NCBI GenBank assembly: GCA_022641735.1
Contig: JALCDQ010000001.1
Location: forward strand, 124,001-188,000
Direction of reading: 5' to 3'
DNA: 64,000 nucleotides
Source of the DNA: Prevotella sp.
Lineage (GTDB): Bacteria; Bacteroidota; Bacteroidia; Bacteroidales; Bacteroidaceae
A program made the translations under genes and the position numbers. Under the pieces are notes generated by a model, which saw only the letters and a program-made list of their open reading frames with translations, did no database searches and was not told the origin of the DNA. Positions 1 through 64,000 of the stretch are shown piece by piece. Position 1 is the first letter of the stretch. Every line of letters begins with the position of its first letter.

Positions 1-58
1 TACACAAAGGTTTCTTCGATAAGGAAGGCTCCTTAGGTCAAAAGACAGGTGGAACATT

Positions 59-955
59 CTATTTCGTCTGTTCTCGATTTCTCAATTCTGTAGGAGACAT
101 CCCGAAATGCTTCCTTACAAATGTTCCAAAAAGAGAAATATTGATGAACCCGAGTTTATTGGATATCTCTTTGATGGATAGTTCTGTATGGAAAAGATTA
201 TATCGGATATCCTCCATCGTGTATTCCACTATCCATTCCGAAGCACTCTTGCCACTGTACTTATGGCAAATCATCGAAAGGTATTTAGGAGTAATGCAGA
301 GGTCCAAAGCATAACTTCCCACGGGTTGCCGCTTCACATGATTATGCGACAACATGTTCAGGAAACGATTAAAAAGCACTCTGCCTCGAGATACCTCATG
401 CTCATCTTGCGCATTGACACTGCTTTCCACCAGTCTGCACATATCCAAAAGCATGGCTCTCACGATGCTCTGCATAATTAAAGACTGATTTTCGCGTGGA
501 TGGTCCATCTTGTATTTTATGAGACTATAATACAAGCGGAACTGCTCTTTGTCTTCACTTGGGAGCTTCACCACATTGCGTTTGCGGATATACACCATCA
601 GATTCCATTTGTCGAGCTCACCTCTCAGCAGACCTTGCATGATTCTATCGGAAAGGCAAAGTATCTTGCATTCGAAATCAACACTAATCATGTAGTTATC
701 CAGTATTACATTGGCCGCACTAAGGAGTACTTCATCCTGATAAAGCATCAGTTTGCGGTCATTGATATCAAACTGAATTTTACCTTTAGAGCACAAGATG
801 ATGAAATTCATTTTAGCATAAAGGGGGGATATTTCTGTAAGATCCCTCACATTATCTATAATGACAATGTCCCCATCAGAATAATCCACTATGGGATTGC
901 CCTGATTCAGTTGATCGATATCAACTTCCTGAATAATCATTTTTCTAGCATTCAT
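59..955 (-). CDS. AraC family transcriptional regulator
   Basis: C-terminal AraC HTH pattern (SIKEISNKLGFINISLFGTFVRKHFGMSPTELR). ORF opens at 997, but the TATATTTGC promoter-like motif overlaps that start, so MNARKM at 955 is more likely. Confidence 0.8.
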   Translation of the reverse strand: MNARKMIIQEVDIDQLNQGNPIVDYSDGDIVIIDNVRDLTEISPLYAKMNFIILCSKGKIQFDINDRKLMLYQDEVLLSAANVILDNYMISVDFECKILCLSDRIMQGLLRGELDKWNLMVYIRKRNVVKLPSEDKEQFRLYYSLIKYKMDHPRENQSLIMQSIVRAMLLDMCRLVESSVNAQDEHEVSRGRVLFNRFLNMLSHNHVKRQPVGSYALDLCITPKYLSMICHKYSGKSASEWIVEYTMEDIRYNLFHTELSIKEISNKLGFINISLFGTFVRKHFGMSPTELRNREQTK

Positions 956-1139
956 ATTGAAACCTTTTGTTTTGCAAATATCGGCAAATATACGCATTTT
1001 TAGTGTTCTTTTTTACTATATTTCTCAGAAAAAAGCCCATCACTTCCTAAGAATCACTCTTTTAAAGAAATATTAAACACTGATAGGGCTTAAATTGTAA
1101 CTATATTTGCACCCAAATAAAGACAATTCAAACAAAGGT

Positions 1140-2126
1140 ATGTATTCGAGTAAGCGAATCTTTAAGAGTAGGATTTTCATATCAGCTGCAACTATCTTGG
1201 CAGCTGCCATTATACTAATTGTTTTCGGATTACTAAAGAAAACTCACAAGTCAACCTTACAGGGGCAATTAGAAAACACCGATTACAGAGTCTGCTCTAA
1301 AGTCCCATCAAGAGTGGTCAGATTTCTTGTTCATGAAGGACAGAGTGTTCACAGAGGTGACACATTGGTTATTCTTAGCGCTCCAGAAGTCAATGCTATG
1401 GAAAAACAGGCAACAGCCTCCCGAGATGCTTCGGAGGCTGTTGCTGATTTAACACAAGAAGGAACTCGAAAAGAAGCTATCAGCAGTGCTTATGATGTCT
1501 GGCAACAGGCCAAAGCACATACAACCATCGCGCAAAAGACCTTTCAAAGGATGAATAATCTCTACCAGCAAGGGGTAATATCTGCCCAACGCAGGGATGA
1601 AATAAAGGCTGAATATGAGTCGGCTATTGATGCAGAGAATGCCGCAAAATCTCAATATGACATGGCAGAAAACGGATTCAGAAGTGAGGAAAAACGTGTC
1701 TCTGCAGCTGATGTTGACCGTTCCCAAGCCAAGATAGAACAAGTCAAAGCCATGCTCAACGAGACCGTTATCACGGCAGTCACGGATGGCTATGTGGCTG
1801 AAATGTTTGTGGAAGTGGGCGAATTCGTAAACACGGGCGCTCCAATTATGAACATCAGTACTTACAACTATTGGTTTACCTTTAATATAACGGAAGACAA
1901 ACTTCCCGGAATTGACGTCGGCAGGCATATCCGCATCTATATTCCAGCCCTGAACGAGACGATTCCAGCAAGGGTGAAACTCGTGAAGAACGAGGGTAAC
2001 TTTGCCGCATGGAAGGCTACACGGGCTCTGCAAGACATTGATTTAAAGGTCTTTGAAGTGCAGGCTGAGCCATTAAAGCCTCTTCGTCATCCACATGAAG
2101 GCATGTCGGCAATCGTTGTAAAATAA
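1140..2126 (+). CDS. HlyD/EmrA-type membrane fusion protein (periplasmic adaptor)
   Basis: N-terminal TM, lipoyl-like halves and coiled coil (VTDGYVAEMFVEVGEFVNTGAPIM). The ORF-track start at 1107 is a TTG inside a TATATTTGC promoter motif; ATG at 1140 is preferred. Confidence 0.85.
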   Translation: MYSSKRIFKSRIFISAATILAAAIILIVFGLLKKTHKSTLQGQLENTDYRVCSKVPSRVVRFLVHEGQSVHRGDTLVILSAPEVNAMEKQATASRDASEAVADLTQEGTRKEAISSAYDVWQQAKAHTTIAQKTFQRMNNLYQQGVISAQRRDEIKAEYESAIDAENAAKSQYDMAENGFRSEEKRVSAADVDRSQAKIEQVKAMLNETVITAVTDGYVAEMFVEVGEFVNTGAPIMNISTYNYWFTFNITEDKLPGIDVGRHIRIYIPALNETIPARVKLVKNEGNFAAWKATRALQDIDLKVFEVQAEPLKPLRHPHEGMSAIVVK

Positions 2127-2141
2127 AATCAGCATATCAAT

Positions 2142-3326
2142 ATGAAATACAAGTCATCGACAATACGCAGGATACAGAGCATCAGCAGAAGAGAAATACG
2201 CACGTTTTCGCGTCGTCCGTTATTCCTTTTCTGTATGATTATCGCGCCCCTTACTTGTATATTTTTCTTCACTTCGCTGATGAAAGCAGGCCTCCCTACC
2301 CGTCTTCCGGCTGCCGTTGTGGATGAAGACAACACTCATATCACCCGTATCATGTTGCGGATGATGGATTCTTTTGAAGATGTCAACTTAACACATATAT
2401 ATCGTTCTTTCGGAGATGCACGGCAAGCCATGCAACGGGGAGAAATCTACGGCTTCTTCTATCTGCCCAAAGGCATTACCAAAGAGGCAGAATCCAGCAG
2501 GAAGCCAAGGGTTTCTTTCTATACCAACGATGCCTATTATGTACCCGGGAATCTGCTGATGAAGGACATGAAAACCTGTTCGGAACTGATAGGACTGGCC
2601 TTAGTGCGGGCTAATCTATGGGCTAACGGCTATACGGAACATGATGCCTTGGGCATCATTCAACCGATTGTCATCGAAGCGCATCCGATGAAGAACTCGT
2701 TTCTAGATTATTCCGTCTATCTGAACAACATGCTTGTCCCTGGCATCATCATCTTGCTCATCATGCTCTCCACCACTTACTGCATCGGCATGGAATGGAA
2801 AAACAACCGGCAGAAGGTGTGGTTTTGGATGGCAGGAGAGTCGGTATGGGTTGCTCTCATTGGAAAATTATTGCCGCAAACAGTAGTTTATAGCATCATC
2901 ATGATTTTCATGGATGTCGTATTCTTCCGCTATCTGGGCTATCCCTGCAATTGCGGAATTGCCATGATGATGTTTATCAGCGTTCTCACCGTATTGTCTT
3001 CACAGGGATTCGGCGTGTTCCTATTCGGTCTGATGGCCGGTGAGATGCGCCTTGCCATGTGCATCTGCTCGCTTTGGGGCATTCTTTCGTTCTCCTTGGC
3101 TGGCTTCACTTATCCCGTAACGGCAATGAATCCCTTCCTCAGGGCCCTTGCCGTATGGTTCCCTTTGCGGCATTATTACCTGATGTATGTGGACTTGGCA
3201 CTCGATGGATACAGTATTAGATATGTCTTGGATTCGTTATGTTGGATGATAGGCTTTTGCTTGTTGCCTTTCCTTACGACGTCAATATACCACAAGGCAT
3301 TCTTGAAATATGAATATTTAAAATAA
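2142..3326 (+). CDS. ABC-2 type transporter permease
   Basis: N-terminal TM, large extracytoplasmic domain, then C-terminal TM bundle (YhhJ/YbhR-like layout). Confidence 0.8.
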   Translation: MKYKSSTIRRIQSISRREIRTFSRRPLFLFCMIIAPLTCIFFFTSLMKAGLPTRLPAAVVDEDNTHITRIMLRMMDSFEDVNLTHIYRSFGDARQAMQRGEIYGFFYLPKGITKEAESSRKPRVSFYTNDAYYVPGNLLMKDMKTCSELIGLALVRANLWANGYTEHDALGIIQPIVIEAHPMKNSFLDYSVYLNNMLVPGIIILLIMLSTTYCIGMEWKNNRQKVWFWMAGESVWVALIGKLLPQTVVYSIIMIFMDVVFFRYLGYPCNCGIAMMMFISVLTVLSSQGFGVFLFGLMAGEMRLAMCICSLWGILSFSLAGFTYPVTAMNPFLRALAVWFPLRHYYLMYVDLALDGYSIRYVLDSLCWMIGFCLLPFLTTSIYHKAFLKYEYLK

Positions 3327-3343
3327 CGATTTGACTTAACAGA

Positions 3344-4507
3344 ATGAATGATTTCTTACATATTTGGTATCGGGAACTGACTACAATCCTGCATGACAAG
3401 GGCATCATGATATTCATCGCCTTTGTCCCGCTCTTCTATCCTTTGCTCTATTCGTATATCTATACGAATGAGGTGGTAAGGGATGTGCCTGCTGTGGTTG
3501 TAGATTATAATCATTCACACTTAAGCCGGGAGTTCTTGCGGAAGGTGGATGGCACGCCGGATGTGAAGATTCTCACTTGCTGCGAGTCTATGTTCGAAGC
3601 ACAGGAATATATCAAAAACCATCAGGCTTTTGGCATTATACAGATTCCACAGACGTTCACAGCAGATATTCTGCATGGTGAACAAACTTATGTCGGCCTT
3701 TATTGCGACATGAGCAGTCTGCTATATTATAAAGGATTGTTGCTGGCTTGCACCAACGTGTCGCTTGACATGAACCGTGACATTAAAATCCGGAAGCTCG
3801 CAACAAGTGCTATTAGCCGGGAAGATGAGGAAATCACGAAGATGCCTGTGGATTATGACCATGTTCATATATTCAATCCACAGTCGGGATTTGCCTCTTT
3901 TCTCATCCCTCCAGTGCTCATGTTGATTATCCAACAGACACTGCTGCTCGGTATCGGAATGCAAATGGGAAGTACACGTGAGGAATATATGGGGTGCTTC
4001 ATACCTTTCGACCGCCATTACAAGAATATCATCTCTATTCTCATGGGCAAAACCTTGGTCTATCTGATGATTTACTTCATCATGGCAATTTATATGTTTT
4101 CATTTGTTAACTCAATCTTCAGCCTTCCACAATTGGGACAATTCTGGACATTGGTTGCATTTATCATCCCCTATATCCTTGCGTGCATCTTCTTTTCCAT
4201 CACGCTTTCGTCGCTCATCTACAGGCGCGAAGACTGCATATTCATCTTCGTTTTCATGTCTGTGCCGATGCTCTTCCTCTCCGGAATATCATGGCCTGCC
4301 TCGGCAATGCCTGAGTTTTGGAAACTTTTCTCCTATCTCTTCCCTTCCTCATTGGGCATGAATGCCTACGTGCGCATCATGAGTATGGGGTGCAATCTGC
4401 AAGAGATAGCACCACTGTATTTCGGCATTTGGCTGCAAGTGGGCGTCTATTTCGGCACTTCCTGCCTTGTATACGTCCGACAGATGAGGAAGATGAAACT
4501 TGCATAA
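3344..4507 (+). CDS. ABC-2 type transporter permease (second subunit)
   Basis: Same architecture as the preceding gene; co-oriented and 17 bp apart. Confidence 0.8.
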   Translation: MNDFLHIWYRELTTILHDKGIMIFIAFVPLFYPLLYSYIYTNEVVRDVPAVVVDYNHSHLSREFLRKVDGTPDVKILTCCESMFEAQEYIKNHQAFGIIQIPQTFTADILHGEQTYVGLYCDMSSLLYYKGLLLACTNVSLDMNRDIKIRKLATSAISREDEEITKMPVDYDHVHIFNPQSGFASFLIPPVLMLIIQQTLLLGIGMQMGSTREEYMGCFIPFDRHYKNIISILMGKTLVYLMIYFIMAIYMFSFVNSIFSLPQLGQFWTLVAFIIPYILACIFFSITLSSLIYRREDCIFIFVFMSVPMLFLSGISWPASAMPEFWKLFSYLFPSSLGMNAYVRIMSMGCNLQEIAPLYFGIWLQVGVYFGTSCLVYVRQMRKMKLA

Positions 4508-4588
4508 TTTTACCTTATTTATACTATAAGGTGTTGGAGTTCTCCTAAATAAATTATATCTTTGCATATCGAAAAGAATATAATCTAT

Positions 4589-5047
4589 ATGGAAAAGAAA
4601 ACTACTGACATCAAAATCAACTATGATGACGTTCCATTAAGTTGGAAACATTGTTTCTATGAGGCATGCCCGATGAAGGCGGAATGCCTTCATTACCAGA
4701 CGGGAAAAGTCCTTCCTGACGACAAGAATTTCGGAATGGCCATCTATCCAAACGCATTGAAAGACGGCAAATGCCGCTTCTTCAAGGAGATACGCATCAT
4801 AAACGCGGCATGGGGATTCAACACTATCTTCCAAGAAGTGAAGAGCAAGGACGACACTCCGTTGCGAAGAGAAATCAAAGACTACTTAGGAAGCAACGGC
4901 ACTTACTACAAATATCATAATGGGGATTTGCTCCTTACGCCGGAACAACAGGCTTGGATTATTGCTCTTTTTAAGCAATACGGCTATTCAGAAGGGTTAA
5001 CCTTCGACCATTATGTGGCTATCTTAGATTACAACTGCGGTTTGTAA
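4589..5047 (+). CDS. Conserved hypothetical, DUF6078-like
   Basis: ORF with Cys-rich N-terminus (CFYEACPMKAECLHYQTG) and internal ATG start after a TATCTTTGC-like motif. Confidence 0.5.
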   Translation: MEKKTTDIKINYDDVPLSWKHCFYEACPMKAECLHYQTGKVLPDDKNFGMAIYPNALKDGKCRFFKEIRIINAAWGFNTIFQEVKSKDDTPLRREIKDYLGSNGTYYKYHNGDLLLTPEQQAWIIALFKQYGYSEGLTFDHYVAILDYNCGL

Positions 5048-5180
5048 CGTGGTTACACACGGCTTGTAATGTGGTTACACACGACTTGTAATCACGTTAC
5101 AAACGACTTGTAACGTGGCTATAAGCCATTAATAACCTGACTATCTATCGCGAATAACGTGATTACAAGCCATGGATAAT
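5030..5180. repeat. Period-22 palindrome array, locus A (about 7 units of 19 bp + 3 bp)
   Basis: Units GTTACACACGGCTTGTAAT-GTG-GTTACACACGACTTGTAAT-CAC-GTTACAAACGACTTGTAAC-GTG followed by more degenerate units in the same 22-nt register; overlaps the stop codon of the upstream CDS. Confidence 0.8.
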
Positions 5181-5210
5181 CTCCCTATGTGCCGCTTTCA
5201 GGCATAAAGA

Positions 5211-5247
5211 AAGCCCCGATATTCATCGTCATTGAACATCGGGGCTT
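5211..5247 (-). terminator. Hairpin terminator downstream of thrS
   Basis: AAGCCCCGAT ... ATCGGGGCTT perfect 10-bp stem. Confidence 0.75.
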
Positions 5248-5268
5248 ATGCTGTAAGTCGTTTTCAGA

Positions 5269-7221
5269 TTAATTCTCAGCAGACTTCAACTGCTCAGCCA
5301 CTATCTTATTGATGCGCTCAGCAAATTCTTCTATCTTCATAGTAGCCTGCTCGCCGCCGCCTTGCTCACGCATAGAGACGAGGCCTTCGGCAGCTTCCTT
5401 CTCACCGACGATAATCATATAAGGCACGCGCTTCAATTCATTGTCACGCACTTTGCGCCCTATCTTCTCGTTGCGGTCGTCGATATAGCCCCTTACACCT
5501 TTCTGTGCAAACACTGCATTCACCTTCTCTGCATAGTCATTGAACTTCTCCGAGATAGGCAAAATGGCCACTTGGTCAGGCGCAAGCCACAGAGGGAAGT
5601 GACCGGCAGTATGCTCGATGAGCACTGCTGTGAAGCGTTCGAGAGACCCAAAAGGAGCACGGTGAATCATCACAGGCGTCTGCTTGCTGTTATCTTCTGC
5701 TGTATATTCGAGTTTGAAGCGTTGCGGGAGGTTGTAATCAACCTGTATGGTACCCAATTGCCACTTTCTTCCAATGGCGTCTTTCACCATGAAGTCGAGC
5801 TTAGGGCCATAGAAAGCAGCCTCTCCAATCTCCTCATGAGCCTTCAATCCCTTCTCTTGGCAAGCCTCACGAATGGCATTCTGGCTCTCTTCCCATATCT
5901 CATCAGAACCGATATATTTCTCTTTATCCTTCGGGTCACGAAGACTTATCTGGGCTTCATAGTTCTCGAAGCCGAAGATTCCGAATACTTTCTGGATGAT
6001 ATCAATCACATTCTCAAACTCTTTCTTTACTTGGTCAGAGCGCACAAAGATGTGGGCATCATCCTGAGTAAACGTGCGCACACGGGTCAATCCATGCAAC
6101 TCACCGCTCTTCTCATAGCGGAACACCGTGCCGAACTCAGCAATGCGCAGAGGTAAATCCTTGTAACTGCGAGGCTTACGAGCGTAAATCTCACAATGGT
6201 GAGGGCAGTTCATCGGCTTCAACATGTATTCCTCATCCTCCTCAGGAGTGTGGATAGGCTGAAAGGCATCCTTGCCATAATGAGCATAATGCCCTGATGT
6301 CACATAAAGGCTCTTGCCTCCGATGCCCGGAGTGATGACCTCCTGATAGTTGTAAGGACGCAAAAGACTGCGCAAAAGTTCCTGAAGACGAAGGCGAAGC
6401 TGCGTTCCCTTCGGCAACCAAATTGGCAATCCTTTGCCTACACGGTCAGAGAACATGAAGAGTTCCATCTCTTTTCCAATCTTACGATGGTCACGTTTCT
6501 TGGCCTCCTCAAGCATTACGAGATACTCGTCGAGCATCTTCTTCTTTGGGAAAGTTACACCATAGATACGCGTCATCTGCTCTCTTTTGGCATCTCCACG
6601 CCAGAAAGCACCAGCCACAGAAGTAATCTTGATGGCCTTGATTTCACCTGTTGACATCAAATGAGGTCCACGGCAAAGATCGGTAAAGTTGCCCTGCGTG
6701 TATGTAGAGATAGTTCCATCCTCCAAATCCTGGTCTATATGCTCGCACTTATACTCCTGTCCGTCAGCCTTGAATTCCTTCAGAGCGTCAGCTTTGGATA
6801 CATCACGGCGCACAACCGGCTCGTTTTTCTTGGCCAATTCACGCATTTTCTCCTCAATCTTAGAGAAGTCATTCTCCGAGATAGCCGTGCCTTTAGGAGG
6901 CATCACATCATAAAAGAAGCCGTTCTCAATGGCAGGTCCGAACCCAAACTGTATGCCCGGATAGAGCTCTTGCAAAGCCTCAGCCAGCAAGTGAGCTGAT
7001 GTATGCCAGAATGTGTGCTTGCCCTCATCGTCATCAAACTTATAAAGGGCGATTGTAGCGTCCTTTGTGATAGGACGGTTTAACTCTGTTGTTTCACCAT
7101 TTACACCGCAAGATACAACGTTGCGAGCGAGGGCCGGTGAGATACTCTCGGCGATTTGTAACCCAGTTACACCCTCTTCGTACTCACGAACAGAGCCATC
7201 TGGAAAAGTAATTTTAACCAT
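5269..7221 (-). CDS. thrS: Threonine--tRNA ligase
   Basis: TGS domain ([17 protein letters not shown]), class II aaRS motifs ([25 protein letters not shown]). Start at 7221. Confidence 0.97.
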
Positions 7222-7315
7222 AACAATGATACAATTATTGTATTTAACTAAAAATATGATGCAAAGATAATAATAATTTTGCAATCAAAATCATTATTGG
7301 AGATAAATCATCAAA

Positions 7316-9286
7316 TTACTTTGATTTACTGAATTGCTTGATGACACTATAGGCTTCATAGATACCCAGCTCTCCTGCACGGCTCAAATCACGGATACCG
7401 CTGGTCTTATCGCCATTCTTGCAATAAGCAATTCCACGATTATAATAGGCTTCAGCAAGGTTTCCATCAAGTTGAATGGCCTTGTTGTAGTCGTCAATAG
7501 CGTTGGTATATTCCTTTTGGGTGGCATAGATATTACCCCTATTGAAGAACAAATAGGCATTCTTAGGACTCAATTTGATGGCGCTGTCCAAGTCTTCCTT
7601 TGCTTTCATCATCTTGAGTTTCACGTCCACTCCATTAGATGCATTGAAGTCATTCATCATCGTTTGGCAAACCGCCCGCTCCCAATAAGCCATCACAGAG
7701 GTGCTGTCTATCTGCAGATAAGCAGTCAAGTCGTTGATGGCGGCATCATAATTCTGAACAACACAATAAGCAACGGCACGCTGAAGGAGAACTCCCTTGA
7801 TGTTCCTCACATCCTTTGCTGCGGCAATCGATGAGGAAAGGGTGTCTATCTTGACAAAGTAAGCTTTCGACTGAACCTCTGTCAACTGGGCAGGATTGCA
7901 GTTTACATAAATCTTCGACTGTGGTTTCTGATGCGTATTGAAGTCTTCCACATCATGGTCAAATGCCTGATAAGACTTTATGCCATTATTATATTGAATA
8001 TAGGAAAGCTCATACATCGGCATGAAATTAGCCTCCACAGCCTTGTTCTGTACTTGTCCGCGGTAAGCACTCTTATACTCGTGCTCCACTTCGTTCTCAT
8101 CCGCCTCCACAAGTTGATTGTATTTCTCAGGATCTATCTCGCTTCTCTTCCTGACAGCCTTACGCTTGTTCTTGCTCCAACGTGGTTGAATGCCGAGGTG
8201 CTTGTCCATCTGAGCATGGAAGATGCGGAACTCGTCCAGCTCAGCCTTTGCCGTCAAGCCCATCCTACGATAAGCCCTTGCCCGATAAGAAAGGCCTGTC
8301 CAGAAGTTAGGGAACTGATTGATAACCAGCGTATAATCACGTACGGCATCCCGCAAATTGCCTGTTCGGTCGTTGAGCAATGCCCTATTGAAGATAGCAA
8401 GGAAGTTCTTCGGCTCCATCTTGATGATGAAATCGAAGTCGGAAATGGCTCTGTTGTCATCACCCAACTGCATTCTGAGCTGGCCGCGATTGTAATGAGC
8501 AAGGAAATTGTTAGGGTCGAGGTCGAGAGCAGTATCATAATCCGACATCGCTCCTCGCAGATTATTATAGCTATAACGAGCCATAGCTCGGTTAACATAG
8601 TTGCCTACGGTCTTCGGCTTTAAGTGGATTGCCTTAGAAAGATATTTATCGGCATCCTTCCATTGCTGACGCGAAAGGGAAATATAAGCTCTGGTCGTCC
8701 AGGAATCACCATCATAAGGGTCAAGTTCCAAACTCTTATCCAGCCATTTGGCAGCATTTGTCGTGTCTTTCTCATGCAAATAGATTTCTGCATTCAACGC
8801 ATAGGCATTGGCAAAGTTGCTCCATTTCTTCACAATGGTATCCACGTCCAAGTGCGCCTGCTTGTAATCCTTGACGTTCATGCGGCAGATTGTCCTGTTA
8901 TACCAATAGTTACGCTGGTCAGGATTCAACTTGATGGCCATTCCATAATCATCAATAGCCGGCTGATATTTCTCTTGTTTAATCCTGCAAATGGCCCGTA
9001 AGTCATAAATACCATCAATGTAAGGATTCAAACTGATGGCTTGTGTGGCGTCATTCTCGGCTCCTACAAAATCTTCAAGATAATATTTTGCAGCACCACG
9101 ATATTGCCAAGGCTCGTAAAGATAGGGCTTTAAGTCTATGACCTGATTGAAATACTGGATAGAAAGCACGTAATCCTCATAGTGAAGAGCCACCTCTCCA
9201 CTCGTCAACAGCCGGTCGGTATTATATTGAGCAAAGCCCGACAGACTGAATATTGACAACAACAGGATTACAAACCTTCGTTTCAT
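7316..9286 (-). CDS. Tetratricopeptide repeat protein with signal peptide
   Basis: Many TPR units (AYYNRGIAYCKNGDKTSGIRDL etc.). Confidence 0.9.
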   Translation of the reverse strand: MKRRFVILLLSIFSLSGFAQYNTDRLLTSGEVALHYEDYVLSIQYFNQVIDLKPYLYEPWQYRGAAKYYLEDFVGAENDATQAISLNPYIDGIYDLRAICRIKQEKYQPAIDDYGMAIKLNPDQRNYWYNRTICRMNVKDYKQAHLDVDTIVKKWSNFANAYALNAEIYLHEKDTTNAAKWLDKSLELDPYDGDSWTTRAYISLSRQQWKDADKYLSKAIHLKPKTVGNYVNRAMARYSYNNLRGAMSDYDTALDLDPNNFLAHYNRGQLRMQLGDDNRAISDFDFIIKMEPKNFLAIFNRALLNDRTGNLRDAVRDYTLVINQFPNFWTGLSYRARAYRRMGLTAKAELDEFRIFHAQMDKHLGIQPRWSKNKRKAVRKRSEIDPEKYNQLVEADENEVEHEYKSAYRGQVQNKAVEANFMPMYELSYIQYNNGIKSYQAFDHDVEDFNTHQKPQSKIYVNCNPAQLTEVQSKAYFVKIDTLSSSIAAAKDVRNIKGVLLQRAVAYCVVQNYDAAINDLTAYLQIDSTSVMAYWERAVCQTMMNDFNASNGVDVKLKMMKAKEDLDSAIKLSPKNAYLFFNRGNIYATQKEYTNAIDDYNKAIQLDGNLAEAYYNRGIAYCKNGDKTSGIRDLSRAGELGIYEAYSVIKQFSKSK

Positions 9287-9293
9287 GCCTCAC

Positions 9294-9854
9294 TTATCTT
9301 TTCAAAGGCTTGGTACGATAGGCACAACGGTATCTGCCTTGCATCATTGCCTTGAGCTTATTACGGATGAGTTGCTTGCGTAAAGGACTGACTCTGTCCA
9401 CGAACATCGTGGCTTCCAAATGGTCGAACTCATGTTGCATCACGCGTGCAAGATAGCCATCCACCCACTCATCATGCTCCTTGAAGTCCTCATCCATATA
9501 CTTCACATGGATGCGTGTAGCACGGGTTACATTCTCATGAACGCCCGGAATGCTCAAGCATCCTTCTTCCATCGTTTCCGTCTCACTGTCATCATGTTCA
9601 AGAATATGCGCATTGATAAAGGCACGATGAAAGCCCTTATATTCCGGAAAGTCATCTTTCAGCACGTTGAGGTCGATGACCACCACGCGGATAGCTTTGC
9701 CTATCTGAGGTCCGGCAAGTCCAACGCCCTCTGAAGCAGCGAGCGTTTCAAACATGTTTTGTATCAATTCTTTTAATTCCGGATAGTCGGTTGGTATATC
9801 CTGAGCTACCTTGCGGAGTACCGGCTGTCCATATATATAAATAGGTAATATCAT
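9294..9854 (-). CDS. def: Peptide deformylase
   Basis: GVGLAGPQIG, EEGCLSIPG and QHEFDHLEA motifs. Confidence 0.97.
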   Translation of the reverse strand: MILPIYIYGQPVLRKVAQDIPTDYPELKELIQNMFETLAASEGVGLAGPQIGKAIRVVVIDLNVLKDDFPEYKGFHRAFINAHILEHDDSETETMEEGCLSIPGVHENVTRATRIHVKYMDEDFKEHDEWVDGYLARVMQHEFDHLEATMFVDRVSPLRKQLIRNKLKAMMQGRYRCAYRTKPLKR

Positions 9855-9931
9855 TCGATAAATGTAAATATTTGAAATCTAATAATTAATATCGTTATCT
9901 CTCTGCCTGCAACAAGACTTATAAAGAATGG

Positions 9932-10345
9932 CTACTTGCGGGCATTCATCCAGTCTTGAAGAATAATCGTGGCACTAATCTCATCCACTAAGCCCTTGTT
10001 CTCACGACGGGCTTTCTTGCCAATACCGCTATCGAGGATGGTGCGATGCGCCAATATGGAGGTGAAACGCTCGTCGTAATATTCGATAGGAACTTCAGGA
10101 TGGTGCTTTTTCCATCGGTTAACGAACTGCTCAACGCGTTCAAGATTCTCGCTGGGCTGCCCATTTGGCTGTGTAGGTTTCCCTATAATGATGCGCTCTA
10201 CCTGTTCTTTTTGAATGTAAGCACCGATAAAGTCATACAGCTCAGACGTAGAAACAGTGACCAGACCATTTGCAATTATCTGCAATGGATCGGTCACTGC
10301 TATACCTGTTCGTTTCTTACCGTAATCGATGGAAAGTATCCGCAT
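9932..10345 (-). CDS. ruvX: Holliday junction resolvase-like YqgF/RuvX
   Basis: MRILSIDYGKKRTGIAVTDP and YDERFTS motifs. Confidence 0.93.
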   Translation of the reverse strand: MRILSIDYGKKRTGIAVTDPLQIIANGLVTVSTSELYDFIGAYIQKEQVERIIIGKPTQPNGQPSENLERVEQFVNRWKKHHPEVPIEYYDERFTSILAHRTILDSGIGKKARRENKGLVDEISATIILQDWMNARK

Positions 10346-10348
10346 CCA

Positions 10349-10843
10349 TTACTTTTTATACAACAGCCATGCGTCAGGATAGCTGGCGGAACGGAACTGA
10401 TTGCGGCTCTGCACTGCAGCGGCCTTGTCATCGTTGGTAGAAGCTATGACACGATACATATTACGGGCAGAATTAAAGGCTATCTGAGCCTGATATCCTG
10501 CTGCCTTCAGTGTGTTCTGCAAACCTTCAGCATTAGCTTTCAAGGAGAAAGAACCCACCACTACGCTGTAGCTCTTCAATCCTGCACCACTGACAAGAGT
10601 AACGTCTTCAGTGCGTACAGTTGCGTTGTCTACATTATCTATAACTGTAGTCTGTGAAGCAGGCTGCTCAACGATAGGAGCCACAACGGGAGCTTGGGTC
10701 TGAGGCTGCTGTTGTGCAGTCACGCTTTCCTGAGCTCTTGCCTTCTCGTATGCCTTCTTGTAAGCACTTTCTTTACTAGAACCACAACTTGCCAATGTCA
10801 AGGCAACACACAAACTTACACTTAAAACCAAATATTTCTTCAT
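10349..10843 (-). CDS. SPOR-domain lipoprotein
   Basis: Lipobox (LTLASC) and C-terminal SPOR-like domain (YSVVVGSFSLKANAEGLQNTLKAAGYQAQI). Confidence 0.85.
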   Translation of the reverse strand: MKKYLVLSVSLCVALTLASCGSSKESAYKKAYEKARAQESVTAQQQPQTQAPVVAPIVEQPASQTTVIDNVDNATVRTEDVTLVSGAGLKSYSVVVGSFSLKANAEGLQNTLKAAGYQAQIAFNSARNMYRVIASTNDDKAAAVQSRNQFRSASYPDAWLLYKK

Positions 10844-11086
10844 ATTCTTCTTAACTGGTATTTGAAATTAAACTTATATTTCATATTTTGTTGCGAAGAT
10901 ACGAATTATCCTTTAAATATGAGGAAAAATGGCACATAAAGTTTGTTAAATCAACTAAAACGAAGTAATTTAACAAAAAATGGCTGCCTTTTTTATTGCT
11001 ATTCTGATTTCTTTTATTACATTTGCCAATACTAAATGCCGCAAGGCAAAAAGATGAAAATGTTTAATTATTAAATTATTATCATT

Positions 11087-11305
11087 ATGAAGACTTTAGG
11101 TTATATTGGAGCTTTCCTCGGTGGTGCCCTTGCCGGCGCTGCTTTAGGTTTGATTTTCGCTCCTGAAAAGGGAGAGGAAACACGTAACAAGATTTCTGAC
11201 GCTGTAGACGAATTCTGCAAAAAACACGATATCAAGCTATCCCGCAAGGAAGTGGATGATTTGGTAGATGACATTAAAGACGCAGCTACAGACGCTGCTG
11301 AATAA
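11087..11305 (+). CDS. YtxH domain-containing protein
   Basis: GAFLGGALAGAALGLIFAPEKGEETRNKI motif. Confidence 0.85.
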   Translation: MKTLGYIGAFLGGALAGAALGLIFAPEKGEETRNKISDAVDEFCKKHDIKLSRKEVDDLVDDIKDAATDAAE

Positions 11306-11313
11306 TCTCATCG

Positions 11314-11664
11314 ATGTTCTCCAACGACAGAAACATTGAAACTATTGGGCAACTCGTAGAAGTGCTCAAGCATTATATTGGGCTTCAGAGTGAATATGTG
11401 AAGCTCAATATAGTGGAGAAAGTGGTGCGACTGCTCACTGCGGCGACGATAGGAATTATCATCGTAGTGTTGTTGTTGCTCACTTTAATCTACCTCTCTT
11501 TTGCCGCCGCTTATGCACTTGAGCCCCTTACAGGATTGGGAGGAGCATTCTGCATCATCGGAGGAGTGTATCTTTTGCTGCTCATCCTTTGCCTTGTCTT
11601 CCGCAAACGCTGGATAGAAAGGCCACTCGTGAGATTTCTTGCCAGTCTTTTAATGGAGAAATAG
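11314..11664 (+). CDS. Phage-holin-like membrane protein (Phage_holin_3_6-like)
   Basis: Two TM segments; sits in a YtxH operon. Confidence 0.65.
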   Translation: MFSNDRNIETIGQLVEVLKHYIGLQSEYVKLNIVEKVVRLLTAATIGIIIVVLLLLTLIYLSFAAAYALEPLTGLGGAFCIIGGVYLLLLILCLVFRKRWIERPLVRFLASLLMEK

Positions 11665-11668
11665 CCTT

Positions 11669-11947
11669 ATGACGGAAGATAATTATACAAGCTATAACTC
11701 ACTTTCTGAAATCAGAATCAGAAAGGAAACGCTCCTGAAAGACATCAGGAAAGACGATGAACAGATAAGAACGAAGTGGAACGACTTATTCCGTAAGTCC
11801 GAAACACCAACCGCCTTCAGGCACTCAAAACGTTTCGGCGCCTTGCTGAATACGGGTGCAGGCCTCTTGGATGCCGCTATACTGGGATGGAAGCTCTATC
11901 ATAAGTTCAGTGGAAACTCCTTCTTTGGCAGACGAAAAAGAAGATAA
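11669..11947 (+). CDS. Hypothetical protein, third gene of the YtxH operon
   Basis: Co-oriented, short spacing, followed by a terminator. Confidence 0.6.
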   Translation: MTEDNYTSYNSLSEIRIRKETLLKDIRKDDEQIRTKWNDLFRKSETPTAFRHSKRFGALLNTGAGLLDAAILGWKLYHKFSGNSFFGRRKRR

Positions 11948-11956
11948 TCAACGATT

Positions 11957-11984
11957 AAGCCTCCTCTATTAAGGAGGCTTTTTT
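11957..11984 (+). terminator. Rho-independent terminator
   Basis: AAGCCTCCT-ctatta-AGGAGGCTT followed by TTTT. Confidence 0.9.
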
Positions 11985-12063
11985 ATGCAAAAGCCTTTCT
12001 GAAAATCACCCTTTATGACCCTCAAGATAACTCCTTGAAAAGCAAACAGTTATCTTAAGTCGA

Positions 12064-12148
12064 CCAAAACAAGTTGTTTTACTCACCAAAACAAGTTGTT
12101 TTACCTACCAAAACAAATTGTTTTGGTCAGTAAAAGACCATTGTTTAC
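12064..12148. repeat. Period-22 palindrome array, locus B (4 units)
   Basis: CCAAAACAAGTTGTTTTAC-tca-CCAAAACAAGTTGTTTTAC-cta-CCAAAACAAATTGTTTTGG-tca-GTAAAAGACCATTGTTTAC. Confidence 0.9.
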
Positions 12149-12328
12149 AAACCTATCAATCATTGATTACTTCCGAGAACACTATCAATAGAAAAATGAA
12201 AGACCATTGAAGACCTGCCGAATGATAATTTCCATCAACTAAGGAAATAGCAGCTACGACTGCTCTTTGTGGTTACTATTTAAACAACCAAATATCTTGA
12301 CATTTCAAGAAAGATAAGACAGAGGGCT

Positions 12329-13090
12329 CTAAAGTTCAATTTTCAGCCCGTCATAGGCAAATTGGAAGCCTTCGGGAAGCTTACTATTAGCCTCATCATG
12401 AAAGCCTATCTGATGGGTCATGTGGGTAAAATAAGTGCGACGAGCCCCTACTCTACGGGCAAAATCGATAGCCTCATCCACCAACATGTGGCTGTGATGC
12501 TCCTTATTCCATCGCAATGCGTTCACCACAAGAGTATCTACATGCTGCAAATAGTCAAACTCCGTCTCCTCAATAGTCTTCATATCGGTGATGTAAACGA
12601 AACTTCCAAAGCGGAAACCGAGGATTGGCAGACTATCGTGCAACACTCGAATTGGCAGAATTTCGATGTCGCCAATCTTGAAAGGAACGTGTTTGTAGAT
12701 GGTGTGAAGACTCAATTTGGGCACTCCGGGGTAAAGTTTTTCAGTGAAACAATAAGGCATATTGTGCTTCAAAGTCCGTTCTGTGCGCTCGTTGGCATAG
12801 ATGTTGATGTCGCCGAAAGCGCAGAAAGGACGGAGGTCATCTATCCCCGCAACATGGTCGTAATGACTGTGGGTGATGAGAACGGCATCGAGAGGCTTGA
12901 AAGGCAACGGCATCAACTGTTGCCGAATGTCAGGCCCGCAATCAATAAGGATGCGTGTGTGCTCTGTTTCCAATAAGGCTGCAGCACGAAAACGCTTGTC
13001 GTGAGGGTCGTTGCTATGACATACCGCACAACTGCATCCTAAGGATGGAACCCCTCCGGAAGTACCTGTACCTAAGAACGTAAGCGTCAT
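12329..13090 (-). CDS. MBL-fold metallohydrolase (PhnP-like)
   Basis: LGTGTSGGVPSLGC and THSHYDHVAGIDDLR. Confidence 0.85.
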   Translation of the reverse strand: MTLTFLGTGTSGGVPSLGCSCAVCHSNDPHDKRFRAAALLETEHTRILIDCGPDIRQQLMPLPFKPLDAVLITHSHYDHVAGIDDLRPFCAFGDINIYANERTERTLKHNMPYCFTEKLYPGVPKLSLHTIYKHVPFKIGDIEILPIRVLHDSLPILGFRFGSFVYITDMKTIEETEFDYLQHVDTLVVNALRWNKEHHSHMLVDEAIDFARRVGARRTYFTHMTHQIGFHDEANSKLPEGFQFAYDGLKIEL

Positions 13091-14112
13091 CTGATATTTA
13101 CCTCCGGGTTGATTTCTATGTCAAATTTATTCTTGACATCCTTACGAATGGTCTCACAAAGGTGGAGAATGTCTTTTCCGGTAGCTCCGCCAAGGTTCAC
13201 AAGCACCAAAGCCTGCTTGCTATGAACCCCTGCTTTGCCAAGATTACGACCTTTCCAGCCACACTTGTCAATCATCCATCCTGCTGGTATCTTCTCATGT
13301 TGGGCATCAATCGTATAGTGAGGAATCATTGGATATTCAGTAGCCAATTGTTCATATTTTTCATGAGAAACAATAGGATTCATGAAGAAACTGCCTGCAT
13401 TGCCTTGAATCTTTGGGTCCGGCAATTTCTCCTGACGAATTTCTATCACCGTATCTCTCAATTGTTGGGCAGTTGGTTGCTGTATTTTCTTCTCTTCAAG
13501 CTTAGCCCGAATGTTTCCATAATCAAGTTTCGGCGTGAAAGTTCTTGACAATTTATAGGTAACGGAAGTAATCAGATACTTGTCTTTCCATGCATGCTTG
13601 AACTTGCTTTGCCGATAACTATATTCGCAGTCATCATTCTTAAAAGTCAACGTGTTACCTGTAGCTATCTCCACTGCTTGCACTTCACTGATTACATCTT
13701 TAGCTTCAGCGCCATAAGCACCGATATTTTGGATGGCTGAAGCGCCCACTTCGCCGGGTATCAACGACAGATTCTCCATACCATGATAACCCTTCTCCAC
13801 GGCATAAGCCACCACTTCATCGAAAGTAGTGCCTGCCCAACAACGCAGATAGACGCTATCCGCCTGATTGTCAGACTTCACCATCTCTACATCAAAACGA
13901 TTTTCAGGCGATATAACCGTACCTTGATAATCACCGGTAAGCAAGAGATTGCTGCCTTCTCCTAACAAGAGCAAAGGGCGGTCATCATCTTTCAGCGCCC
14001 GCACTATTTCCATGGCCTCCTCAACAGATGAGTATTCCAAATAGCGACTGCATTTGGCATCAATGCCAAAAGTGTTGTGCTCCAGCAGAGAAAAGTCTTG
14101 CAAATCCTTCAT
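13087..14112 (-). CDS. murB: UDP-N-acetylmuramate dehydrogenase
   Basis: LLGEGSNLLL, IPGEVGASAIQNIGAYG and GNAGSFFMNP motifs. Confidence 0.95.
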   Translation of the reverse strand: MKDLQDFSLLEHNTFGIDAKCSRYLEYSSVEEAMEIVRALKDDDRPLLLLGEGSNLLLTGDYQGTVISPENRFDVEMVKSDNQADSVYLRCWAGTTFDEVVAYAVEKGYHGMENLSLIPGEVGASAIQNIGAYGAEAKDVISEVQAVEIATGNTLTFKNDDCEYSYRQSKFKHAWKDKYLITSVTYKLSRTFTPKLDYGNIRAKLEEKKIQQPTAQQLRDTVIEIRQEKLPDPKIQGNAGSFFMNPIVSHEKYEQLATEYPMIPHYTIDAQHEKIPAGWMIDKCGWKGRNLGKAGVHSKQALVLVNLGGATGKDILHLCETIRKDVKNKFDIEINPEVNIR

Positions 14113-14967
14113 TTAACTGTTGAATTTCATGAGTTTCCATCGTCCTCCCTTATTACGGAACGTCATCTCAATCTCGAGTCCGTTGGCAATGCCACGCACC
14201 ACGAATATCTTCTGATTACTTTCCGTATAGGTCTGACCATAGAGAATATTATAGATGACTCCATGCGGAATCAAGGCAGGTTTGAACATTGGCCATTGCT
14301 CAGGCGCCATCGTGCCCGTAATGTCATGAAACTCATCATCAGGGTCAGGAGCTGTAAACGTCACCGCTTCATTCATACTGCGTATCTGATAGGCAGAATC
14401 GACGGCAAACTTCTTGTAAAACCTAAGGAAACTGGCATTGTTATTTTGATACATAGGCTTGTAGTTGATAGAAGTGAGCATCCACAAACCATTGATTCGA
14501 TTGAAGAGATACTGCTTTACGGTGCTCGTCTTGAAGAATATTTTCTCCACAACGACATGGTCTATCGTCGTATCCTTCACCACTTGCATCTGCTTGTGAT
14601 TATCAAAGATAAGCGTATAGTAATCTTGTCGCATGAAAAAGCGGTCTATCACCCACTGAGGCTTTTGTATCTGCTTTTCCAATTTGCCGTTACGATATAT
14701 CGACAAAGGGAAATTTATGCGCTTAACCTGTAGTTTCCGATTTCCTGCAAAGTTAAAGAAGAAGTCATCAAAAAGCTCATCTGCAGCCTTCGAAACGGGT
14801 TGCTCCTCTATAATAGACTCCATTGTATCCACCGCAGAAGTATCAATCACGGAGTCCGTATTCGTACTATCTACAGCAGCTGGCTTCTTATTAGAACATC
14901 CTGCTGTAGAAAAACTCACTATCGTAATAATGAGCAATACCATGAAAAGAAACGCACATTTCTTCAT
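14113..14967 (-). CDS. DUF4348-like lipoprotein
   Basis: Lipobox (FSTAGC); abuts murB. Family name from recall. Confidence 0.6.
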   Translation of the reverse strand: MKKCAFLFMVLLIITIVSFSTAGCSNKKPAAVDSTNTDSVIDTSAVDTMESIIEEQPVSKAADELFDDFFFNFAGNRKLQVKRINFPLSIYRNGKLEKQIQKPQWVIDRFFMRQDYYTLIFDNHKQMQVVKDTTIDHVVVEKIFFKTSTVKQYLFNRINGLWMLTSINYKPMYQNNNASFLRFYKKFAVDSAYQIRSMNEAVTFTAPDPDDEFHDITGTMAPEQWPMFKPALIPHGVIYNILYGQTYTESNQKIFVVRGIANGLEIEMTFRNKGGRWKLMKFNS

Positions 14968-15095
14968 TTTATATTTCTCTTAGCCTCCTCTTGAGCTCTC
15001 AAATTTTGTGCAAAATTACAACTTTATTTCGATATATTTCTTATTTTGCCGTAAAAATATTATCTTTGCACGAAAATTGTAACATCAACAAGATT

Positions 15096-16133
15096 ATGAT
15101 ACTTGATAAAATAGATGAACTTCTGCAAGAAGTAAGCAACCTCTCAGCCAAAAATGCTGAGGAAATAGAACAAATGCGCCTGAAATACTTGAGTAAGAAA
15201 GGCGAGATTTCAGCATTGATGGCCGACTTCCGCAATGTGGCAGCAGACCAGAAAAAGACAGTGGGAATCAAAATCAACGAGTTGAAACAAACGGCTCTCA
15301 ATAAAATCAATGAGCTCAAAGAGCAAATGGAAACAGCCGAGGAGAACAGCAACGACATCGACCTTACACGTACTGCTTATCCTGTTTCTTTAGGTACACG
15401 CCACCCGCTGACCATCGTTAAAAACGAGATTATCGATATATTCTCCCGCATGGGCTTCACTTTAGCTGAAGGACCAGAGGTTGATGACGACCTACACGTC
15501 TTCACTAAGCTCAACTTTGCAGCAGATCATCCCGCACGAGATATGCAGGATACGTTCTTTGTTGAACAGAATCCGAATGATGTAACGAAGAATATTCTCC
15601 TGCGCAGCCATACTTCCGGTGACCAAAGTCACTATATGGAGTGCCATCAACCGCCAATCCGCATTATCTGCCCAGGACGTGTTTACCGCAATGAAGCTAT
15701 CTCTGCACGTGCCCATTGCTTCTTCCATCAGGTGGAAGGACTGTATGTTGACAAGAATGTAAGCTTCACTGATTTGAAACAAGTGTTGCTCACATTCGCC
15801 CGTGAGATGTTCGGCGCCGATACGAAAATTCGTCTTCGCCCGAGTTATTTCCCATTTACAGAGCCAAGCGCAGAAATGGATATCAGTTGCCACATCTGTG
15901 GTGGAGAGGGTTGCGCGTTCTGTAAACACACCGGATGGGTTGAGATTTTGGGTTGTGGAATGGTCGATCCAAACGTCTTGGAGTCATGCGGCATCGATAG
16001 CAAGGTTTATACTGGCTATGCTTTCGGTATGGGTGTTGAGCGCATAACGAATCTGAAATATCGCGTAAGCGACCTTCGCATGTTCTCTGAAAACGATACC
16101 CGCTTCCTCGAGGAGTTCCAAGCAGCATTATAA
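15096..16133 (+). CDS. pheS: Phenylalanine--tRNA ligase alpha subunit
   Basis: RTAYPVSLGTRHPLT, RPSYFPFTEPSAEMDI, GFGMGVER-like C-terminus. Start at 15096. Confidence 0.96.
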   Translation: MILDKIDELLQEVSNLSAKNAEEIEQMRLKYLSKKGEISALMADFRNVAADQKKTVGIKINELKQTALNKINELKEQMETAEENSNDIDLTRTAYPVSLGTRHPLTIVKNEIIDIFSRMGFTLAEGPEVDDDLHVFTKLNFAADHPARDMQDTFFVEQNPNDVTKNILLRSHTSGDQSHYMECHQPPIRIICPGRVYRNEAISARAHCFFHQVEGLYVDKNVSFTDLKQVLLTFAREMFGADTKIRLRPSYFPFTEPSAEMDISCHICGGEGCAFCKHTGWVEILGCGMVDPNVLESCGIDSKVYTGYAFGMGVERITNLKYRVSDLRMFSENDTRFLEEFQAAL

Positions 16134-16134
16134 T

Positions 16135-16620
16135 ATGGCAAGGTCCATCCGCAAGTCCACGATTGCCGACCTCGACAGCATTATGCTTCTCATCGATTGC
16201 GGGAAGCAAATCATGCGTGACAATGGCAATATGGAACAGTGGAACGATGGTTATCCAGACCGTAAGACAATACTGACAGATGTCGCTAATGGCAACAGTT
16301 ATCTCATTTTAGATGATGAAGAGCCCATAGCGACATTTGCTTTTATCAAAGGGCCTGACCCCAGTTATCTGAAAATTTATGATGGACAATGGAGCAATGA
16401 AGAGCCCTATTATGTGGTGCACCGCATTGCCAGCAAAGCTGGGAAACATCATGTATTCAAGGATTTGATGGATTTTTGCTTCTCAATAGCGACCCACATC
16501 CGCATAGACACTCATCCTGACAATACCATTATGCAACACGTTATCCTGCGATATGGCTTCACCTATTGCGGCATCATCCATCTTTTAAGAGGTGGAAAAC
16601 GATTGGCTTACTTGAAATAA
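16135..16620 (+). CDS. GNAT family N-acetyltransferase
   Basis: GNAT-like fold pattern, RIDTHPDNTIMQHVILRYGF. Confidence 0.75.
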   Translation: MARSIRKSTIADLDSIMLLIDCGKQIMRDNGNMEQWNDGYPDRKTILTDVANGNSYLILDDEEPIATFAFIKGPDPSYLKIYDGQWSNEEPYYVVHRIASKAGKHHVFKDLMDFCFSIATHIRIDTHPDNTIMQHVILRYGFTYCGIIHLLRGGKRLAYLK

Positions 16621-16662
16621 ACGGTTATCAAGGGGACAAACAACCGTCTTTAGCAAGGCTTT

Positions 16663-17151
16663 TTACAGTTTTTCTGCCAATGTAAAAAGGTAATCTGACA
16701 ATCTATTCATAAACTTCAGCACCATCGGATGTAATGGACAAGTGTGGCTAATCGTACAAAGACGACGCTCAACAGTACGCGTTTTCGTGCGTGCAAGATG
16801 CAGAAAAGCCTCTATCTGACTGCTTCCAGGAACGACAAAATCAAATTTCTCACTCCCTTGAAACTGCTCTATCTCCTCTTCCATCTGCTTCAAAGTCACC
16901 TCAAAATCACGAACTTCGAGGTCTCCACATGCTGCCACATAACTCATAATCTGCATCAGCAGGCTCTGGATGCCCTCCAACTTCACGTTATAAACAGAAC
17001 CTTTCGGCAACATCGACCGCGCTACGCCCAATAAAGCATTGAGTTCATCTATCTCGCCATTGGTCTCAATGCGCATATTATCTTTCTCCACACGGCGTCC
17101 ATCACCAAGACTCGTCATGCCACAATCGCCTTTTTTGGTAAATATCTTCAT
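16663..17151 (-). CDS. Cob(I)yrinic acid a,c-diamide adenosyltransferase (PduO type)
   Basis: MKIFTKKGDCGMTSLGDGRRV, ARTKTRTVERRL and MNRLSDYLFTLA. Confidence 0.92.
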   Translation of the reverse strand: MKIFTKKGDCGMTSLGDGRRVEKDNMRIETNGEIDELNALLGVARSMLPKGSVYNVKLEGIQSLLMQIMSYVAACGDLEVRDFEVTLKQMEEEIEQFQGSEKFDFVVPGSSQIEAFLHLARTKTRTVERRLCTISHTCPLHPMVLKFMNRLSDYLFTLAEKL

Positions 17152-17161
17152 CTTTTTCTTC

Positions 17162-18151
17162 TTATTTTCGTTGTAATATCACATATATAATCACAGGAGC
17201 ACCGATGAAAGGAGTCACTGCATTGAGTGGAATAATGCCTATTTCTCCAGGCAAAAAACAGATAAGATTGCACAAGAGAGCCACTGCTGCGCCTGTCAAC
17301 AACGTTGCAGGGAGAAGTTGGCGATGATTTTCTGTCGTCAAAAGCAACCTTGCCATGTGGGGAACGGCTAATCCCAAGAAGGCTATAGGGCCGCAAAAAG
17401 CGGTGCTTACAGCCGTCAGAATGCCAGTAATCAACAGCAACCAGTTGCGCAAATGAATCGTGTTGATGCCCAAATTCTCAGCATATTGTTCACCTAAAAG
17501 TAGCGCATTGAGGGGCTTGATGAGCAAGATGGAGGCCAAAAGGCCGATGACTGTCACCATTGCAAACACTGGCATCTGCGCCATTGATACTCCTCCGAAG
17601 TTGCCCATGCCCCAAACCATATAGGATTTCACCCCTTCTTCAGTGGCAAAAAAGTTGAGAAGGGAGATGGCAGAAGAAGCCAAAAAGCCAATCATGATGC
17701 CAATGATGAGGAGCATCACACTGTTTCTGACCACTGTAGAGAAAAAGAAGATGATGGCCGTGACCACCATTGCCCCGATGAATGCTGCCAAAAGCACGGA
17801 AACAGTGCTATGCAACAGGGTTACGGGAGCCAGCATCACGAGGGCAACCGCTAATCCCGCACCACTATTAATGCCAAAAATATCAGGGCCTGCCAATGGA
17901 TTTCGGAAGGCCGTCTGCAACATCAAGCCACTCACGGAAACGGCTGCACCACAAAGGATTGCCGTAATGGCTTGTGGCAAACGCGACTCCAAGATAATGA
18001 AACGCCAACTTTCCTTCTCGCCATCGACACCTATTAATATATGCCACACATCCCTTATCGGAATCTGAACGCTTCCGATGACCAGATTGAGCATAAACAA
18101 AATGACGATGAGCAAGCCCAATCCAATGCAATATCTGATGCCTTTATTCAA
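17162..18151 (-). CDS. btuC: FecCD/BtuC-type ABC transporter permease (predicted vitamin B12)
   Basis: RLPQAITAILCGAAVSVSGLMLQTAFRNPLAGPDIFGINSGA; B12 operon context. Confidence 0.85.
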   Translation of the reverse strand: MNKGIRYCIGLGLLIVILFMLNLVIGSVQIPIRDVWHILIGVDGEKESWRFIILESRLPQAITAILCGAAVSVSGLMLQTAFRNPLAGPDIFGINSGAGLAVALVMLAPVTLLHSTVSVLLAAFIGAMVVTAIIFFFSTVVRNSVMLLIIGIMIGFLASSAISLLNFFATEEGVKSYMVWGMGNFGGVSMAQMPVFAMVTVIGLLASILLIKPLNALLLGEQYAENLGINTIHLRNWLLLITGILTAVSTAFCGPIAFLGLAVPHMARLLLTTENHRQLLPATLLTGAAVALLCNLICFLPGEIGIIPLNAVTPFIGAPVIIYVILQRK

Positions 18152-19211
18152 GTCGTTGATAATATTTCAAACCTCCAAGATTGACTCCCGGATGCAATAA
18201 TTGTATCAATTCACGCAATAGAAAGTCAGGACGGAAACTCACTTCTTCAAAGTAAGGCGTCACGGTAGTATTACATTCGTAGATATTCCCTAAACGAAAG
18301 GCTTTCAAACCATCATAGCCATAAAACTCATTCAATAAATCCTGCTTGCTCATAGGCTTCACGCCATTGAAGCGGAAAGCCCAAATATCCGTGTTGCCAG
18401 CCTTATCAAGCACCTCTTCAAACGGCAAAGGCAACGAGCCACTATGCTTATCGGAGGCAAAGGCATAGCCTCCATGGGCATCGCTGATAAGGATTCCCAA
18501 GGAACTTTGCCCTCCCGGACAATACCATACAGCACCCGTTTTCCGCTCCGTAAGTACTGATTTCCCCTTCGGCAAACGCTTCGCAAAGGCCTTCAAAGCA
18601 CTGTAGGTGGAGTCCACCTTATTAAATAAGGAGTCAGCCTCACGTTCCTTTCCGAAAAGGAGACCATAGAATTTCATCCATTCTGCCCTTCCTAGCGCAG
18701 AAGTCTCCATGTAATCGGCAGCCTCAATGATAGGAATGCCCAGTTTTTCGAGCTTTCCATAGCCTCCCGAATTCTCAAAAGGAGAGACCAAAAGTGCATC
18801 GGCTTTGAGGTCGATGATTTTCTCCACCATGGGCGACAGGCCGTTTCCACAATCCTCAACCTTGCCTTTCTTCACCCTATTCTTCATATCCGGCAACACC
18901 ATATATTGCAAATCGCACACGCCCGCAATGTTATCTTGAGCATGCAAGTAATAGAGAAGTTGGCAATGAGACGACGTGAAGACCACCGCACGATGATAAG
19001 GATGCGTAATATCGTATTCATGCAGTATCTTTCCTTGATGCCATGGGTCCTTGATAGTGACGTGCATATGGTCCTTATACTTCACCATCGTGAGGAGCGT
19101 GGCATACTTCATGGGCACCGTATCGCCCTGCCCTTCAGCAGAAGAAACCATTCTTCCGTTGCAAGAGCAAAGCAACAAGAGCGACAAAAAGAAAGATAAC
19201 AGCCTCGTCAT
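18144..19211 (-). CDS. btuF: ABC transporter substrate-binding lipoprotein (predicted BtuF)
   Basis: Lipobox LLLCSC, periplasmic binding protein pattern, operon context. Confidence 0.75.
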   Translation of the reverse strand: MTRLLSFFLSLLLLCSCNGRMVSSAEGQGDTVPMKYATLLTMVKYKDHMHVTIKDPWHQGKILHEYDITHPYHRAVVFTSSHCQLLYYLHAQDNIAGVCDLQYMVLPDMKNRVKKGKVEDCGNGLSPMVEKIIDLKADALLVSPFENSGGYGKLEKLGIPIIEAADYMETSALGRAEWMKFYGLLFGKEREADSLFNKVDSTYSALKAFAKRLPKGKSVLTERKTGAVWYCPGGQSSLGILISDAHGGYAFASDKHSGSLPLPFEEVLDKAGNTDIWAFRFNGVKPMSKQDLLNEFYGYDGLKAFRLGNIYECNTTVTPYFEEVSFRPDFLLRELIQLLHPGVNLGGLKYYQRLE

Positions 19212-19216
19212 CGTCG

Positions 19217-20323
19217 TTATTTATAAATTACCTGGGCATGACTTTTGAAGACCAAAGTGCCCGGATTCACGCCAATGGTATATTTTTTCTTGAGCGCACC
19301 AGCACTGCTATAGCGATAGAGAGCGCCATCCGTAGTATAACTTGCTGAACTTGGATAATCCGGATTAGGGCTCAGAGCCGCGATAAAGATGTCTCCCGAG
19401 ACGGGGTCAGCTCCTATTGAATAAGGGAATTTAGGGCCTTCTATCGAGAGTGAAGCGGTTGTTTGGGCGGTCACATTATACACTCCATAAGTAGGTGTAA
19501 CGCCATAAGGGGCATTCACATAATAGAGATTGTTCCCGTCATCATAAGCCATCATCGTGGCATCGGTGATTTTCGTCACGCTATCATTATATTTGCTGAT
19601 ACGCTCGAGGCAGGCCTTCACATCGCTATAGTTGCCTGAGCAAAGCACATAGACATACGTTCCATCCGTCAGAAGCTCGGTCGGATTCTTCTCAACGGTG
19701 ATTTCCTTCTCCACTGCCAACGTGCTTTTATTTATGCGGAGAACAGTGCTCAGATAATAATCAGGGTCTGTATATTGCTTAGTAGCATCGGTAGAGTTGC
19801 ACACATAGATGTAACCATTCAGCACCACAATGCCCTCAAGATGAGAACCCAATGTGTTGGAGGTCTTCGCAATCTGATGAGTCTTCGCATCGATTTTGCT
19901 CACTTTGCCCGTATAGGATGTCACATAGACATAGTCGCCATCAGTGGCCACCTCGCGCGGAGACGTCACCGAGACTTGAGCTACTGACTTATAGGTGGAG
20001 TCATTGATGACTTCTACCCTGTTTTCATCAGTGCATGCAACATATAATTCTTGATTGGCAAGCACCGCATTGTTAGGTGTTCCGCCTAAAGAACGCGCGT
20101 TTGCACTCTTGAAAATGCCACGATTGACGGTTTCAGTGTTATAATTCAGATAGTCGAGAGACCCGTTAATCTGGGAATAATAACTACCTTCATTGACGAT
20201 GAAGACCCCATCGGCAACCACTGAATACGTACGGCCAGGCAGGTAATTGTTGTCATCACCACATGCCGTAAACACTGTAAGGCCTAATAAAAGGCACAAC
20301 AAACTTGATAAATACTTCTTCAT
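19217..20323 (-). CDS. YncE-like beta-propeller surface lipoprotein, BtuG-like
   Basis: Lipobox (VFTAC), repeated beta-propeller blades, adjacent to BtuB-like receptor under a B12 riboswitch. Confidence 0.75.
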   Translation of the reverse strand: MKKYLSSLLCLLLGLTVFTACGDDNNYLPGRTYSVVADGVFIVNEGSYYSQINGSLDYLNYNTETVNRGIFKSANARSLGGTPNNAVLANQELYVACTDENRVEVINDSTYKSVAQVSVTSPREVATDGDYVYVTSYTGKVSKIDAKTHQIAKTSNTLGSHLEGIVVLNGYIYVCNSTDATKQYTDPDYYLSTVLRINKSTLAVEKEITVEKNPTELLTDGTYVYVLCSGNYSDVKACLERISKYNDSVTKITDATMMAYDDGNNLYYVNAPYGVTPTYGVYNVTAQTTASLSIEGPKFPYSIGADPVSGDIFIAALSPNPDYPSSASYTTDGALYRYSSAGALKKKYTIGVNPGTLVFKSHAQVIYK

Positions 20324-20461
20324 ATCTCCTTAATTTTATTGATTTTTCTATATCATTCTTACTTGTTTTCTCGCCATTTGCAGAACTTCCCCATTGCTAT
20401 GAATGGTCTTCTGCTTTCTGAAAGAATACCCCTCGGCAAACCGCCTGCTGTAAAGGGCTGC

Positions 20462-20546
20462 GTAAATCAGGCTGTTTTACTCGATGAATCAGGCTGTTTT
20501 ACTGAGTGAATCAGCCTGTTTTACTCGGTAAAAGACTATTGTTTAC
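20462..20546. repeat. Period-22 palindrome array, locus C (4 units)
   Basis: GTAAATCAGGCTGTTTTAC-tcg-ATGAATCAGGCTGTTTTAC-tga-GTGAATCAGCCTGTTTTAC-tcg-GTAAAAGACTATTGTTTAC. Confidence 0.9.
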
Positions 20547-20625
20547 ATGACAGATAACCATCTTATGGATTGTCATCAACGGTTTCCAAGTTTCCAAAAG
20601 GTTATTTTCCATCTTTCTTCATGCC

Positions 20626-22602
20626 TTATATTTCCATAATCAACGTCATTCTCCACGACCTTCCGGGCATCGGATAATGAGCCACGAGGTCGTATTGCTT
20701 ATTCGTAAAGTTCATCATTGCGGCGCGAGCCGTCAACTTCATGGCACGCAAAGAGAAAGTATGCCATACGCTGGCGTTCATCTCCACGAAGCCTGCCATT
20801 CGAGTGCCATCCTCGTGGCCATTGGTTGTAAAACGCTCATTCATTCCGTCAAAGGAATACGTGAGGTTAGCGATTGGGTTATGCCAAGTGAACGTATTGC
20901 TGAAAATATGCTCAGGTGTATAGGCTATCTGATTATTGTAATACTCAGAAGCCTTATTCGTACGGTTCTCCGCCCTTTGCCAACTATAGTTTCCAGTGTA
21001 TTCAAGAGCCTGCTTGGAAGTGATGTTCCATCGGGCATTTGCTGTCACATCCACCCCGAAAACCATGACTTTGGCAAGGTTCATCATCTTCCAAACGAAC
21101 ATATTGAAAGGTATTGCGACTATCTTATCGTCCACCTTATTTATATAGGCATCCGTCGTAAACTGAGTTTCCCATCGTTTCGACTGCTTGCCATAAGTGA
21201 TGCCGAGGTTCCACTGATTGGCCTTTTCAGGCTTCAAAGAAGTGCTTCCGATGTGGTAGAAATAGAGTTCATTGAAGGTAGGCATCCGATAAATACTCTT
21301 CCAAAAAGCCCTGATATACAGGTCCTCATCGGCCAAAAGGCGATAAGAAAGACTCAAAGAAGGCGAAAGACGATGACCGTTAGCCCCCGCATCTCCCATT
21401 CGAATCTCATTCAGATAATTGCTCCAAAGGGCCCGAGCGACAAAGGTGAGCCGTTCATTGCTGACCTTTGCGGAAAGCGATTGCAATATCGAGTGGCGCG
21501 AAGGACGCTCATAAGAGGTCTGATTGCTCGTGAGCAGATTGAAGAAATAATCGCCTGAATAATCCATGGAGAACCAACTGAGCGGGCTATACATCATCGC
21601 CAGGGAGGCATAATATTCCTGTTGATAATAGCGGGAATCAACGATTCCACTGCCGGAATTGCCGTTGTGGTAATCGCTCTTTGCCCAATTATACTTCACA
21701 TTGCCCTGCAAAGAGAACTTTTCGCTCATTCGGTCCTTATAAGTCAATTGCATAAAGGCATTCTGTTCCTTTAAAGTCTCATCGTTCTCATTGGTATATA
21801 GGTGGACAATTCCAGGCAACTGACGGTTGTTATCGTAATAATAAACCTTGCCGGAAAGGCTCTGCCTATCGGTCATCAACCACAAAATGTTGCCCTCGAT
21901 ATGACCCGCATTCATCTTGCTGTTTTGCCGATGCTCAGTGGTTATCAAGTTTCCATTATACAATTTGAAAGGATAGTCGTTGTCAGAATGCGTAAATTCG
22001 CCCATCAGAGACACCGAAAGGCGGTCGGAAAGGCTCTGCCCATAATAGAGAGAAGGCACGATGGTGTTCCAAGAGCCATAAGTCAAGCGGGCTTTCAGAT
22101 GCCCCTGACGGTCAGAAACGGGAGGCCTGATGTTGTCGATAGCCAACGAGGCCGCCGTAGAAGCATTTCTTGCAGGTTGGAAAATATCATCTCCATCCCC
22201 AATAATCATCTTCAACAGGCTCACATTATCTAAGGAATAGCGCGAAAGGTCGATTTCTCCTGTCTGGCAATCACTCAAGGCTATGCCATCATAAAGAATG
22301 CCTGTATGTCGGCTTCCGATGCCTCTTACCGATACAGTCTTCATTCCTCCAGCGCCTCCATAATCCCTTATGGTGATTCCGGCAATATGAGTGAGGGCAT
22401 CCGCCATCGTCTGAATGCCGAGTTCCAACATCCGCTGATTGCTCATTTGCTGAAGAGGCACGGAGGCGGCAAGGGCATTATGGCTCTTAGACAACACTTC
22501 CACGCCCTGCAAAGAATGTACTTTGCCGGCAATCGTATCTGTCTGAGCGCCCACGCTCAAAGGCAAGAACAGCAGTAAAAAAACAGCCACTACCTTACTC
22601 AT
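20626..22602 (-). CDS. btuB: TonB-dependent outer membrane receptor (BtuB-like)
   Basis: Plug domain (ALTHIAGITIRDYGGAGGMKTVSVRGIGSRHTGILYDGI), beta-barrel C-terminus, B12 riboswitch upstream. Start at 22602. Confidence 0.88.
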   Translation of the reverse strand: MSKVVAVFLLLFLPLSVGAQTDTIAGKVHSLQGVEVLSKSHNALAASVPLQQMSNQRMLELGIQTMADALTHIAGITIRDYGGAGGMKTVSVRGIGSRHTGILYDGIALSDCQTGEIDLSRYSLDNVSLLKMIIGDGDDIFQPARNASTAASLAIDNIRPPVSDRQGHLKARLTYGSWNTIVPSLYYGQSLSDRLSVSLMGEFTHSDNDYPFKLYNGNLITTEHRQNSKMNAGHIEGNILWLMTDRQSLSGKVYYYDNNRQLPGIVHLYTNENDETLKEQNAFMQLTYKDRMSEKFSLQGNVKYNWAKSDYHNGNSGSGIVDSRYYQQEYYASLAMMYSPLSWFSMDYSGDYFFNLLTSNQTSYERPSRHSILQSLSAKVSNERLTFVARALWSNYLNEIRMGDAGANGHRLSPSLSLSYRLLADEDLYIRAFWKSIYRMPTFNELYFYHIGSTSLKPEKANQWNLGITYGKQSKRWETQFTTDAYINKVDDKIVAIPFNMFVWKMMNLAKVMVFGVDVTANARWNITSKQALEYTGNYSWQRAENRTNKASEYYNNQIAYTPEHIFSNTFTWHNPIANLTYSFDGMNERFTTNGHEDGTRMAGFVEMNASVWHTFSLRAMKLTARAAMMNFTNKQYDLVAHYPMPGRSWRMTLIMEI

Positions 22603-22644
22603 ATTTGTTTCTTTTCGCACTCCTCCTCGAGAGTTGAATTGATG

Positions 22645-22792
22645 ATAGCAATGGCAGGTCTTCTGACTTACGGCCAATAGGCGTCTTCCCATTCTTCTTC
22701 AGATAGTGACTTCGTGCCTATCAATAATGCCGATTACAGCAGCGGGACTGCTCAGGACTTACACCTGATTCCCTTTTTAATCAGTTTATGAA
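22645..22792 (-). promoter_or_regulatory. Cobalamin riboswitch
   Basis: Minus strand reads GGGAATCAGGTGTAAGTCCTGAGCAGTCCCGCTGCTGTAATCGGCATT...AAGTCACTATCTGAAGAAGAATGGGAAGACGCC...GTAAGTCAGAAGACCTGCC, the classic B12-box layout. Confidence 0.95.
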
Positions 22793-22889
22793 CCAATTGC
22801 ATTTGCAAAGATACGAAAAAAATGAGTAACCCAAGCAGGATTACTCTTATTTTTTTCTTGCAAAAAAATATCTTTACACCCCGATGCCC

Positions 22890-25800
22890 TTAAGGGTTCA
22901 AGGTGTAAGGATAGCTGACAAGGGTTACAGGACCCAGTAAACCAGAGGATTGCAAAGGTGAATCTGCCTTCCATGAAGTGACGGGTTGCCACGTGAGACG
23001 ATTGCTTTCAGGAAGCGATTTATCACGGATAATGCGATTCTGCCAATCGTTTACGACCTCTATCTCCAACGTATTAGTGCCTGATTTGAGGGCATTGGAG
23101 ACGTTAACTTCGTAAGGATAGGTCCAAACTCCACCCACTTCTTGCCCATTGAGCTTAACTTTCGCCATGACCATCACCTCTCCCAAGTTCAGATAAACTG
23201 ACCCTACAGGGCGCTTATTAAGTTTGAAAGAGGTGGCATAAGTAGCCGTTCCTGAGAAATATTTGATGGAATCATTGCTATTTTGAGTCCAATCGGTCAG
23301 GGAAGAGAACATCACAGGACTTGCTGGGCCTCCTCTTTTGGCCTCGAAAGAGACTTTCCAAGGCTCGCTAATGGTCTTGAGAAGAGTGCCTGAAGGATAG
23401 TTTTTGCCCTCTGCAGAGACCTTTTCAGAGTCTGGAGAGAACACGATGAAGGCACTTTCATACGCTTTTAACTCGATGGGAACTTCGGTTGTCTGCGCCT
23501 GATGCTTATATTCAGGCAACCTTCTAACCTCTGCCAATTGTGGATTCCATAGTTCAGGACTCATGTTTTTCACACGGAATGAGGCATCAAAGGCTATATT
23601 CTTATCGCTTTGATTGGAGATAAAATAAAGTTGATTGCCGTCTTGCAATGCCCGATGGATAAACAATACAGGCAAAGAATAATCGGAAACCTGAAAATCA
23701 GGGACGACATTCATGTCGGCAAAGATTTCTTCCAAAGAGGCATTCGTATAGATTTTGCCCTTTCCATAATCACAAACACGCAATGGAAAACCATGTGCCG
23801 TCTGCCATAACTCTGATGCAAGCGCTCGCACTTGCTCATCTGCTTGCGGATAATTCTGCAAACTTGGCGAGCGGTTAGGTGCTGGGCCTAAGACAACAAG
23901 CCCTTCTTTGATGAGTTCTTTGAGCTTTTCCAAGAACTCAGGGCGCATCGTCTGTATCTGCGGAAGTACCAAAACACGATATTGCATGCCACTATTTAAA
24001 GTCAGCAATCCGTCTTGCATCTTGGCATATTTCATGAGAACCTCCGCATTGATGTAATCAAAAGAATAGCCTTTCGGTATCTCCGGCGTTCTTACACCCG
24101 TCATTTTAGGGGCATCCTCGCCAATAAAGTAAGCCACATCGGCAATATATCGGCCCTGTTGCAACATCATATTGCAACGCTTCAGGTATTGAGTAAAGAA
24201 GTGCAATTGCGAGAACCACGTGTTGTGACGATTGAATTCATTGCCAAAAGGAGCATTGATGCCTGGGATGCGGTCATCAGGTTGGGAGATACAGACATGC
24301 AATAAAGTCGAGTTGATGCCCTCCGTGAAAAAGCGGTCTCCACGTTGCTTCATCTCACCAGGATAGCGTGAGAAGTCAGGACCGCCACAAGTGAACGACT
24401 CTGCCCATATCTTCTGCTTCCCATAAATATGTCCGCACGATGACGCGGCCCTGTTTTCTATGTTGCCCAAGGTGCCTGTACTCCAGAATTCTCCTGCCAC
24501 TTCATCAGATTGCCCACCATATTGCAGGAACTCAGCAGGGAATCCCCAATGGCCATAATTCTCTAACCACGTGGTCAAACCATGCTCGTTGCTCACCTTC
24601 TTCAAGCCTCCGACATAATCATAAGCAATCTTGTCGGCCACCAATCGACGCAAATCCCAAAGGAAACGGTCAGATTGTTCCTTAGAACCAACGACAACTC
24701 CCTTGAACACGGGCAGATATGGGATTGGGTCATAGCCATATTGCCGCACGAAATCCACAGCCATCGAATCGGTCCAATTTTGTCCGCCAGTCTCATAACT
24801 ATCAGCAACGACGATGCGGAAAGTCTTTCGGTCGGCCTCTGGAATCCGTTTCAAGATTTGCCCGATGAAGCTCTCAAAATGGCTGGCAATGTGCTCTTTG
24901 CTCATCTTATCCACTTCCAACCCTCTCCCTTCAGGAGGTGCAGGCGTGTTGGTCTGACCTGTCGGCACCATAGCCGTTCGCATAATGGCCCATTGACCCT
25001 TAGGAACATTCCATGACAAAGTGCCATCAGAGGCCAGATTATGGGTTATATCGATGACCTTATCGATAGGAACCACCGAGGTGGTGCTTGTGTTTTCGGG
25101 TTCTTGCCGCCACATATAATCATAGAAAAGAGGCTGAGTGCCCGGGTACATCTTAGCGAAGGTCTTCTCAGGATAGCGCTCTATCTGCGGCACATCAGAA
25201 AGGTTGATGCTCTCTATCGTGCCTGCCTTGTCCTTATCGATTATCAAACGGAACTCTGAAGCCTTGCATTCAGGCAGCGAGATAACGATTGGGGCATATC
25301 TGTCAAAACCTACATTAATATAGACATTGCTTCTGTCGATGTTGAATTTACAAAGAGAACGATACGCTCCATCGACCTTTACGAGCAATTCCGCGGGTGT
25401 CTTGACCTTCTTATGCACCATTTGGATGGTCAGCGTACGCACCGTTTCGGGCTTTTTGCTCACCAAATCGATGACGGAAGCATGATGCAAATCCTGCTGG
25501 GGAACGAAAGAACACGTCTGTGCTACATAGGGATAGGCAAGGACTTTCACATCCTGTGCGTCCTCTCCTACGGCCGGAAGCTTCGCCTGTAAACGCTTAG
25601 GACCCGTCACAAGGGTCTGATTGGAAGCCAAATAGCGCATTGCCTGCGAAGGCTTCACCCATGGACCGCCCGACTGGCTCCAGCCAGGACTATTGAAAAT
25701 GCCTATTTCTATATCCAGTTCCGATGCTGTTTTCAAGGCAGCATGAAGGATGTCCCACCATTCATCCGTGAACATTTTCACCTTGCCATAAGGTATATTC

Positions 25801-26057
25801 TGCGTGACAAAACCAATATATGCCCGGTTGATGCCCTGCTCCTTCATGGCTTGAAGGTCCTTTATCACTCCCTCTTTAGAGAGATTGTCAGCCATCCAAT
25901 ACCAATACACGCCCGTCTGCTGGGTGCTGGGAATATTCAAGAAAGTCTTCTTGATGGAAGCCGTCGATGATTGGCTGGAAGACTGGGCATACAATTTTTG
26001 ACTGCCCCAAACAAGCAGAGCAGCAAATAAAAGGCAACAAACAAAAAATCTTTTCAT
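22890..26057 (-). CDS. Glycoside hydrolase, GH106-like (putative alpha-L-rhamnosidase)
   Basis: Signal peptide, GVYWYWMADNLSKEGVIKDLQAMKEQGINRAYIG, C-terminal jelly-roll (GSVYLNLGEVMVMAKVKLNGQEVGGVWTYPYEV). Confidence 0.8.
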   Translation of the reverse strand: MKRFFVCCLLFAALLVWGSQKLYAQSSSQSSTASIKKTFLNIPSTQQTGVYWYWMADNLSKEGVIKDLQAMKEQGINRAYIGFVTQNIPYGKVKMFTDEWWDILHAALKTASELDIEIGIFNSPGWSQSGGPWVKPSQAMRYLASNQTLVTGPKRLQAKLPAVGEDAQDVKVLAYPYVAQTCSFVPQQDLHHASVIDLVSKKPETVRTLTIQMVHKKVKTPAELLVKVDGAYRSLCKFNIDRSNVYINVGFDRYAPIVISLPECKASEFRLIIDKDKAGTIESINLSDVPQIERYPEKTFAKMYPGTQPLFYDYMWRQEPENTSTTSVVPIDKVIDITHNLASDGTLSWNVPKGQWAIMRTAMVPTGQTNTPAPPEGRGLEVDKMSKEHIASHFESFIGQILKRIPEADRKTFRIVVADSYETGGQNWTDSMAVDFVRQYGYDPIPYLPVFKGVVVGSKEQSDRFLWDLRRLVADKIAYDYVGGLKKVSNEHGLTTWLENYGHWGFPAEFLQYGGQSDEVAGEFWSTGTLGNIENRAASSCGHIYGKQKIWAESFTCGGPDFSRYPGEMKQRGDRFFTEGINSTLLHVCISQPDDRIPGINAPFGNEFNRHNTWFSQLHFFTQYLKRCNMMLQQGRYIADVAYFIGEDAPKMTGVRTPEIPKGYSFDYINAEVLMKYAKMQDGLLTLNSGMQYRVLVLPQIQTMRPEFLEKLKELIKEGLVVLGPAPNRSPSLQNYPQADEQVRALASELWQTAHGFPLRVCDYGKGKIYTNASLEEIFADMNVVPDFQVSDYSLPVLFIHRALQDGNQLYFISNQSDKNIAFDASFRVKNMSPELWNPQLAEVRRLPEYKHQAQTTEVPIELKAYESAFIVFSPDSEKVSAEGKNYPSGTLLKTISEPWKVSFEAKRGGPASPVMFSSLTDWTQNSNDSIKYFSGTATYATSFKLNKRPVGSVYLNLGEVMVMAKVKLNGQEVGGVWTYPYEVNVSNALKSGTNTLEIEVVNDWQNRIIRDKSLPESNRLTWQPVTSWKADSPLQSSGLLGPVTLVSYPYTLNP

Positions 26058-26080
26058 GGTAGGATATTATCTTAAAGTCG

Positions 26081-26947
26081 TCAGAACTCTATCTTTGCGA
26101 AGACCGGATAATGGTCAGAGAGACTATGACGGACGAGTTTCCCATCAGCTCCTGCACGCCAATCGGTATCATTGAGGATAGCATAACGCATCACTTTCAC
26201 GGCTTTGGAGACAAAGATGTGGTCGATGCGACTATCCGTATAGACTTCAGTCTTAAAGTCATTAAACGACCCATTGGGTGCAAAGCGATACTTCGCATTA
26301 GCATAACAGTCTTTCAAGAGGTCTGAATTCGAGAATATCGTATAGATTTCATCATGCTGGTCGACATTGAAGTCACCCGTCAAGATGACTGGCTCATTAG
26401 TCTTCATCAGTTCTTTCATCTTCTGCATGATGAGTTTTGCGCCTTCCCTACGGGCTACCACGCCGATATGGTCCATGTGGGTATTGAAGAAATAGAACTT
26501 GCGTTTGCTCACTTTATCCTTGAAATAGCCCCATGTGCATATTCGTTTGCATGCTGCATCCCAGCCAAGTACGGGCTTTGTAGGGTCTTCTGCCAACCAG
26601 AAATGACCACTATTGAGCAACACGAAACGGTCTTTCTTATAGAAGATAGGCGAATATTCGCCGTCTTCTTTCCCGTCTTCACGCCCTACGCCAAGATAAG
26701 CATAGTCAGGCAAAGCGGCAAGCATATCGATGACTTGTTGATGATTGACCTCCTGAGAGCCGAAAAGGTCAGGAAAAACGAAGTTGATTTCCTCACACAT
26801 CGCCTTCCTGCGCTGGTCCCAACCATCATAGTTCTTATAGTCACCCTTATTGTTATTGCGCACATTATACGTTCCCACGGTGAGTCCCTGAGCGTTGATG
26901 GCAAGCGTCATAAACAGACTTAATACGAATAAAATTGTTTTTTTCAT
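26081..26947 (-). CDS. Endonuclease/exonuclease/phosphatase family protein, secreted
   Basis: SQEVN, THMDHIG, LTGDFNVDQHDEIY and RIDHIFVS...SDHYPV motifs. Confidence 0.9.
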   Translation of the reverse strand: MKKTILFVLSLFMTLAINAQGLTVGTYNVRNNNKGDYKNYDGWDQRRKAMCEEINFVFPDLFGSQEVNHQQVIDMLAALPDYAYLGVGREDGKEDGEYSPIFYKKDRFVLLNSGHFWLAEDPTKPVLGWDAACKRICTWGYFKDKVSKRKFYFFNTHMDHIGVVARREGAKLIMQKMKELMKTNEPVILTGDFNVDQHDEIYTIFSNSDLLKDCYANAKYRFAPNGSFNDFKTEVYTDSRIDHIFVSKAVKVMRYAILNDTDWRAGADGKLVRHSLSDHYPVFAKIEF

Positions 26948-27284
26948 TTCAGGTTTAGTTTTTAAAGATTTGTCATATTTGCTACAAAGATAAGAATAAA
27001 AATTGGAAAACTATGGCAAAAAGAGAAAAATATCATTGTAAATTAATGTTTTCAGTGATTTTCGCTAAAGAGTGGTGAAGCCAAGAAAGAAGCAATGGAT
27101 AGTTGTTAAGGTGGGAACGTTCCGCTTTCTTCTTTATGTTGAGCAATCATCTTATCCAAGTCCAAAGCTTTTGCGTTTCAGTACAAATATTTTGAGAAAA
27201 CTGATAATTATCGAGAAATAAATTTTGAGAAAATTGCAAAATATGGCTAAAAAGATTTTGAGATTTCTGTAAAAACACTTATCT

Positions 27285-27362
27285 TTGCAGAAGATAAGCT
27301 GCATTTTGGCATAATATTCAAGCATGCTTGATGATTCTGCTCTCGATATGCATTATCCTTGT
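27285..27362 (+). repeat. Dispersed promoter/leader repeat, copy 1
   Basis: TATCTTTGCAGAAGATAAGCTGCATTTTGGCA...TTGATGATTCTGCTCTCG; matches the minus strand at about 30475-30573. Confidence 0.75.
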
Positions 27363-27381
27363 ACCTTAAAATAAGTGTTTT

Positions 27382-28722
27382 ATGACAAAGAAAATATTTA
27401 AACGTAAAATCTACGACCGTTTGCTTGCGTGGAAACAAGAAGAAAACGGAGAGAGTGCTATTCTCATCCAAGGTCCACGCCGTGTTGGCAAATCCACCAT
27501 CGCTGAGGATTTTGCACGTCGTGAGTATAAGTCCTATATTCTGATAGATTTTTCTAAGGTCTCAGGTGAAATAAAGTCTCTCTTTGATGACCTTACAGAT
27601 CTTAACTACATATTTCTTAGGTTACAGACTGCATATAAGGTAGAACTTCACGAAAGAGACTCTGTCATTATATTTGATGAAGTACAGTTGGCACCTAAGG
27701 CTCGACAGGCTATCAAGCATCTTGTCAAAGATCATCGTTATGACTACATAGAAACAGGTTCGCTGATTTCGATTAAGAAGAATGTAAAAGGCATCCTTAT
27801 TCCCAGTGAAGAGGATAAAATCGATATGTACCCGATGGATTATGAAGAATTCAGATGGGCATTGGGTGATGAAGTGACAATTCCATTGCTGAGGAAGTTC
27901 TTTGGACTCAAGAAGCCTTTGGGTGATGCTGTCCATCGCAAGATGATGCGTGATTTCAGACTTTATATGCTTGTTGGCGGTATGCCTCAAGCTGTGGAAA
28001 AATACATTGAGACTAATAATCTTAGCAAGGTGGACGAAGTGAAACGCCGCATTCTGAATCTATATGAGGACGACTTCAGAAAGATAGATTCTAGTGGTAT
28101 CATGAGTGATATATTTGATTCCATCCCGGCTCAACTAACTTCAAATGCTCGTCGTTTCAAGGCTGCTACGGCTAACGATGGAACCCGTCATGAAGTGATA
28201 ACAGAACTGATTCCCGACATGGTCGATTCCATGACCATCAGACAGGCTCTTCATGCCAATGACCCCGCTACTGGATTATCAATGAACCTTGACCTTGATG
28301 CCTATAAGCTATTCTTGTGTGACACAGGCCTTTTTGTGACATTGGCATTTAAGGACAAGGATGTAACAGAGAATATAATTTATAATAAATTGCTGAGTGA
28401 TAAGCTAAGTGCCAATCTTGGCTATGTGTATGAGAACGTAGTAGCCCAAATGCTTGTGGCGCGTGGTGACAGACTCTTCTATCACACCTTTCCCAACGAA
28501 AGTGGCAAACACAACTATGAGATAGATTTTCTGCTTTCACGTGGTAATAAGATATGTCCGATAGAAGTCAAGTCGTCTGGCTATAAGACGCATGCTTCCT
28601 TAGATGCATTCTGCGAGAAATTTTCTTCACGTATAGGAGAAAAATATCTTATCTATACAAAGGATTATTTCCGTGACAAAGACGTGACTTACTTGCCCGT
28701 ATATATGACAGGTCTGATATAA
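27382..28722 (+). CDS. AAA_14/DUF4143 ATP-binding protein
   Basis: Walker A QGPRRVGKSTIAEDFA, Walker B SVIIFDEVQLAP, C-terminal NYEIDFLLSRGNKICPIEVKSS. Confidence 0.9.
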   Translation: MTKKIFKRKIYDRLLAWKQEENGESAILIQGPRRVGKSTIAEDFARREYKSYILIDFSKVSGEIKSLFDDLTDLNYIFLRLQTAYKVELHERDSVIIFDEVQLAPKARQAIKHLVKDHRYDYIETGSLISIKKNVKGILIPSEEDKIDMYPMDYEEFRWALGDEVTIPLLRKFFGLKKPLGDAVHRKMMRDFRLYMLVGGMPQAVEKYIETNNLSKVDEVKRRILNLYEDDFRKIDSSGIMSDIFDSIPAQLTSNARRFKAATANDGTRHEVITELIPDMVDSMTIRQALHANDPATGLSMNLDLDAYKLFLCDTGLFVTLAFKDKDVTENIIYNKLLSDKLSANLGYVYENVVAQMLVARGDRLFYHTFPNESGKHNYEIDFLLSRGNKICPIEVKSSGYKTHASLDAFCEKFSSRIGEKYLIYTKDYFRDKDVTYLPVYMTGLI

Positions 28723-28835
28723 ACACCGACTAATCTTCAAATATTTCTATTCAATTCACCGGATAAAAAGCAAAAAATGGAACTTCACATCACGTGCAAT
28801 TCCATTCGAGAGAGGGTTTTATGGGAACTAAAACC

Positions 28836-29243
28836 TTATTCTTCCGTCGGCTCTGATTTGGGCTCTTTCTTCTCCATATAGCGTTGGATGAAGAAGGAGG
28901 CAAGAAGTCCTAAGCCCACACCGCAGGCGATGATAATCCAATAGCCTACATTCGCTATGTCCAAACCACCAATGAGGCAGTCTACCGAATAACCTACTCC
29001 CAAACCTAAGAGTACGCATGAGGCGCGAAGAGTGCCGTAATTCTTGGTGTCCTTTTCTTGTTCCGGTTTGACAATCAATAACTTAGCCGTTTCCGCATCT
29101 ACATGATTCTCAATGATAGACTTGCGGATTTCACTCTCAATCTGTCGTTTTCTCATCTGTGCAATCATGCCAAAAACAATGGCTACGATAGGGATTGACA
29201 TCGTGAGAACCACTGCAAATAAACCTATAACACTATTATCCAT
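28836..29243 (-). CDS. DUF6249-like membrane protein
   Basis: Three TM segments; last gene in a sigma factor operon. Family name from recall. Confidence 0.6.
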   Translation of the reverse strand: MDNSVIGLFAVVLTMSIPIVAIVFGMIAQMRKRQIESEIRKSIIENHVDAETAKLLIVKPEQEKDTKNYGTLRASCVLLGLGVGYSVDCLIGGLDIANVGYWIIIACGVGLGLLASFFIQRYMEKKEPKSEPTEE

Positions 29244-29262
29244 AATTTAAATATTTAATTGA

Positions 29263-29580
29263 TTAAACTTCCATTTTAAACTCACTGATGGCTTTTGATG
29301 ACAAGATGAGCGTCGAGACGGCAAGTATTGCCACACTGACCATCATCGGCAGGGTCTTTCCGAGAGAGAGAAGATGATAGCAGGTGAAGCCCATCAGCAG
29401 TATCACAAGCGGCAATCCGAAGGCAAACGCTATCATGCGCACCCAGTTGCGGGCCTTCGTTTTGCGGGCAGAGCGCTTCACTGTGCGCATCACTCGGCCG
29501 TTAACCTCATCGAGCAACTGCTCTCTCTGCAAGGCCTCTTGTATCAGAGTCTCCAACTCCTGTTCATTCATTTCCTTCAT
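29263..29580 (-). CDS. Small membrane protein, candidate anti-sigma factor
   Basis: Two TM segments; overlaps the end of a sigma factor gene. Confidence 0.5.
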   Translation of the reverse strand: MKEMNEQELETLIQEALQREQLLDEVNGRVMRTVKRSARKTKARNWVRMIAFAFGLPLVILLMGFTCYHLLSLGKTLPMMVSVAILAVSTLILSSKAISEFKMEV

Positions 29581-30100
29581 TTTGCATCTGTTTTCTTAAT
29601 CGTTCTCTAATTCTGTGCAGTTTTACAAGCACATTGGCTTGCGTCATCTTGAGAGTTTCGGCCACCTCCGATGTCTTCATCTGCTGATAATAGAACATCT
29701 TCAGTATGCGCCGTTCTTCCTCCGGCAGGGTACTTACAGCCCTTTCCATCACCTGCAACCGCCGCTCATGGTCTTCTGAGAATCCTTCCTGTTCTGCCAC
29801 TTCCACGCGTTGCTCGTCAAGGGAAGCCGTCGGTCGTTGCCGCTCTTTGCGTAAGGCATCCAGCGAGAGATGTATTGCGATAGTCGTAATCCATGAGCCC
29901 AAGCTCGCTCCTTGCCAGTTCTCGAGGCTGCTGAAGGCTCGGATGAAGGCTTGCTGAGTGATGTCTTTCGCCATCTCCTCACGGTGCACCAGGGTCATGG
30001 TCTTCGAGAATACGAGTCCCGAATATCGGTTCATTATCTCGCCATAGCTTTGGGTGTCGCCCTGCTGCAATATCTTTTTTACTATCTCTTGATCGTCCAT
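29564..30100 (-). CDS. ECF-type RNA polymerase sigma factor
   Basis: YSGLVFSKTMTLVHREEMAKDITQQAFIRAF (region 2) and LPEEERRILKMFYYQQMKTSEVAETLKMTQANVLVKLHRIRERL (region 4). Confidence 0.93.
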   Translation of the reverse strand: MDDQEIVKKILQQGDTQSYGEIMNRYSGLVFSKTMTLVHREEMAKDITQQAFIRAFSSLENWQGASLGSWITTIAIHLSLDALRKERQRPTASLDEQRVEVAEQEGFSEDHERRLQVMERAVSTLPEEERRILKMFYYQQMKTSEVAETLKMTQANVLVKLHRIRERLRKQMQNEGNE

Positions 30101-30474
30101 TTTTGAATGTCTAACACTTTAAAGACCGACAAAAGGCAAAATTATTACATCTTGAAGGCAACTTTTTTTCAAAAACCCTCGATGCCGATGTGTTCGGTGC
30201 ATTGTTCCCATCCAATGCTTGCAGGCCTTGAGCGTGGCCTATCTCGGCATGTACTTCTGCGGAAGAGAATGGATTGCAGAGGCCGATGCAGGCAGAATCC
30301 CAATATCCCAGAATGTCCAATAAGTCAAAGAGCGCTTCGTCATCTCATCGCTTCCGGATAGCGGAAAGACGGCTTTCTTCAGGGTTCTTTTCGGATGCCG
30401 TCCTGATTCGTATCTGTGGCGCCTTCAGACACATCAGAAATCGGCCATGCGATTCGTCCCCTTTCGTGGTGCGA

Positions 30475-30573
30475 AAGATTGCCAACCGAGAGCAGAATCA
30501 TCAATGCTTGCTTTTGATGTCGTGCCAAGGTGCAGCTTATCTTCGCTTTTCACAATGCAAAGATACTACAAAC
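30475..30573 (-). repeat. Dispersed promoter/leader repeat, copy 2
   Basis: Minus strand: TATCTTTGCATTGTGAAAAGCGAAGATAAGCTGCACCTTGGCA...TTGATGATTCTGCTCTCGG. Confidence 0.75.
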
Positions 30574-30590
30574 GAAAAGCAAAAGGGGAA

Positions 30591-30657
30591 TTATCGCGAC
30601 TTATCGAGACTTATCGGGACTTATCGCGACTTATCGAGACTTATCGGGACTTATCGA
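30591..30657. repeat. Decamer tandem repeat TTATCG(C/A/G)GAC, about 6.7 copies
   Basis: Exact 10-nt period; variable base cycles C, A, G twice, giving a 30-nt higher-order repeat. Confidence 0.97.
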
Positions 30658-30692
30658 AAGCGGAAAGTACGATAAACAGAGGGATTGCGAGA

Positions 30693-30886
30693 GTTTTGTA
30701 ACAAATGTAACAAATGTAACACCCATTTTTAGTACCTTCCTGTTTTCTGAGGAAAAAAATTGGGAAATATAACTTAATAATATATATATAATAATTAATA
30801 TTATTATATATATATTATTAAACTGAAGTCCGAAAAACGGAAGGTACTAAATTTAACTGTTACAAACGTTACAAACGTTACAAAAT
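30693..30886. repeat. Large composite inverted repeat with AT-only core
   Basis: Arm GTTTTGTAACAAATGTAACAAATGTAACACCCATTTTTAGTACCTTCC against inverted GGAAGGTACTAAATTTAACTGTTACAAACGTTACAAACGTTACAAAA; core 30775-30820 is a perfect 21-bp stem with loop TAAT. Confidence 0.93.
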
Positions 30887-31112
30887 CATCCGATTCATCC
30901 ATTCTGAAAGGAGAAACCAACGTTTCACGCCCCTACTTGACCAGCCCATAAGTTGAGATGAAATGCCTTCGATAAATTGAATCTGAAGGAAGACGAAAGT
31001 GCCCACATGCCTGCTCTCCTATGCCCTTTTCATCTATTCTGACCTTTGACCTGCGAGATTAGGTAAAATCGTATTTTTCGGTTTAAAGATTATGTTAAAA
31101 GATTTGGAATTT

Positions 31113-31137
31113 CAGATTTTTTTTCCTATCTTTGTAT
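31113..31137 (+). promoter_or_regulatory. Bacteroidetes-type promoter (TTTG-N20-TATCTTTG) with no recognizable gene downstream
   Basis: ...agaTTTGgaatttcagattttttttccTATCTTTGtatc.... Exact edges approximate. Confidence 0.6.
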
Positions 31138-31540
31138 CATGCTTGCTGAACCTGATACACCTGACCCCTTCATGGTGGAATCCCTGTAAAAAGGGAGGAT
31201 TTCGGGCTCAAAAAATAACTGAAATGAATGGGCACAAAGAACCCCTGTTCCCAAAATGACACTCTCGCGCCATGCTTTTCTACGCCATCGCATCGGCACA
31301 GACATTTGGGGGCTTGAATCAGGGGATTTCTCGAAGATGGAGTGCTATCGTGCCCGAAAAAATCAGGACAACTCGGCATCGTGGCGTTGATTGCTATGAC
31401 GAGAATGACGAGTGAAAGGAAGTGATGCGGAGAGCGGCGACATTACTTTTGGGATAGGTATGCACCTTGCCGATGACACTGCGGATTAAAAGCTACATGG
31501 AGTCAACCTAAATCAGGAAACTACAGACACGTGAAAAAGA

Positions 31541-31585
31541 TTTTTGTAACGTTTGTAACAAATGTAACACCCGATTTTAGTACCT
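31541..31585 (+). repeat. Third copy of the TGTAAC/TTTAGTACCT arm
   Basis: TTTTTGTAACGTTTGTAACAAATGTAACACCCGATTTTAGTACCT. Confidence 0.9.
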
Positions 31586-31589
31586 CACA

Positions 31590-32660
31590 TCAGTCTGATT
31601 TGTTGGCATTCTTCATGTTCACGGTGAAAGTATGCAATTGCTCCTTGAAGTCGTAGCTGACCGTCCATTTATAATAATCACATACCTGCCTTACGATGGC
31701 CAATCCCAATCCATTGCCTCGCTGATTGCGCGCAGGATTATGAAAACGGCTGAAAAGCATTTCTGTATCTAACTTCGGAGAAAGCGAATAGTTGCTCACT
31801 TCCAGCCTATCCGTATCGAGCACTATCTTCACATTCATGCCTTCCTCCGCATTGCGAAGGGCGTTCACCACCAGATTGTTTACCAATACCTCCACCAATA
31901 TCCGATTTGCATCCAGCTTCACATCGGCTTTTTGAATTAAGGAAATGCCTGTAGGATAGAGCCTTTCATAACCCGGCATCAGTTCCTGAATGACCTCCGA
32001 TAAAGAGAATACTTCCTTATCCTCATATTGTTTGTTCTCGATTTTCGCCAAAAGAAGCAGACTCTTATTGAGATGGTCTAATCGTCGGGTCACCGAATAC
32101 ATATTATCTACGATGTCGGATTCCTTTTCACTCAAGTTTTCTTGCAGCAACATGTCGAGGTCGGCACGGATAACAGCAATGGGAGTCTGCAACTCATGGG
32201 AAGCATTCTCCGTGAATTCCTTCTGTATTTTATAGCTTCGGGTATCCCTTTCAAGCAAGTCGGTAAGCGAAGACGACAACTGATTGAACTCCCTGACATT
32301 GGTTTCATGAAAAGTGGGGACCTCATCCTTGCCTAATTTGAAGTGCTCTATCTTCTGCAAAATCTCATAAAAAGGAGTCCATAGATTCTTGGTAACCAAG
32401 CGGATAGTCAGCAAGACAGAAGCTCCTACGGCAATGGCAATGAGCACATATTGGAACAACATGCCCACCATTACATCACGCTCAAGGTCGATATCCTCAT
32501 CAATCTTTTGCCCTGCCTTATAAGACTTCACCACGTCTATCAGGTCTTCAGCATAATAGCGGGTGGTTACATAGTAAAAAACAGGTATGCACAAAATCAG
32601 GATTACCACGATGACTATCGTGAGCCTGGTCATTGTCTTGTTGAGTAGAGTTTTCGTCAT
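31590..32660 (-). CDS. Two-component sensor histidine kinase
   Basis: HAMP region, H-box FTENASHELQTPIAVIRADLDMLL, G-box GNGLGLAIVRQVCDYY. Confidence 0.95.
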   Translation of the reverse strand: MTKTLLNKTMTRLTIVIVVILILCIPVFYYVTTRYYAEDLIDVVKSYKAGQKIDEDIDLERDVMVGMLFQYVLIAIAVGASVLLTIRLVTKNLWTPFYEILQKIEHFKLGKDEVPTFHETNVREFNQLSSSLTDLLERDTRSYKIQKEFTENASHELQTPIAVIRADLDMLLQENLSEKESDIVDNMYSVTRRLDHLNKSLLLLAKIENKQYEDKEVFSLSEVIQELMPGYERLYPTGISLIQKADVKLDANRILVEVLVNNLVVNALRNAEEGMNVKIVLDTDRLEVSNYSLSPKLDTEMLFSRFHNPARNQRGNGLGLAIVRQVCDYYKWTVSYDFKEQLHTFTVNMKNANKSD

Positions 32661-32664
32661 AGGC

Positions 32665-33339
32665 CTAAACTATCCATTTATAACCAGCCCCATAGAGAGT
32701 TCTGATGCATTCAGGACAGCCCGTACTATCGAGTTTTCGCTTCAAATTCTTGATATGAGTGAATACGATGTTGAAGTTATCCATCATATCCGCCATCTCT
32801 CCTGTTAAGTGCTCGGCTATCGCCATCTTTGAGATTACCTTGCCGCTATTGCACACCAAGAAGAGCAAAAGTTCATATTCCGTCTTCGTAAGGGACAGCA
32901 TTTGTCCGTTAGCCTTTGCCTCTTTGCTCTGCATATTGATTTCCACAGGACCGCTTTTGAGCAGGTTGTTGTTGTGGGAATAACGCCGGCGCATGAGCGC
33001 AAAGACGCGAATCTTCAGTTCTGAGAGGTTGAAAGGCTTGGAGATGTAATCATCCGCACCAATCTCAAGACCCTCAATCTTGTCATCGACACTGTCTTTT
33101 GCCGACACGATAATCACCCCTGTATCGGGCTTATGCTGCTTGATATGGCGAAGCACATCAAGCCCATTACCATCCGGCAACATCAAGTCGAGCAAGACGC
33201 AATCGTAATCGTAGACACCCACCTTCATCAGCGCATCGCTGATAGTGAATGCCTGTTCGCAAAGGTACTCGTCAGCAGAAAGAAATTTCACGATACTGTC
33301 TGACAGCCTTCGCTCATCTTCAACAATCAATATCTTCAT
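32665..33339 (-). CDS. OmpR-family response regulator
   Basis: MKILIVEDERRLSDSI, DLMLPDGNGLDVL, winged-helix C-terminus. Start at 33339. Confidence 0.95.
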   Translation of the reverse strand: MKILIVEDERRLSDSIVKFLSADEYLCEQAFTISDALMKVGVYDYDCVLLDLMLPDGNGLDVLRHIKQHKPDTGVIIVSAKDSVDDKIEGLEIGADDYISKPFNLSELKIRVFALMRRRYSHNNNLLKSGPVEINMQSKEAKANGQMLSLTKTEYELLLFLVCNSGKVISKMAIAEHLTGEMADMMDNFNIVFTHIKNLKRKLDSTGCPECIRTLYGAGYKWIV

Positions 33340-33386
33340 CTTATAATAGTGCAAAATTAATAAAATAAATGACAAACAAGAAATAA

Positions 33387-34676
33387 TTACATAGTTTTTA
33401 CACTTGGATTAATAGCAGGCATGCTCAATCCTATGAAGAAAATGGCCATTAAAACACCATAAGCAATCAACTGCAAAGTCTGGCTAAGCGTATGATGGCG
33501 GGCTTCATAAATAGCTTTTCCACTCATCAACGTCAAGGCTCCTGAAGCGAAATAGACTGATACATTATTCAACCATTGCATTCCTGAAAGCTTCGACAAC
33601 AAAATGATGACCGGTATGGAGAAGCAGAAAAGGAAGGCAGGCACCAATGCGAGGATTTTAGCCCACTTCTCCTCCTCAAAGCGCGCGATAAGACTTGCGG
33701 AGAGAAAGACGGCAAAGGGGAATGCCGGCAACAAGTAGATGGCCAGCTTACCACTGATGAGTGACAACAAAACGATGCTGGAAAAGACGATACTGAAAAA
33801 GAAACGCTGTAAATCAGTGAGATAGACGCGCCTGTAAAGAGCCACTCCCATCGCTCCTATCATCAATAAAGTCCATGGTTGCCAAGCATAAAGGACCGAT
33901 ATCAAGTAATAATAGAACGGGCGATTATGATGGAAAGAGTTCACCGCACGACCAACCGTCTGATGGAAAAGCAGGTTGTTTATATAGTCAGGACCGCCTT
34001 CCAGATAGGTAGCCGTAAACCAAAGGCCACACGCGACAACGAGTATCAGCCAGAAACGCCATCCGAAACACTTAGCGGCAAAGCGTGTCTGCTTCTTCAA
34101 AACAAGAAAGGTGATGATGCCCACAACGGGAATCAGCAGTCCTAAAGGTCCTTTTGTGAAGATGGCAAGGAACACCCAAAGCGCAAACAAAAAGTTTTCC
34201 TTGGGGGAATATTTCTGATACATCCGCCAAAACGAGCGCAAGGCAAGGAGTATGAAAAAACTCATGAGCATATCCATCCTTACCACAAAGGCCGCACCCA
34301 CAAACAAACCGCACGACATCAGCATCAAACAGGCCGTCAGACGATGACCAGCATCCATCTCCTCAGCCATCCAGTCGTTGATGATTTTCGTCATCCATAT
34401 AGCTGGAATAAAGGAAAACAGACTCAAATAAATCATCTGATAACCACCCGTAAGCCAGCGGCAAAGCATCACAATCCATATATAAAGAGGTGGTTTGTCG
34501 GCATAAGGCACTCCATTCAGTGTGAAAGAGAAGAAATGACCCTCACGGAGAGCCTCGTTGGCAATGGTCAGATAGCGCATTTCATTCTCCGGTGTAAACG
34601 TTCGGAGTATTAAAATTGGAATGAAGGCAACGATGACGAAGAACCACATCGTATCAAACTTCAGGAAACTTTTCAT
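33387..34676 (-). CDS. ArnT/GT39-like glycosyltransferase
   Basis: MRYLTIANEALREGHFFSFTLNGVPYADKPPLYIW, multi-TM. Confidence 0.85.
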   Translation of the reverse strand: MKSFLKFDTMWFFVIVAFIPILILRTFTPENEMRYLTIANEALREGHFFSFTLNGVPYADKPPLYIWIVMLCRWLTGGYQMIYLSLFSFIPAIWMTKIINDWMAEEMDAGHRLTACLMLMSCGLFVGAAFVVRMDMLMSFFILLALRSFWRMYQKYSPKENFLFALWVFLAIFTKGPLGLLIPVVGIITFLVLKKQTRFAAKCFGWRFWLILVVACGLWFTATYLEGGPDYINNLLFHQTVGRAVNSFHHNRPFYYYLISVLYAWQPWTLLMIGAMGVALYRRVYLTDLQRFFFSIVFSSIVLLSLISGKLAIYLLPAFPFAVFLSASLIARFEEEKWAKILALVPAFLFCFSIPVIILLSKLSGMQWLNNVSVYFASGALTLMSGKAIYEARHHTLSQTLQLIAYGVLMAIFFIGLSMPAINPSVKTM

Positions 34677-35296
34677 ACTTTCGATTCAATTAAATGATAC
34701 ATATTTTGGAGATATCCTTTCCATTCTAAATTGCTTAAGAAGTGGTATAAATAGGCCATAATCCGTGCACAAACGAATCCGATGATAAGTCCTACGAGGA
34801 TATCACTGGGATAATGAACGCCTAAATACATTCTTGAATAGCAGACGATGAGCATCCAGCCACATAATAGCCAGCCAATCACTTTCTTACGAGTGGTATA
34901 AAACCAAAAGAAAGTCAATCCCGCAGAATTGGCGGCATGACTGGAAGGGAAACCATTACTGCCTCCATGGTATCCGAAAACCGTGTGAATGTAAACTGAA
35001 AGGGGATTGTCGGGGTTGGAAGGTCTCATTCTGCACACCAAAGGTTTCAGTAGGCCAGATGTCACTTGGTCGGTCATGACAATGCAAACAACCACGGCTA
35101 TCATCCACAAAATCACATTCCGCCGACTCTTATTTCTGGAGATGACGACAAAGAGCATGATATAGAGGGGTATCCACAATATCTTGTCACTGAAAAGGAA
35201 CATAATGACATCACTCAACTGACTATGCCACCCATTAATAGCAAGCAGGAGTTGACTATCTATTGTACTAAGTAAGTATTGAATATCATTAAACAT
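34673..35296 (-). CDS. PAP2-superfamily phosphatase (candidate lipid A/undecaprenyl phosphatase)
   Basis: KPLVCRMRPSNP, GFPSSHAANSAGL and SRMYLGVHYPSDIL signature motifs. Confidence 0.9.
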   Translation of the reverse strand: MFNDIQYLLSTIDSQLLLAINGWHSQLSDVIMFLFSDKILWIPLYIMLFVVISRNKSRRNVILWMIAVVVCIVMTDQVTSGLLKPLVCRMRPSNPDNPLSVYIHTVFGYHGGSNGFPSSHAANSAGLTFFWFYTTRKKVIGWLLCGWMLIVCYSRMYLGVHYPSDILVGLIIGFVCARIMAYLYHFLSNLEWKGYLQNMYHLIESKV

Positions 35297-35496
35297 GCTT
35301 CGACCTTTAAACCGGGTGTAAAAGTACAGATGAAATCTGAAGAAATTCTGAAGAAATAGTCAAAGAAGCGTTAATGTTCTTTAAAGATTAAGAGAAAAAA
35401 GAACAATAGCCACAAAAAAGGAATTTTTGATTACTGATAATTCAAAAAAAATTGCCACCTTTGCAAGGTTATGGTAAACTCTTTGAATAATTAAAT

Positions 35497-36507
35497 ATGA
35501 AAACTATTAGAATCTTTTTCATCGCCCTTCTTTGTTTAGGGCTGACTACAACACAAGCTCAAAATACAGGAAAGAGAAACCGTTTGAAAGTAGGACTTGT
35601 GCTTGGAGGCGGTGGAGCCAAAGGCGCTTCCGAAGTGGGAGTGTTGAAATATATCGAGAAATCCGGCATTCCTATTGACTATATTGCAGGAACGAGCATC
35701 GGGTCAATCATTGGCGGACTCTATTCTTGCGGCTATCGCTCTGCTGATTTGGATTCCATGTTCCGTTCACAAGAATGGAAAACGCTCCTTGGAGATAGGG
35801 ATGATGACTTGAAAGGAGCCGTTTTGAAGAAGAAAAACGGAGTAGTTTATATGTTCGGATTTCCTGTTGGAAGGAAAGGCTCTGCACTTGCAGACTCCTC
35901 AATAGGAGCAATCCGTGGCGATAATATCATTCATCTGCTCGACTCGATGACCAATCGCCATGACTCCATATCATTTGATAAACTCCCTATTCCGTTCCGT
36001 TGCATCGCTACTGACTATAAACATCATAAGGAAGTGGTGCTTTCCAGTGGATGGCTACCTCAATCCATGCGGGCAAGTATGGCCATACCAGGTGCTTTCA
36101 AGCCCGTGGAAATCGACTCCATGGAATTACTCGACGGAGGCCTCATCAATAATTTACCGGTTGATGTGGTGCGTGCTATGGGAGCAGATGTGGTGATTGC
36201 CATCGACCTCACGCAAAACAAGCATGAAGGGGAAAAGCAAAAGAAAGCCCCGTTGATACTCCGCAAAGCCAAAACAGAGTTCGGGCAATTGGCAAAATGG
36301 GCCATTACCCGTCCTGACTTGATAAAATATGAGAAGAACAGAACAGATGCCGACGTCTATATCAACCCTCCTCTGAAAGGCTATGGAGCAGGAAGCTTCA
36401 GCAGCAAGAGCATTAAAGAGATGATTGAAATCGGCTATTTATCGGGTAAGGCGGCTTTAGATGATTTGATAGCCCTGAAGAAGAAAGTGATGCGAGGAAA
36501 GAAATAG
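35497..36507 (+). CDS. Patatin-like phospholipase, secreted
   Basis: LVLGGGGAKGASEVGVLKY, GTSIGSIIGGLYSCGY, DGGLINNLPVDV. Confidence 0.92.
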   Translation: MKTIRIFFIALLCLGLTTTQAQNTGKRNRLKVGLVLGGGGAKGASEVGVLKYIEKSGIPIDYIAGTSIGSIIGGLYSCGYRSADLDSMFRSQEWKTLLGDRDDDLKGAVLKKKNGVVYMFGFPVGRKGSALADSSIGAIRGDNIIHLLDSMTNRHDSISFDKLPIPFRCIATDYKHHKEVVLSSGWLPQSMRASMAIPGAFKPVEIDSMELLDGGLINNLPVDVVRAMGADVVIAIDLTQNKHEGEKQKKAPLILRKAKTEFGQLAKWAITRPDLIKYEKNRTDADVYINPPLKGYGAGSFSSKSIKEMIEIGYLSGKAALDDLIALKKKVMRGKK

Positions 36508-36513
36508 CAAAGA

Positions 36514-36547
36514 AAAAGGAGGCTCTTTTCAAGTCTCCTTTTATTTT
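36514..36547 (+). terminator. Hairpin terminator
   Basis: AAAAGGAG...CTCCTTTT followed by ATTTTTG. Confidence 0.7.
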
Positions 36548-36552
36548 TGTCT

Positions 36553-37401
36553 TTAATCTTCAGTTTCTTCTTTCTTGTCTTCCGTTTCCTCTTTCTTCGC
36601 GGTTCTACGGATAGAGCGCTTGCGTTTTGGCTTTTCTTCTGCCGTAGCAATCTTCACTCCAGCCAAATCAGGGTCAATCATGATGCGGCCGCAATACTCG
36701 CAAACGAGAATCTTCTTATGCATCTTGATATCCAATTGACGCTGAGGTGGTATCTTATTGAAGCAACCTCCGCAGGCATCACGCTGCACTACGGTGATAC
36801 CCAAGCCATTGCGGGCATTCTTACGAATACGTTTGAAGCTGTTGAGAAGACGTGGTTCTATCTTAGCCTCCAGCTCGCGAGCCTTCGTTTTGTATTTCTC
36901 TTCCTCGTCACGAGTTTCTTGCATGATTTCCTCAAGTTCACCTCTTTTCTCTTCGAGAGCCACATTACGGTCGGCAATGAGTGATTGAGTGTCTTCCATC
37001 TCCTTCTTCTTCTCGTCGATTTTCACCGTTGCTTCCTTGATTTTCTTGTTGCAAAGCTCGATTTCCAGTGTCTGGAATTCAATCTCCTTGCTCAAAGTGT
37101 CATACTCGCGGTTGTTCTTCACATCGTCCAATTGAGCCTTATAGCGGGCAACACTCGTTTCAGCCTGAGCTATATCGCCTTTCTTCTGACCCATTGCGGC
37201 CTCAAAGTCAGCTATCTCACCTTGGATTTTCTCCACACGGGTGTTAAGTCCTTCTATCTCATCTTCCAAGTCCTGCACTTCCAAAGGAAGCTCACCGCGC
37301 AATGCACGCTTGTCGTCGATTGCCGACAAGATAGTCTGCAACTGATAAAGAGTTTTCAGTTTCTCTTCTACCGTCAAATCTGTTGGATCTTTTTTTGCCA
37401 T
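36553..37401 (-). CDS. Coiled-coil zinc ribbon protein (DUF164/C4-type)
   Basis: Long coiled coil then CGGCFNKIPPQRQLDIKMHKKILVCEYCGRIM. Confidence 0.88.
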   Translation of the reverse strand: MAKKDPTDLTVEEKLKTLYQLQTILSAIDDKRALRGELPLEVQDLEDEIEGLNTRVEKIQGEIADFEAAMGQKKGDIAQAETSVARYKAQLDDVKNNREYDTLSKEIEFQTLEIELCNKKIKEATVKIDEKKKEMEDTQSLIADRNVALEEKRGELEEIMQETRDEEEKYKTKARELEAKIEPRLLNSFKRIRKNARNGLGITVVQRDACGGCFNKIPPQRQLDIKMHKKILVCEYCGRIMIDPDLAGVKIATAEEKPKRKRSIRRTAKKEETEDKKEETED

Positions 37402-37404
37402 ATT

Positions 37405-38193
37405 TTATAAGTAAATTATAGGATTGGTGCAAACCTCAGTGAGACAACATCTCACGCCGGGACACTTCTCCTCGATGATTGATTTAAATATTTCATTCGT
37501 AAATTGTTCACTCTGATAGTGGCCGATGACGGCTATCTGTATCTCCTGGTCATGCCCGAAGAACTCATGATAGTGCATCTCGCCCGTCACAAAGGCATCT
37601 GCGCCCTTCTCTATCGCTTCCTGCAAAAGGAAAGAACCGGCACCTCCACAGAGGGCAACCTTCTTTATTTCCCTACGAATCAACTGATTAGCCTGCACGC
37701 ATTCCACATCGAATGTCTTCTTGAGCATCAATATGAAGTCGTCAGCAGCCATGGGTTCACTGAAACTTCCGATAACTCCTTCGCCGCCATCAACGTTTTC
37801 CACCGTCTTCAGCGACCCGAAGAAAGAGAGTTCGTGAAGGCCCATCTTCTCGGCAATCTTATAGTTTACGCCTCCTTGAGCACTATCCATATTGGTGTGC
37901 ATGGATGCGATTGTGATGTCGGCACGGATTGCCTTCATCACCGTCCGTTGCACATAGTCTTCGCCGGAAATACGGCTCAACTTATGGAAGATGAGCGGGT
38001 GATGAGAGATTATCAGATTGCAACCGCGCCGAATGGCTTCGTCGACAATCTGTTCAGTCACGTCCAGACACAATAAAGCCCCTGAGACTTCCGCTTCTGT
38101 TAATCCTATTTGCAAGCCGGCATTATCAAAGTCTTCCTGCAAGGGCAGAGGCGCGAATCGTTCAAGGGCGTTAACCACTTCTATAATTTTCAC
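37405..38193 (-). CDS. Nif3-like dinuclear metal center protein
   Basis: EDFDNAGLQIG, ISHHPLIF, GAGSFLLQEAIEKGADAFVTGEMHYHE. GTG start at 38193 preferred because the ORF-track start overlaps a TATCTTTGC promoter. Confidence 0.9.
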   Translation of the reverse strand: MKIIEVVNALERFAPLPLQEDFDNAGLQIGLTEAEVSGALLCLDVTEQIVDEAIRRGCNLIISHHPLIFHKLSRISGEDYVQRTVMKAIRADITIASMHTNMDSAQGGVNYKIAEKMGLHELSFFGSLKTVENVDGGEGVIGSFSEPMAADDFILMLKKTFDVECVQANQLIRREIKKVALCGGAGSFLLQEAIEKGADAFVTGEMHYHEFFGHDQEIQIAVIGHYQSEQFTNEIFKSIIEEKCPGVRCCLTEVCTNPIIYL

Positions 38194-38357
38194 GCTAAAT
38201 ATAAATCTAGATTGCAAAGATACTACTTTTTATCTGATTTCAGCATGGAGGAAAGCGGTTTTTAATATTTTTTAATTTTATTGTTAAGCATCGGCAGGAC
38301 AAAGAGTCTTCTCGCTATTTGAAACTACTTGAAAATGAGGTGATTGCAAAGACGATT

Positions 38358-38445
38358 GTAAAAGACTATCTTTTACCCTGTAAATAACGGTCTTTTACCT
38401 TGTAAACAACGATTGTTTACCTCGTAAAAAGCCATCTTTTACAAT
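38358..38445. repeat. Period-22 palindrome array, locus D (4 units)
   Basis: GTAAAAGACTATCTTTTAC-cct-GTAAATAACGGTCTTTTAC-ctt-GTAAACAACGATTGTTTAC-ctc-GTAAAAAGCCATCTTTTAC. Confidence 0.95.
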
Positions 38446-38484
38446 GCCTTTCATCATCACTCTTCAAAAAGGAGGTTTTCTTGC

Positions 38485-39321
38485 CTACCAATCATTGAGG
38501 TCTTCCTCGCTCTCAACGGCTTTTTCCACGTCATCGGGCAACGATGGGAAGAAGTCTATGCCAGTAATTCGCTCTATCTGGTCAATCGAGTTTACGTAGT
38601 CGCCTTTTGGCCGATTGCCAGGCTCGTTCTTATAGATGAATCCGATGGCCTTAGGAGTTCCCTGCATGCAGAGCACCACTTTGAAGAAGGCTTCAGGCAC
38701 AGTGATGCGGTTCTGCCCTATCGTCTTATGCTTGCTTCGATAAAGGATAGGCCCGCAAACGATGTAAATGTCGCCGTATTCCTCTGCCCATTTGCGGCAT
38801 TGTATCTCCATTTCATTCCAGTCTCCTTCGTTCAGATTATGGTCTTGCGGACACATATTGGTGAAGAGAAAGCAGTCTTGCTGAGCCTGCTCATCCCATT
38901 TATTATCGGCGGAAGGACACATGTGGCCACGGTCATAACCAGAGCGCTGATAATCATAGGTGTTAGCTCTCGGTGTCGGCACATCCATATCCTCTTGGAA
39001 AGGAATGCCGCCACGCTTGTAAGGACCTGTCGTATGGTCGGCCGTGAGATGCCATGCCACCCAATTAGGGATGCGCAAATCCTTATTATAAGACACGGTA
39101 TATCCCGTGCGTCGCAATATCTGCTCGGCTCTGTCCTTAAGAGGAGCTGGGATTTCAAGCGTTCCCTTCGGGTCACTTTTCTGTTGGGTGGAAGCCTGTT
39201 TCTGCTCTTCTTTAGGGGCATTTGAGGCAATTCCTCCCATGAGAGGCTTATGCGTGAAATTAAGACAACCCGCCAACAAGCAGGCAAAAAACAACAAGAA
39301 GGAGAAATGTTTCATTTTCAT
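38485..39321 (-). CDS. DNA/RNA non-specific endonuclease, lipoprotein
   Basis: Lipobox LLAGC; YDRGHMCPSADNKW and NMCPQDHNLNEGDWNEME. Confidence 0.93.
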   Translation of the reverse strand: MKMKHFSFLLFFACLLAGCLNFTHKPLMGGIASNAPKEEQKQASTQQKSDPKGTLEIPAPLKDRAEQILRRTGYTVSYNKDLRIPNWVAWHLTADHTTGPYKRGGIPFQEDMDVPTPRANTYDYQRSGYDRGHMCPSADNKWDEQAQQDCFLFTNMCPQDHNLNEGDWNEMEIQCRKWAEEYGDIYIVCGPILYRSKHKTIGQNRITVPEAFFKVVLCMQGTPKAIGFIYKNEPGNRPKGDYVNSIDQIERITGIDFFPSLPDDVEKAVESEEDLNDW

Positions 39322-40088
39322 TATTTACCTTTCAATTTATCATATTCATCGAATGAATATCTGCGTGCGGCCCATAAAGTGATGAGCAGGGAGGTCAAAG
39401 ACGTGGAAAAAAGGAGGATGAGAATAAGCAACTGATAGCAAACGGCCGCTATCAGAGTGACTCCACTCATCAACATAACCCACAAAATGACAGGTGCAAC
39501 CCCCACTACCATATATCCCATCGAGGAAATCCACGGTGAGGCCGACTTCTGCAAAGCGCGTCGTACAAAATAATTTACAGCTTCCTTATGGGTGGCCCCA
39601 TTGCCCAAAAGATAATAATAAAGGGCTGAATGATGCTGCAACCCTGAATAATAGACTGACAGAGCATTAGCATTCACCCCTATCATCGACCCAATCAGCA
39701 ACCCTATAACGGGTATGAAATATCTTGCATCGAATGGATTTTTCAGTCCTGCAACGAAGAAAAGGAAGTAAAGACCTATGACAAGAGCACTGGAAAGGAG
39801 GCCTACAAACACAGGTATCACATACTTACTGCTCTTCAATCGGGCTTTCCCCACCATCATCACAGCAGCTGCCAATGCCATCAAAACAATCCATAAGATG
39901 TTGAGTAACACGTTGTTCCATTGTAAAATGAAGTAGAGGCAGAAGCCTGTCAGCGCCAGCCATACCGTCATTTTGCCAAAAGCCACGAGTGCTTTCTGCA
40001 TGAGATTGATGCGAAAAGCATAGAGAATATAAAGTGGAATGGCCAATAGCAACAGGCCTAAAACAAATCCTAATAGAGTGATTTCCAT
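39321..40088 (-). CDS. FetB-like (UPF0014) ABC transporter permease
   Basis: ARYFIPVIGLLIGSMIGVNANALSVYYSGL; multi-TM. Confidence 0.8.
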   Translation of the reverse strand: MEITLLGFVLGLLLLAIPLYILYAFRINLMQKALVAFGKMTVWLALTGFCLYFILQWNNVLLNILWIVLMALAAAVMMVGKARLKSSKYVIPVFVGLLSSALVIGLYFLFFVAGLKNPFDARYFIPVIGLLIGSMIGVNANALSVYYSGLQHHSALYYYLLGNGATHKEAVNYFVRRALQKSASPWISSMGYMVVGVAPVILWVMLMSGVTLIAAVCYQLLILILLFSTSLTSLLITLWAARRYSFDEYDKLKGK

Positions 40089-40103
40089 TTCTGTGAGTTA
40101 TTA

Positions 40104-40718
40104 TTAAACGCTTTCTTTATCTAATGAAATATGTTTATCAAAGAGCCTTACCAGTGACTCATCTTGCAAAACGACAATGGCACTGACGCCATCATGATTC
40201 AATCGGCGGATATACTCTATCTCCCGACCCATCTGCAAGTCATCCAAAAGCAGGATAGGCTTCTTCAGAAGACCTTCCATGGCAAGCATGATGCATTGCA
40301 ACGAACCTTTATCCAAACTGCTCGGAGCGGCCTTGCAGATGCTTTCTTCTAAGCCTGATTGTTGCAATTCTGCAATAATCATTTCCTTTGAAATATCTTT
40401 ACGCTGATTGATTTTCAAATCCAAGATTCCATCTATCCAGTTTTCCACCGTCTCATAAGGCAATTCGAGGCTTTGCGGCAGATAGCACATTCTTTGCCGA
40501 AAATAAGCGGCAGACATCTTATTGACCACCTCTCCCTCAATGGTAAAATAACCCTTATCGAAAGGCAACAAACCTTGCATAGCGAGCAGAAGAGCGGTCT
40601 TGCCAGTACCCTGCCTTCCCGTAATGCACAGATTCTCACCACTTTCAAGTTTCAATGATAGATTGTTTACTATCTGTTGCCCTGCTATGGATAGAGAGAC
40701 GTTTTTAAACTCAAGCAT
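40104..40718 (-). CDS. ABC transporter ATP-binding protein (FetA-like)
   Basis: Walker A TGRQGTGKTALLLAMQG, Walker B PILLLDDLQ. Confidence 0.85.
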   Translation of the reverse strand: MLEFKNVSLSIAGQQIVNNLSLKLESGENLCITGRQGTGKTALLLAMQGLLPFDKGYFTIEGEVVNKMSAAYFRQRMCYLPQSLELPYETVENWIDGILDLKINQRKDISKEMIIAELQQSGLEESICKAAPSSLDKGSLQCIMLAMEGLLKKPILLLDDLQMGREIEYIRRLNHDGVSAIVVLQDESLVRLFDKHISLDKESV

Positions 40719-40809
40719 ATAAGAACTTCATCATATTTTTGCAAAATTACAAATAAATCTCCAAAGATATGAATTTATTTCGCTATCTTTGCCTAAAAAT
40801 ATTTCAATC

Positions 40810-41850
40810 ATGCCGAAAAAGGAGTGTTATCTGCCTGCAGAATGGGAGCCACAGAGTGGAATTCAACTCACTTGGCCTCATGAAGATACTGACTGGAAGC
40901 CGTATCTTCAGGAGATTACATCGGTGTTTCTCCAACTTGCAGAGGTGATTCTTGTCCACGAGAAACTCTTGATTGTCTCACCAAACATCAAAGCCACGGA
41001 GGCACTCATCAAGGAACATATCGACAAAAGTCTGCTCGAAAACTTACGATTGATGGAATGTGACACCAATGACACTTGGGCGCGTGACCACGCTTTCATC
41101 TCTCTCAAGGGTGCGGAAAGCCCTCTCCTGCTCGACTTCAAATTCAATGCTTGGGGAGAGAAATTCGATTGGCAGAAAGATAATGAGATAAATCGGAATC
41201 TCTCTGAATCAGGCCTTTTGAAGGGCATCTATAAGGATGAAGAGGACTTTATCTTAGAGGGTGGCTCAATAGAAAGTGATGGCAAAGGAACGATTTTCAC
41301 CACCAGCACTTGCCTTTTGGCTCCTCATCGCAACCAACCCCTCACTCAGGCAGAGATAGAGAGCCAACTGAAGCATCGCCTTCAGGCGCAACGCATCGTA
41401 TGGATAACCCATGGATGCCTCACGGGTGACGATACCGACGGGCATATCGACACACTCGTACGCACGGCTCCAAACGACACCTTATTATATGTAGATTGTG
41501 AGGATGAGGGCAATCCGCAATATATGGAACTCAAGGCAATGGAACAACAACTGAAAACCCTGAAGACTTTGGAAGGTAAACCCTATCGATTGCTTCGACT
41601 TCCTATGCCTGATAAGATCGTTTTTGATGGCGAACAATTGCCTGCGACCTATGCTAATTTCTTGATAATCAACGATGTTGTCATCGTTCCCACTTATGGG
41701 CAAGAAGCCAAAGACAAGGAGGCTAAGCGCATCATTGCCACCGCTTTCCCTGAAAGAAACATCATTGGCATCGATGCCCGAATCATTATTCGTCAGCATG
41801 GGTCTATCCATTGCCTGACGATGCAATATCCCGAAAATGTAATTATCTGA
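40810..41850 (+). CDS. aguA: Agmatine deiminase
   Basis: LPAEWEPQSGIQLTWPHEDTDW, NDTWARDHAFISL, EGGSIESDGKGT, GDDTDGHIDTLVR. Confidence 0.96.
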   Translation: MPKKECYLPAEWEPQSGIQLTWPHEDTDWKPYLQEITSVFLQLAEVILVHEKLLIVSPNIKATEALIKEHIDKSLLENLRLMECDTNDTWARDHAFISLKGAESPLLLDFKFNAWGEKFDWQKDNEINRNLSESGLLKGIYKDEEDFILEGGSIESDGKGTIFTTSTCLLAPHRNQPLTQAEIESQLKHRLQAQRIVWITHGCLTGDDTDGHIDTLVRTAPNDTLLYVDCEDEGNPQYMELKAMEQQLKTLKTLEGKPYRLLRLPMPDKIVFDGEQLPATYANFLIINDVVIVPTYGQEAKDKEAKRIIATAFPERNIIGIDARIIIRQHGSIHCLTMQYPENVII

Positions 41851-41860
41851 TATAGAGAAT

Positions 41861-42760
41861 ATGAAAGAACTGAAAATAGGCCTTTTGCAACAACACAACA
41901 CCGCCTCGCAAGAAGACAATATGCGCAGATTGGCGGAAGGTATTACCGACCTTGCAAAGCGTGGAGCCCAACTAATCGTGCTTCAAGAATTGCACAATAG
42001 TCTTTATTTCTGCCAAGTGGAAGACGTTGCCAACTTCGATTTTGCCGAAACAATACCTGGCCCTTCCACAGGTTTCTATGGTGAACTGGCAAAACAATTG
42101 GGGGTGGTCATTGTCACTTCACTCTTTGAGAAACGTGCTCCAGGCGTATATCATAACACGGCCGTGGTTATCGAAAACGATGGTTCGATAGCAGGAAAAT
42201 ATCGCAAGATGCACATTCCCGATGACCCTGCTTATTATGAAAAGTTCTATTTTACCCCTGGTGACCTCGGTTTTCACCCCATCGACACAAGCGTTGGCCG
42301 ACTGGGAGTACTTGTCTGCTGGGACCAGTGGTATCCCGAAGCAGCCCGTCTCATGGCTTTGCAGGGCGCAGATATGCTTATTTACCCTACTGCCATCGGT
42401 TATGAAAGCAGTGATAGCAAAGAAGAACAGCAACGACAACGTGAGGCATGGACAACTGTGATGCGTGGTCATGCCGTTGCCAATGGGCTTCCTGTGATAG
42501 CTGTAAACAGAGTTGGCTATGAAGAGTCTCCTTGTCCTATTGGAGAAAAATCATTCCAAGGCATCCAATTTTGGGGCAGTAGTTTCGTGGCAGGCCCACA
42601 AGGCGAACTCCATTATCGTGCTTCGGATAACGAAGAAGAAAGTGTTATCGTGAATATCGACCTTGACCATAGCGAGCAAGTACGCCGTTGGTGGCCATTC
42701 TTACGTGATCGTCGCATCGATTCCTATGGCGATATCACTAAGCGATTGATTGATGAGTAA
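41861..42760 (+). CDS. aguB: N-carbamoylputrescine amidase
   Basis: LQELHNSLYFCQ, KYRKMHIPDDPAYYEKFYFTPGD, VLVCWDQWYPEAARLMAL. Confidence 0.95.
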   Translation: MKELKIGLLQQHNTASQEDNMRRLAEGITDLAKRGAQLIVLQELHNSLYFCQVEDVANFDFAETIPGPSTGFYGELAKQLGVVIVTSLFEKRAPGVYHNTAVVIENDGSIAGKYRKMHIPDDPAYYEKFYFTPGDLGFHPIDTSVGRLGVLVCWDQWYPEAARLMALQGADMLIYPTAIGYESSDSKEEQQRQREAWTTVMRGHAVANGLPVIAVNRVGYEESPCPIGEKSFQGIQFWGSSFVAGPQGELHYRASDNEEESVIVNIDLDHSEQVRRWWPFLRDRRIDSYGDITKRLIDE

Positions 42761-42771
42761 AGGGAAAATGG

Positions 42772-42809
42772 CTTTTCCTGATTGTTTGATTTCCTTCAAT
42801 CAGGAAAAG
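42772..42809. terminator. Bidirectional hairpin terminator between convergent genes
   Basis: CTTTTCCTGATTG-12 nt-CAATCAGGAAAAG, perfect 13-bp stem. Confidence 0.85.
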
Positions 42810-42810
42810 T

Positions 42811-44094
42811 CTACTCCTCTTCTTCGGCTTCTTTCATTCCAAAATGAGCATCTACCTTCAGGAAACAGGCTATAATGAATGGGAGAATACAACAAATCAG
42901 CACGATGATGAAGAACATTCGATAGCCCACCGCATCAGCTAAAGCACCCGCAAACAAACCTGGAAGCATCATACTCAATGCCATAAAACCAGTACATAAT
43001 GCGTAATTGCTGGCTTTATGCTCACCTTGGCTGAAATAGATCGGGAGCAACATATAAGCACAAAAACCGAATCCATAACCAAGAGCCTGAAGGAATACGG
43101 CTATATTGATGGCTATCAGACTTTGTGGCATGACATAAGCTAAATAGATGTAAGCAATATTTGGGATAGTGATGGCTCCCGTCATCGGCCATAGCCATTT
43201 CTTCAATCCATCCCGACTAACAAAAATCCTACCGATAATACCACCAACAAGCAGTCCGATAACTCCCACTGTACCATTGACTAATCCAAACTCTTGTGGT
43301 GACAAGGCCAGTCCAAACTTACTGCCTGATGCCTGCAAAAAGAGTTGACTCACTGGGGTAAGCAACGCCTCAGGTAAACGGAAAAGCAGTATGAATGCAA
43401 GAACTATGAATATCTGCTTTTGTTGAAAGAATGCTTTACTGGTTTCGAGGAAATCTGCAAAGATTTCATGAGCATTCTTCTCATGATGTCCCACATCTCC
43501 TTTCGGGTAAGGAAGAATGAAGTTGTGGTAGAGATAAAAAGCGATGAAAAGTCCTGTCAGACCATAGAATATCAATCCCCAAGAAAATGTTATCTGATTG
43601 CGAAACATTACTTGTAAGACTCCCGCCAACATGATGAGCACTCCTTTGCCGAAAATCATTGACAAACGATAGAATGCTGGACGGATGCCTACGAAGAAAG
43701 ACTGCTCATGCTGGTCAAGGCTAAGCATATAAAAATCATCGGCTGCCACGTCATGAGTGGCACTTGAAAACGCCATAATCCAAAAGAAACAGATGGAACC
43801 TTGTAACCACCAGTCTGATTGAATGGTAAATGCCACACCTGCATAAGCTGCTCCTAAGAGCAATTGCATCGTGTTTACCCACCATCGTTTGGTCTTAAGC
43901 AGAGTGAGGAACGGACTCCATAAAGGTTTCAACACCCATGGAAGGTAGAACCATGAAGTGTAGAAGGTTACCTCGGCATCGCTCAATCCCAGCTGCATAT
44001 AGATTTCTATGCTGAGGAGAGTTACTGCCACGTAAGGCAATCCTTCTGCAAAATAGAGAGTCGGAACCCAACTCCATGGTGTCCTTGCTTTCAT
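42811..44094 (-). CDS. AmpG-like MFS permease
   Basis: PWSWVPTLYFAEGLPYVAVTLLSIEIYMQLGLSDAEVTFYTSWFYLPWVLKPLWSP; 12-TM pattern. Confidence 0.85.
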   Translation of the reverse strand: MKARTPWSWVPTLYFAEGLPYVAVTLLSIEIYMQLGLSDAEVTFYTSWFYLPWVLKPLWSPFLTLLKTKRWWVNTMQLLLGAAYAGVAFTIQSDWWLQGSICFFWIMAFSSATHDVAADDFYMLSLDQHEQSFFVGIRPAFYRLSMIFGKGVLIMLAGVLQVMFRNQITFSWGLIFYGLTGLFIAFYLYHNFILPYPKGDVGHHEKNAHEIFADFLETSKAFFQQKQIFIVLAFILLFRLPEALLTPVSQLFLQASGSKFGLALSPQEFGLVNGTVGVIGLLVGGIIGRIFVSRDGLKKWLWPMTGAITIPNIAYIYLAYVMPQSLIAINIAVFLQALGYGFGFCAYMLLPIYFSQGEHKASNYALCTGFMALSMMLPGLFAGALADAVGYRMFFIIVLICCILPFIIACFLKVDAHFGMKEAEEEE

Positions 44095-44096
44095 CT

Positions 44097-47000
44097 TTAC
44101 TTATAGATTTTCTTTATTTCAGCACCTTTATAATAATGCAAGAGTATCTCATCATATTTATATCCTTTCTCTCCCATCACAGCAGCACCTATCTGGCAAA
44201 GGCCTACACCATGCCCCCATCCTGCTCCTATGAGTTCAAACGATTGTGGAATGCCGTCTTTCACGTCTTTCTTATCCACCACAAAAGCACTGCTATAGAG
44301 ATGGCTTTCACTCAAAGCGCGACGTATCTCCAGTTCCTTACCAATCGTAAAAGTACGCTCTGAACCCACAATCTTCAACTTGGAGAGACGACCACTCTTA
44401 CCTCTTTCAAGAGGAATAAGGTCTATTATCTTGCCAAAATCCATCTTCAACTTGCGGGAAATGAGTTCAGAGATTTGCTCTTGGGTATAAGTTACATGCC
44501 AACGATAGAAGTCGGAAGTCTCCTGGTCATAGTCATTGAGCACTTGAGAAAGTACCTTGCGATCTTGCGTATTGCAGAAAGCATCAGGGTTAGAACGTAT
44601 CCATTTATCAGCATTTGCCTCTATTGTCAAATCTGGAACAGACCCTTCAGCATCATCTCTGATAGCCTTCAAATAAGACTTTGGCGTATCTTCCCAGCAA
44701 TACTGATATTCTTCAGAAACCCCACCACAACTTTTAGAAAAGCGGGCGTCACATATCTCGCCATCAGAATATAGTATCTGGCCACGCGTTGCCTTGATTG
44801 CCTCCACCACATGATGACTCGTTTCCTTGGTAATTCCTTGATAGCGCTGGCAATGGTCATCAGCACAAACATCGAAAATTGTATGGTCTTCACGGTCATA
44901 CCAACGAATAAGTTCATCCTCTTTCTTGATAAAAGAGAAGAAATTATTACCTCCTTCACTCAACTGCTGGCGTTTCATCATCTGCGCTAAAAGCCAACTT
45001 CGGGAGATGACGGCATGCGCTTTGAGAAGTTCAAGGCTTGAAGTTGCGCTCATCTCACTGGATATCACGCTCTCCAAATATTCCTCCACAGGCAACTCAT
45101 TGATAGCACATATTTTGTCCTCTTCCACTACAAAGTGGAGCGTACCAGCAAAAGTCTGGGTCTCCTTGCGTTCCCAATGGAAATTCACACCAATTGTGAC
45201 ATCATTAAGAGAAAACGAGGCATCGGGAGATTGCGGTTGAAAGACAAGCTCACGATATTGATTGCCATTCCAGAGAACACTTCCCTCTGAGAATTGTGCT
45301 ACCTGTTCCCCTATGATTTCCTCACCTTTTGCAAGATAAGGCTTATTTAAAGTGAAGTGAATCTCGGCACCACTGACGATGCCCACACTGACTTCGGGTT
45401 CTTTCTTATAAAAATTCATTTGCTTCTCGTCGTTATTTTCGGTTATTTGATTTCTTAATTTATCCTCTATCTGTTGCATTCCTTCGGGCGACACGCACAC
45501 CTCTTTTAATATAGAGGCAGCCATCTCTGCGGTCAGCCTTTGAAAGTCTTTCTCTCGCGCAGTGATAAAGAGGCCCGCCATGTCGATGGCACCAGGGCTA
45601 ATCATCAGTCGTTCAGAGTCTTGAAGGAAATAACAATCAGGGCGATGTTTCTTTCTTGGGAACACCAAACTCAACTGTTCATCATCTTTCCGCCAAGCAA
45701 CGATATTCATCATGGGCTCAGTATCTCCTTCTTGCATTGGCAAAGCTTTATAAAGCAGATGAAAGAGGCTTTCGTCACTCTCCTCATGTCGGCTTCTGAT
45801 AAGAAAGAGCGGACAGATGAAATCCTTCACTACTGAGATATTTTCCTCTTCATTGAGCGCATGCACAACTTCAAGGTTTCTGCTCAAACGTGGCCATTCT
45901 GTCTGCAAAGGAAGCATGCCACTGGTGCCACCTTGGAAGTGCAGATGGTCAGGCGCTGATGCCCCACACTTAGGGCCATTGTAAAAGACCATCAAATCGC
46001 TATATACAGAGAGAATTCTATGAATCCCATTATAATGCTGAAGGATGCTCTGAGGCTGATGGCGACGTGCTGGTATTGTGAAATGAAGCGGCAAGATCGG
46101 AAATGGATTGACGAGCATTTCAAAATTTCCGTCTATCCTCTTTGCCCTTTGCTCTTTCGGCCGATTCTTCTCGCAAAGGAAGCAAGGCCGCTCGGCAATA
46201 GCCTCTTTATCGAGATTAGCACCTGTGGAAACCATTCGGGCAGGGTTATATTGCACCTTCAAGGTCATATCGCCACAAGCAAGTTCTTTCGTCTGAATAT
46301 CCCGAAGGTCATGGAATTGCTCACGTGCAAAATCCCATATCTCCAATTGTCGATTGAAAAACCGCTGCAAACTATCATAAGCCATGATGTCATCTTTGCC
46401 TGAAAGCATCTGCTGACGGGCATTTACCTCCAACGTGCGAATCCTATCTTTATAAAGATTATTGGCATTTATCTGCTCGATATTCAACTCATGGTCGCTG
46501 TTGCCTTCCCATCTTCTACTAATGGAAAGTTCCTCAAATATGCGCCCGATGCGATAGCGACGCGAGAAAACGAGGCCTACCGCATAATCCTCTCCATAAC
46601 TGACATTAGGGAAACCAATCTGTCTTATCAGGGGTGTGAAGAATGCCCGCGGAGCTCCGATTCCATTAACGCGCAAGAGATTGTTGCAACCATTCTCTTC
46701 TGTCCATTCCCTATGCTCTATCAAACCTGGAGGAAGGGTGTTAAGATGGAAGTCGCATAGGCGATAGCTACCCACCACCATCGCTAACTTTTCTTTATGA
46801 AATTTCTCAACAATACGTTGTAAAGATTTCGGGGAAGAGAACAAATCATCACTATCCAATTGCACCGCAATCCTGCCACAATGTTCATCATTGACAGCCA
46901 AGTTCCAGCAACCCCCAATGCCCAAATCTACACGCTCAGGTAAAAGACGATAGATTGCCTTGCTTTTAACGGCTATTTGGTCGATAAGTAACGGTGTTTT

Positions 47001-47870
47001 ATCGTGTGAATGGTTATCTATTACAATCACATTAAATGGGAAGGTAGTTTTCTGCTCTAAAGCCGAGTTTAAAGCATCTGCGATAGTCTTCTCGCGATTG
47101 AGCACAGGGATGATAACTGAAGCCTCAACCTCAAAATCCTGCTCGCTGAAATCAGGCTGCTCATAGAGCGATGTATCTATCAGTGCTCCAATCTTGCGTA
47201 AATGTTCCGTGACAGCTTTTTCCATTTCCAATTGCACCTCACGGTTATTCGGATTGACATAATCAAACTGACTTTCACCACTCTTTTTCAGCCCTGATTC
47301 TTGCTCCGTATAGAGAGATTCATTCAGATGAAAAAGTTCACCATTTCTACTTAAGAAAAGTCGGAGGTCATAGAAGCCTGCATACTGATAATCTGGATGT
47401 TGCTCCAAAACATATTCATGCAGTAAGGAAGCCTTGATGAGGACCAGTTGACCGAAGTCGAATTCATCTCTAAGACTGCCTTTCTGATAGTCGATAACCG
47501 GATGATTTCTGCGCTCATTGCCCTCCATGGAATAATGGTCGGCAAAGACCATCGCAGCATCTTCATCAGAAGCAACCCGCAAAAAACGCTCGAGAGCACA
47601 ATAACCCAACTGAAAGGGATTGCCCTTCAGGCTCAGCAAGACAAAAGAGGCATCCGTCGAAGCTTCTATCTGAAGCATCGTCTTTGAGGACGACAGATTA
47701 TCCACCTCTATCAGATGGCAATCTTCAACAGAGGGGTTCTCTTTTTTGAAATCCTTGGAAACCAAGAGGTTAATATGCTGTATCGTCTGACTTTTCCGCA
47801 ATTCATCGAGTGTTTTTCCAAATATAGACAGGTCATCACACGGTAAAAAGCAGTCTATCCTTTCTCTCAT
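44097..47870 (-). CDS. Multidomain protein: GT2 glycosyltransferase + DUF4922/HIT-GalT-like + SpoIID/LytB
   Basis: GT2 (EASVIIPVLNREKTIADALNSALEQ), HIT-like (CFLCEKNRPKEQ ... APDHLHFQGG), SpoIID (YLESVISSEMSATSSLELLKAHAVISRSWLL ... GAGWGHGVGLCQIGA). Confidence 0.85.
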   Translation of the reverse strand: MRERIDCFLPCDDLSIFGKTLDELRKSQTIQHINLLVSKDFKKENPSVEDCHLIEVDNLSSSKTMLQIEASTDASFVLLSLKGNPFQLGYCALERFLRVASDEDAAMVFADHYSMEGNERRNHPVIDYQKGSLRDEFDFGQLVLIKASLLHEYVLEQHPDYQYAGFYDLRLFLSRNGELFHLNESLYTEQESGLKKSGESQFDYVNPNNREVQLEMEKAVTEHLRKIGALIDTSLYEQPDFSEQDFEVEASVIIPVLNREKTIADALNSALEQKTTFPFNVIVIDNHSHDKTPLLIDQIAVKSKAIYRLLPERVDLGIGGCWNLAVNDEHCGRIAVQLDSDDLFSSPKSLQRIVEKFHKEKLAMVVGSYRLCDFHLNTLPPGLIEHREWTEENGCNNLLRVNGIGAPRAFFTPLIRQIGFPNVSYGEDYAVGLVFSRRYRIGRIFEELSISRRWEGNSDHELNIEQINANNLYKDRIRTLEVNARQQMLSGKDDIMAYDSLQRFFNRQLEIWDFAREQFHDLRDIQTKELACGDMTLKVQYNPARMVSTGANLDKEAIAERPCFLCEKNRPKEQRAKRIDGNFEMLVNPFPILPLHFTIPARRHQPQSILQHYNGIHRILSVYSDLMVFYNGPKCGASAPDHLHFQGGTSGMLPLQTEWPRLSRNLEVVHALNEEENISVVKDFICPLFLIRSRHEESDESLFHLLYKALPMQEGDTEPMMNIVAWRKDDEQLSLVFPRKKHRPDCYFLQDSERLMISPGAIDMAGLFITAREKDFQRLTAEMAASILKEVCVSPEGMQQIEDKLRNQITENNDEKQMNFYKKEPEVSVGIVSGAEIHFTLNKPYLAKGEEIIGEQVAQFSEGSVLWNGNQYRELVFQPQSPDASFSLNDVTIGVNFHWERKETQTFAGTLHFVVEEDKICAINELPVEEYLESVISSEMSATSSLELLKAHAVISRSWLLAQMMKRQQLSEGGNNFFSFIKKEDELIRWYDREDHTIFDVCADDHCQRYQGITKETSHHVVEAIKATRGQILYSDGEICDARFSKSCGGVSEEYQYCWEDTPKSYLKAIRDDAEGSVPDLTIEANADKWIRSNPDAFCNTQDRKVLSQVLNDYDQETSDFYRWHVTYTQEQISELISRKLKMDFGKIIDLIPLERGKSGRLSKLKIVGSERTFTIGKELEIRRALSESHLYSSAFVVDKKDVKDGIPQSFELIGAGWGHGVGLCQIGAAVMGEKGYKYDEILLHYYKGAEIKKIYK

Positions 47871-47980
47871 CTATGTGAAAAATTTTTTATTTGACTGCAA
47901 ATATAACACAAATTACGGAAAAACGAGCCAAAATTGACAATTTTTCTTTATCTTTGCACCATAAAAAAGGAAGGCAAGCT

Positions 47981-49021
47981 ATGAATCTTGGAAAGAAAGC
48001 ACTTCTTGGCATGACGCTCGATGAACTGAAGACGGTTGCTCGAGAGTCGGGAATGCCCGCTTTTACAGGCGGTCAGATGGCGAAGTGGATCTATTCGCAA
48101 CATGTGAAGAGCATCGATGAGATGACGAATATCTCCAAGCAAAATCGGGAGAAACTCGAGCAACTCTATGAGATTGGATGCGCTGCACCCATCGACGCCC
48201 AACACTCCAAGGACGGCACTATCAAATATCTCTTCCCTACAGAGAATGGGAAATTCGTGGAAACTGTCTATATTCCAGAGGAAGACCGTGCCACGTTATG
48301 CGTTTCCTCACAGGTGGGATGCAAGATGAATTGCCTTTTTTGCCAAACGGGTAAACAGGGGTTTGAAGGGAGCCTAACAGCCACCGATATCCTCAATCAA
48401 ATCTACTCGCTTCCCGAAACGGAGAAGCTCACAAACATCGTGTTTATGGGGCAAGGTGAACCGATGGACAACCTCGATAATGTACTTCGTGCTACTAATA
48501 TTCTCACTGCCCCTTATGGTTGGGCATGGAGTCCTAAACGCATCACGGTGAGCAGTGTGGGCATCAAAAATAAACTGAAACGATTTCTCGAAGAAAGCGA
48601 ATGCCACGTGGCCATCAGCCTCCACACGCCTATTCCAGAGCAAAGAGCAGAACTGATGCCAGCTGAAAAAGGCATGTCGATAAAAGAGGTGGTGGAACTC
48701 TTGAGAAATTATGATTTTTCCCATCAGCGTCGTCTTTCCTTTGAATACATCGTTTTCGGAGGCGTCAACGACTCTCAGTTGCATGCCCGCGAGTTAGTGA
48801 AACTGCTCAAAGGACTCGATTGCCGCATCAACCTCATCCGCTTCCATCAGATACCGAATGTACCTCTACATGGCGCTGATGACAAAAAGATGGAGATTTT
48901 CCGTGATTATCTCACCAATCATGGCATATTCACGACGATAAGAGCAAGCAGAGGTCAGGATATCTATGCTGCTTGTGGTTTGCTCTCAACGGCTAAAAAG
49001 ATAGAGAATGAAAGGCATTAA
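47981..49021 (+). CDS. rlmN: 23S rRNA (adenine2503-C2)-methyltransferase
   Basis: CKMNCLFCQTG radical SAM motif, MGQGEPMDNLDNV; start at 47981. Confidence 0.95.
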   Translation: MNLGKKALLGMTLDELKTVARESGMPAFTGGQMAKWIYSQHVKSIDEMTNISKQNREKLEQLYEIGCAAPIDAQHSKDGTIKYLFPTENGKFVETVYIPEEDRATLCVSSQVGCKMNCLFCQTGKQGFEGSLTATDILNQIYSLPETEKLTNIVFMGQGEPMDNLDNVLRATNILTAPYGWAWSPKRITVSSVGIKNKLKRFLEESECHVAISLHTPIPEQRAELMPAEKGMSIKEVVELLRNYDFSHQRRLSFEYIVFGGVNDSQLHARELVKLLKGLDCRINLIRFHQIPNVPLHGADDKKMEIFRDYLTNHGIFTTIRASRGQDIYAACGLLSTAKKIENERH

Positions 49022-49913
49022 GCGGCTCATATTGCTCTCTGTTCCCTTACTCTTCACTGCATGTGGCGATGGCGGAATGCTTCCTGCAAGCAGTGGAAAG
49101 CCTTATGAGGCTGTAGTAGTGAATGACCAGAATGATTCTATCAGCCACCTTTTGCAGCAAGAAGTAGAGGGACTTCCACAAGCAGAGCCCATGTTTGACG
49201 TCACCTCTATCAGGAAAGCGGAAATGAAAGGCATCATGAAGTTGGCACGTTGCATCGTCTTTTTCGACAAAACGACACCCTTACGCATTGAGAAAAATGT
49301 ATATGCAAAGCCGCAAATCATCGTGCATACAGATGGAAGTCATCAAGAGGAGTTGCTGAAACTCCTCAATAGATTTGAGATAACAGCTCAAATAGCCAAT
49401 TTGAAAAGAAAGCAGAACATAAAGGCGCAAACAGAGATAAAGAAGATGTTCGGCGTGTCAATGCTCATTCCCGCCGACCTCACTGCAATGAAAAAAGGCA
49501 AAGATTTCCTTTGGATATCCAACAATACAGCCACAGGAATGAAGAATATCTGCATCTATACATTCAGAAGTAAATCCATGAGTATGAACAACCCTCAACG
49601 TGACAGCATCTTTCGTGCCAATATCAAGGGTGAAACTGATGGAATGTACTTGAAGGCAATAGACCAAAAGGTAGTCATTGAAGGGAATCCGAAGAATCCC
49701 AAATTCAAATTAAATGGCTTATGGGAGATGGAAAACGATGCTATGGGAGGTCCTTTTGAAGAACATATCCAGCGCATCAAAGATCACTATATTGCCGCTT
49801 TTGCCTTTGTTTATGCCCCCGAAATGAAAAAAAGAAATCTCATGAGGCAGTTGGATGCCTCTTTATATACATTAAAAAATAATCAACTATGGAAGAAAGA
49901 AAAATTCGTGTAG
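49008..49913 (+). CDS. DUF4837-like lipoprotein
   Basis: Lipobox LFTAC; overlaps rlmN and pdxA. Family name from recall. Confidence 0.75.
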   Translation: MKGIKRLILLSVPLLFTACGDGGMLPASSGKPYEAVVVNDQNDSISHLLQQEVEGLPQAEPMFDVTSIRKAEMKGIMKLARCIVFFDKTTPLRIEKNVYAKPQIIVHTDGSHQEELLKLLNRFEITAQIANLKRKQNIKAQTEIKKMFGVSMLIPADLTAMKKGKDFLWISNNTATGMKNICIYTFRSKSMSMNNPQRDSIFRANIKGETDGMYLKAIDQKVVIEGNPKNPKFKLNGLWEMENDAMGGPFEEHIQRIKDHYIAAFAFVYAPEMKKRNLMRQLDASLYTLKNNQLWKKEKFV

Positions 49914-50992
49914 CCATTACACACGGCGATACCAATGGTATCGGATATGAACTTATTTTTAAAACATTCAGTGATCCCGAGATGCTTGAGCTATGTACGC
50001 CTATCATCTACGGTTCTCCTAAGGTTGCTGCCTATCATCGCAAGGCTCTTGATATGGAGGCGAACTTCAGTATTATCAATAAGGCTGAGGAAGCTAAAGA
50101 TGGCCGTGTCAACCTGCTCACCGCTTTTGATGATGAAATCAAGGTGGAAATCGGACAACCAAGTAAAGAGGCCGGACATGCTGCTCTCATGGCACTTGAT
50201 AGGGCTCTCACTGACTATCGTGACCATCTTTTTGATGTGCTGGTTACTTGCCCTGTCGATAACGACAGTATACAAGGTGAAGGTTTTGACTTTAAAGGTC
50301 AGACAGCCTATATTCAAGAGTGCTTTTCTGAAGATGCCAAAGCCATGATTATCTATGAAAACGAGGCTATCAGAATAGGCTTGATGACAGATAATGTCGC
50401 TCTCAAAGACGTTTCAGCAAATATCACCAAAGATAAGCTGACGGATAAGATTACGGCTTTTGCTCTCTCACTGAAAAGAGATTTCCGCATTTCTAACCCT
50501 CGGATAGCCGTGCTCTCACTGAATCCTAAGGCTGGAAAGGAAGAAGAAGAAATCATTACACCGGTCATCAATGAACTTTCAGAAAAGAGTATCAATGCTT
50601 TTGGTCCTTATCCTGCTGATAAATTCTTTGCCGAACATCTCTTCGACCGCTTCGATGGAGTTCTTGCCATGTATCATGACCAAGGTATTGCCCCAGTCAA
50701 GGCCTTATATACTTTATCCAACGTTGAATTTACAACGGGTCTTCCTTTAGTAAGAACTGCACCCGAGCAAGGCGTAAACTTTGAACTTGCAGGAAAAGGA
50801 ACAGCTGATGAAAATTCTTTACGTCATGCTATTTATCTTGCGATAGATGCTTGGCGCAATCGCAAAGAATATGACGAAGCGTTGGCAAACCCATCTCCAA
50901 AGCTATATCACGAAAAACGTGACGAAAGTGAAAAGGTAAGATTTTCCATTCCTAAGAAACACGAAAACAGTATCAAGGAGCGCGAGGAATAG
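49889..50992 (+). CDS. pdxA: 4-hydroxythreonine-4-phosphate dehydrogenase
   Basis: ITHGDTNGIGYE, AMYHDQGIAPVKAL, PLVRTAPEQGVNFELAGKGTAD. Confidence 0.95.
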   Translation: MEERKIRVAITHGDTNGIGYELIFKTFSDPEMLELCTPIIYGSPKVAAYHRKALDMEANFSIINKAEEAKDGRVNLLTAFDDEIKVEIGQPSKEAGHAALMALDRALTDYRDHLFDVLVTCPVDNDSIQGEGFDFKGQTAYIQECFSEDAKAMIIYENEAIRIGLMTDNVALKDVSANITKDKLTDKITAFALSLKRDFRISNPRIAVLSLNPKAGKEEEEIITPVINELSEKSINAFGPYPADKFFAEHLFDRFDGVLAMYHDQGIAPVKALYTLSNVEFTTGLPLVRTAPEQGVNFELAGKGTADENSLRHAIYLAIDAWRNRKEYDEALANPSPKLYHEKRDESEKVRFSIPKKHENSIKEREE

Positions 50993-51019
50993 CCATAAGT
51001 AGAGGAAATCCAAAACAGC

Positions 51020-52009
51020 ATGAAAAAGAAATACCAGAACGGCTTCTTCATTTTCGGTCTGACTGTACTAATCATTATGATTACTCAGTTGGACTTTGCT
51101 TCCGTTTGGAGAGGCCTTCAACATGCTGGTTACTGGTTCTTTGCCGTTGTCTTACTATGGGCATTTCTTTACCTATTCAACAATGGAGCATGGTGGCTGA
51201 TTATCAGAAGCCAGCAAGGTGACACGAAGAACGTGAATTTTTGGTGGCTTTACAAGATTACGGTTTCTGGATTTGCCCTCAATTATGCTACTCCAGGCGG
51301 CCTAATGGGTGGCGAACCTTACCGCATCATGGCCCTTGCACCAAAAATAGGCACAGAACGGGCTTCCTCATCGGTCATTCTTTATGTGATGACACACATC
51401 TTTGCTCATTTCTGGTTTTGGTTTTTATCTATATTTCTTTACATTTTCACGCAGAGCATGACGGTCTTTATGGGGATTCTTTTCTTAGCTATAGGATTAT
51501 TCTGCATTCTCGGTTTATGGTTTTTCATTTCGGGATATCACAAAGGATTAGCCAACAGAAGCATGAACTTGCTACGCCATCTCCCATTGGTGAAGAAATG
51601 GGCAGCACCTTTCATCGCCAAACATAAGGACCAACTTGACAATATTGATGTTCAGATAGCTGCTCTTCATAAGCAAAATCCAAAGACATTCATCAGTTGC
51701 GTGCTTTTGGAACTGACATGCCGATTTTCCTCAGCCCTTGAGATTTTCTTCATCCTTCTTGTGCTCATGCCCAGCGTCAACTATATCCAATGCATCCTCA
51801 TTTTGGCTTTCACCTCACTGTTTGCCAACTTGCTTTTCTTCTTGCCCCTCCAATTAGGCGGGCGTGAAGGAGGCTTTCTGATGTCCACTACAGGACTTGG
51901 ATTTGCGGCCAATGCAGGCATTTTCGTCGCATTAATTGTAAGAATTCGTGAGCTCGTATGGACGGGTATCGGATTACTACTCATAAAGTTAGACAAGAAA
52001 AAATCATAA
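51020..52009 (+). CDS. Lysylphosphatidylglycerol synthase TM-region/flippase-like protein
   Basis: Multi-[35 protein letters not shown]. Confidence 0.85.
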
Positions 52010-52063
52010 AAAAACTGCCAAAATTGCAGTTATGTCGAATAAAATGTGTAATTTTGTCACCCA

Positions 52064-53317
52064 ATGAATACATCGGATCTTCAAAAGTTAAAGCAAAGAT
52101 ACAACATCGTTGGTAACAGCGATGATTTGAATCATGCGCTCGACGTGGCCTTACAGGTAGCGCCGACTGACCTTTCGGTGCTGATTGTGGGTGAGAGTGG
52201 CGCAGGAAAAGAGATTATTCCCCGCATTATCCACGATAATTCCCCACGCCGCAGAGAGAAATATTTTGCTATTAATTGTGGCTCTATTCCTGAAGGAACT
52301 ATTGACAGCGAGCTTTTCGGTCATGAGAAAGGCTCTTTCACTGGCGCCATTGGTGAGAGTGAAGGATATTTCGGTGTGGCGAACAGGGGTACTATTTTTC
52401 TCGATGAAGTCGGCGAATTACCCCTTGCTACACAGGCAAGACTCCTCAGAGTGCTGGAGACCGGCGAATATATCCGTGTAGGCGGACAAAGCATCATAAA
52501 AACGGATGTGCGTATCGTGGCCGCAACCAATGTGAACATGCGCAAAGCTATCAGCGAAGGTCGTTTTCGTGAAGACCTCTATTATCGTCTGAACACCATC
52601 CCTATCCAAATGCCTCCACTCAGAGACCGCGGACAGGATATCCTATTGTTGTTCCGTCTCTTCGCCATGCAGATGGCAGAAAAATATAGGTTGCCAAAGA
52701 TTACGCTTACAGAAGATGCAAAACAACTTATGCTGAGCTATAAATGGCCAGGTAATGTGCGGCAACTGAAGAATATCACTGAACAAATGTCTGTCTTGAG
52801 CGAAAACCGTGAGATTGATGCTGATACCCTATCTCACTTCATTCCACGTGACCAAGAGAGCACCGAACTCGCTACCATCTCCACAGGAGGAACTCATTCC
52901 TATGAAAATGAACGTGAGATACTCTATAAAATACTCTTTGAACTGCGGGGCAACGTGTCTGACTTGAAGCAGGATATGAACTCGTTACGCAAGCAGCTTG
53001 ATGATGCCAGAAGTTTGAATGGTGCCAATGGCTTTCAAAGTCATATTACCTCTTATAGTCCGGATGAAAGTATGCCATCCCCTATTAACAACATCCCTAT
53101 TCCTCCACAACCACAGGCTGAAGAAGCTGAAGTTGAAGAGATAAAAGGTGATGAGCAAGATGACCTCAATCTGACCAGCATAGGCAGGCAGATGGTTGAG
53201 AAAGCACTCTCCAAGGCTAAAGGCAATCGCAAGAAAGCAGCCAATGCTCTCGGAATCTCTGACAGAACTCTCTATAGAAAGATAAAGCAATATGGTCTTG
53301 ACACAAAAAAGAAGTAA
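52064..53317 (+). CDS. Sigma-54-dependent transcriptional activator without receiver domain
   Basis: GESGAGKE, GSFTGAIG, GTIFLDEVGELPLATQARLLRVLE, C-terminal Fis-type HTH. Confidence 0.95.
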   Translation: MNTSDLQKLKQRYNIVGNSDDLNHALDVALQVAPTDLSVLIVGESGAGKEIIPRIIHDNSPRRREKYFAINCGSIPEGTIDSELFGHEKGSFTGAIGESEGYFGVANRGTIFLDEVGELPLATQARLLRVLETGEYIRVGGQSIIKTDVRIVAATNVNMRKAISEGRFREDLYYRLNTIPIQMPPLRDRGQDILLLFRLFAMQMAEKYRLPKITLTEDAKQLMLSYKWPGNVRQLKNITEQMSVLSENREIDADTLSHFIPRDQESTELATISTGGTHSYENEREILYKILFELRGNVSDLKQDMNSLRKQLDDARSLNGANGFQSHITSYSPDESMPSPINNIPIPPQPQAEEAEVEEIKGDEQDDLNLTSIGRQMVEKALSKAKGNRKKAANALGISDRTLYRKIKQYGLDTKKK

Positions 53318-53318
53318 G

Positions 53319-53828
53319 ATGAAACGCAAACTTTATTTGCTCACCGCAATGATGACCATCATCTTGGTATCCTGCTCCGTTAGCTATAAATTCAATGGAG
53401 CCAGCATCGACTACACCAAGACCAAAACTATCACGTTAGTTGATTTCCCCAACCGATGCAGCTATGTATGGGGACCTATGGCGCCACTCTTCAACAACGC
53501 TCTCAAGGATGAATTCGCCAACCATACCCACCTAAGCCAGGTGAAACGTAATGGTGATATGAAGATAGAAGGTGAAATCACACAATACTCACAGCGCAAC
53601 AAGTCAGTTTCCAGCGAAGGATATTCTGCTCAGACTGAACTTTCGATGACTGTCAATGTGAGATTTACCAACAATGCCAACCATCAGGAAGACTTTGAAC
53701 GCCAGTTTACGGCATCACAAGTCTATGAGACTACAAAAAATCTGAACTCCGTACAGGAGGAACTTGTCACTGAAATGGTAAAAGACATCGTGAATCAGAT
53801 ATTCAATGCTACTGTTGCAAACTGGTAA
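53319..53828 (+). CDS. LptE-like LPS assembly lipoprotein
   Basis: Lipobox ILVSC, YKFNGASIDYTKTKTITLVDFPNR; gene order before secG. Confidence 0.85.
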   Translation: MKRKLYLLTAMMTIILVSCSVSYKFNGASIDYTKTKTITLVDFPNRCSYVWGPMAPLFNNALKDEFANHTHLSQVKRNGDMKIEGEITQYSQRNKSVSSEGYSAQTELSMTVNVRFTNNANHQEDFERQFTASQVYETTKNLNSVQEELVTEMVKDIVNQIFNATVANW

Positions 53829-53860
53829 GCATCAGACATTCAGATAATTGAAAACAGGTT

Positions 53861-54622
53861 ATGGATTTAGTGCAATTGATTAAACACCCCGAAACGATGG
53901 ACAAGGAGACCCTTTATGATCTCCGCAGTCTCATTGCGCTCTATCCATACTATCAGAGTGCCCGCCTGCTCATGCTGCAGAACCTCTATGTGCTCCACGA
54001 CCCGACTTTCGATGAAGAACTTCGTAAAGCTGCTATCTACATCACTGACCGAAAAGTCATCTTCAACCTTGTGGAAGCTGCCCATTATAAACTTCAGGAA
54101 CCTAAGAAGAATCCAGAGCAGGCCACGGCTCAGCATACTGGTGAGGACCGCACCATTGCCCTCATTGACAATTTCCTTGAATCCATCCCTACGGAGGAAG
54201 CCGACAAGGAAAGCAAGAAGCGCAAGCCCACTCCAGCAGATGCCGCCATTGATTATGTGAGTTATCTGCTCGAAACTGAAAGCCCTGACGATGCCCCGGA
54301 AACTCCAGAAGCACCACAGATGAAAGGTCATGAGCTCATCGATAACTTCATCCGCAATGATGGTGGGAAGATAGATCTCAAAGAAGAGCCAGAATATCTT
54401 CCGGAAATCAATGAGGAATCAGAAAACAGCGGCGAGAATGAAAGCTATTACACCGAAACTTTATCTCGAATTTACATCCAACAAGGAAAATTTGAGAAGG
54501 CTTTGGAAATAATTAAGCGTTTAAATTTGAATTATCCAAAAAAAAGTGCTTACTTTGCAGACCAAATGCGTTTCTTGGAGAAACTCATCCGCAATAGTAA
54601 CGCAGCAAAAGGAAATAAATAA
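53861..54622 (+). CDS. Hypothetical protein with C-terminal TPR-like repeat
   Basis: YYTETLSRIYIQQGKFEKALEIIKRLNLNYPKKSAYFADQ. Confidence 0.7.
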   Translation: MDLVQLIKHPETMDKETLYDLRSLIALYPYYQSARLLMLQNLYVLHDPTFDEELRKAAIYITDRKVIFNLVEAAHYKLQEPKKNPEQATAQHTGEDRTIALIDNFLESIPTEEADKESKKRKPTPADAAIDYVSYLLETESPDDAPETPEAPQMKGHELIDNFIRNDGGKIDLKEEPEYLPEINEESENSGENESYYTETLSRIYIQQGKFEKALEIIKRLNLNYPKKSAYFADQMRFLEKLIRNSNAAKGNK

Positions 54623-54642
54623 TAAAAATAAAACAATAAAAA

Positions 54643-55044
54643 ATGGTTTACACATTATTCGTAGTACTTATCGTACTTGTTTCTATCCTGATGGTTTTCA
54701 TCGTACTCATTCAGGAATCAAAGGGAGGAGGCCTTTCTTCCCAGTTCTCTTCTTCAAATCAGATTATGGGTGTCCGCAAGACCACTGATTTCGTAGAGAA
54801 ACTCACTTGGGGCCTTGCTGCCGCTATGGTCATTATCAGCGTAATCTGTGCCTATATAGCACCTACAGCTACTACCGACCAGAGCGTGCTCGAACAGAAT
54901 GCAACAAAGACAGAAACTACCAATCCAGTGAATACACAAGGATTCGGTACAGGAAAGCCAGCTACTGGCGCTGCAACTGGTGCTCAGCAAGCTCCAGCTC
55001 AGGCTCCAGTTGCTCCTACGGCTCCAACCGCACCAGCCAAGTAA
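54643..55044 (+). CDS. secG: Preprotein translocase subunit SecG
   Basis: LVSILMVFIVLIQESKGGGLSSQFSSSNQIMG. Confidence 0.93.
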   Translation: MVYTLFVVLIVLVSILMVFIVLIQESKGGGLSSQFSSSNQIMGVRKTTDFVEKLTWGLAAAMVIISVICAYIAPTATTDQSVLEQNATKTETTNPVNTQGFGTGKPATGAATGAQQAPAQAPVAPTAPTAPAK

Positions 55045-55131
55045 CTTTTCAGCAAAAATTTTCGTGATTTGTTTGGATAATCCAAATAAATCACGTAACT
55101 TTGCACCCGCCTAAAGAGATTTAGGCGCACA

Positions 55132-55206
55132 TGGTGGATGTAGTTCAGTTGGTTAGAGCGTCAGATTGTGGTTCTGAATGTCGTGGGTTCGAGTCCCACC
55201 CTCCAC
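55132..55206 (+). tRNA. tRNA-His (GTG)
   Basis: GGTGGATGTAGTTCAGTTGGTTAGAGCGTCAGATTGTGGTTCTGAATGTCGTGGGTTCGAGTCCCACCCTCCACC; loop TTGTGGT, T-stem GTGGG/CCCAC. Confidence 0.95.
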
Positions 55207-55208
55207 CC

Positions 55209-55250
55209 TAAATGCTAAGTAGTTGGTTATCAATTATTTAGCATTTTTTG
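55209..55250 (+). terminator. Element-borne terminator just downstream of tRNA-His
   Basis: AAATGCTAA-19 nt-TTAGCATTT followed by TTTG-TTTT. Confidence 0.7.
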
Positions 55251-55270
55251 TTTTATCTCGTCTAAGCATT

Positions 55271-55293
55271 TTTATGCTACATTTATGCTACAC
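55271..55293 (+). repeat. Left 23-bp terminal direct repeat (putative integrase arm site)
   Basis: TTTATGCTACATTTATGCTACAC, identical to 62136-62158. Confidence 0.9.
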
Positions 55294-55622
55294 CCACAAA
55301 AAAAGCCGCTGCAAATCCTCACGGACTAACAACGGCGGCAAAATTTTCATGTGTGCAAATATAGGTATTATTCCCCAATCCACCAAATAATTAACATATA
55401 ATTTCAAACGTGCTTTGCTCTGGCTCCCATCTGTGAGGATGACCGACTGACTAAGCCTCATCACATCACTCAAGCCATTACAGGCGGATATAATCGACAT
55501 GGGCACCGATATATGGGGGGTATCATTTTATAAGTACCCCCATACCATGCCAAACCCCACTACGCCCCTTGCCCCACTCCTCCGACTAAAAAACCAAAAA
55601 CGGCTGTGGGGCTTTCTGTGCA

Positions 55623-55871
55623 TCAAGTCCGAGCCTTTTCCTCGTCTATTCCCTGTTTTTCGTGAAGGTCTATTATCGCCCTGTTAATAGCCATAATCGT
55701 GAGCTTATCAAGTGGCAAGTCGCTTCCATCAAGTTCATACGACCAATTCCCATCGCATGGATTTATATACTTCATCGTTACTTCATAACAATCGCCTTCA
55801 ACATCTACCATTGCGGACAAATCCACAACGTATTTTGTTTCTTCCAGACTCTTGATTTTAAAACTTTTCAT
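55623..55871 (-). CDS. Hypothetical protein (element)
   Basis: Co-oriented with element genes, plausible composition. Confidence 0.55.
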   Translation of the reverse strand: MKSFKIKSLEETKYVVDLSAMVDVEGDCYEVTMKYINPCDGNWSYELDGSDLPLDKLTIMAINRAIIDLHEKQGIDEEKART

Positions 55872-55880
55872 TTTGACTAT

Positions 55881-56150
55881 CTATTTACTTGCCTTCTGAC
55901 CGCTTCGGGCATTGCGTTTATCATTGAATACTTCCTTTGCAAAAGCACTTCTAACAAGTGATGCTATTGCGAAAAGTGCCTTCCTCAAGAGTTCCAAATC
56001 TCCGTAACAATCCACCACCTTATAATCTGGCAAGTTGTATTTTACTTCTCCATTGCCATCTATAAAAGTTTTGCACTTTGTTCCGTTCACATCAATTACA
56101 AAACTTGCTTCCTGCAACTTTGGAACGCCTATTTTAAAATCCTTCTTCAT
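55881..56150 (-). CDS. Hypothetical protein (element)
   Basis: Overlaps the end of the primase gene, co-oriented. Confidence 0.6.
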   Translation of the reverse strand: MKKDFKIGVPKLQEASFVIDVNGTKCKTFIDGNGEVKYNLPDYKVVDCYGDLELLRKALFAIASLVRSAFAKEVFNDKRNARSGQKASK

Positions 56151-57304
56151 ACTACTAACTCCAAATTTAAATTATCTACTAACGTACCGATAACAGGATT
56201 TGCCTGTATCATCCTTTTAAGTGCCTTCTCTGCATCTGTCATTGGCTTCTGGCATTGTTCTTCATCAAGCTCATCCGGTGCTATCACATCGCTTGCTATT
56301 GGCTCCATATCTGCAAGCAGCAAATCGGCAATATCGAATTTCTTTTTCTTCTGCTGCTGTGTGGCATATCTCTCGCAAAAGTCCGATACCATGAATTTGG
56401 CAAAGGTCATTTCTTCGGATTTAGCCTTCCATGTTGTAAAGGTTTCCCCTGTGGTGTCTGTGTCCGGATATACTTCAACATCACGCCCTTCAAGTGCCTG
56501 TAACATATCGGGCTTGAAATAATCAAATCCTCCGCATGATAGCCAATTGAATTTTGGATAAACCATGCTACATATAAAAGCAGTCTTTTCACCTTCGACC
56601 AAGCGAACAGGCTTATCCGGATAGGCTTTAAGAAGGTGCTGACCATATAGACATTGAACCAGATTAAAGCCCTGCAATCTCATTATACTATGCGCCCAAT
56701 TAACGCCAGATTCCTTTATCCTGTGCCCTGTGTCGCCATCGTATGCTATGACCTTGCCACTCCTCACCTTTAAAGCCTCATCTATCTGCCAATAAATAGT
56801 GCTGCCGTTCCGAGTGCTGCCCATATAATAAAGGGCGCAAGCTTTTTCAAGTTCTTCAGTAGTGAAATATCCGCAAAGGTAATATATCAAGTTGTTCTGC
56901 GTGCTTTGGCTCTGGTAAACTATATCCTTATTAATATAAGAAGGTGCCTGCGGCGGCTCCTGCCGAGTAGTCGCTTGATAGGGTGTAAATCTATAAGTTG
57001 AGGCTCTGGCTCCATCCTCATACACATCTAAGTTGTATCTACGTGCAAGAAATTTGACCGCATCCGGATAGGGTAGTTTCTCCATCTCCATGATGAAATT
57101 AATGACATCACCACCCTTTCCACACCCAAAACAATGATATATCTGCCTCGAAGGTAAAACAAAAAAGGATGGTGTCCTCTCATTGTGAAACGGACATATA
57201 CCTTTATAAGATACTCCGCATTTCTTGAGTTCTACATAATCGCTAATAACATCTACTATATTAGCAACTTCTTTAATTCTGTCTATCGTTTGGCTGTCTA
57301 TCAT
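56147..57304 (-). CDS. CHC2 zinc-finger DNA primase with Toprim-like domain
   Basis: IKEVANIVDVISDYVELKKCGVSYKGICPFHNERTPSFFVLPSRQIYHCFGCGKGGDVINFIM; VRLVEGEKTAFICSMVYP. Confidence 0.92.
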   Translation of the reverse strand: MIDSQTIDRIKEVANIVDVISDYVELKKCGVSYKGICPFHNERTPSFFVLPSRQIYHCFGCGKGGDVINFIMEMEKLPYPDAVKFLARRYNLDVYEDGARASTYRFTPYQATTRQEPPQAPSYINKDIVYQSQSTQNNLIYYLCGYFTTEELEKACALYYMGSTRNGSTIYWQIDEALKVRSGKVIAYDGDTGHRIKESGVNWAHSIMRLQGFNLVQCLYGQHLLKAYPDKPVRLVEGEKTAFICSMVYPKFNWLSCGGFDYFKPDMLQALEGRDVEVYPDTDTTGETFTTWKAKSEEMTFAKFMVSDFCERYATQQQKKKKFDIADLLLADMEPIASDVIAPDELDEEQCQKPMTDAEKALKRMIQANPVIGTLVDNLNLELVV

Positions 57305-57319
57305 CGTCTTAATTTTAGC

Positions 57320-57474
57320 GTTTCCGTTTCCGTTTCCTTAAGAGATGGAAACAGGAAACAAGCATTATCTCATCAAAAAGGCAATACCTCCTCATCGTTT
57401 CCTTTATTGTTTCCTTCCGTTTCCTTTAGAAACACATTGGAAACGTTGCTATCTGTTTCAGTGTTTCCGTTTCC
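57320..57474. repeat. Iteron-like cluster: 11 copies of GGAAAC/GTTTCC
   Basis: Hexamer starts at 57320, 57326, 57332, 57347, 57354, 57397, 57409, 57419, 57439, 57463 and 57469 (both orientations). Confidence 0.85.
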
Positions 57475-58473
57475 TCCATCTAAGGGTTTGGGAACAAGTA
57501 ACGACCTTTCAACTCTACGGATAATCTTACTAACATTTCCTTTGGTGCATCCTATTTCGCTGCCTATCTGCTCATAAGTCTTTCCTTGCCGTTTCATCTG
57601 CATTATACGTTCATATTTCTCGCCTGTCGTATCATCCACCTTTGCAAGTGCTTCAAACGGCGTTCTATTTCCTGTATCTGAAAAGCACATATTTTCAGAA
57701 AATCGCAAGTCGTAACTCTCATATTTGTATTGTGCCGGCAAGTAGTTTCCTTTGACGATACAAAGGTGTTTAATATCCGGATTCTGCAAGTCGGACCGCA
57801 ATTCCATCACTAAGCGCATTTTAGCCTCTAAGCCCTGCGAACCAATAAGATTATTTTTAGATGGAGCCAATTCTTCAGTCCGCTTTCCGCAATGATGCAA
57901 GAAGAAGAAAAGGCATTGATATTTATTTGCTAATTGCTCAAACTCATTTAAGAAGGTCCGTACCTTATTATTCTGATTCATCTCTCCACCATATAAATCT
58001 GAAAAGCAATCAATAAAGACGACATCCACCGGCTCACTCTCAAGCTGCTCATCAAGTTTTTTTGTCAAGTCTGTAACATTGAATAAGAATTTCATATTAC
58101 CAAGCAATTCTGTATTTATATTCATATCTTTCGCTTGTCTACGTATCAAGTAGCAAATCGCTGTTTCGTCATCCTCTGTACTCACATATATGGCTTTATG
58201 ATATTCTGCATTGATAGCCATCCCCAGAAAACTTTTAGACTCCGATACTATCGAAAGGGCGAGAAACCTAAGGAACGCTGATTTGCCTGTATCGCTTGCC
58301 CCTGCTATGCAAACAATCCCAGACTTTGGCAATATAGGCTCCACGAGTGTGGGGATATTCTCTACATCTCTTTCATACAGGACTTTAGCAGAAATAAAGT
58401 CGCTTTTCTGCTCTTGAGGCTGCGCCTTCTCTAAGTCAGCCTGCAACAATTCTTTTATTTTCCTTTTTGCCAT
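57373..58473 (-). CDS. RepA-like AAA_25 ATPase with C-terminal HTH
   Basis: Walker A CIAGASDTGKSAFLRF, Walker B VDVVFIDCFSDLYGG, LFFFLHHCGK, HTH GKTYEQIGSEIGCTKGNVSKIIRRVE. Confidence 0.88.
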   Translation of the reverse strand: MAKRKIKELLQADLEKAQPQEQKSDFISAKVLYERDVENIPTLVEPILPKSGIVCIAGASDTGKSAFLRFLALSIVSESKSFLGMAINAEYHKAIYVSTEDDETAICYLIRRQAKDMNINTELLGNMKFLFNVTDLTKKLDEQLESEPVDVVFIDCFSDLYGGEMNQNNKVRTFLNEFEQLANKYQCLFFFLHHCGKRTEELAPSKNNLIGSQGLEAKMRLVMELRSDLQNPDIKHLCIVKGNYLPAQYKYESYDLRFSENMCFSDTGNRTPFEALAKVDDTTGEKYERIMQMKRQGKTYEQIGSEIGCTKGNVSKIIRRVERSLLVPKPLDGGNGNTETDSNVSNVFLKETEGNNKGNDEEVLPF

Positions 58474-58476
58474 ACC

Positions 58477-58767
58477 TTATTTATTATAAGTGTGTTTATA
58501 CTTGCCCACTCCATCACTTTCAGCACGCTGTATCTCACTTTCTGCAAACAGGACTCGACGACCTATTTTAATAGGCGTTATCTTACCATCTTTCACGTAA
58601 CTGCTAAGAGTGGGCAACGTGATATTCCACCTATCACAAACCTGCTTCCGAGTGTATCGGTTTTCATCTACAACTTGCGGTGCATTAGCCGCCATTGCTT
58701 CACTTACTGCATCCTTTATAATAGGCTGCAAGAGATTTCTAAGCATTTCTGTAATTTCTTCGCTCAT
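58477..58767 (-). CDS. Excisionase-like helix-turn-helix protein
   Basis: RYTRKQVCDRWNITLPTLSSYVKDGKITPIKIGRRVLFAESEIQRA. Confidence 0.85.
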   Translation of the reverse strand: MSEEITEMLRNLLQPIIKDAVSEAMAANAPQVVDENRYTRKQVCDRWNITLPTLSSYVKDGKITPIKIGRRVLFAESEIQRAESDGVGKYKHTYNK

Positions 58768-58893
58768 AATCTTTTCTTTTAAAGTTTATGCTGCAAAGAA
58801 ACAAAGAATAAAAGAAAACAGAATAAAAAAAAAGTTGTTATAAGTTGAAACAATAATTAACAACCTACAACAACCTGTAAAGACTAAATTTTA

Positions 58894-59655
58894 TTACTTT
58901 TCTTCAAAGATGATGACATTAGACGATTTTACTCCGGCATTTGGATTTGTTACTCGCATATATTTAGAAATAGCCTCCCAACTTCCGTTAATTTTAAATT
59001 CCGACTCGAATTCTTTTCTCGAAGGTGCTTTGCTAATATATCCTTTTTGGCACGCCTTGAACATGACGGCACCGACCATTGCACCACCCTTGTCATCAAT
59101 AAGGAAATGTAATCTCTTTTTGAGTTTCTCCTTGTCATCGTACTGAATTATACTATCAAATGTTTTTTCGGGCAGTGCATTGTTTGTCTTGTCATTTGCT
59201 ACTTTGCTTGCAGATTCCTCTTTCCCATTTAAAACGCCATAAACACCGGTCTTAATATCTACTGATTCCTGTTGAGGCTCTGGAGCCTTCGGCATGATTT
59301 TATCACGGATTTTTTCGCACTCGCTATGGTAACTCTTACATATTTGAAAAAAGCATGAAATATAAGATTCTTCATCATACGATTCTTGATAATTATGTTT
59401 TTCCAAACTCTTTTTATCTTTAGATATATATTTTTCGTATGGCTGTAACTTGTCATACGCTTCAATCGTATATCTCTTTGCTCTCATTAGACTATCATGG
59501 CTTGTATAAAAAATAACTTCATCGTAATAATGTGTTGCATTACCATTCTCTAAACTGCATATTAAATCAAATATTTGAGGGAAATAGTCAATATCTAATC
59601 CCTTATAATGCTTCAAAAGCCTTTTTTCAAGTTTACTTATGTTTTTCTTATCCAT
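58894..59655 (-). CDS. Hypothetical element protein of unknown function
   Basis: Well-formed ORF; C-terminal LHFLIDDKGGAMVGAVMFKACQKGYISKAPSRKEFESEF. Confidence 0.7.
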   Translation of the reverse strand: MDKKNISKLEKRLLKHYKGLDIDYFPQIFDLICSLENGNATHYYDEVIFYTSHDSLMRAKRYTIEAYDKLQPYEKYISKDKKSLEKHNYQESYDEESYISCFFQICKSYHSECEKIRDKIMPKAPEPQQESVDIKTGVYGVLNGKEESASKVANDKTNNALPEKTFDSIIQYDDKEKLKKRLHFLIDDKGGAMVGAVMFKACQKGYISKAPSRKEFESEFKINGSWEAISKYMRVTNPNAGVKSSNVIIFEEK

Positions 59656-59695
59656 AAAAATTTTGCCTTTAAATTTATATCTGCAAAGATAATAT

Positions 59696-60097
59696 TTATT
59701 TTAATAGGTTGTTTGTTATCGTGTGGGATTTAACAAATTCGGGGCTTACTACTGCATCCACTGCATAAAAGTGGGAAAACGCCATACAGGTAACCTTTAT
59801 CTTTTGATAATTAGGATTATAGCAGCATATTTCAATATAAGGAAACCAATCATTATATTTAATAAGTTCTTTTACTACAAATACGCCATTATTCATTTGA
59901 AGGGCGATTAACCTTCCTTCCTGTCTGGTCATTTCCGCTTCTGTGCATTGTATTTCGTGAATTAACAGGCAATCCTTATCTCTCACCCTGTTAGGCGATT
60001 TCGGGCTATCCATGCAATCGCCTTTTACATGTATCATAAATCCGTTTGGGCTGTGCACGTTTAGGCTGCTTATATCAATTTCTTTTTCTTTTTTCAT
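59696..60097 (-). CDS. Stand-alone S24/LexA-like C-terminal domain protein (Cys variant)
   Basis: FMIHVKGDCMDSPKSPNRVRDKDCLLIHE ... GRLIALQMNNGVFVVKEL ... CYNPNYQKIKV resembles LexA/UmuD GDSM...VKRL. Confidence 0.7.
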   Translation of the reverse strand: MKKEKEIDISSLNVHSPNGFMIHVKGDCMDSPKSPNRVRDKDCLLIHEIQCTEAEMTRQEGRLIALQMNNGVFVVKELIKYNDWFPYIEICCYNPNYQKIKVTCMAFSHFYAVDAVVSPEFVKSHTITNNLLK

Positions 60098-60117
60098 AAC
60101 TTTAAAACTGCTGCTGT

Positions 60118-60462
60118 TTATTTTGGGATTACTTCATCCACTACATAAAACGCCCTTATCTTATTAACAGGAATAACAAAAGTTTCAAACTTTGGCACGT
60201 AAAAACAGACTTCAATTGCATTCGGATAGAAAAACCGATAAAGTTCTTTTACTGCAAAATCCTTTTCGGAAAACCTAATAACTATAAGTTTATGCAAAGA
60301 ATTTAGCAAGTTAGTGAAATTTATATCCACCCTGTGAATTCCGAGCCAATAGCCATTTTTAACTCTCATTGGCGAAAACTCGCTATCCAAGCAATCGCCA
60401 CGTACTTCCATAGTAAACGGACTATATCCATCTGCCAAATCTTTGTTTCCCATTGTTTCCAT
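60118..60462 (-). CDS. Second stand-alone S24/LexA-like protein (paralog)
   Basis: FTMEVRGDCLDSEFSPMRVKNGYWLGIH ... DFAVKELYRF ... VPKFETFVIPVNKIRAFYVVDEV. Confidence 0.65.
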   Translation of the reverse strand: METMGNKDLADGYSPFTMEVRGDCLDSEFSPMRVKNGYWLGIHRVDINFTNLLNSLHKLIVIRFSEKDFAVKELYRFFYPNAIEVCFYVPKFETFVIPVNKIRAFYVVDEVIPK

Positions 60463-60504
60463 ACTATATATTTTTAAAATTCGTTTGCGTTGTTCCTTGT
60501 TTTT

Positions 60505-60664
60505 AAATACCCATTTTTTGGGGTATTTAGATTTATTACTTCTTAATAGGTGGATTTCTACCCATTTAAGTGTTTGTAGGTGATTTCATTAATTCCGTAA
60601 ATTCTACGGATTTAAGACTTTGCCAAAACAGGATTCCGTTCTGATAGGTGGATTTCCACCTATC
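60505..60664. promoter_or_regulatory. Palindrome-rich intergenic region between integrase 3' end and the S24-like gene start
   Basis: AAATACCC-8-GGGTATTT; CCGTA-aattc-TACGG; GATAGGTGGA-TT-TCCACCTATC; TAGGTGGATTTC present twice. Confidence 0.6.
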
Positions 60665-60668
60665 ACCA

Positions 60669-62084
60669 TTATATCGCTTCATGATGATTACTTTTTAATT
60701 TTCTGGCTGTGCTCATCGCCACTTCATCGTTGCCTGTGCGTATATAATGCTCAAACACTATCTCGCTGCTGTGCCCGGATATTTTCATTATCTCCCTGTT
60801 GGTAAGTATGTGCTTATTGTACAGGCACGTGATACCAGAACGGCGTGCGCTGTGCCCTGTGATAATATCCCACTTCGGGCGTGATGGCTGTCCCTTCTCG
60901 TTCCTTTTAAATAGGTCTGCGCCATCGTGGTACTCTCTGTATCTCTGTTCACTTCTTCGCTCTGCTGCTGTTAGTATAGTGGTAAACATTTCATTAAGTG
61001 ATGGAACGTTATCGGATAACTGCTTCATTATATCTTTTAGATACCTGTTAAAACTCTGTAAAGGTATATCGGAAATGTGTGGGAAATTATAGCCATACTT
61101 CTTGCAAATCGTTTCCATCCTGTCATCATAAAAAGGGATGACAACACTTGAACCTGTCTTTTGCTGTACTAAGCGACAACAGGGCGTGCCATCCTCAAGA
61201 GGCTCTGCAAAGTTATCTTTATACAGGCTCATATAATCGCTATATCTCTGGCATAACAACGTGCCGAGTACAAACATATCACGTGTGCGCTCTCTCTCGC
61301 CTGTCAGTGGCATATCATACAGGGCTTGCAGTTCTTCTTCGTTTAGGTACGTTGCTGCTCTCATCTGCTCATCTTTCACCTTGCGTTCCTTCCAGACTTT
61401 CAAAGAAACGGCGTTATGGTTGAGTCCTTCCTCTGCTGCTGCATTACATAACTTGCGAAAGCAAATGACGTACTTCGTAATCGTCTTGCTCATCAAGCCC
61501 CTTTTGTTCTCCAGATACTTGCTAAAACCATCCGCCACCTTCTTATCTATTCCATCAAAGGTTAAGTGCTTACCCTTGCAAAAGTCTGTCAGATACCGAC
61601 CGAATTCACGCCAGACTTTAAGACTGCCTGCGCTGTATCTCTTATCTGCGCCGTGTCTTATATCGCCGTTGCTGATACCTTCATAAAACTCACGATAGTA
61701 GTTAAGAACGGAAAGACGTTCTTTTAGTTGCTCTTGCTCTGCCTTGATACGTTCCTTCTCCTGCTGCTCTCTGGCTTCCTTATACGCTATGTTAGCGACT
61801 ACGTTGTTAATCGCCTGCTTGTCATATACGCCCGTATCTATTAGATTATCCACTGCATCACGGATGGCAAAGAGTTTCTTGAACAACTCACCATTGGCAC
61901 GCTGATACTTGTCATTGATAGTATTACCAATTACCTTTGCTCTCCACATATCCGAGTCGCTTGTCTTGAGTAATGTATTAACCATGATATTAAGTGCCTT
62001 CCGGCTCTCAGTTTTGCGCCGTTGAATACGAATGTATATTGAGGCTTCTCCGCTTTTTTCTGATAAAATGAAAAACTTTGCCAT
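60669..62084 (-). CDS. Tyrosine recombinase/integrase
   Basis: SAM-like N-terminus, LCQRYSDYMSL, HSARRSGITCLYNKHILTNREIMKISGHSSEIVFEHYIR. Confidence 0.95.
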   Translation of the reverse strand: MAKFFILSEKSGEASIYIRIQRRKTESRKALNIMVNTLLKTSDSDMWRAKVIGNTINDKYQRANGELFKKLFAIRDAVDNLIDTGVYDKQAINNVVANIAYKEAREQQEKERIKAEQEQLKERLSVLNYYREFYEGISNGDIRHGADKRYSAGSLKVWREFGRYLTDFCKGKHLTFDGIDKKVADGFSKYLENKRGLMSKTITKYVICFRKLCNAAAEEGLNHNAVSLKVWKERKVKDEQMRAATYLNEEELQALYDMPLTGERERTRDMFVLGTLLCQRYSDYMSLYKDNFAEPLEDGTPCCRLVQQKTGSSVVIPFYDDRMETICKKYGYNFPHISDIPLQSFNRYLKDIMKQLSDNVPSLNEMFTTILTAAERRSEQRYREYHDGADLFKRNEKGQPSRPKWDIITGHSARRSGITCLYNKHILTNREIMKISGHSSEIVFEHYIRTGNDEVAMSTARKLKSNHHEAI

Positions 62085-62135
62085 AACTTAAAACGTTTAA
62101 TTAATATTACTTTTGCAAAGATACAAAAATATTTC

Positions 62136-62158
62136 TTTATGCTACATTTATGCTACAC
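62136..62158 (+). repeat. Right 23-bp terminal direct repeat
   Basis: TTTATGCTACATTTATGCTACAC, identical to 55271-55293. Confidence 0.9.
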
Positions 62159-62300
62159 TAATTTTATTTCGTTTTATCTTATTTAACAATTAAAATCTTA
62201 ATATGTTGATTATCAATGAATTATGTTTATCTTACTTTTTATCGTAAAACAATTAAAATATAGGAAATTACGTGCGAGTCCCACCCTCCACCCTTAGAGG

Positions 62301-62336
62301 TCCTTGCAAGTTAAATACTCGCAAGGATTTTTCTTT
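62301..62336 (+). terminator. Stranded native tRNA-His terminator
   Basis: TCCTTGC-13 nt-GCAAGGA followed by TTTTTCTTT, just right of attR. Confidence 0.8.
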
Positions 62337-62719
62337 ATACCTCCCATAATTTGCTATTATTAATCCAATGATGTCAAAGAACACATGAAAGCGTCTGTGG
62401 CAGTTTTCTTTTGCTGCCACCTTATTAAGTAGATGCCTCATCCACATAATACAATTGTTTAAGTAGCATACGCGATTGTACTTATCTTCGCTTTCGCCCG
62501 CAAAGATACTAAATCAAAAAGCCTTTTCCAAATTTCAGGGCTCGCCAGATGGGCTTTTCTGACTTCGAGACTGTTAAATATGTTTAAGCAGAAAGAGAAA
62601 AGTCCGTTATCATGCTTCTGCATCATAGGCATAAAAGACATGGCTGCCATTGATGCCGTACACATATTGAATGTGCTTGTGCCTATCTTTGAACTATATA
62701 CATGTAGGCCAATTACCTG

Positions 62720-62782
62720 CTAAAAGGCCGTTAGAAAGAAGGTAAAAGACCATTGTTTACCCCCAAAAAGACCATCTTTTAC
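62720..62782. repeat. Period-22 palindrome array, locus E (2 clear units plus 1 degenerate)
   Basis: CTAAAAGGCCGTTAGAAAG-aag-GTAAAAGACCATTGTTTAC-ccc-CAAAAAGACCATCTTTTAC. Confidence 0.85.
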
Positions 62783-62806
62783 TTTTGAGGGGATAATGCT
62801 TGATAA

Positions 62807-63583
62807 TCAATGCTTTCGCAGATACTCTTCCTTTCCTGGAAAGGTAAGGTCGCCGAAGGCGCCTTGCCCGAATTCAAAAACTACATATTTATTATATGGG
62901 ATGAATTCCTCACCCTCCCTATAGGCTTTGTATTCCTTTGGAGTCATCGCACGATGATAGAGGATAAAACTATACATACCCATACCGACACGCTTATATC
63001 CGATTTCAGTATATTCAGAATGGGAATCTGTTGAAATGGAAATACAACCCAAGTTCTTCAATTTCGCCTTGATATGCTCAAGTTCCTCTTGCGACAAACC
63101 GACAACTTTCATCAAAGAATCTCTTTTTACATTCGCGTCATCCCAATGCTGGGAAATAAGCGTATCATGAGGGGCTTTTACATGGAAAATCGCAATGGTG
63201 TCGTCTTCGAACTCCAAAGTCAGGGTTGATTTGGGAATCAAGGCCTTATGAGTATAAGCCGCAAGAGCATTCAACTCCACTTTGTTGTCCTCATAAAAGC
63301 CCGCCATCTGCTCAGGACTACATTTTTCTGACAGAAAGGAAAACAAGAAAAAGAGGATGTTGAAGATGCCTATTCCAAAGAGAATCCTTTGATTTAGAGT
63401 TCTAAGCCTGCATGATTTGATGAAAATAACTAAAGAGGCTATCACCAAAGGGATAGTAATGAAAAACAATGCAGCCGCGAGAAAGATGATAGTCACGTCT
63501 GTTTTCCATAACGAATATATGAGTATGGTCACCAGAACCATCACGATATACTTCAATAGAAGAATCATTTTATCTTCCTTCAC
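62807..63583 (-). CDS. Hypothetical membrane protein
   Basis: N-terminal TM segments and soluble C-terminal domain. Confidence 0.65.
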   Translation of the reverse strand: MKEDKMILLLKYIVMVLVTILIYSLWKTDVTIIFLAAALFFITIPLVIASLVIFIKSCRLRTLNQRILFGIGIFNILFFLFSFLSEKCSPEQMAGFYEDNKVELNALAAYTHKALIPKSTLTLEFEDDTIAIFHVKAPHDTLISQHWDDANVKRDSLMKVVGLSQEELEHIKAKLKNLGCISISTDSHSEYTEIGYKRVGMGMYSFILYHRAMTPKEYKAYREGEEFIPYNKYVVFEFGQGAFGDLTFPGKEEYLRKH

Positions 63584-63587
63584 CTCT

Positions 63588-64000
63588 TTAAATTCTTATC
63601 AAAGCAGAGCCCGTTGTCGCCTTAGTATAGCCATTTACCTGCACTGCAAAAACTCCATGAGGAAGAGAAGTGAGGTCTATTTGGTAGCTCTGATTGCCCG
63701 AAGCAAAGGATTTTTGCCTGATTTTCTGTCCTCCTAAAGAATAGACAGCCACTGAAAATCCATGTTCTGCAGGCGCATCAAACGTGATATTGACCTGCTG
63801 ATTATCGATGGGAAGGATGGTGACTTTCGTCGGTTGAGTCGTGGAAAGCCCGGGCACATTGCTCAATTCAAGCACTTTTAAGAGGCCTTTATAGACATCT
63901 ATCTGCCCATAACCATATTCATTATTCGGATAAGAGAGCGAAGCATCAGGATGAGAGCAAGTCTCACTGAACACCTCTTTTATCTTTGCAGGCGTCAAAG
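63588..64000 (-). CDS. C-terminal part of a secreted S8 (subtilisin-like) peptidase with T9SS-like sorting domain; 5' end outside the window
   Basis: MTPAKIKEVFSETCSHPDASLSYPNNEYGYGQIDVYKGL resembles a subtilase end; CTD VAVYSLGGQKIRQKSF ... LPHGVFAVQVNG. Confidence 0.7.
   Translation of the reverse strand, partial: LTPAKIKEVFSETCSHPDASLSYPNNEYGYGQIDVYKGLLKVLELSNVPGLSTTQPTKVTILPIDNQQVNITFDAPAEHGFSVAVYSLGGQKIRQKSFASGNQSYQIDLTSLPHGVFAVQVNGYTKATTGSALIRI

Follow-up and report, generated by a model that had tools for sequence, protein, structure and literature searches.

Analysis of a 64,000-nt stretch of Prevotella DNA (the window, meaning that stretch at its full length) and of the genome to which it belongs established a 22-bp lattice in the chromosome, which is coherent in phase over kilobases and confined to synonymous and non-coding sites. 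The lattice is in register with arrays of palindromic units, is conserved between species, and is accompanied by phase-biased recent substitutions and by spacing differences that cluster near multiples of 11 and 22 bp. The arrays, which an initial annotation of the window had taken for a small dispersed family of intergenic elements, are the visible, high-information, unconstrained stretches of this lattice. That family does exist; however, it is neither small nor merely dispersed, being part of a genome-wide lattice in about half of the sampled Prevotellaceae. Judging from sequence comparison, we give an even chance to the best explanation of the data as a whole, namely that a chromosomal 22-bp lattice would be occupied by a putative dimeric nucleoid protein, with nucleation at the arrays, cooperative spreading, and a sequence adapted to the protein.

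Palindromic arrays in the window and in the host genome

Five arrays lie in the window, within a lattice that spans its full length. The features are as follows; none is assigned to a strand.

5030..5114, no strand: array with other arms, dyad GTTACACACGGCTTGTAAT, units at 5030 (degenerate), 5052, 5074 and 5096; lattice offset -0.1 to 1.1 bp
12064..12148, no strand: four-unit type B array, three units CCAAAACAARTTGTTTT[AG][CG] and one mosaic unit GTAAAAGACCATTGTTTAC; lattice offset -0.6 to 0.3 bp
20462..20546, no strand: four-unit type C array, three [AG]TGAATCAGGCTGTTTTAC-like units and one mosaic unit GTAAAAGACTATTGTTTAC; lattice offset -1.4 to -0.1 bp
38358..38442, no strand: four-unit type A array, four 19-bp dyads with 3-bp spacers; lattice offset 1.7-3.3 bp
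62720..62782, no strand: strong units at 62742 and 62764, degenerate in-register unit at 62720; lattice offset -2.4 to -0.4 bp
1..64000, no strand: 22-bp lattice, carried mostly by third codon positions, which give a chi2/df of 4.97 at period 22

Each of the four units annotated at 38358, of the form GTAAA-N9-TTTAC and in exact 22-nt register, was located (38358-38376, 38380-38398, 38402-38420, and 38424-38442). The start of this array holds, while its end, previously placed at 38445, falls with the last unit at 38442. The 19+3 layout recurs, as had been proposed, at 12064-12148, 20462-20546, and 62720-62782 (where the first unit is degenerate), and it also holds for the diverged version at 5030-5114 once GTTACACACGGCTTGTAAT is taken as the dyad, the reading with which this array matches the lattice phase. 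Prevotella sp. KH2C16 and oral taxon 376 have arrays whose words are near-identical to those at 5030. When the arrays and 200 bp on either side were masked, third-codon AT3 in the window ranged from 0.41 to 0.58 at period 22, and chi2/df was 0.65-1.27 at periods 18-21 and 23-26. The local lattice phase agreed with all five arrays to within 3.3 bp, and with four of them to within 2.4 bp.

Elsewhere in the window, a cluster of short tandem repeats at 30586-30884, composed of TTATCGAGAC (period 10, also 30) and of TGTAACAAA and GTTACAAAC (period 9), stands outside the 22-bp register family. A cobalamin riboswitch (22636-22819, minus strand; RF00174, 100.5 bits) lies directly upstream of a TonB-dependent receptor gene (20626-22692, minus strand), whose product is weakly similar to B12 receptors.

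The host is a Prevotella draft genome of 2.56 Mb in 33 contigs (completeness 81.5%), of which 1.59 Mb (62%) was read as stretches for the array and lattice analyses. Across the whole genome, paired 19+3 dyads with at most three mismatches number 455, compared to 1 for the reversed pattern, which rules out chance as the origin of this layout, and de novo dyad autocorrelation over 1.05 Mb peaks at 22 and 44. The 1.59 Mb contain 130 arrays, or about one per 12 kb, and exactly four units, the peak of the copy-number distribution, are present in 68 of them. Genes were called with a simple ORF model of our own (a script), and in the first 1.19 Mb the number of arrays per intergenic region amounts to 38/94 for convergent, 54/245 for codirectional, and 12/118 for divergent neighbours, the regions between divergent genes being depleted. 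The arrays had been described as lying just 3' of a minus-strand stop codon; this is the case in the window, at distances of 24-180 bp, but genome-wide it gives way to a gene-end bias on either strand. The genome-wide scan that the initial annotation had called for thus revealed neither a restriction to a few loci, nor an absence of gene-end bias, nor a loss of the period.

Each unit comprises five fixed, three variable, three central, three variable, and five fixed bases, followed by the 3-base spacer, and the alphabet of the variable triplets is small (AGA, CAA, AGG, AAG, TAA, and rarely CAG). In type A units the triplets of the two half-sites assort independently, with no covariation, which is consistent with a dimer reading each half-site on its own, but not with an RNA stem. 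When units of all types are pooled, pairing exceeds expectation mainly through the homogeneous subfamilies B and C. Arrays of these two types combine three near-identical units bearing other inner words with one type A unit, share their spacers, and look like more recent copies. In type C arrays, such as that at position 67797 of host C1, in-register neighbour units with quite different arms (GCCCTTTG...CAAAGGGT) are found beside ATGAATCAG-type units.

An RNA-level role, suggested earlier as one option, is disfavoured by the independence of the type A halves, by the commonest mixed unit (AGA with CAA), which disrupts a stem, and by the continuation of the lattice through synonymous sites on both strands. 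A single long hairpin, formed by pairing of U1 with U4 and U2 with U3, was likewise rejected, since the identity of the paired halves is no higher than in shuffles. A MITE with terminal repeats was also considered, and none was seen around the arrays: the information profile of 57 aligned four-unit arrays displays no conserved ends or terminal repeats, only weak, mirror-symmetric, in-register flanks.

The 22-bp lattice in coding DNA

Alignment of the array flanks reveals a weak consensus that continues in 22-bp steps, for more than eight units, into coding sequence. The host genome produces sharp Fourier lines at 22.0 and 11.0 bp, including in coding windows that lie over 500 bp away from any array, and the excess power rises almost linearly as windows are lengthened to about 7 kb. 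Array flanks of the host genome itself served to train the PWM track; A/T spectra, for which no training is needed, give the same lines. The lattice unit of the host is a 22-bp dyad, A-rich in one half and T-rich in the other.

For the phase test, the phase was estimated from the flanking 0.3-2.5 kb on each side with arrays masked, and composition was then read by phase. At period 22, third codon positions yielded a chi2/df of 118, with AT3 running from 38% to 62% (a range of 24 points), while codon positions 1 and 2 yielded 10.6 and 5.6, respectively, and the control periods 18-21 and 23-26 about 1 (at most 2.6). A confident phase was obtained for 47% of positions at period 22, compared to 1.4-3.6% at the control periods. 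Third-codon composition can still be predicted from the phase taken 2.5-10 kb away (chi2/df 40), but no longer from the phase at 10-25 kb (chi2/df 1.05); the coherence of the host lattice is about 10 kb (7-14 kb). Synonymous codon shuffling within genes reduced P(11) from 9.44 to 2.14 (control 1.01). Amphipathic-helix periodicity was dismissed as the source, since the signal is at third positions, spans genes, and is mostly lost on synonymous shuffling, as was a codon-period artefact in the autocorrelation, where the top lags are still multiples of 22 with same-mod-3 controls.

The register of the arrays is shared by the surrounding coding DNA, with an in-phase z of 18.5 at 100-300 bp that reaches zero by 10-13 kb. 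Furthermore, lattice power peaks near arrays, at 2.9 within 1 kb, and is 0.12 beyond 40 kb. Nearly lattice-free regions were observed at C1:260-270 kb and C4:135-200 kb of the host, in which protein starts suggest a low-GC surface-polysaccharide locus and carbohydrate-use clusters. Several host regions with a weak lattice look like accessory DNA, and the lattice might mark long-resident DNA.

Occurrence and evolution of the lattice

A fine-grid A/T spectrum in 8-kb windows revealed a sharp line at 10.965-11.02 bp in 30 of 66 Prevotellaceae loci. The same spectrum gave no 11-bp line in any of 13 loci from other Bacteroidales families, and none was seen in 50 kb of E. coli. The line is present in isolates and MAGs of many laboratories, among them Hallella seregens, Hoylesella loescheii, H. 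enoeca, Marseilla massiliensis, P. conceptionensis, and P. koreensis. Species other than the host were sampled at 20 kb, and since samples of this size can miss a weak lattice, its presence or absence across species is approximate; three loci without a clear line (L100, L127, and L163) nevertheless contain arrays in their 20-kb samples.

The period differs by clade, being about 11.00 bp in the host and its kin, 10.965-10.985 bp in several Hoylesella, P. koreensis, and P. conceptionensis, and 11.02 bp in the MAG RGIG4444, where one 64-kb window has a power of 65 at 11.025 and of 0.4 at 11.000. Coherence in this relative (G064) thus reaches 64 kb. That the period is not an integer and varies by clade is indicative of a physical helix, and not of a copied repeat unit.

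Among 80 Prevotellaceae loci, three-dyad arrays occur 29 times at period 22, never at 19-21 or 23-25, and once at 26, while 272 kb from 20 other Bacteroidales families contained none at the three-dyad threshold. Related species keep the 19+3 geometry with different arm words, in agreement with the earlier proposal that the sequence varies while period and dyad symmetry are kept. Conservation of an array at the orthologous position is weak at nif3 loci (9 of 77, one of the nine being no better than control periods).

Related species that carry the lattice agree in phase at homologous positions (R 0.71-0.97), with offsets of no more than 0.7 bp. Aligned blocks, whose boundaries were taken whether intergenic or genic, differ in spacing by no more than 1 bp from a multiple of 11 in 25 of 39 cases, compared to 10.6 expected (p 1.7e-6, species-disjoint pairs). 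Pairs without a lattice also exhibit a weak excess (23 of 56 near multiples of 11, compared to 15.3 expected; p 0.018), these pairs having been picked from 20-kb samples and including L106, in which a weak line was found later. The longest pair, G070-G065, displays differences of 22, 22, 23, 24, 42, 44, 46, 87, 88, 110, 154, 197, 220, and 462 bp, many of which are multiples of 22. This clustering is no proof of selection, because slippage or recombination between 22-bp units also yields multiples of 22 bp. Third-codon substitutions, the polarisation of which is imperfect at these divergences, are phase-biased in both directions (p 0.016 and 0.003 with one outgroup, 0.0007 and 0.004 with the other), which implies that the lattice is under maintenance and is not a relic.

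Candidate explanations and known systems

Phased binding of a dimer about every two helical turns, as put forward in the initial annotation, is the reading that best fits the exact 22-bp register, the two-fold symmetry, the independent half-sites, and the coding lattice. Independent half-sites and species-specific arm words at a fixed geometry suggest a dimer that reads sequence, and the combination of two-fold symmetry, a two-turn repeat, words that evolve fast while the geometry stays fixed, and coherence over kilobases is best explained by a dimeric nucleoid protein. Such a sequence-preferring protein would lie along the DNA with one dimer per 22 bp; the pitch of about 11.0 bp for each turn is that of negatively supercoiled DNA. 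The four-unit arrays would be the preferred or best-fitting sites of the protein, at which it would start or by which it would be registered, and it would extend cooperatively for kilobases. The sequence would be adapted to it, with synonymous sites under selection and indels that shift the phase selected against, perhaps with assistance from mutation biases caused by the lattice.

In its fullest form, this proposal describes a bacterial chromatin of Prevotellaceae, in which a lattice of dimeric protein at 22 bp would be rotationally fixed over at least about 10 kb and nucleated by four-dyad arrays, with synonymous codons and intergenic lengths keeping the register, a clade-specific pitch, and species-specific words; we hold this version tentatively, at slightly under an even chance. 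The coexistence of several arm words in one genome is unusual for a single sequence-specific protein, and about half of the Prevotellaceae loci are without a clear line; both points count against the protein lattice.

The DUF2582 winged-helix protein and the HU and HU-HIG families, considered as candidates for the lattice protein, do not distinguish genomes with a lattice from those without, being present in every genome tested. The host encodes a 101-aa protein (C2:128970-129275, minus strand) in which a lysine/alanine-rich N-terminal tail precedes a DUF2582 winged helix, a layout like that of histone H1, and this tailed protein was found in 39 of 39 Prevotellaceae tested. HU-HIG matches number 39 in Hoylesella enoeca JCM 12259 (L143, G071), compared to 2-12 in the other 39 panel genomes.

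The composition wave could also be a neutral imprint, if a fixed rotational setting of protein-coated or supercoiled DNA were to alter mutation or repair by helix face. The concentration of the effect at third codon positions and the phase bias of recent substitutions in both directions fit such a mutation bias as well as they fit selection, and there is a eukaryotic precedent, one paper having argued that nucleosome-linked G+C variation stems from mutation bias (PMC4419799). We regard this account as rather unlikely, given that it does not readily explain the specific arm words, the exact dyads, or the four-unit mode; moreover, it still requires an evolutionarily stable register and therefore a physical lattice.

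A code of intrinsic shape, in which helically phased A/T tracts would curve or writhe the DNA for plectonemes or packing with no lattice protein, and of which the arrays would be the most curved segments, is in our opinion improbable. An 11.0-bp A/T wave is indeed the classical curvature signal, 11 bp per turn agrees with negatively supercoiled DNA, and a third-codon periodicity of about 11 bp is documented in bacteria (PMC4132750). However, for local curvature, phasing over about 100 bp is enough, and coherence over 10-64 kb is not required; nor are spacing differences between orthologous blocks near multiples of 11 bp, and curvature on its own selects neither palindromic, species-specific words nor a 22-bp polarity.

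It is very improbable that the arrays are REP/BIME-like or MITE-borne repeats that form RNA hairpins at gene 3' ends, for termination or mRNA protection, unconnected with the coding periodicity. Their bias to convergent and 3'-terminal positions would suit such elements, as would the apparently recent copying of subfamilies B and C with shared spacers, but the type A units lack compensatory covariation, the 57 aligned arrays have no conserved ends beyond weak in-register units, and the arrays are in phase with coding DNA for kilobases. Finally, although the host is a 33-contig draft, 81.5% complete, with simple-script gene calls, the probability of an assembly or analysis artefact is negligible, since the line recurs in isolates and in MAGs produced by many different laboratories, the control periods give a flat signal, and neither E. 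coli nor the other Bacteroidales families show it.

If the protein lattice is true, bacteria would possess a chromatin with rotational order, and its unit, register, and pitch could be read from sequence alone; in abundant bacteria of the gut and mouth, much of the choice among synonymous codons would be set by lattice position, not by translation. The chromosome reads as if composed to suit a regularly spaced, so far undescribed DNA-packing structure. Nucleoid structure, the in vivo helical repeat, synonymous-site selection, and foreign-DNA recognition become directly testable in cultivable species. In the open-licence literature searched, no bacterial genome is described in which sequence phase is kept over ten kilobases and through genes, and no earlier report was found of a phase coherent over kilobases, of a lattice of 22-bp dyads, or of spacing differences that cluster by 11 bp, while a prior description elsewhere is possible.

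The REP/BIME elements of Enterobacteria are hundreds of intergenic palindromic repeats biased to gene 3' ends, and the Prevotella arrays resemble them as palindromic extragenic repeats enriched at gene ends. The Prevotella arrays differ in their fixed 22-bp tandem register, typically of four units, in half-sites that are independent (the stem covariation of REP/BIME is absent from type A units), and in a register that continues in coding DNA. A 10-bp dinucleotide periodicity is linked to nucleosomes, particles of about 147 bp; the likeness lies in a sequence adapted to, or imprinted by, a helically phased DNA-wrapping protein, which in Prevotella is putative, whereas the lattice is bacterial, has a 22-bp two-fold unit, and is continuous in phase over kilobases.

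Within the Bacteroidales, BrickBuilt of Porphyromonas gingivalis is an intergenic MITE minisatellite with a fixed 23-nt consensus unit, AGAYCATARTATCCTCTCRTRTG, a leader, a tail, and terminal inverted repeats, present as 19 elements in one strain (PMC4596501). In contrast, the unit of the Prevotella arrays is a 22-bp dyad whose words vary, terminal repeats were not seen, and the arrays occur about once per 12 kb.

A further likeness is to the known sequence periodicity of about 11 bp (a structural code, or class A flexible patterns), an A/T wave that extends for about 100 bp, is most pronounced at third codon positions, and is thought to be linked to nucleoid packing and supercoiling (PMC4132750, PMC1242344, PMC3431218). 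The host shares the A/T periodicity near 11 bp and the preference for synonymous sites; however, while the reported range of the signal is about 100 bp (PMC4132750), the phase in Prevotellaceae is coherent over about 10-64 kb. Beyond this periodicity, Prevotella displays a sharp line at 10.965-11.02 bp, a 22-bp dyad with A/T polarity (in the host), intergenic palindromic arrays in register, and the clustering of spacing differences at multiples of 11 bp.
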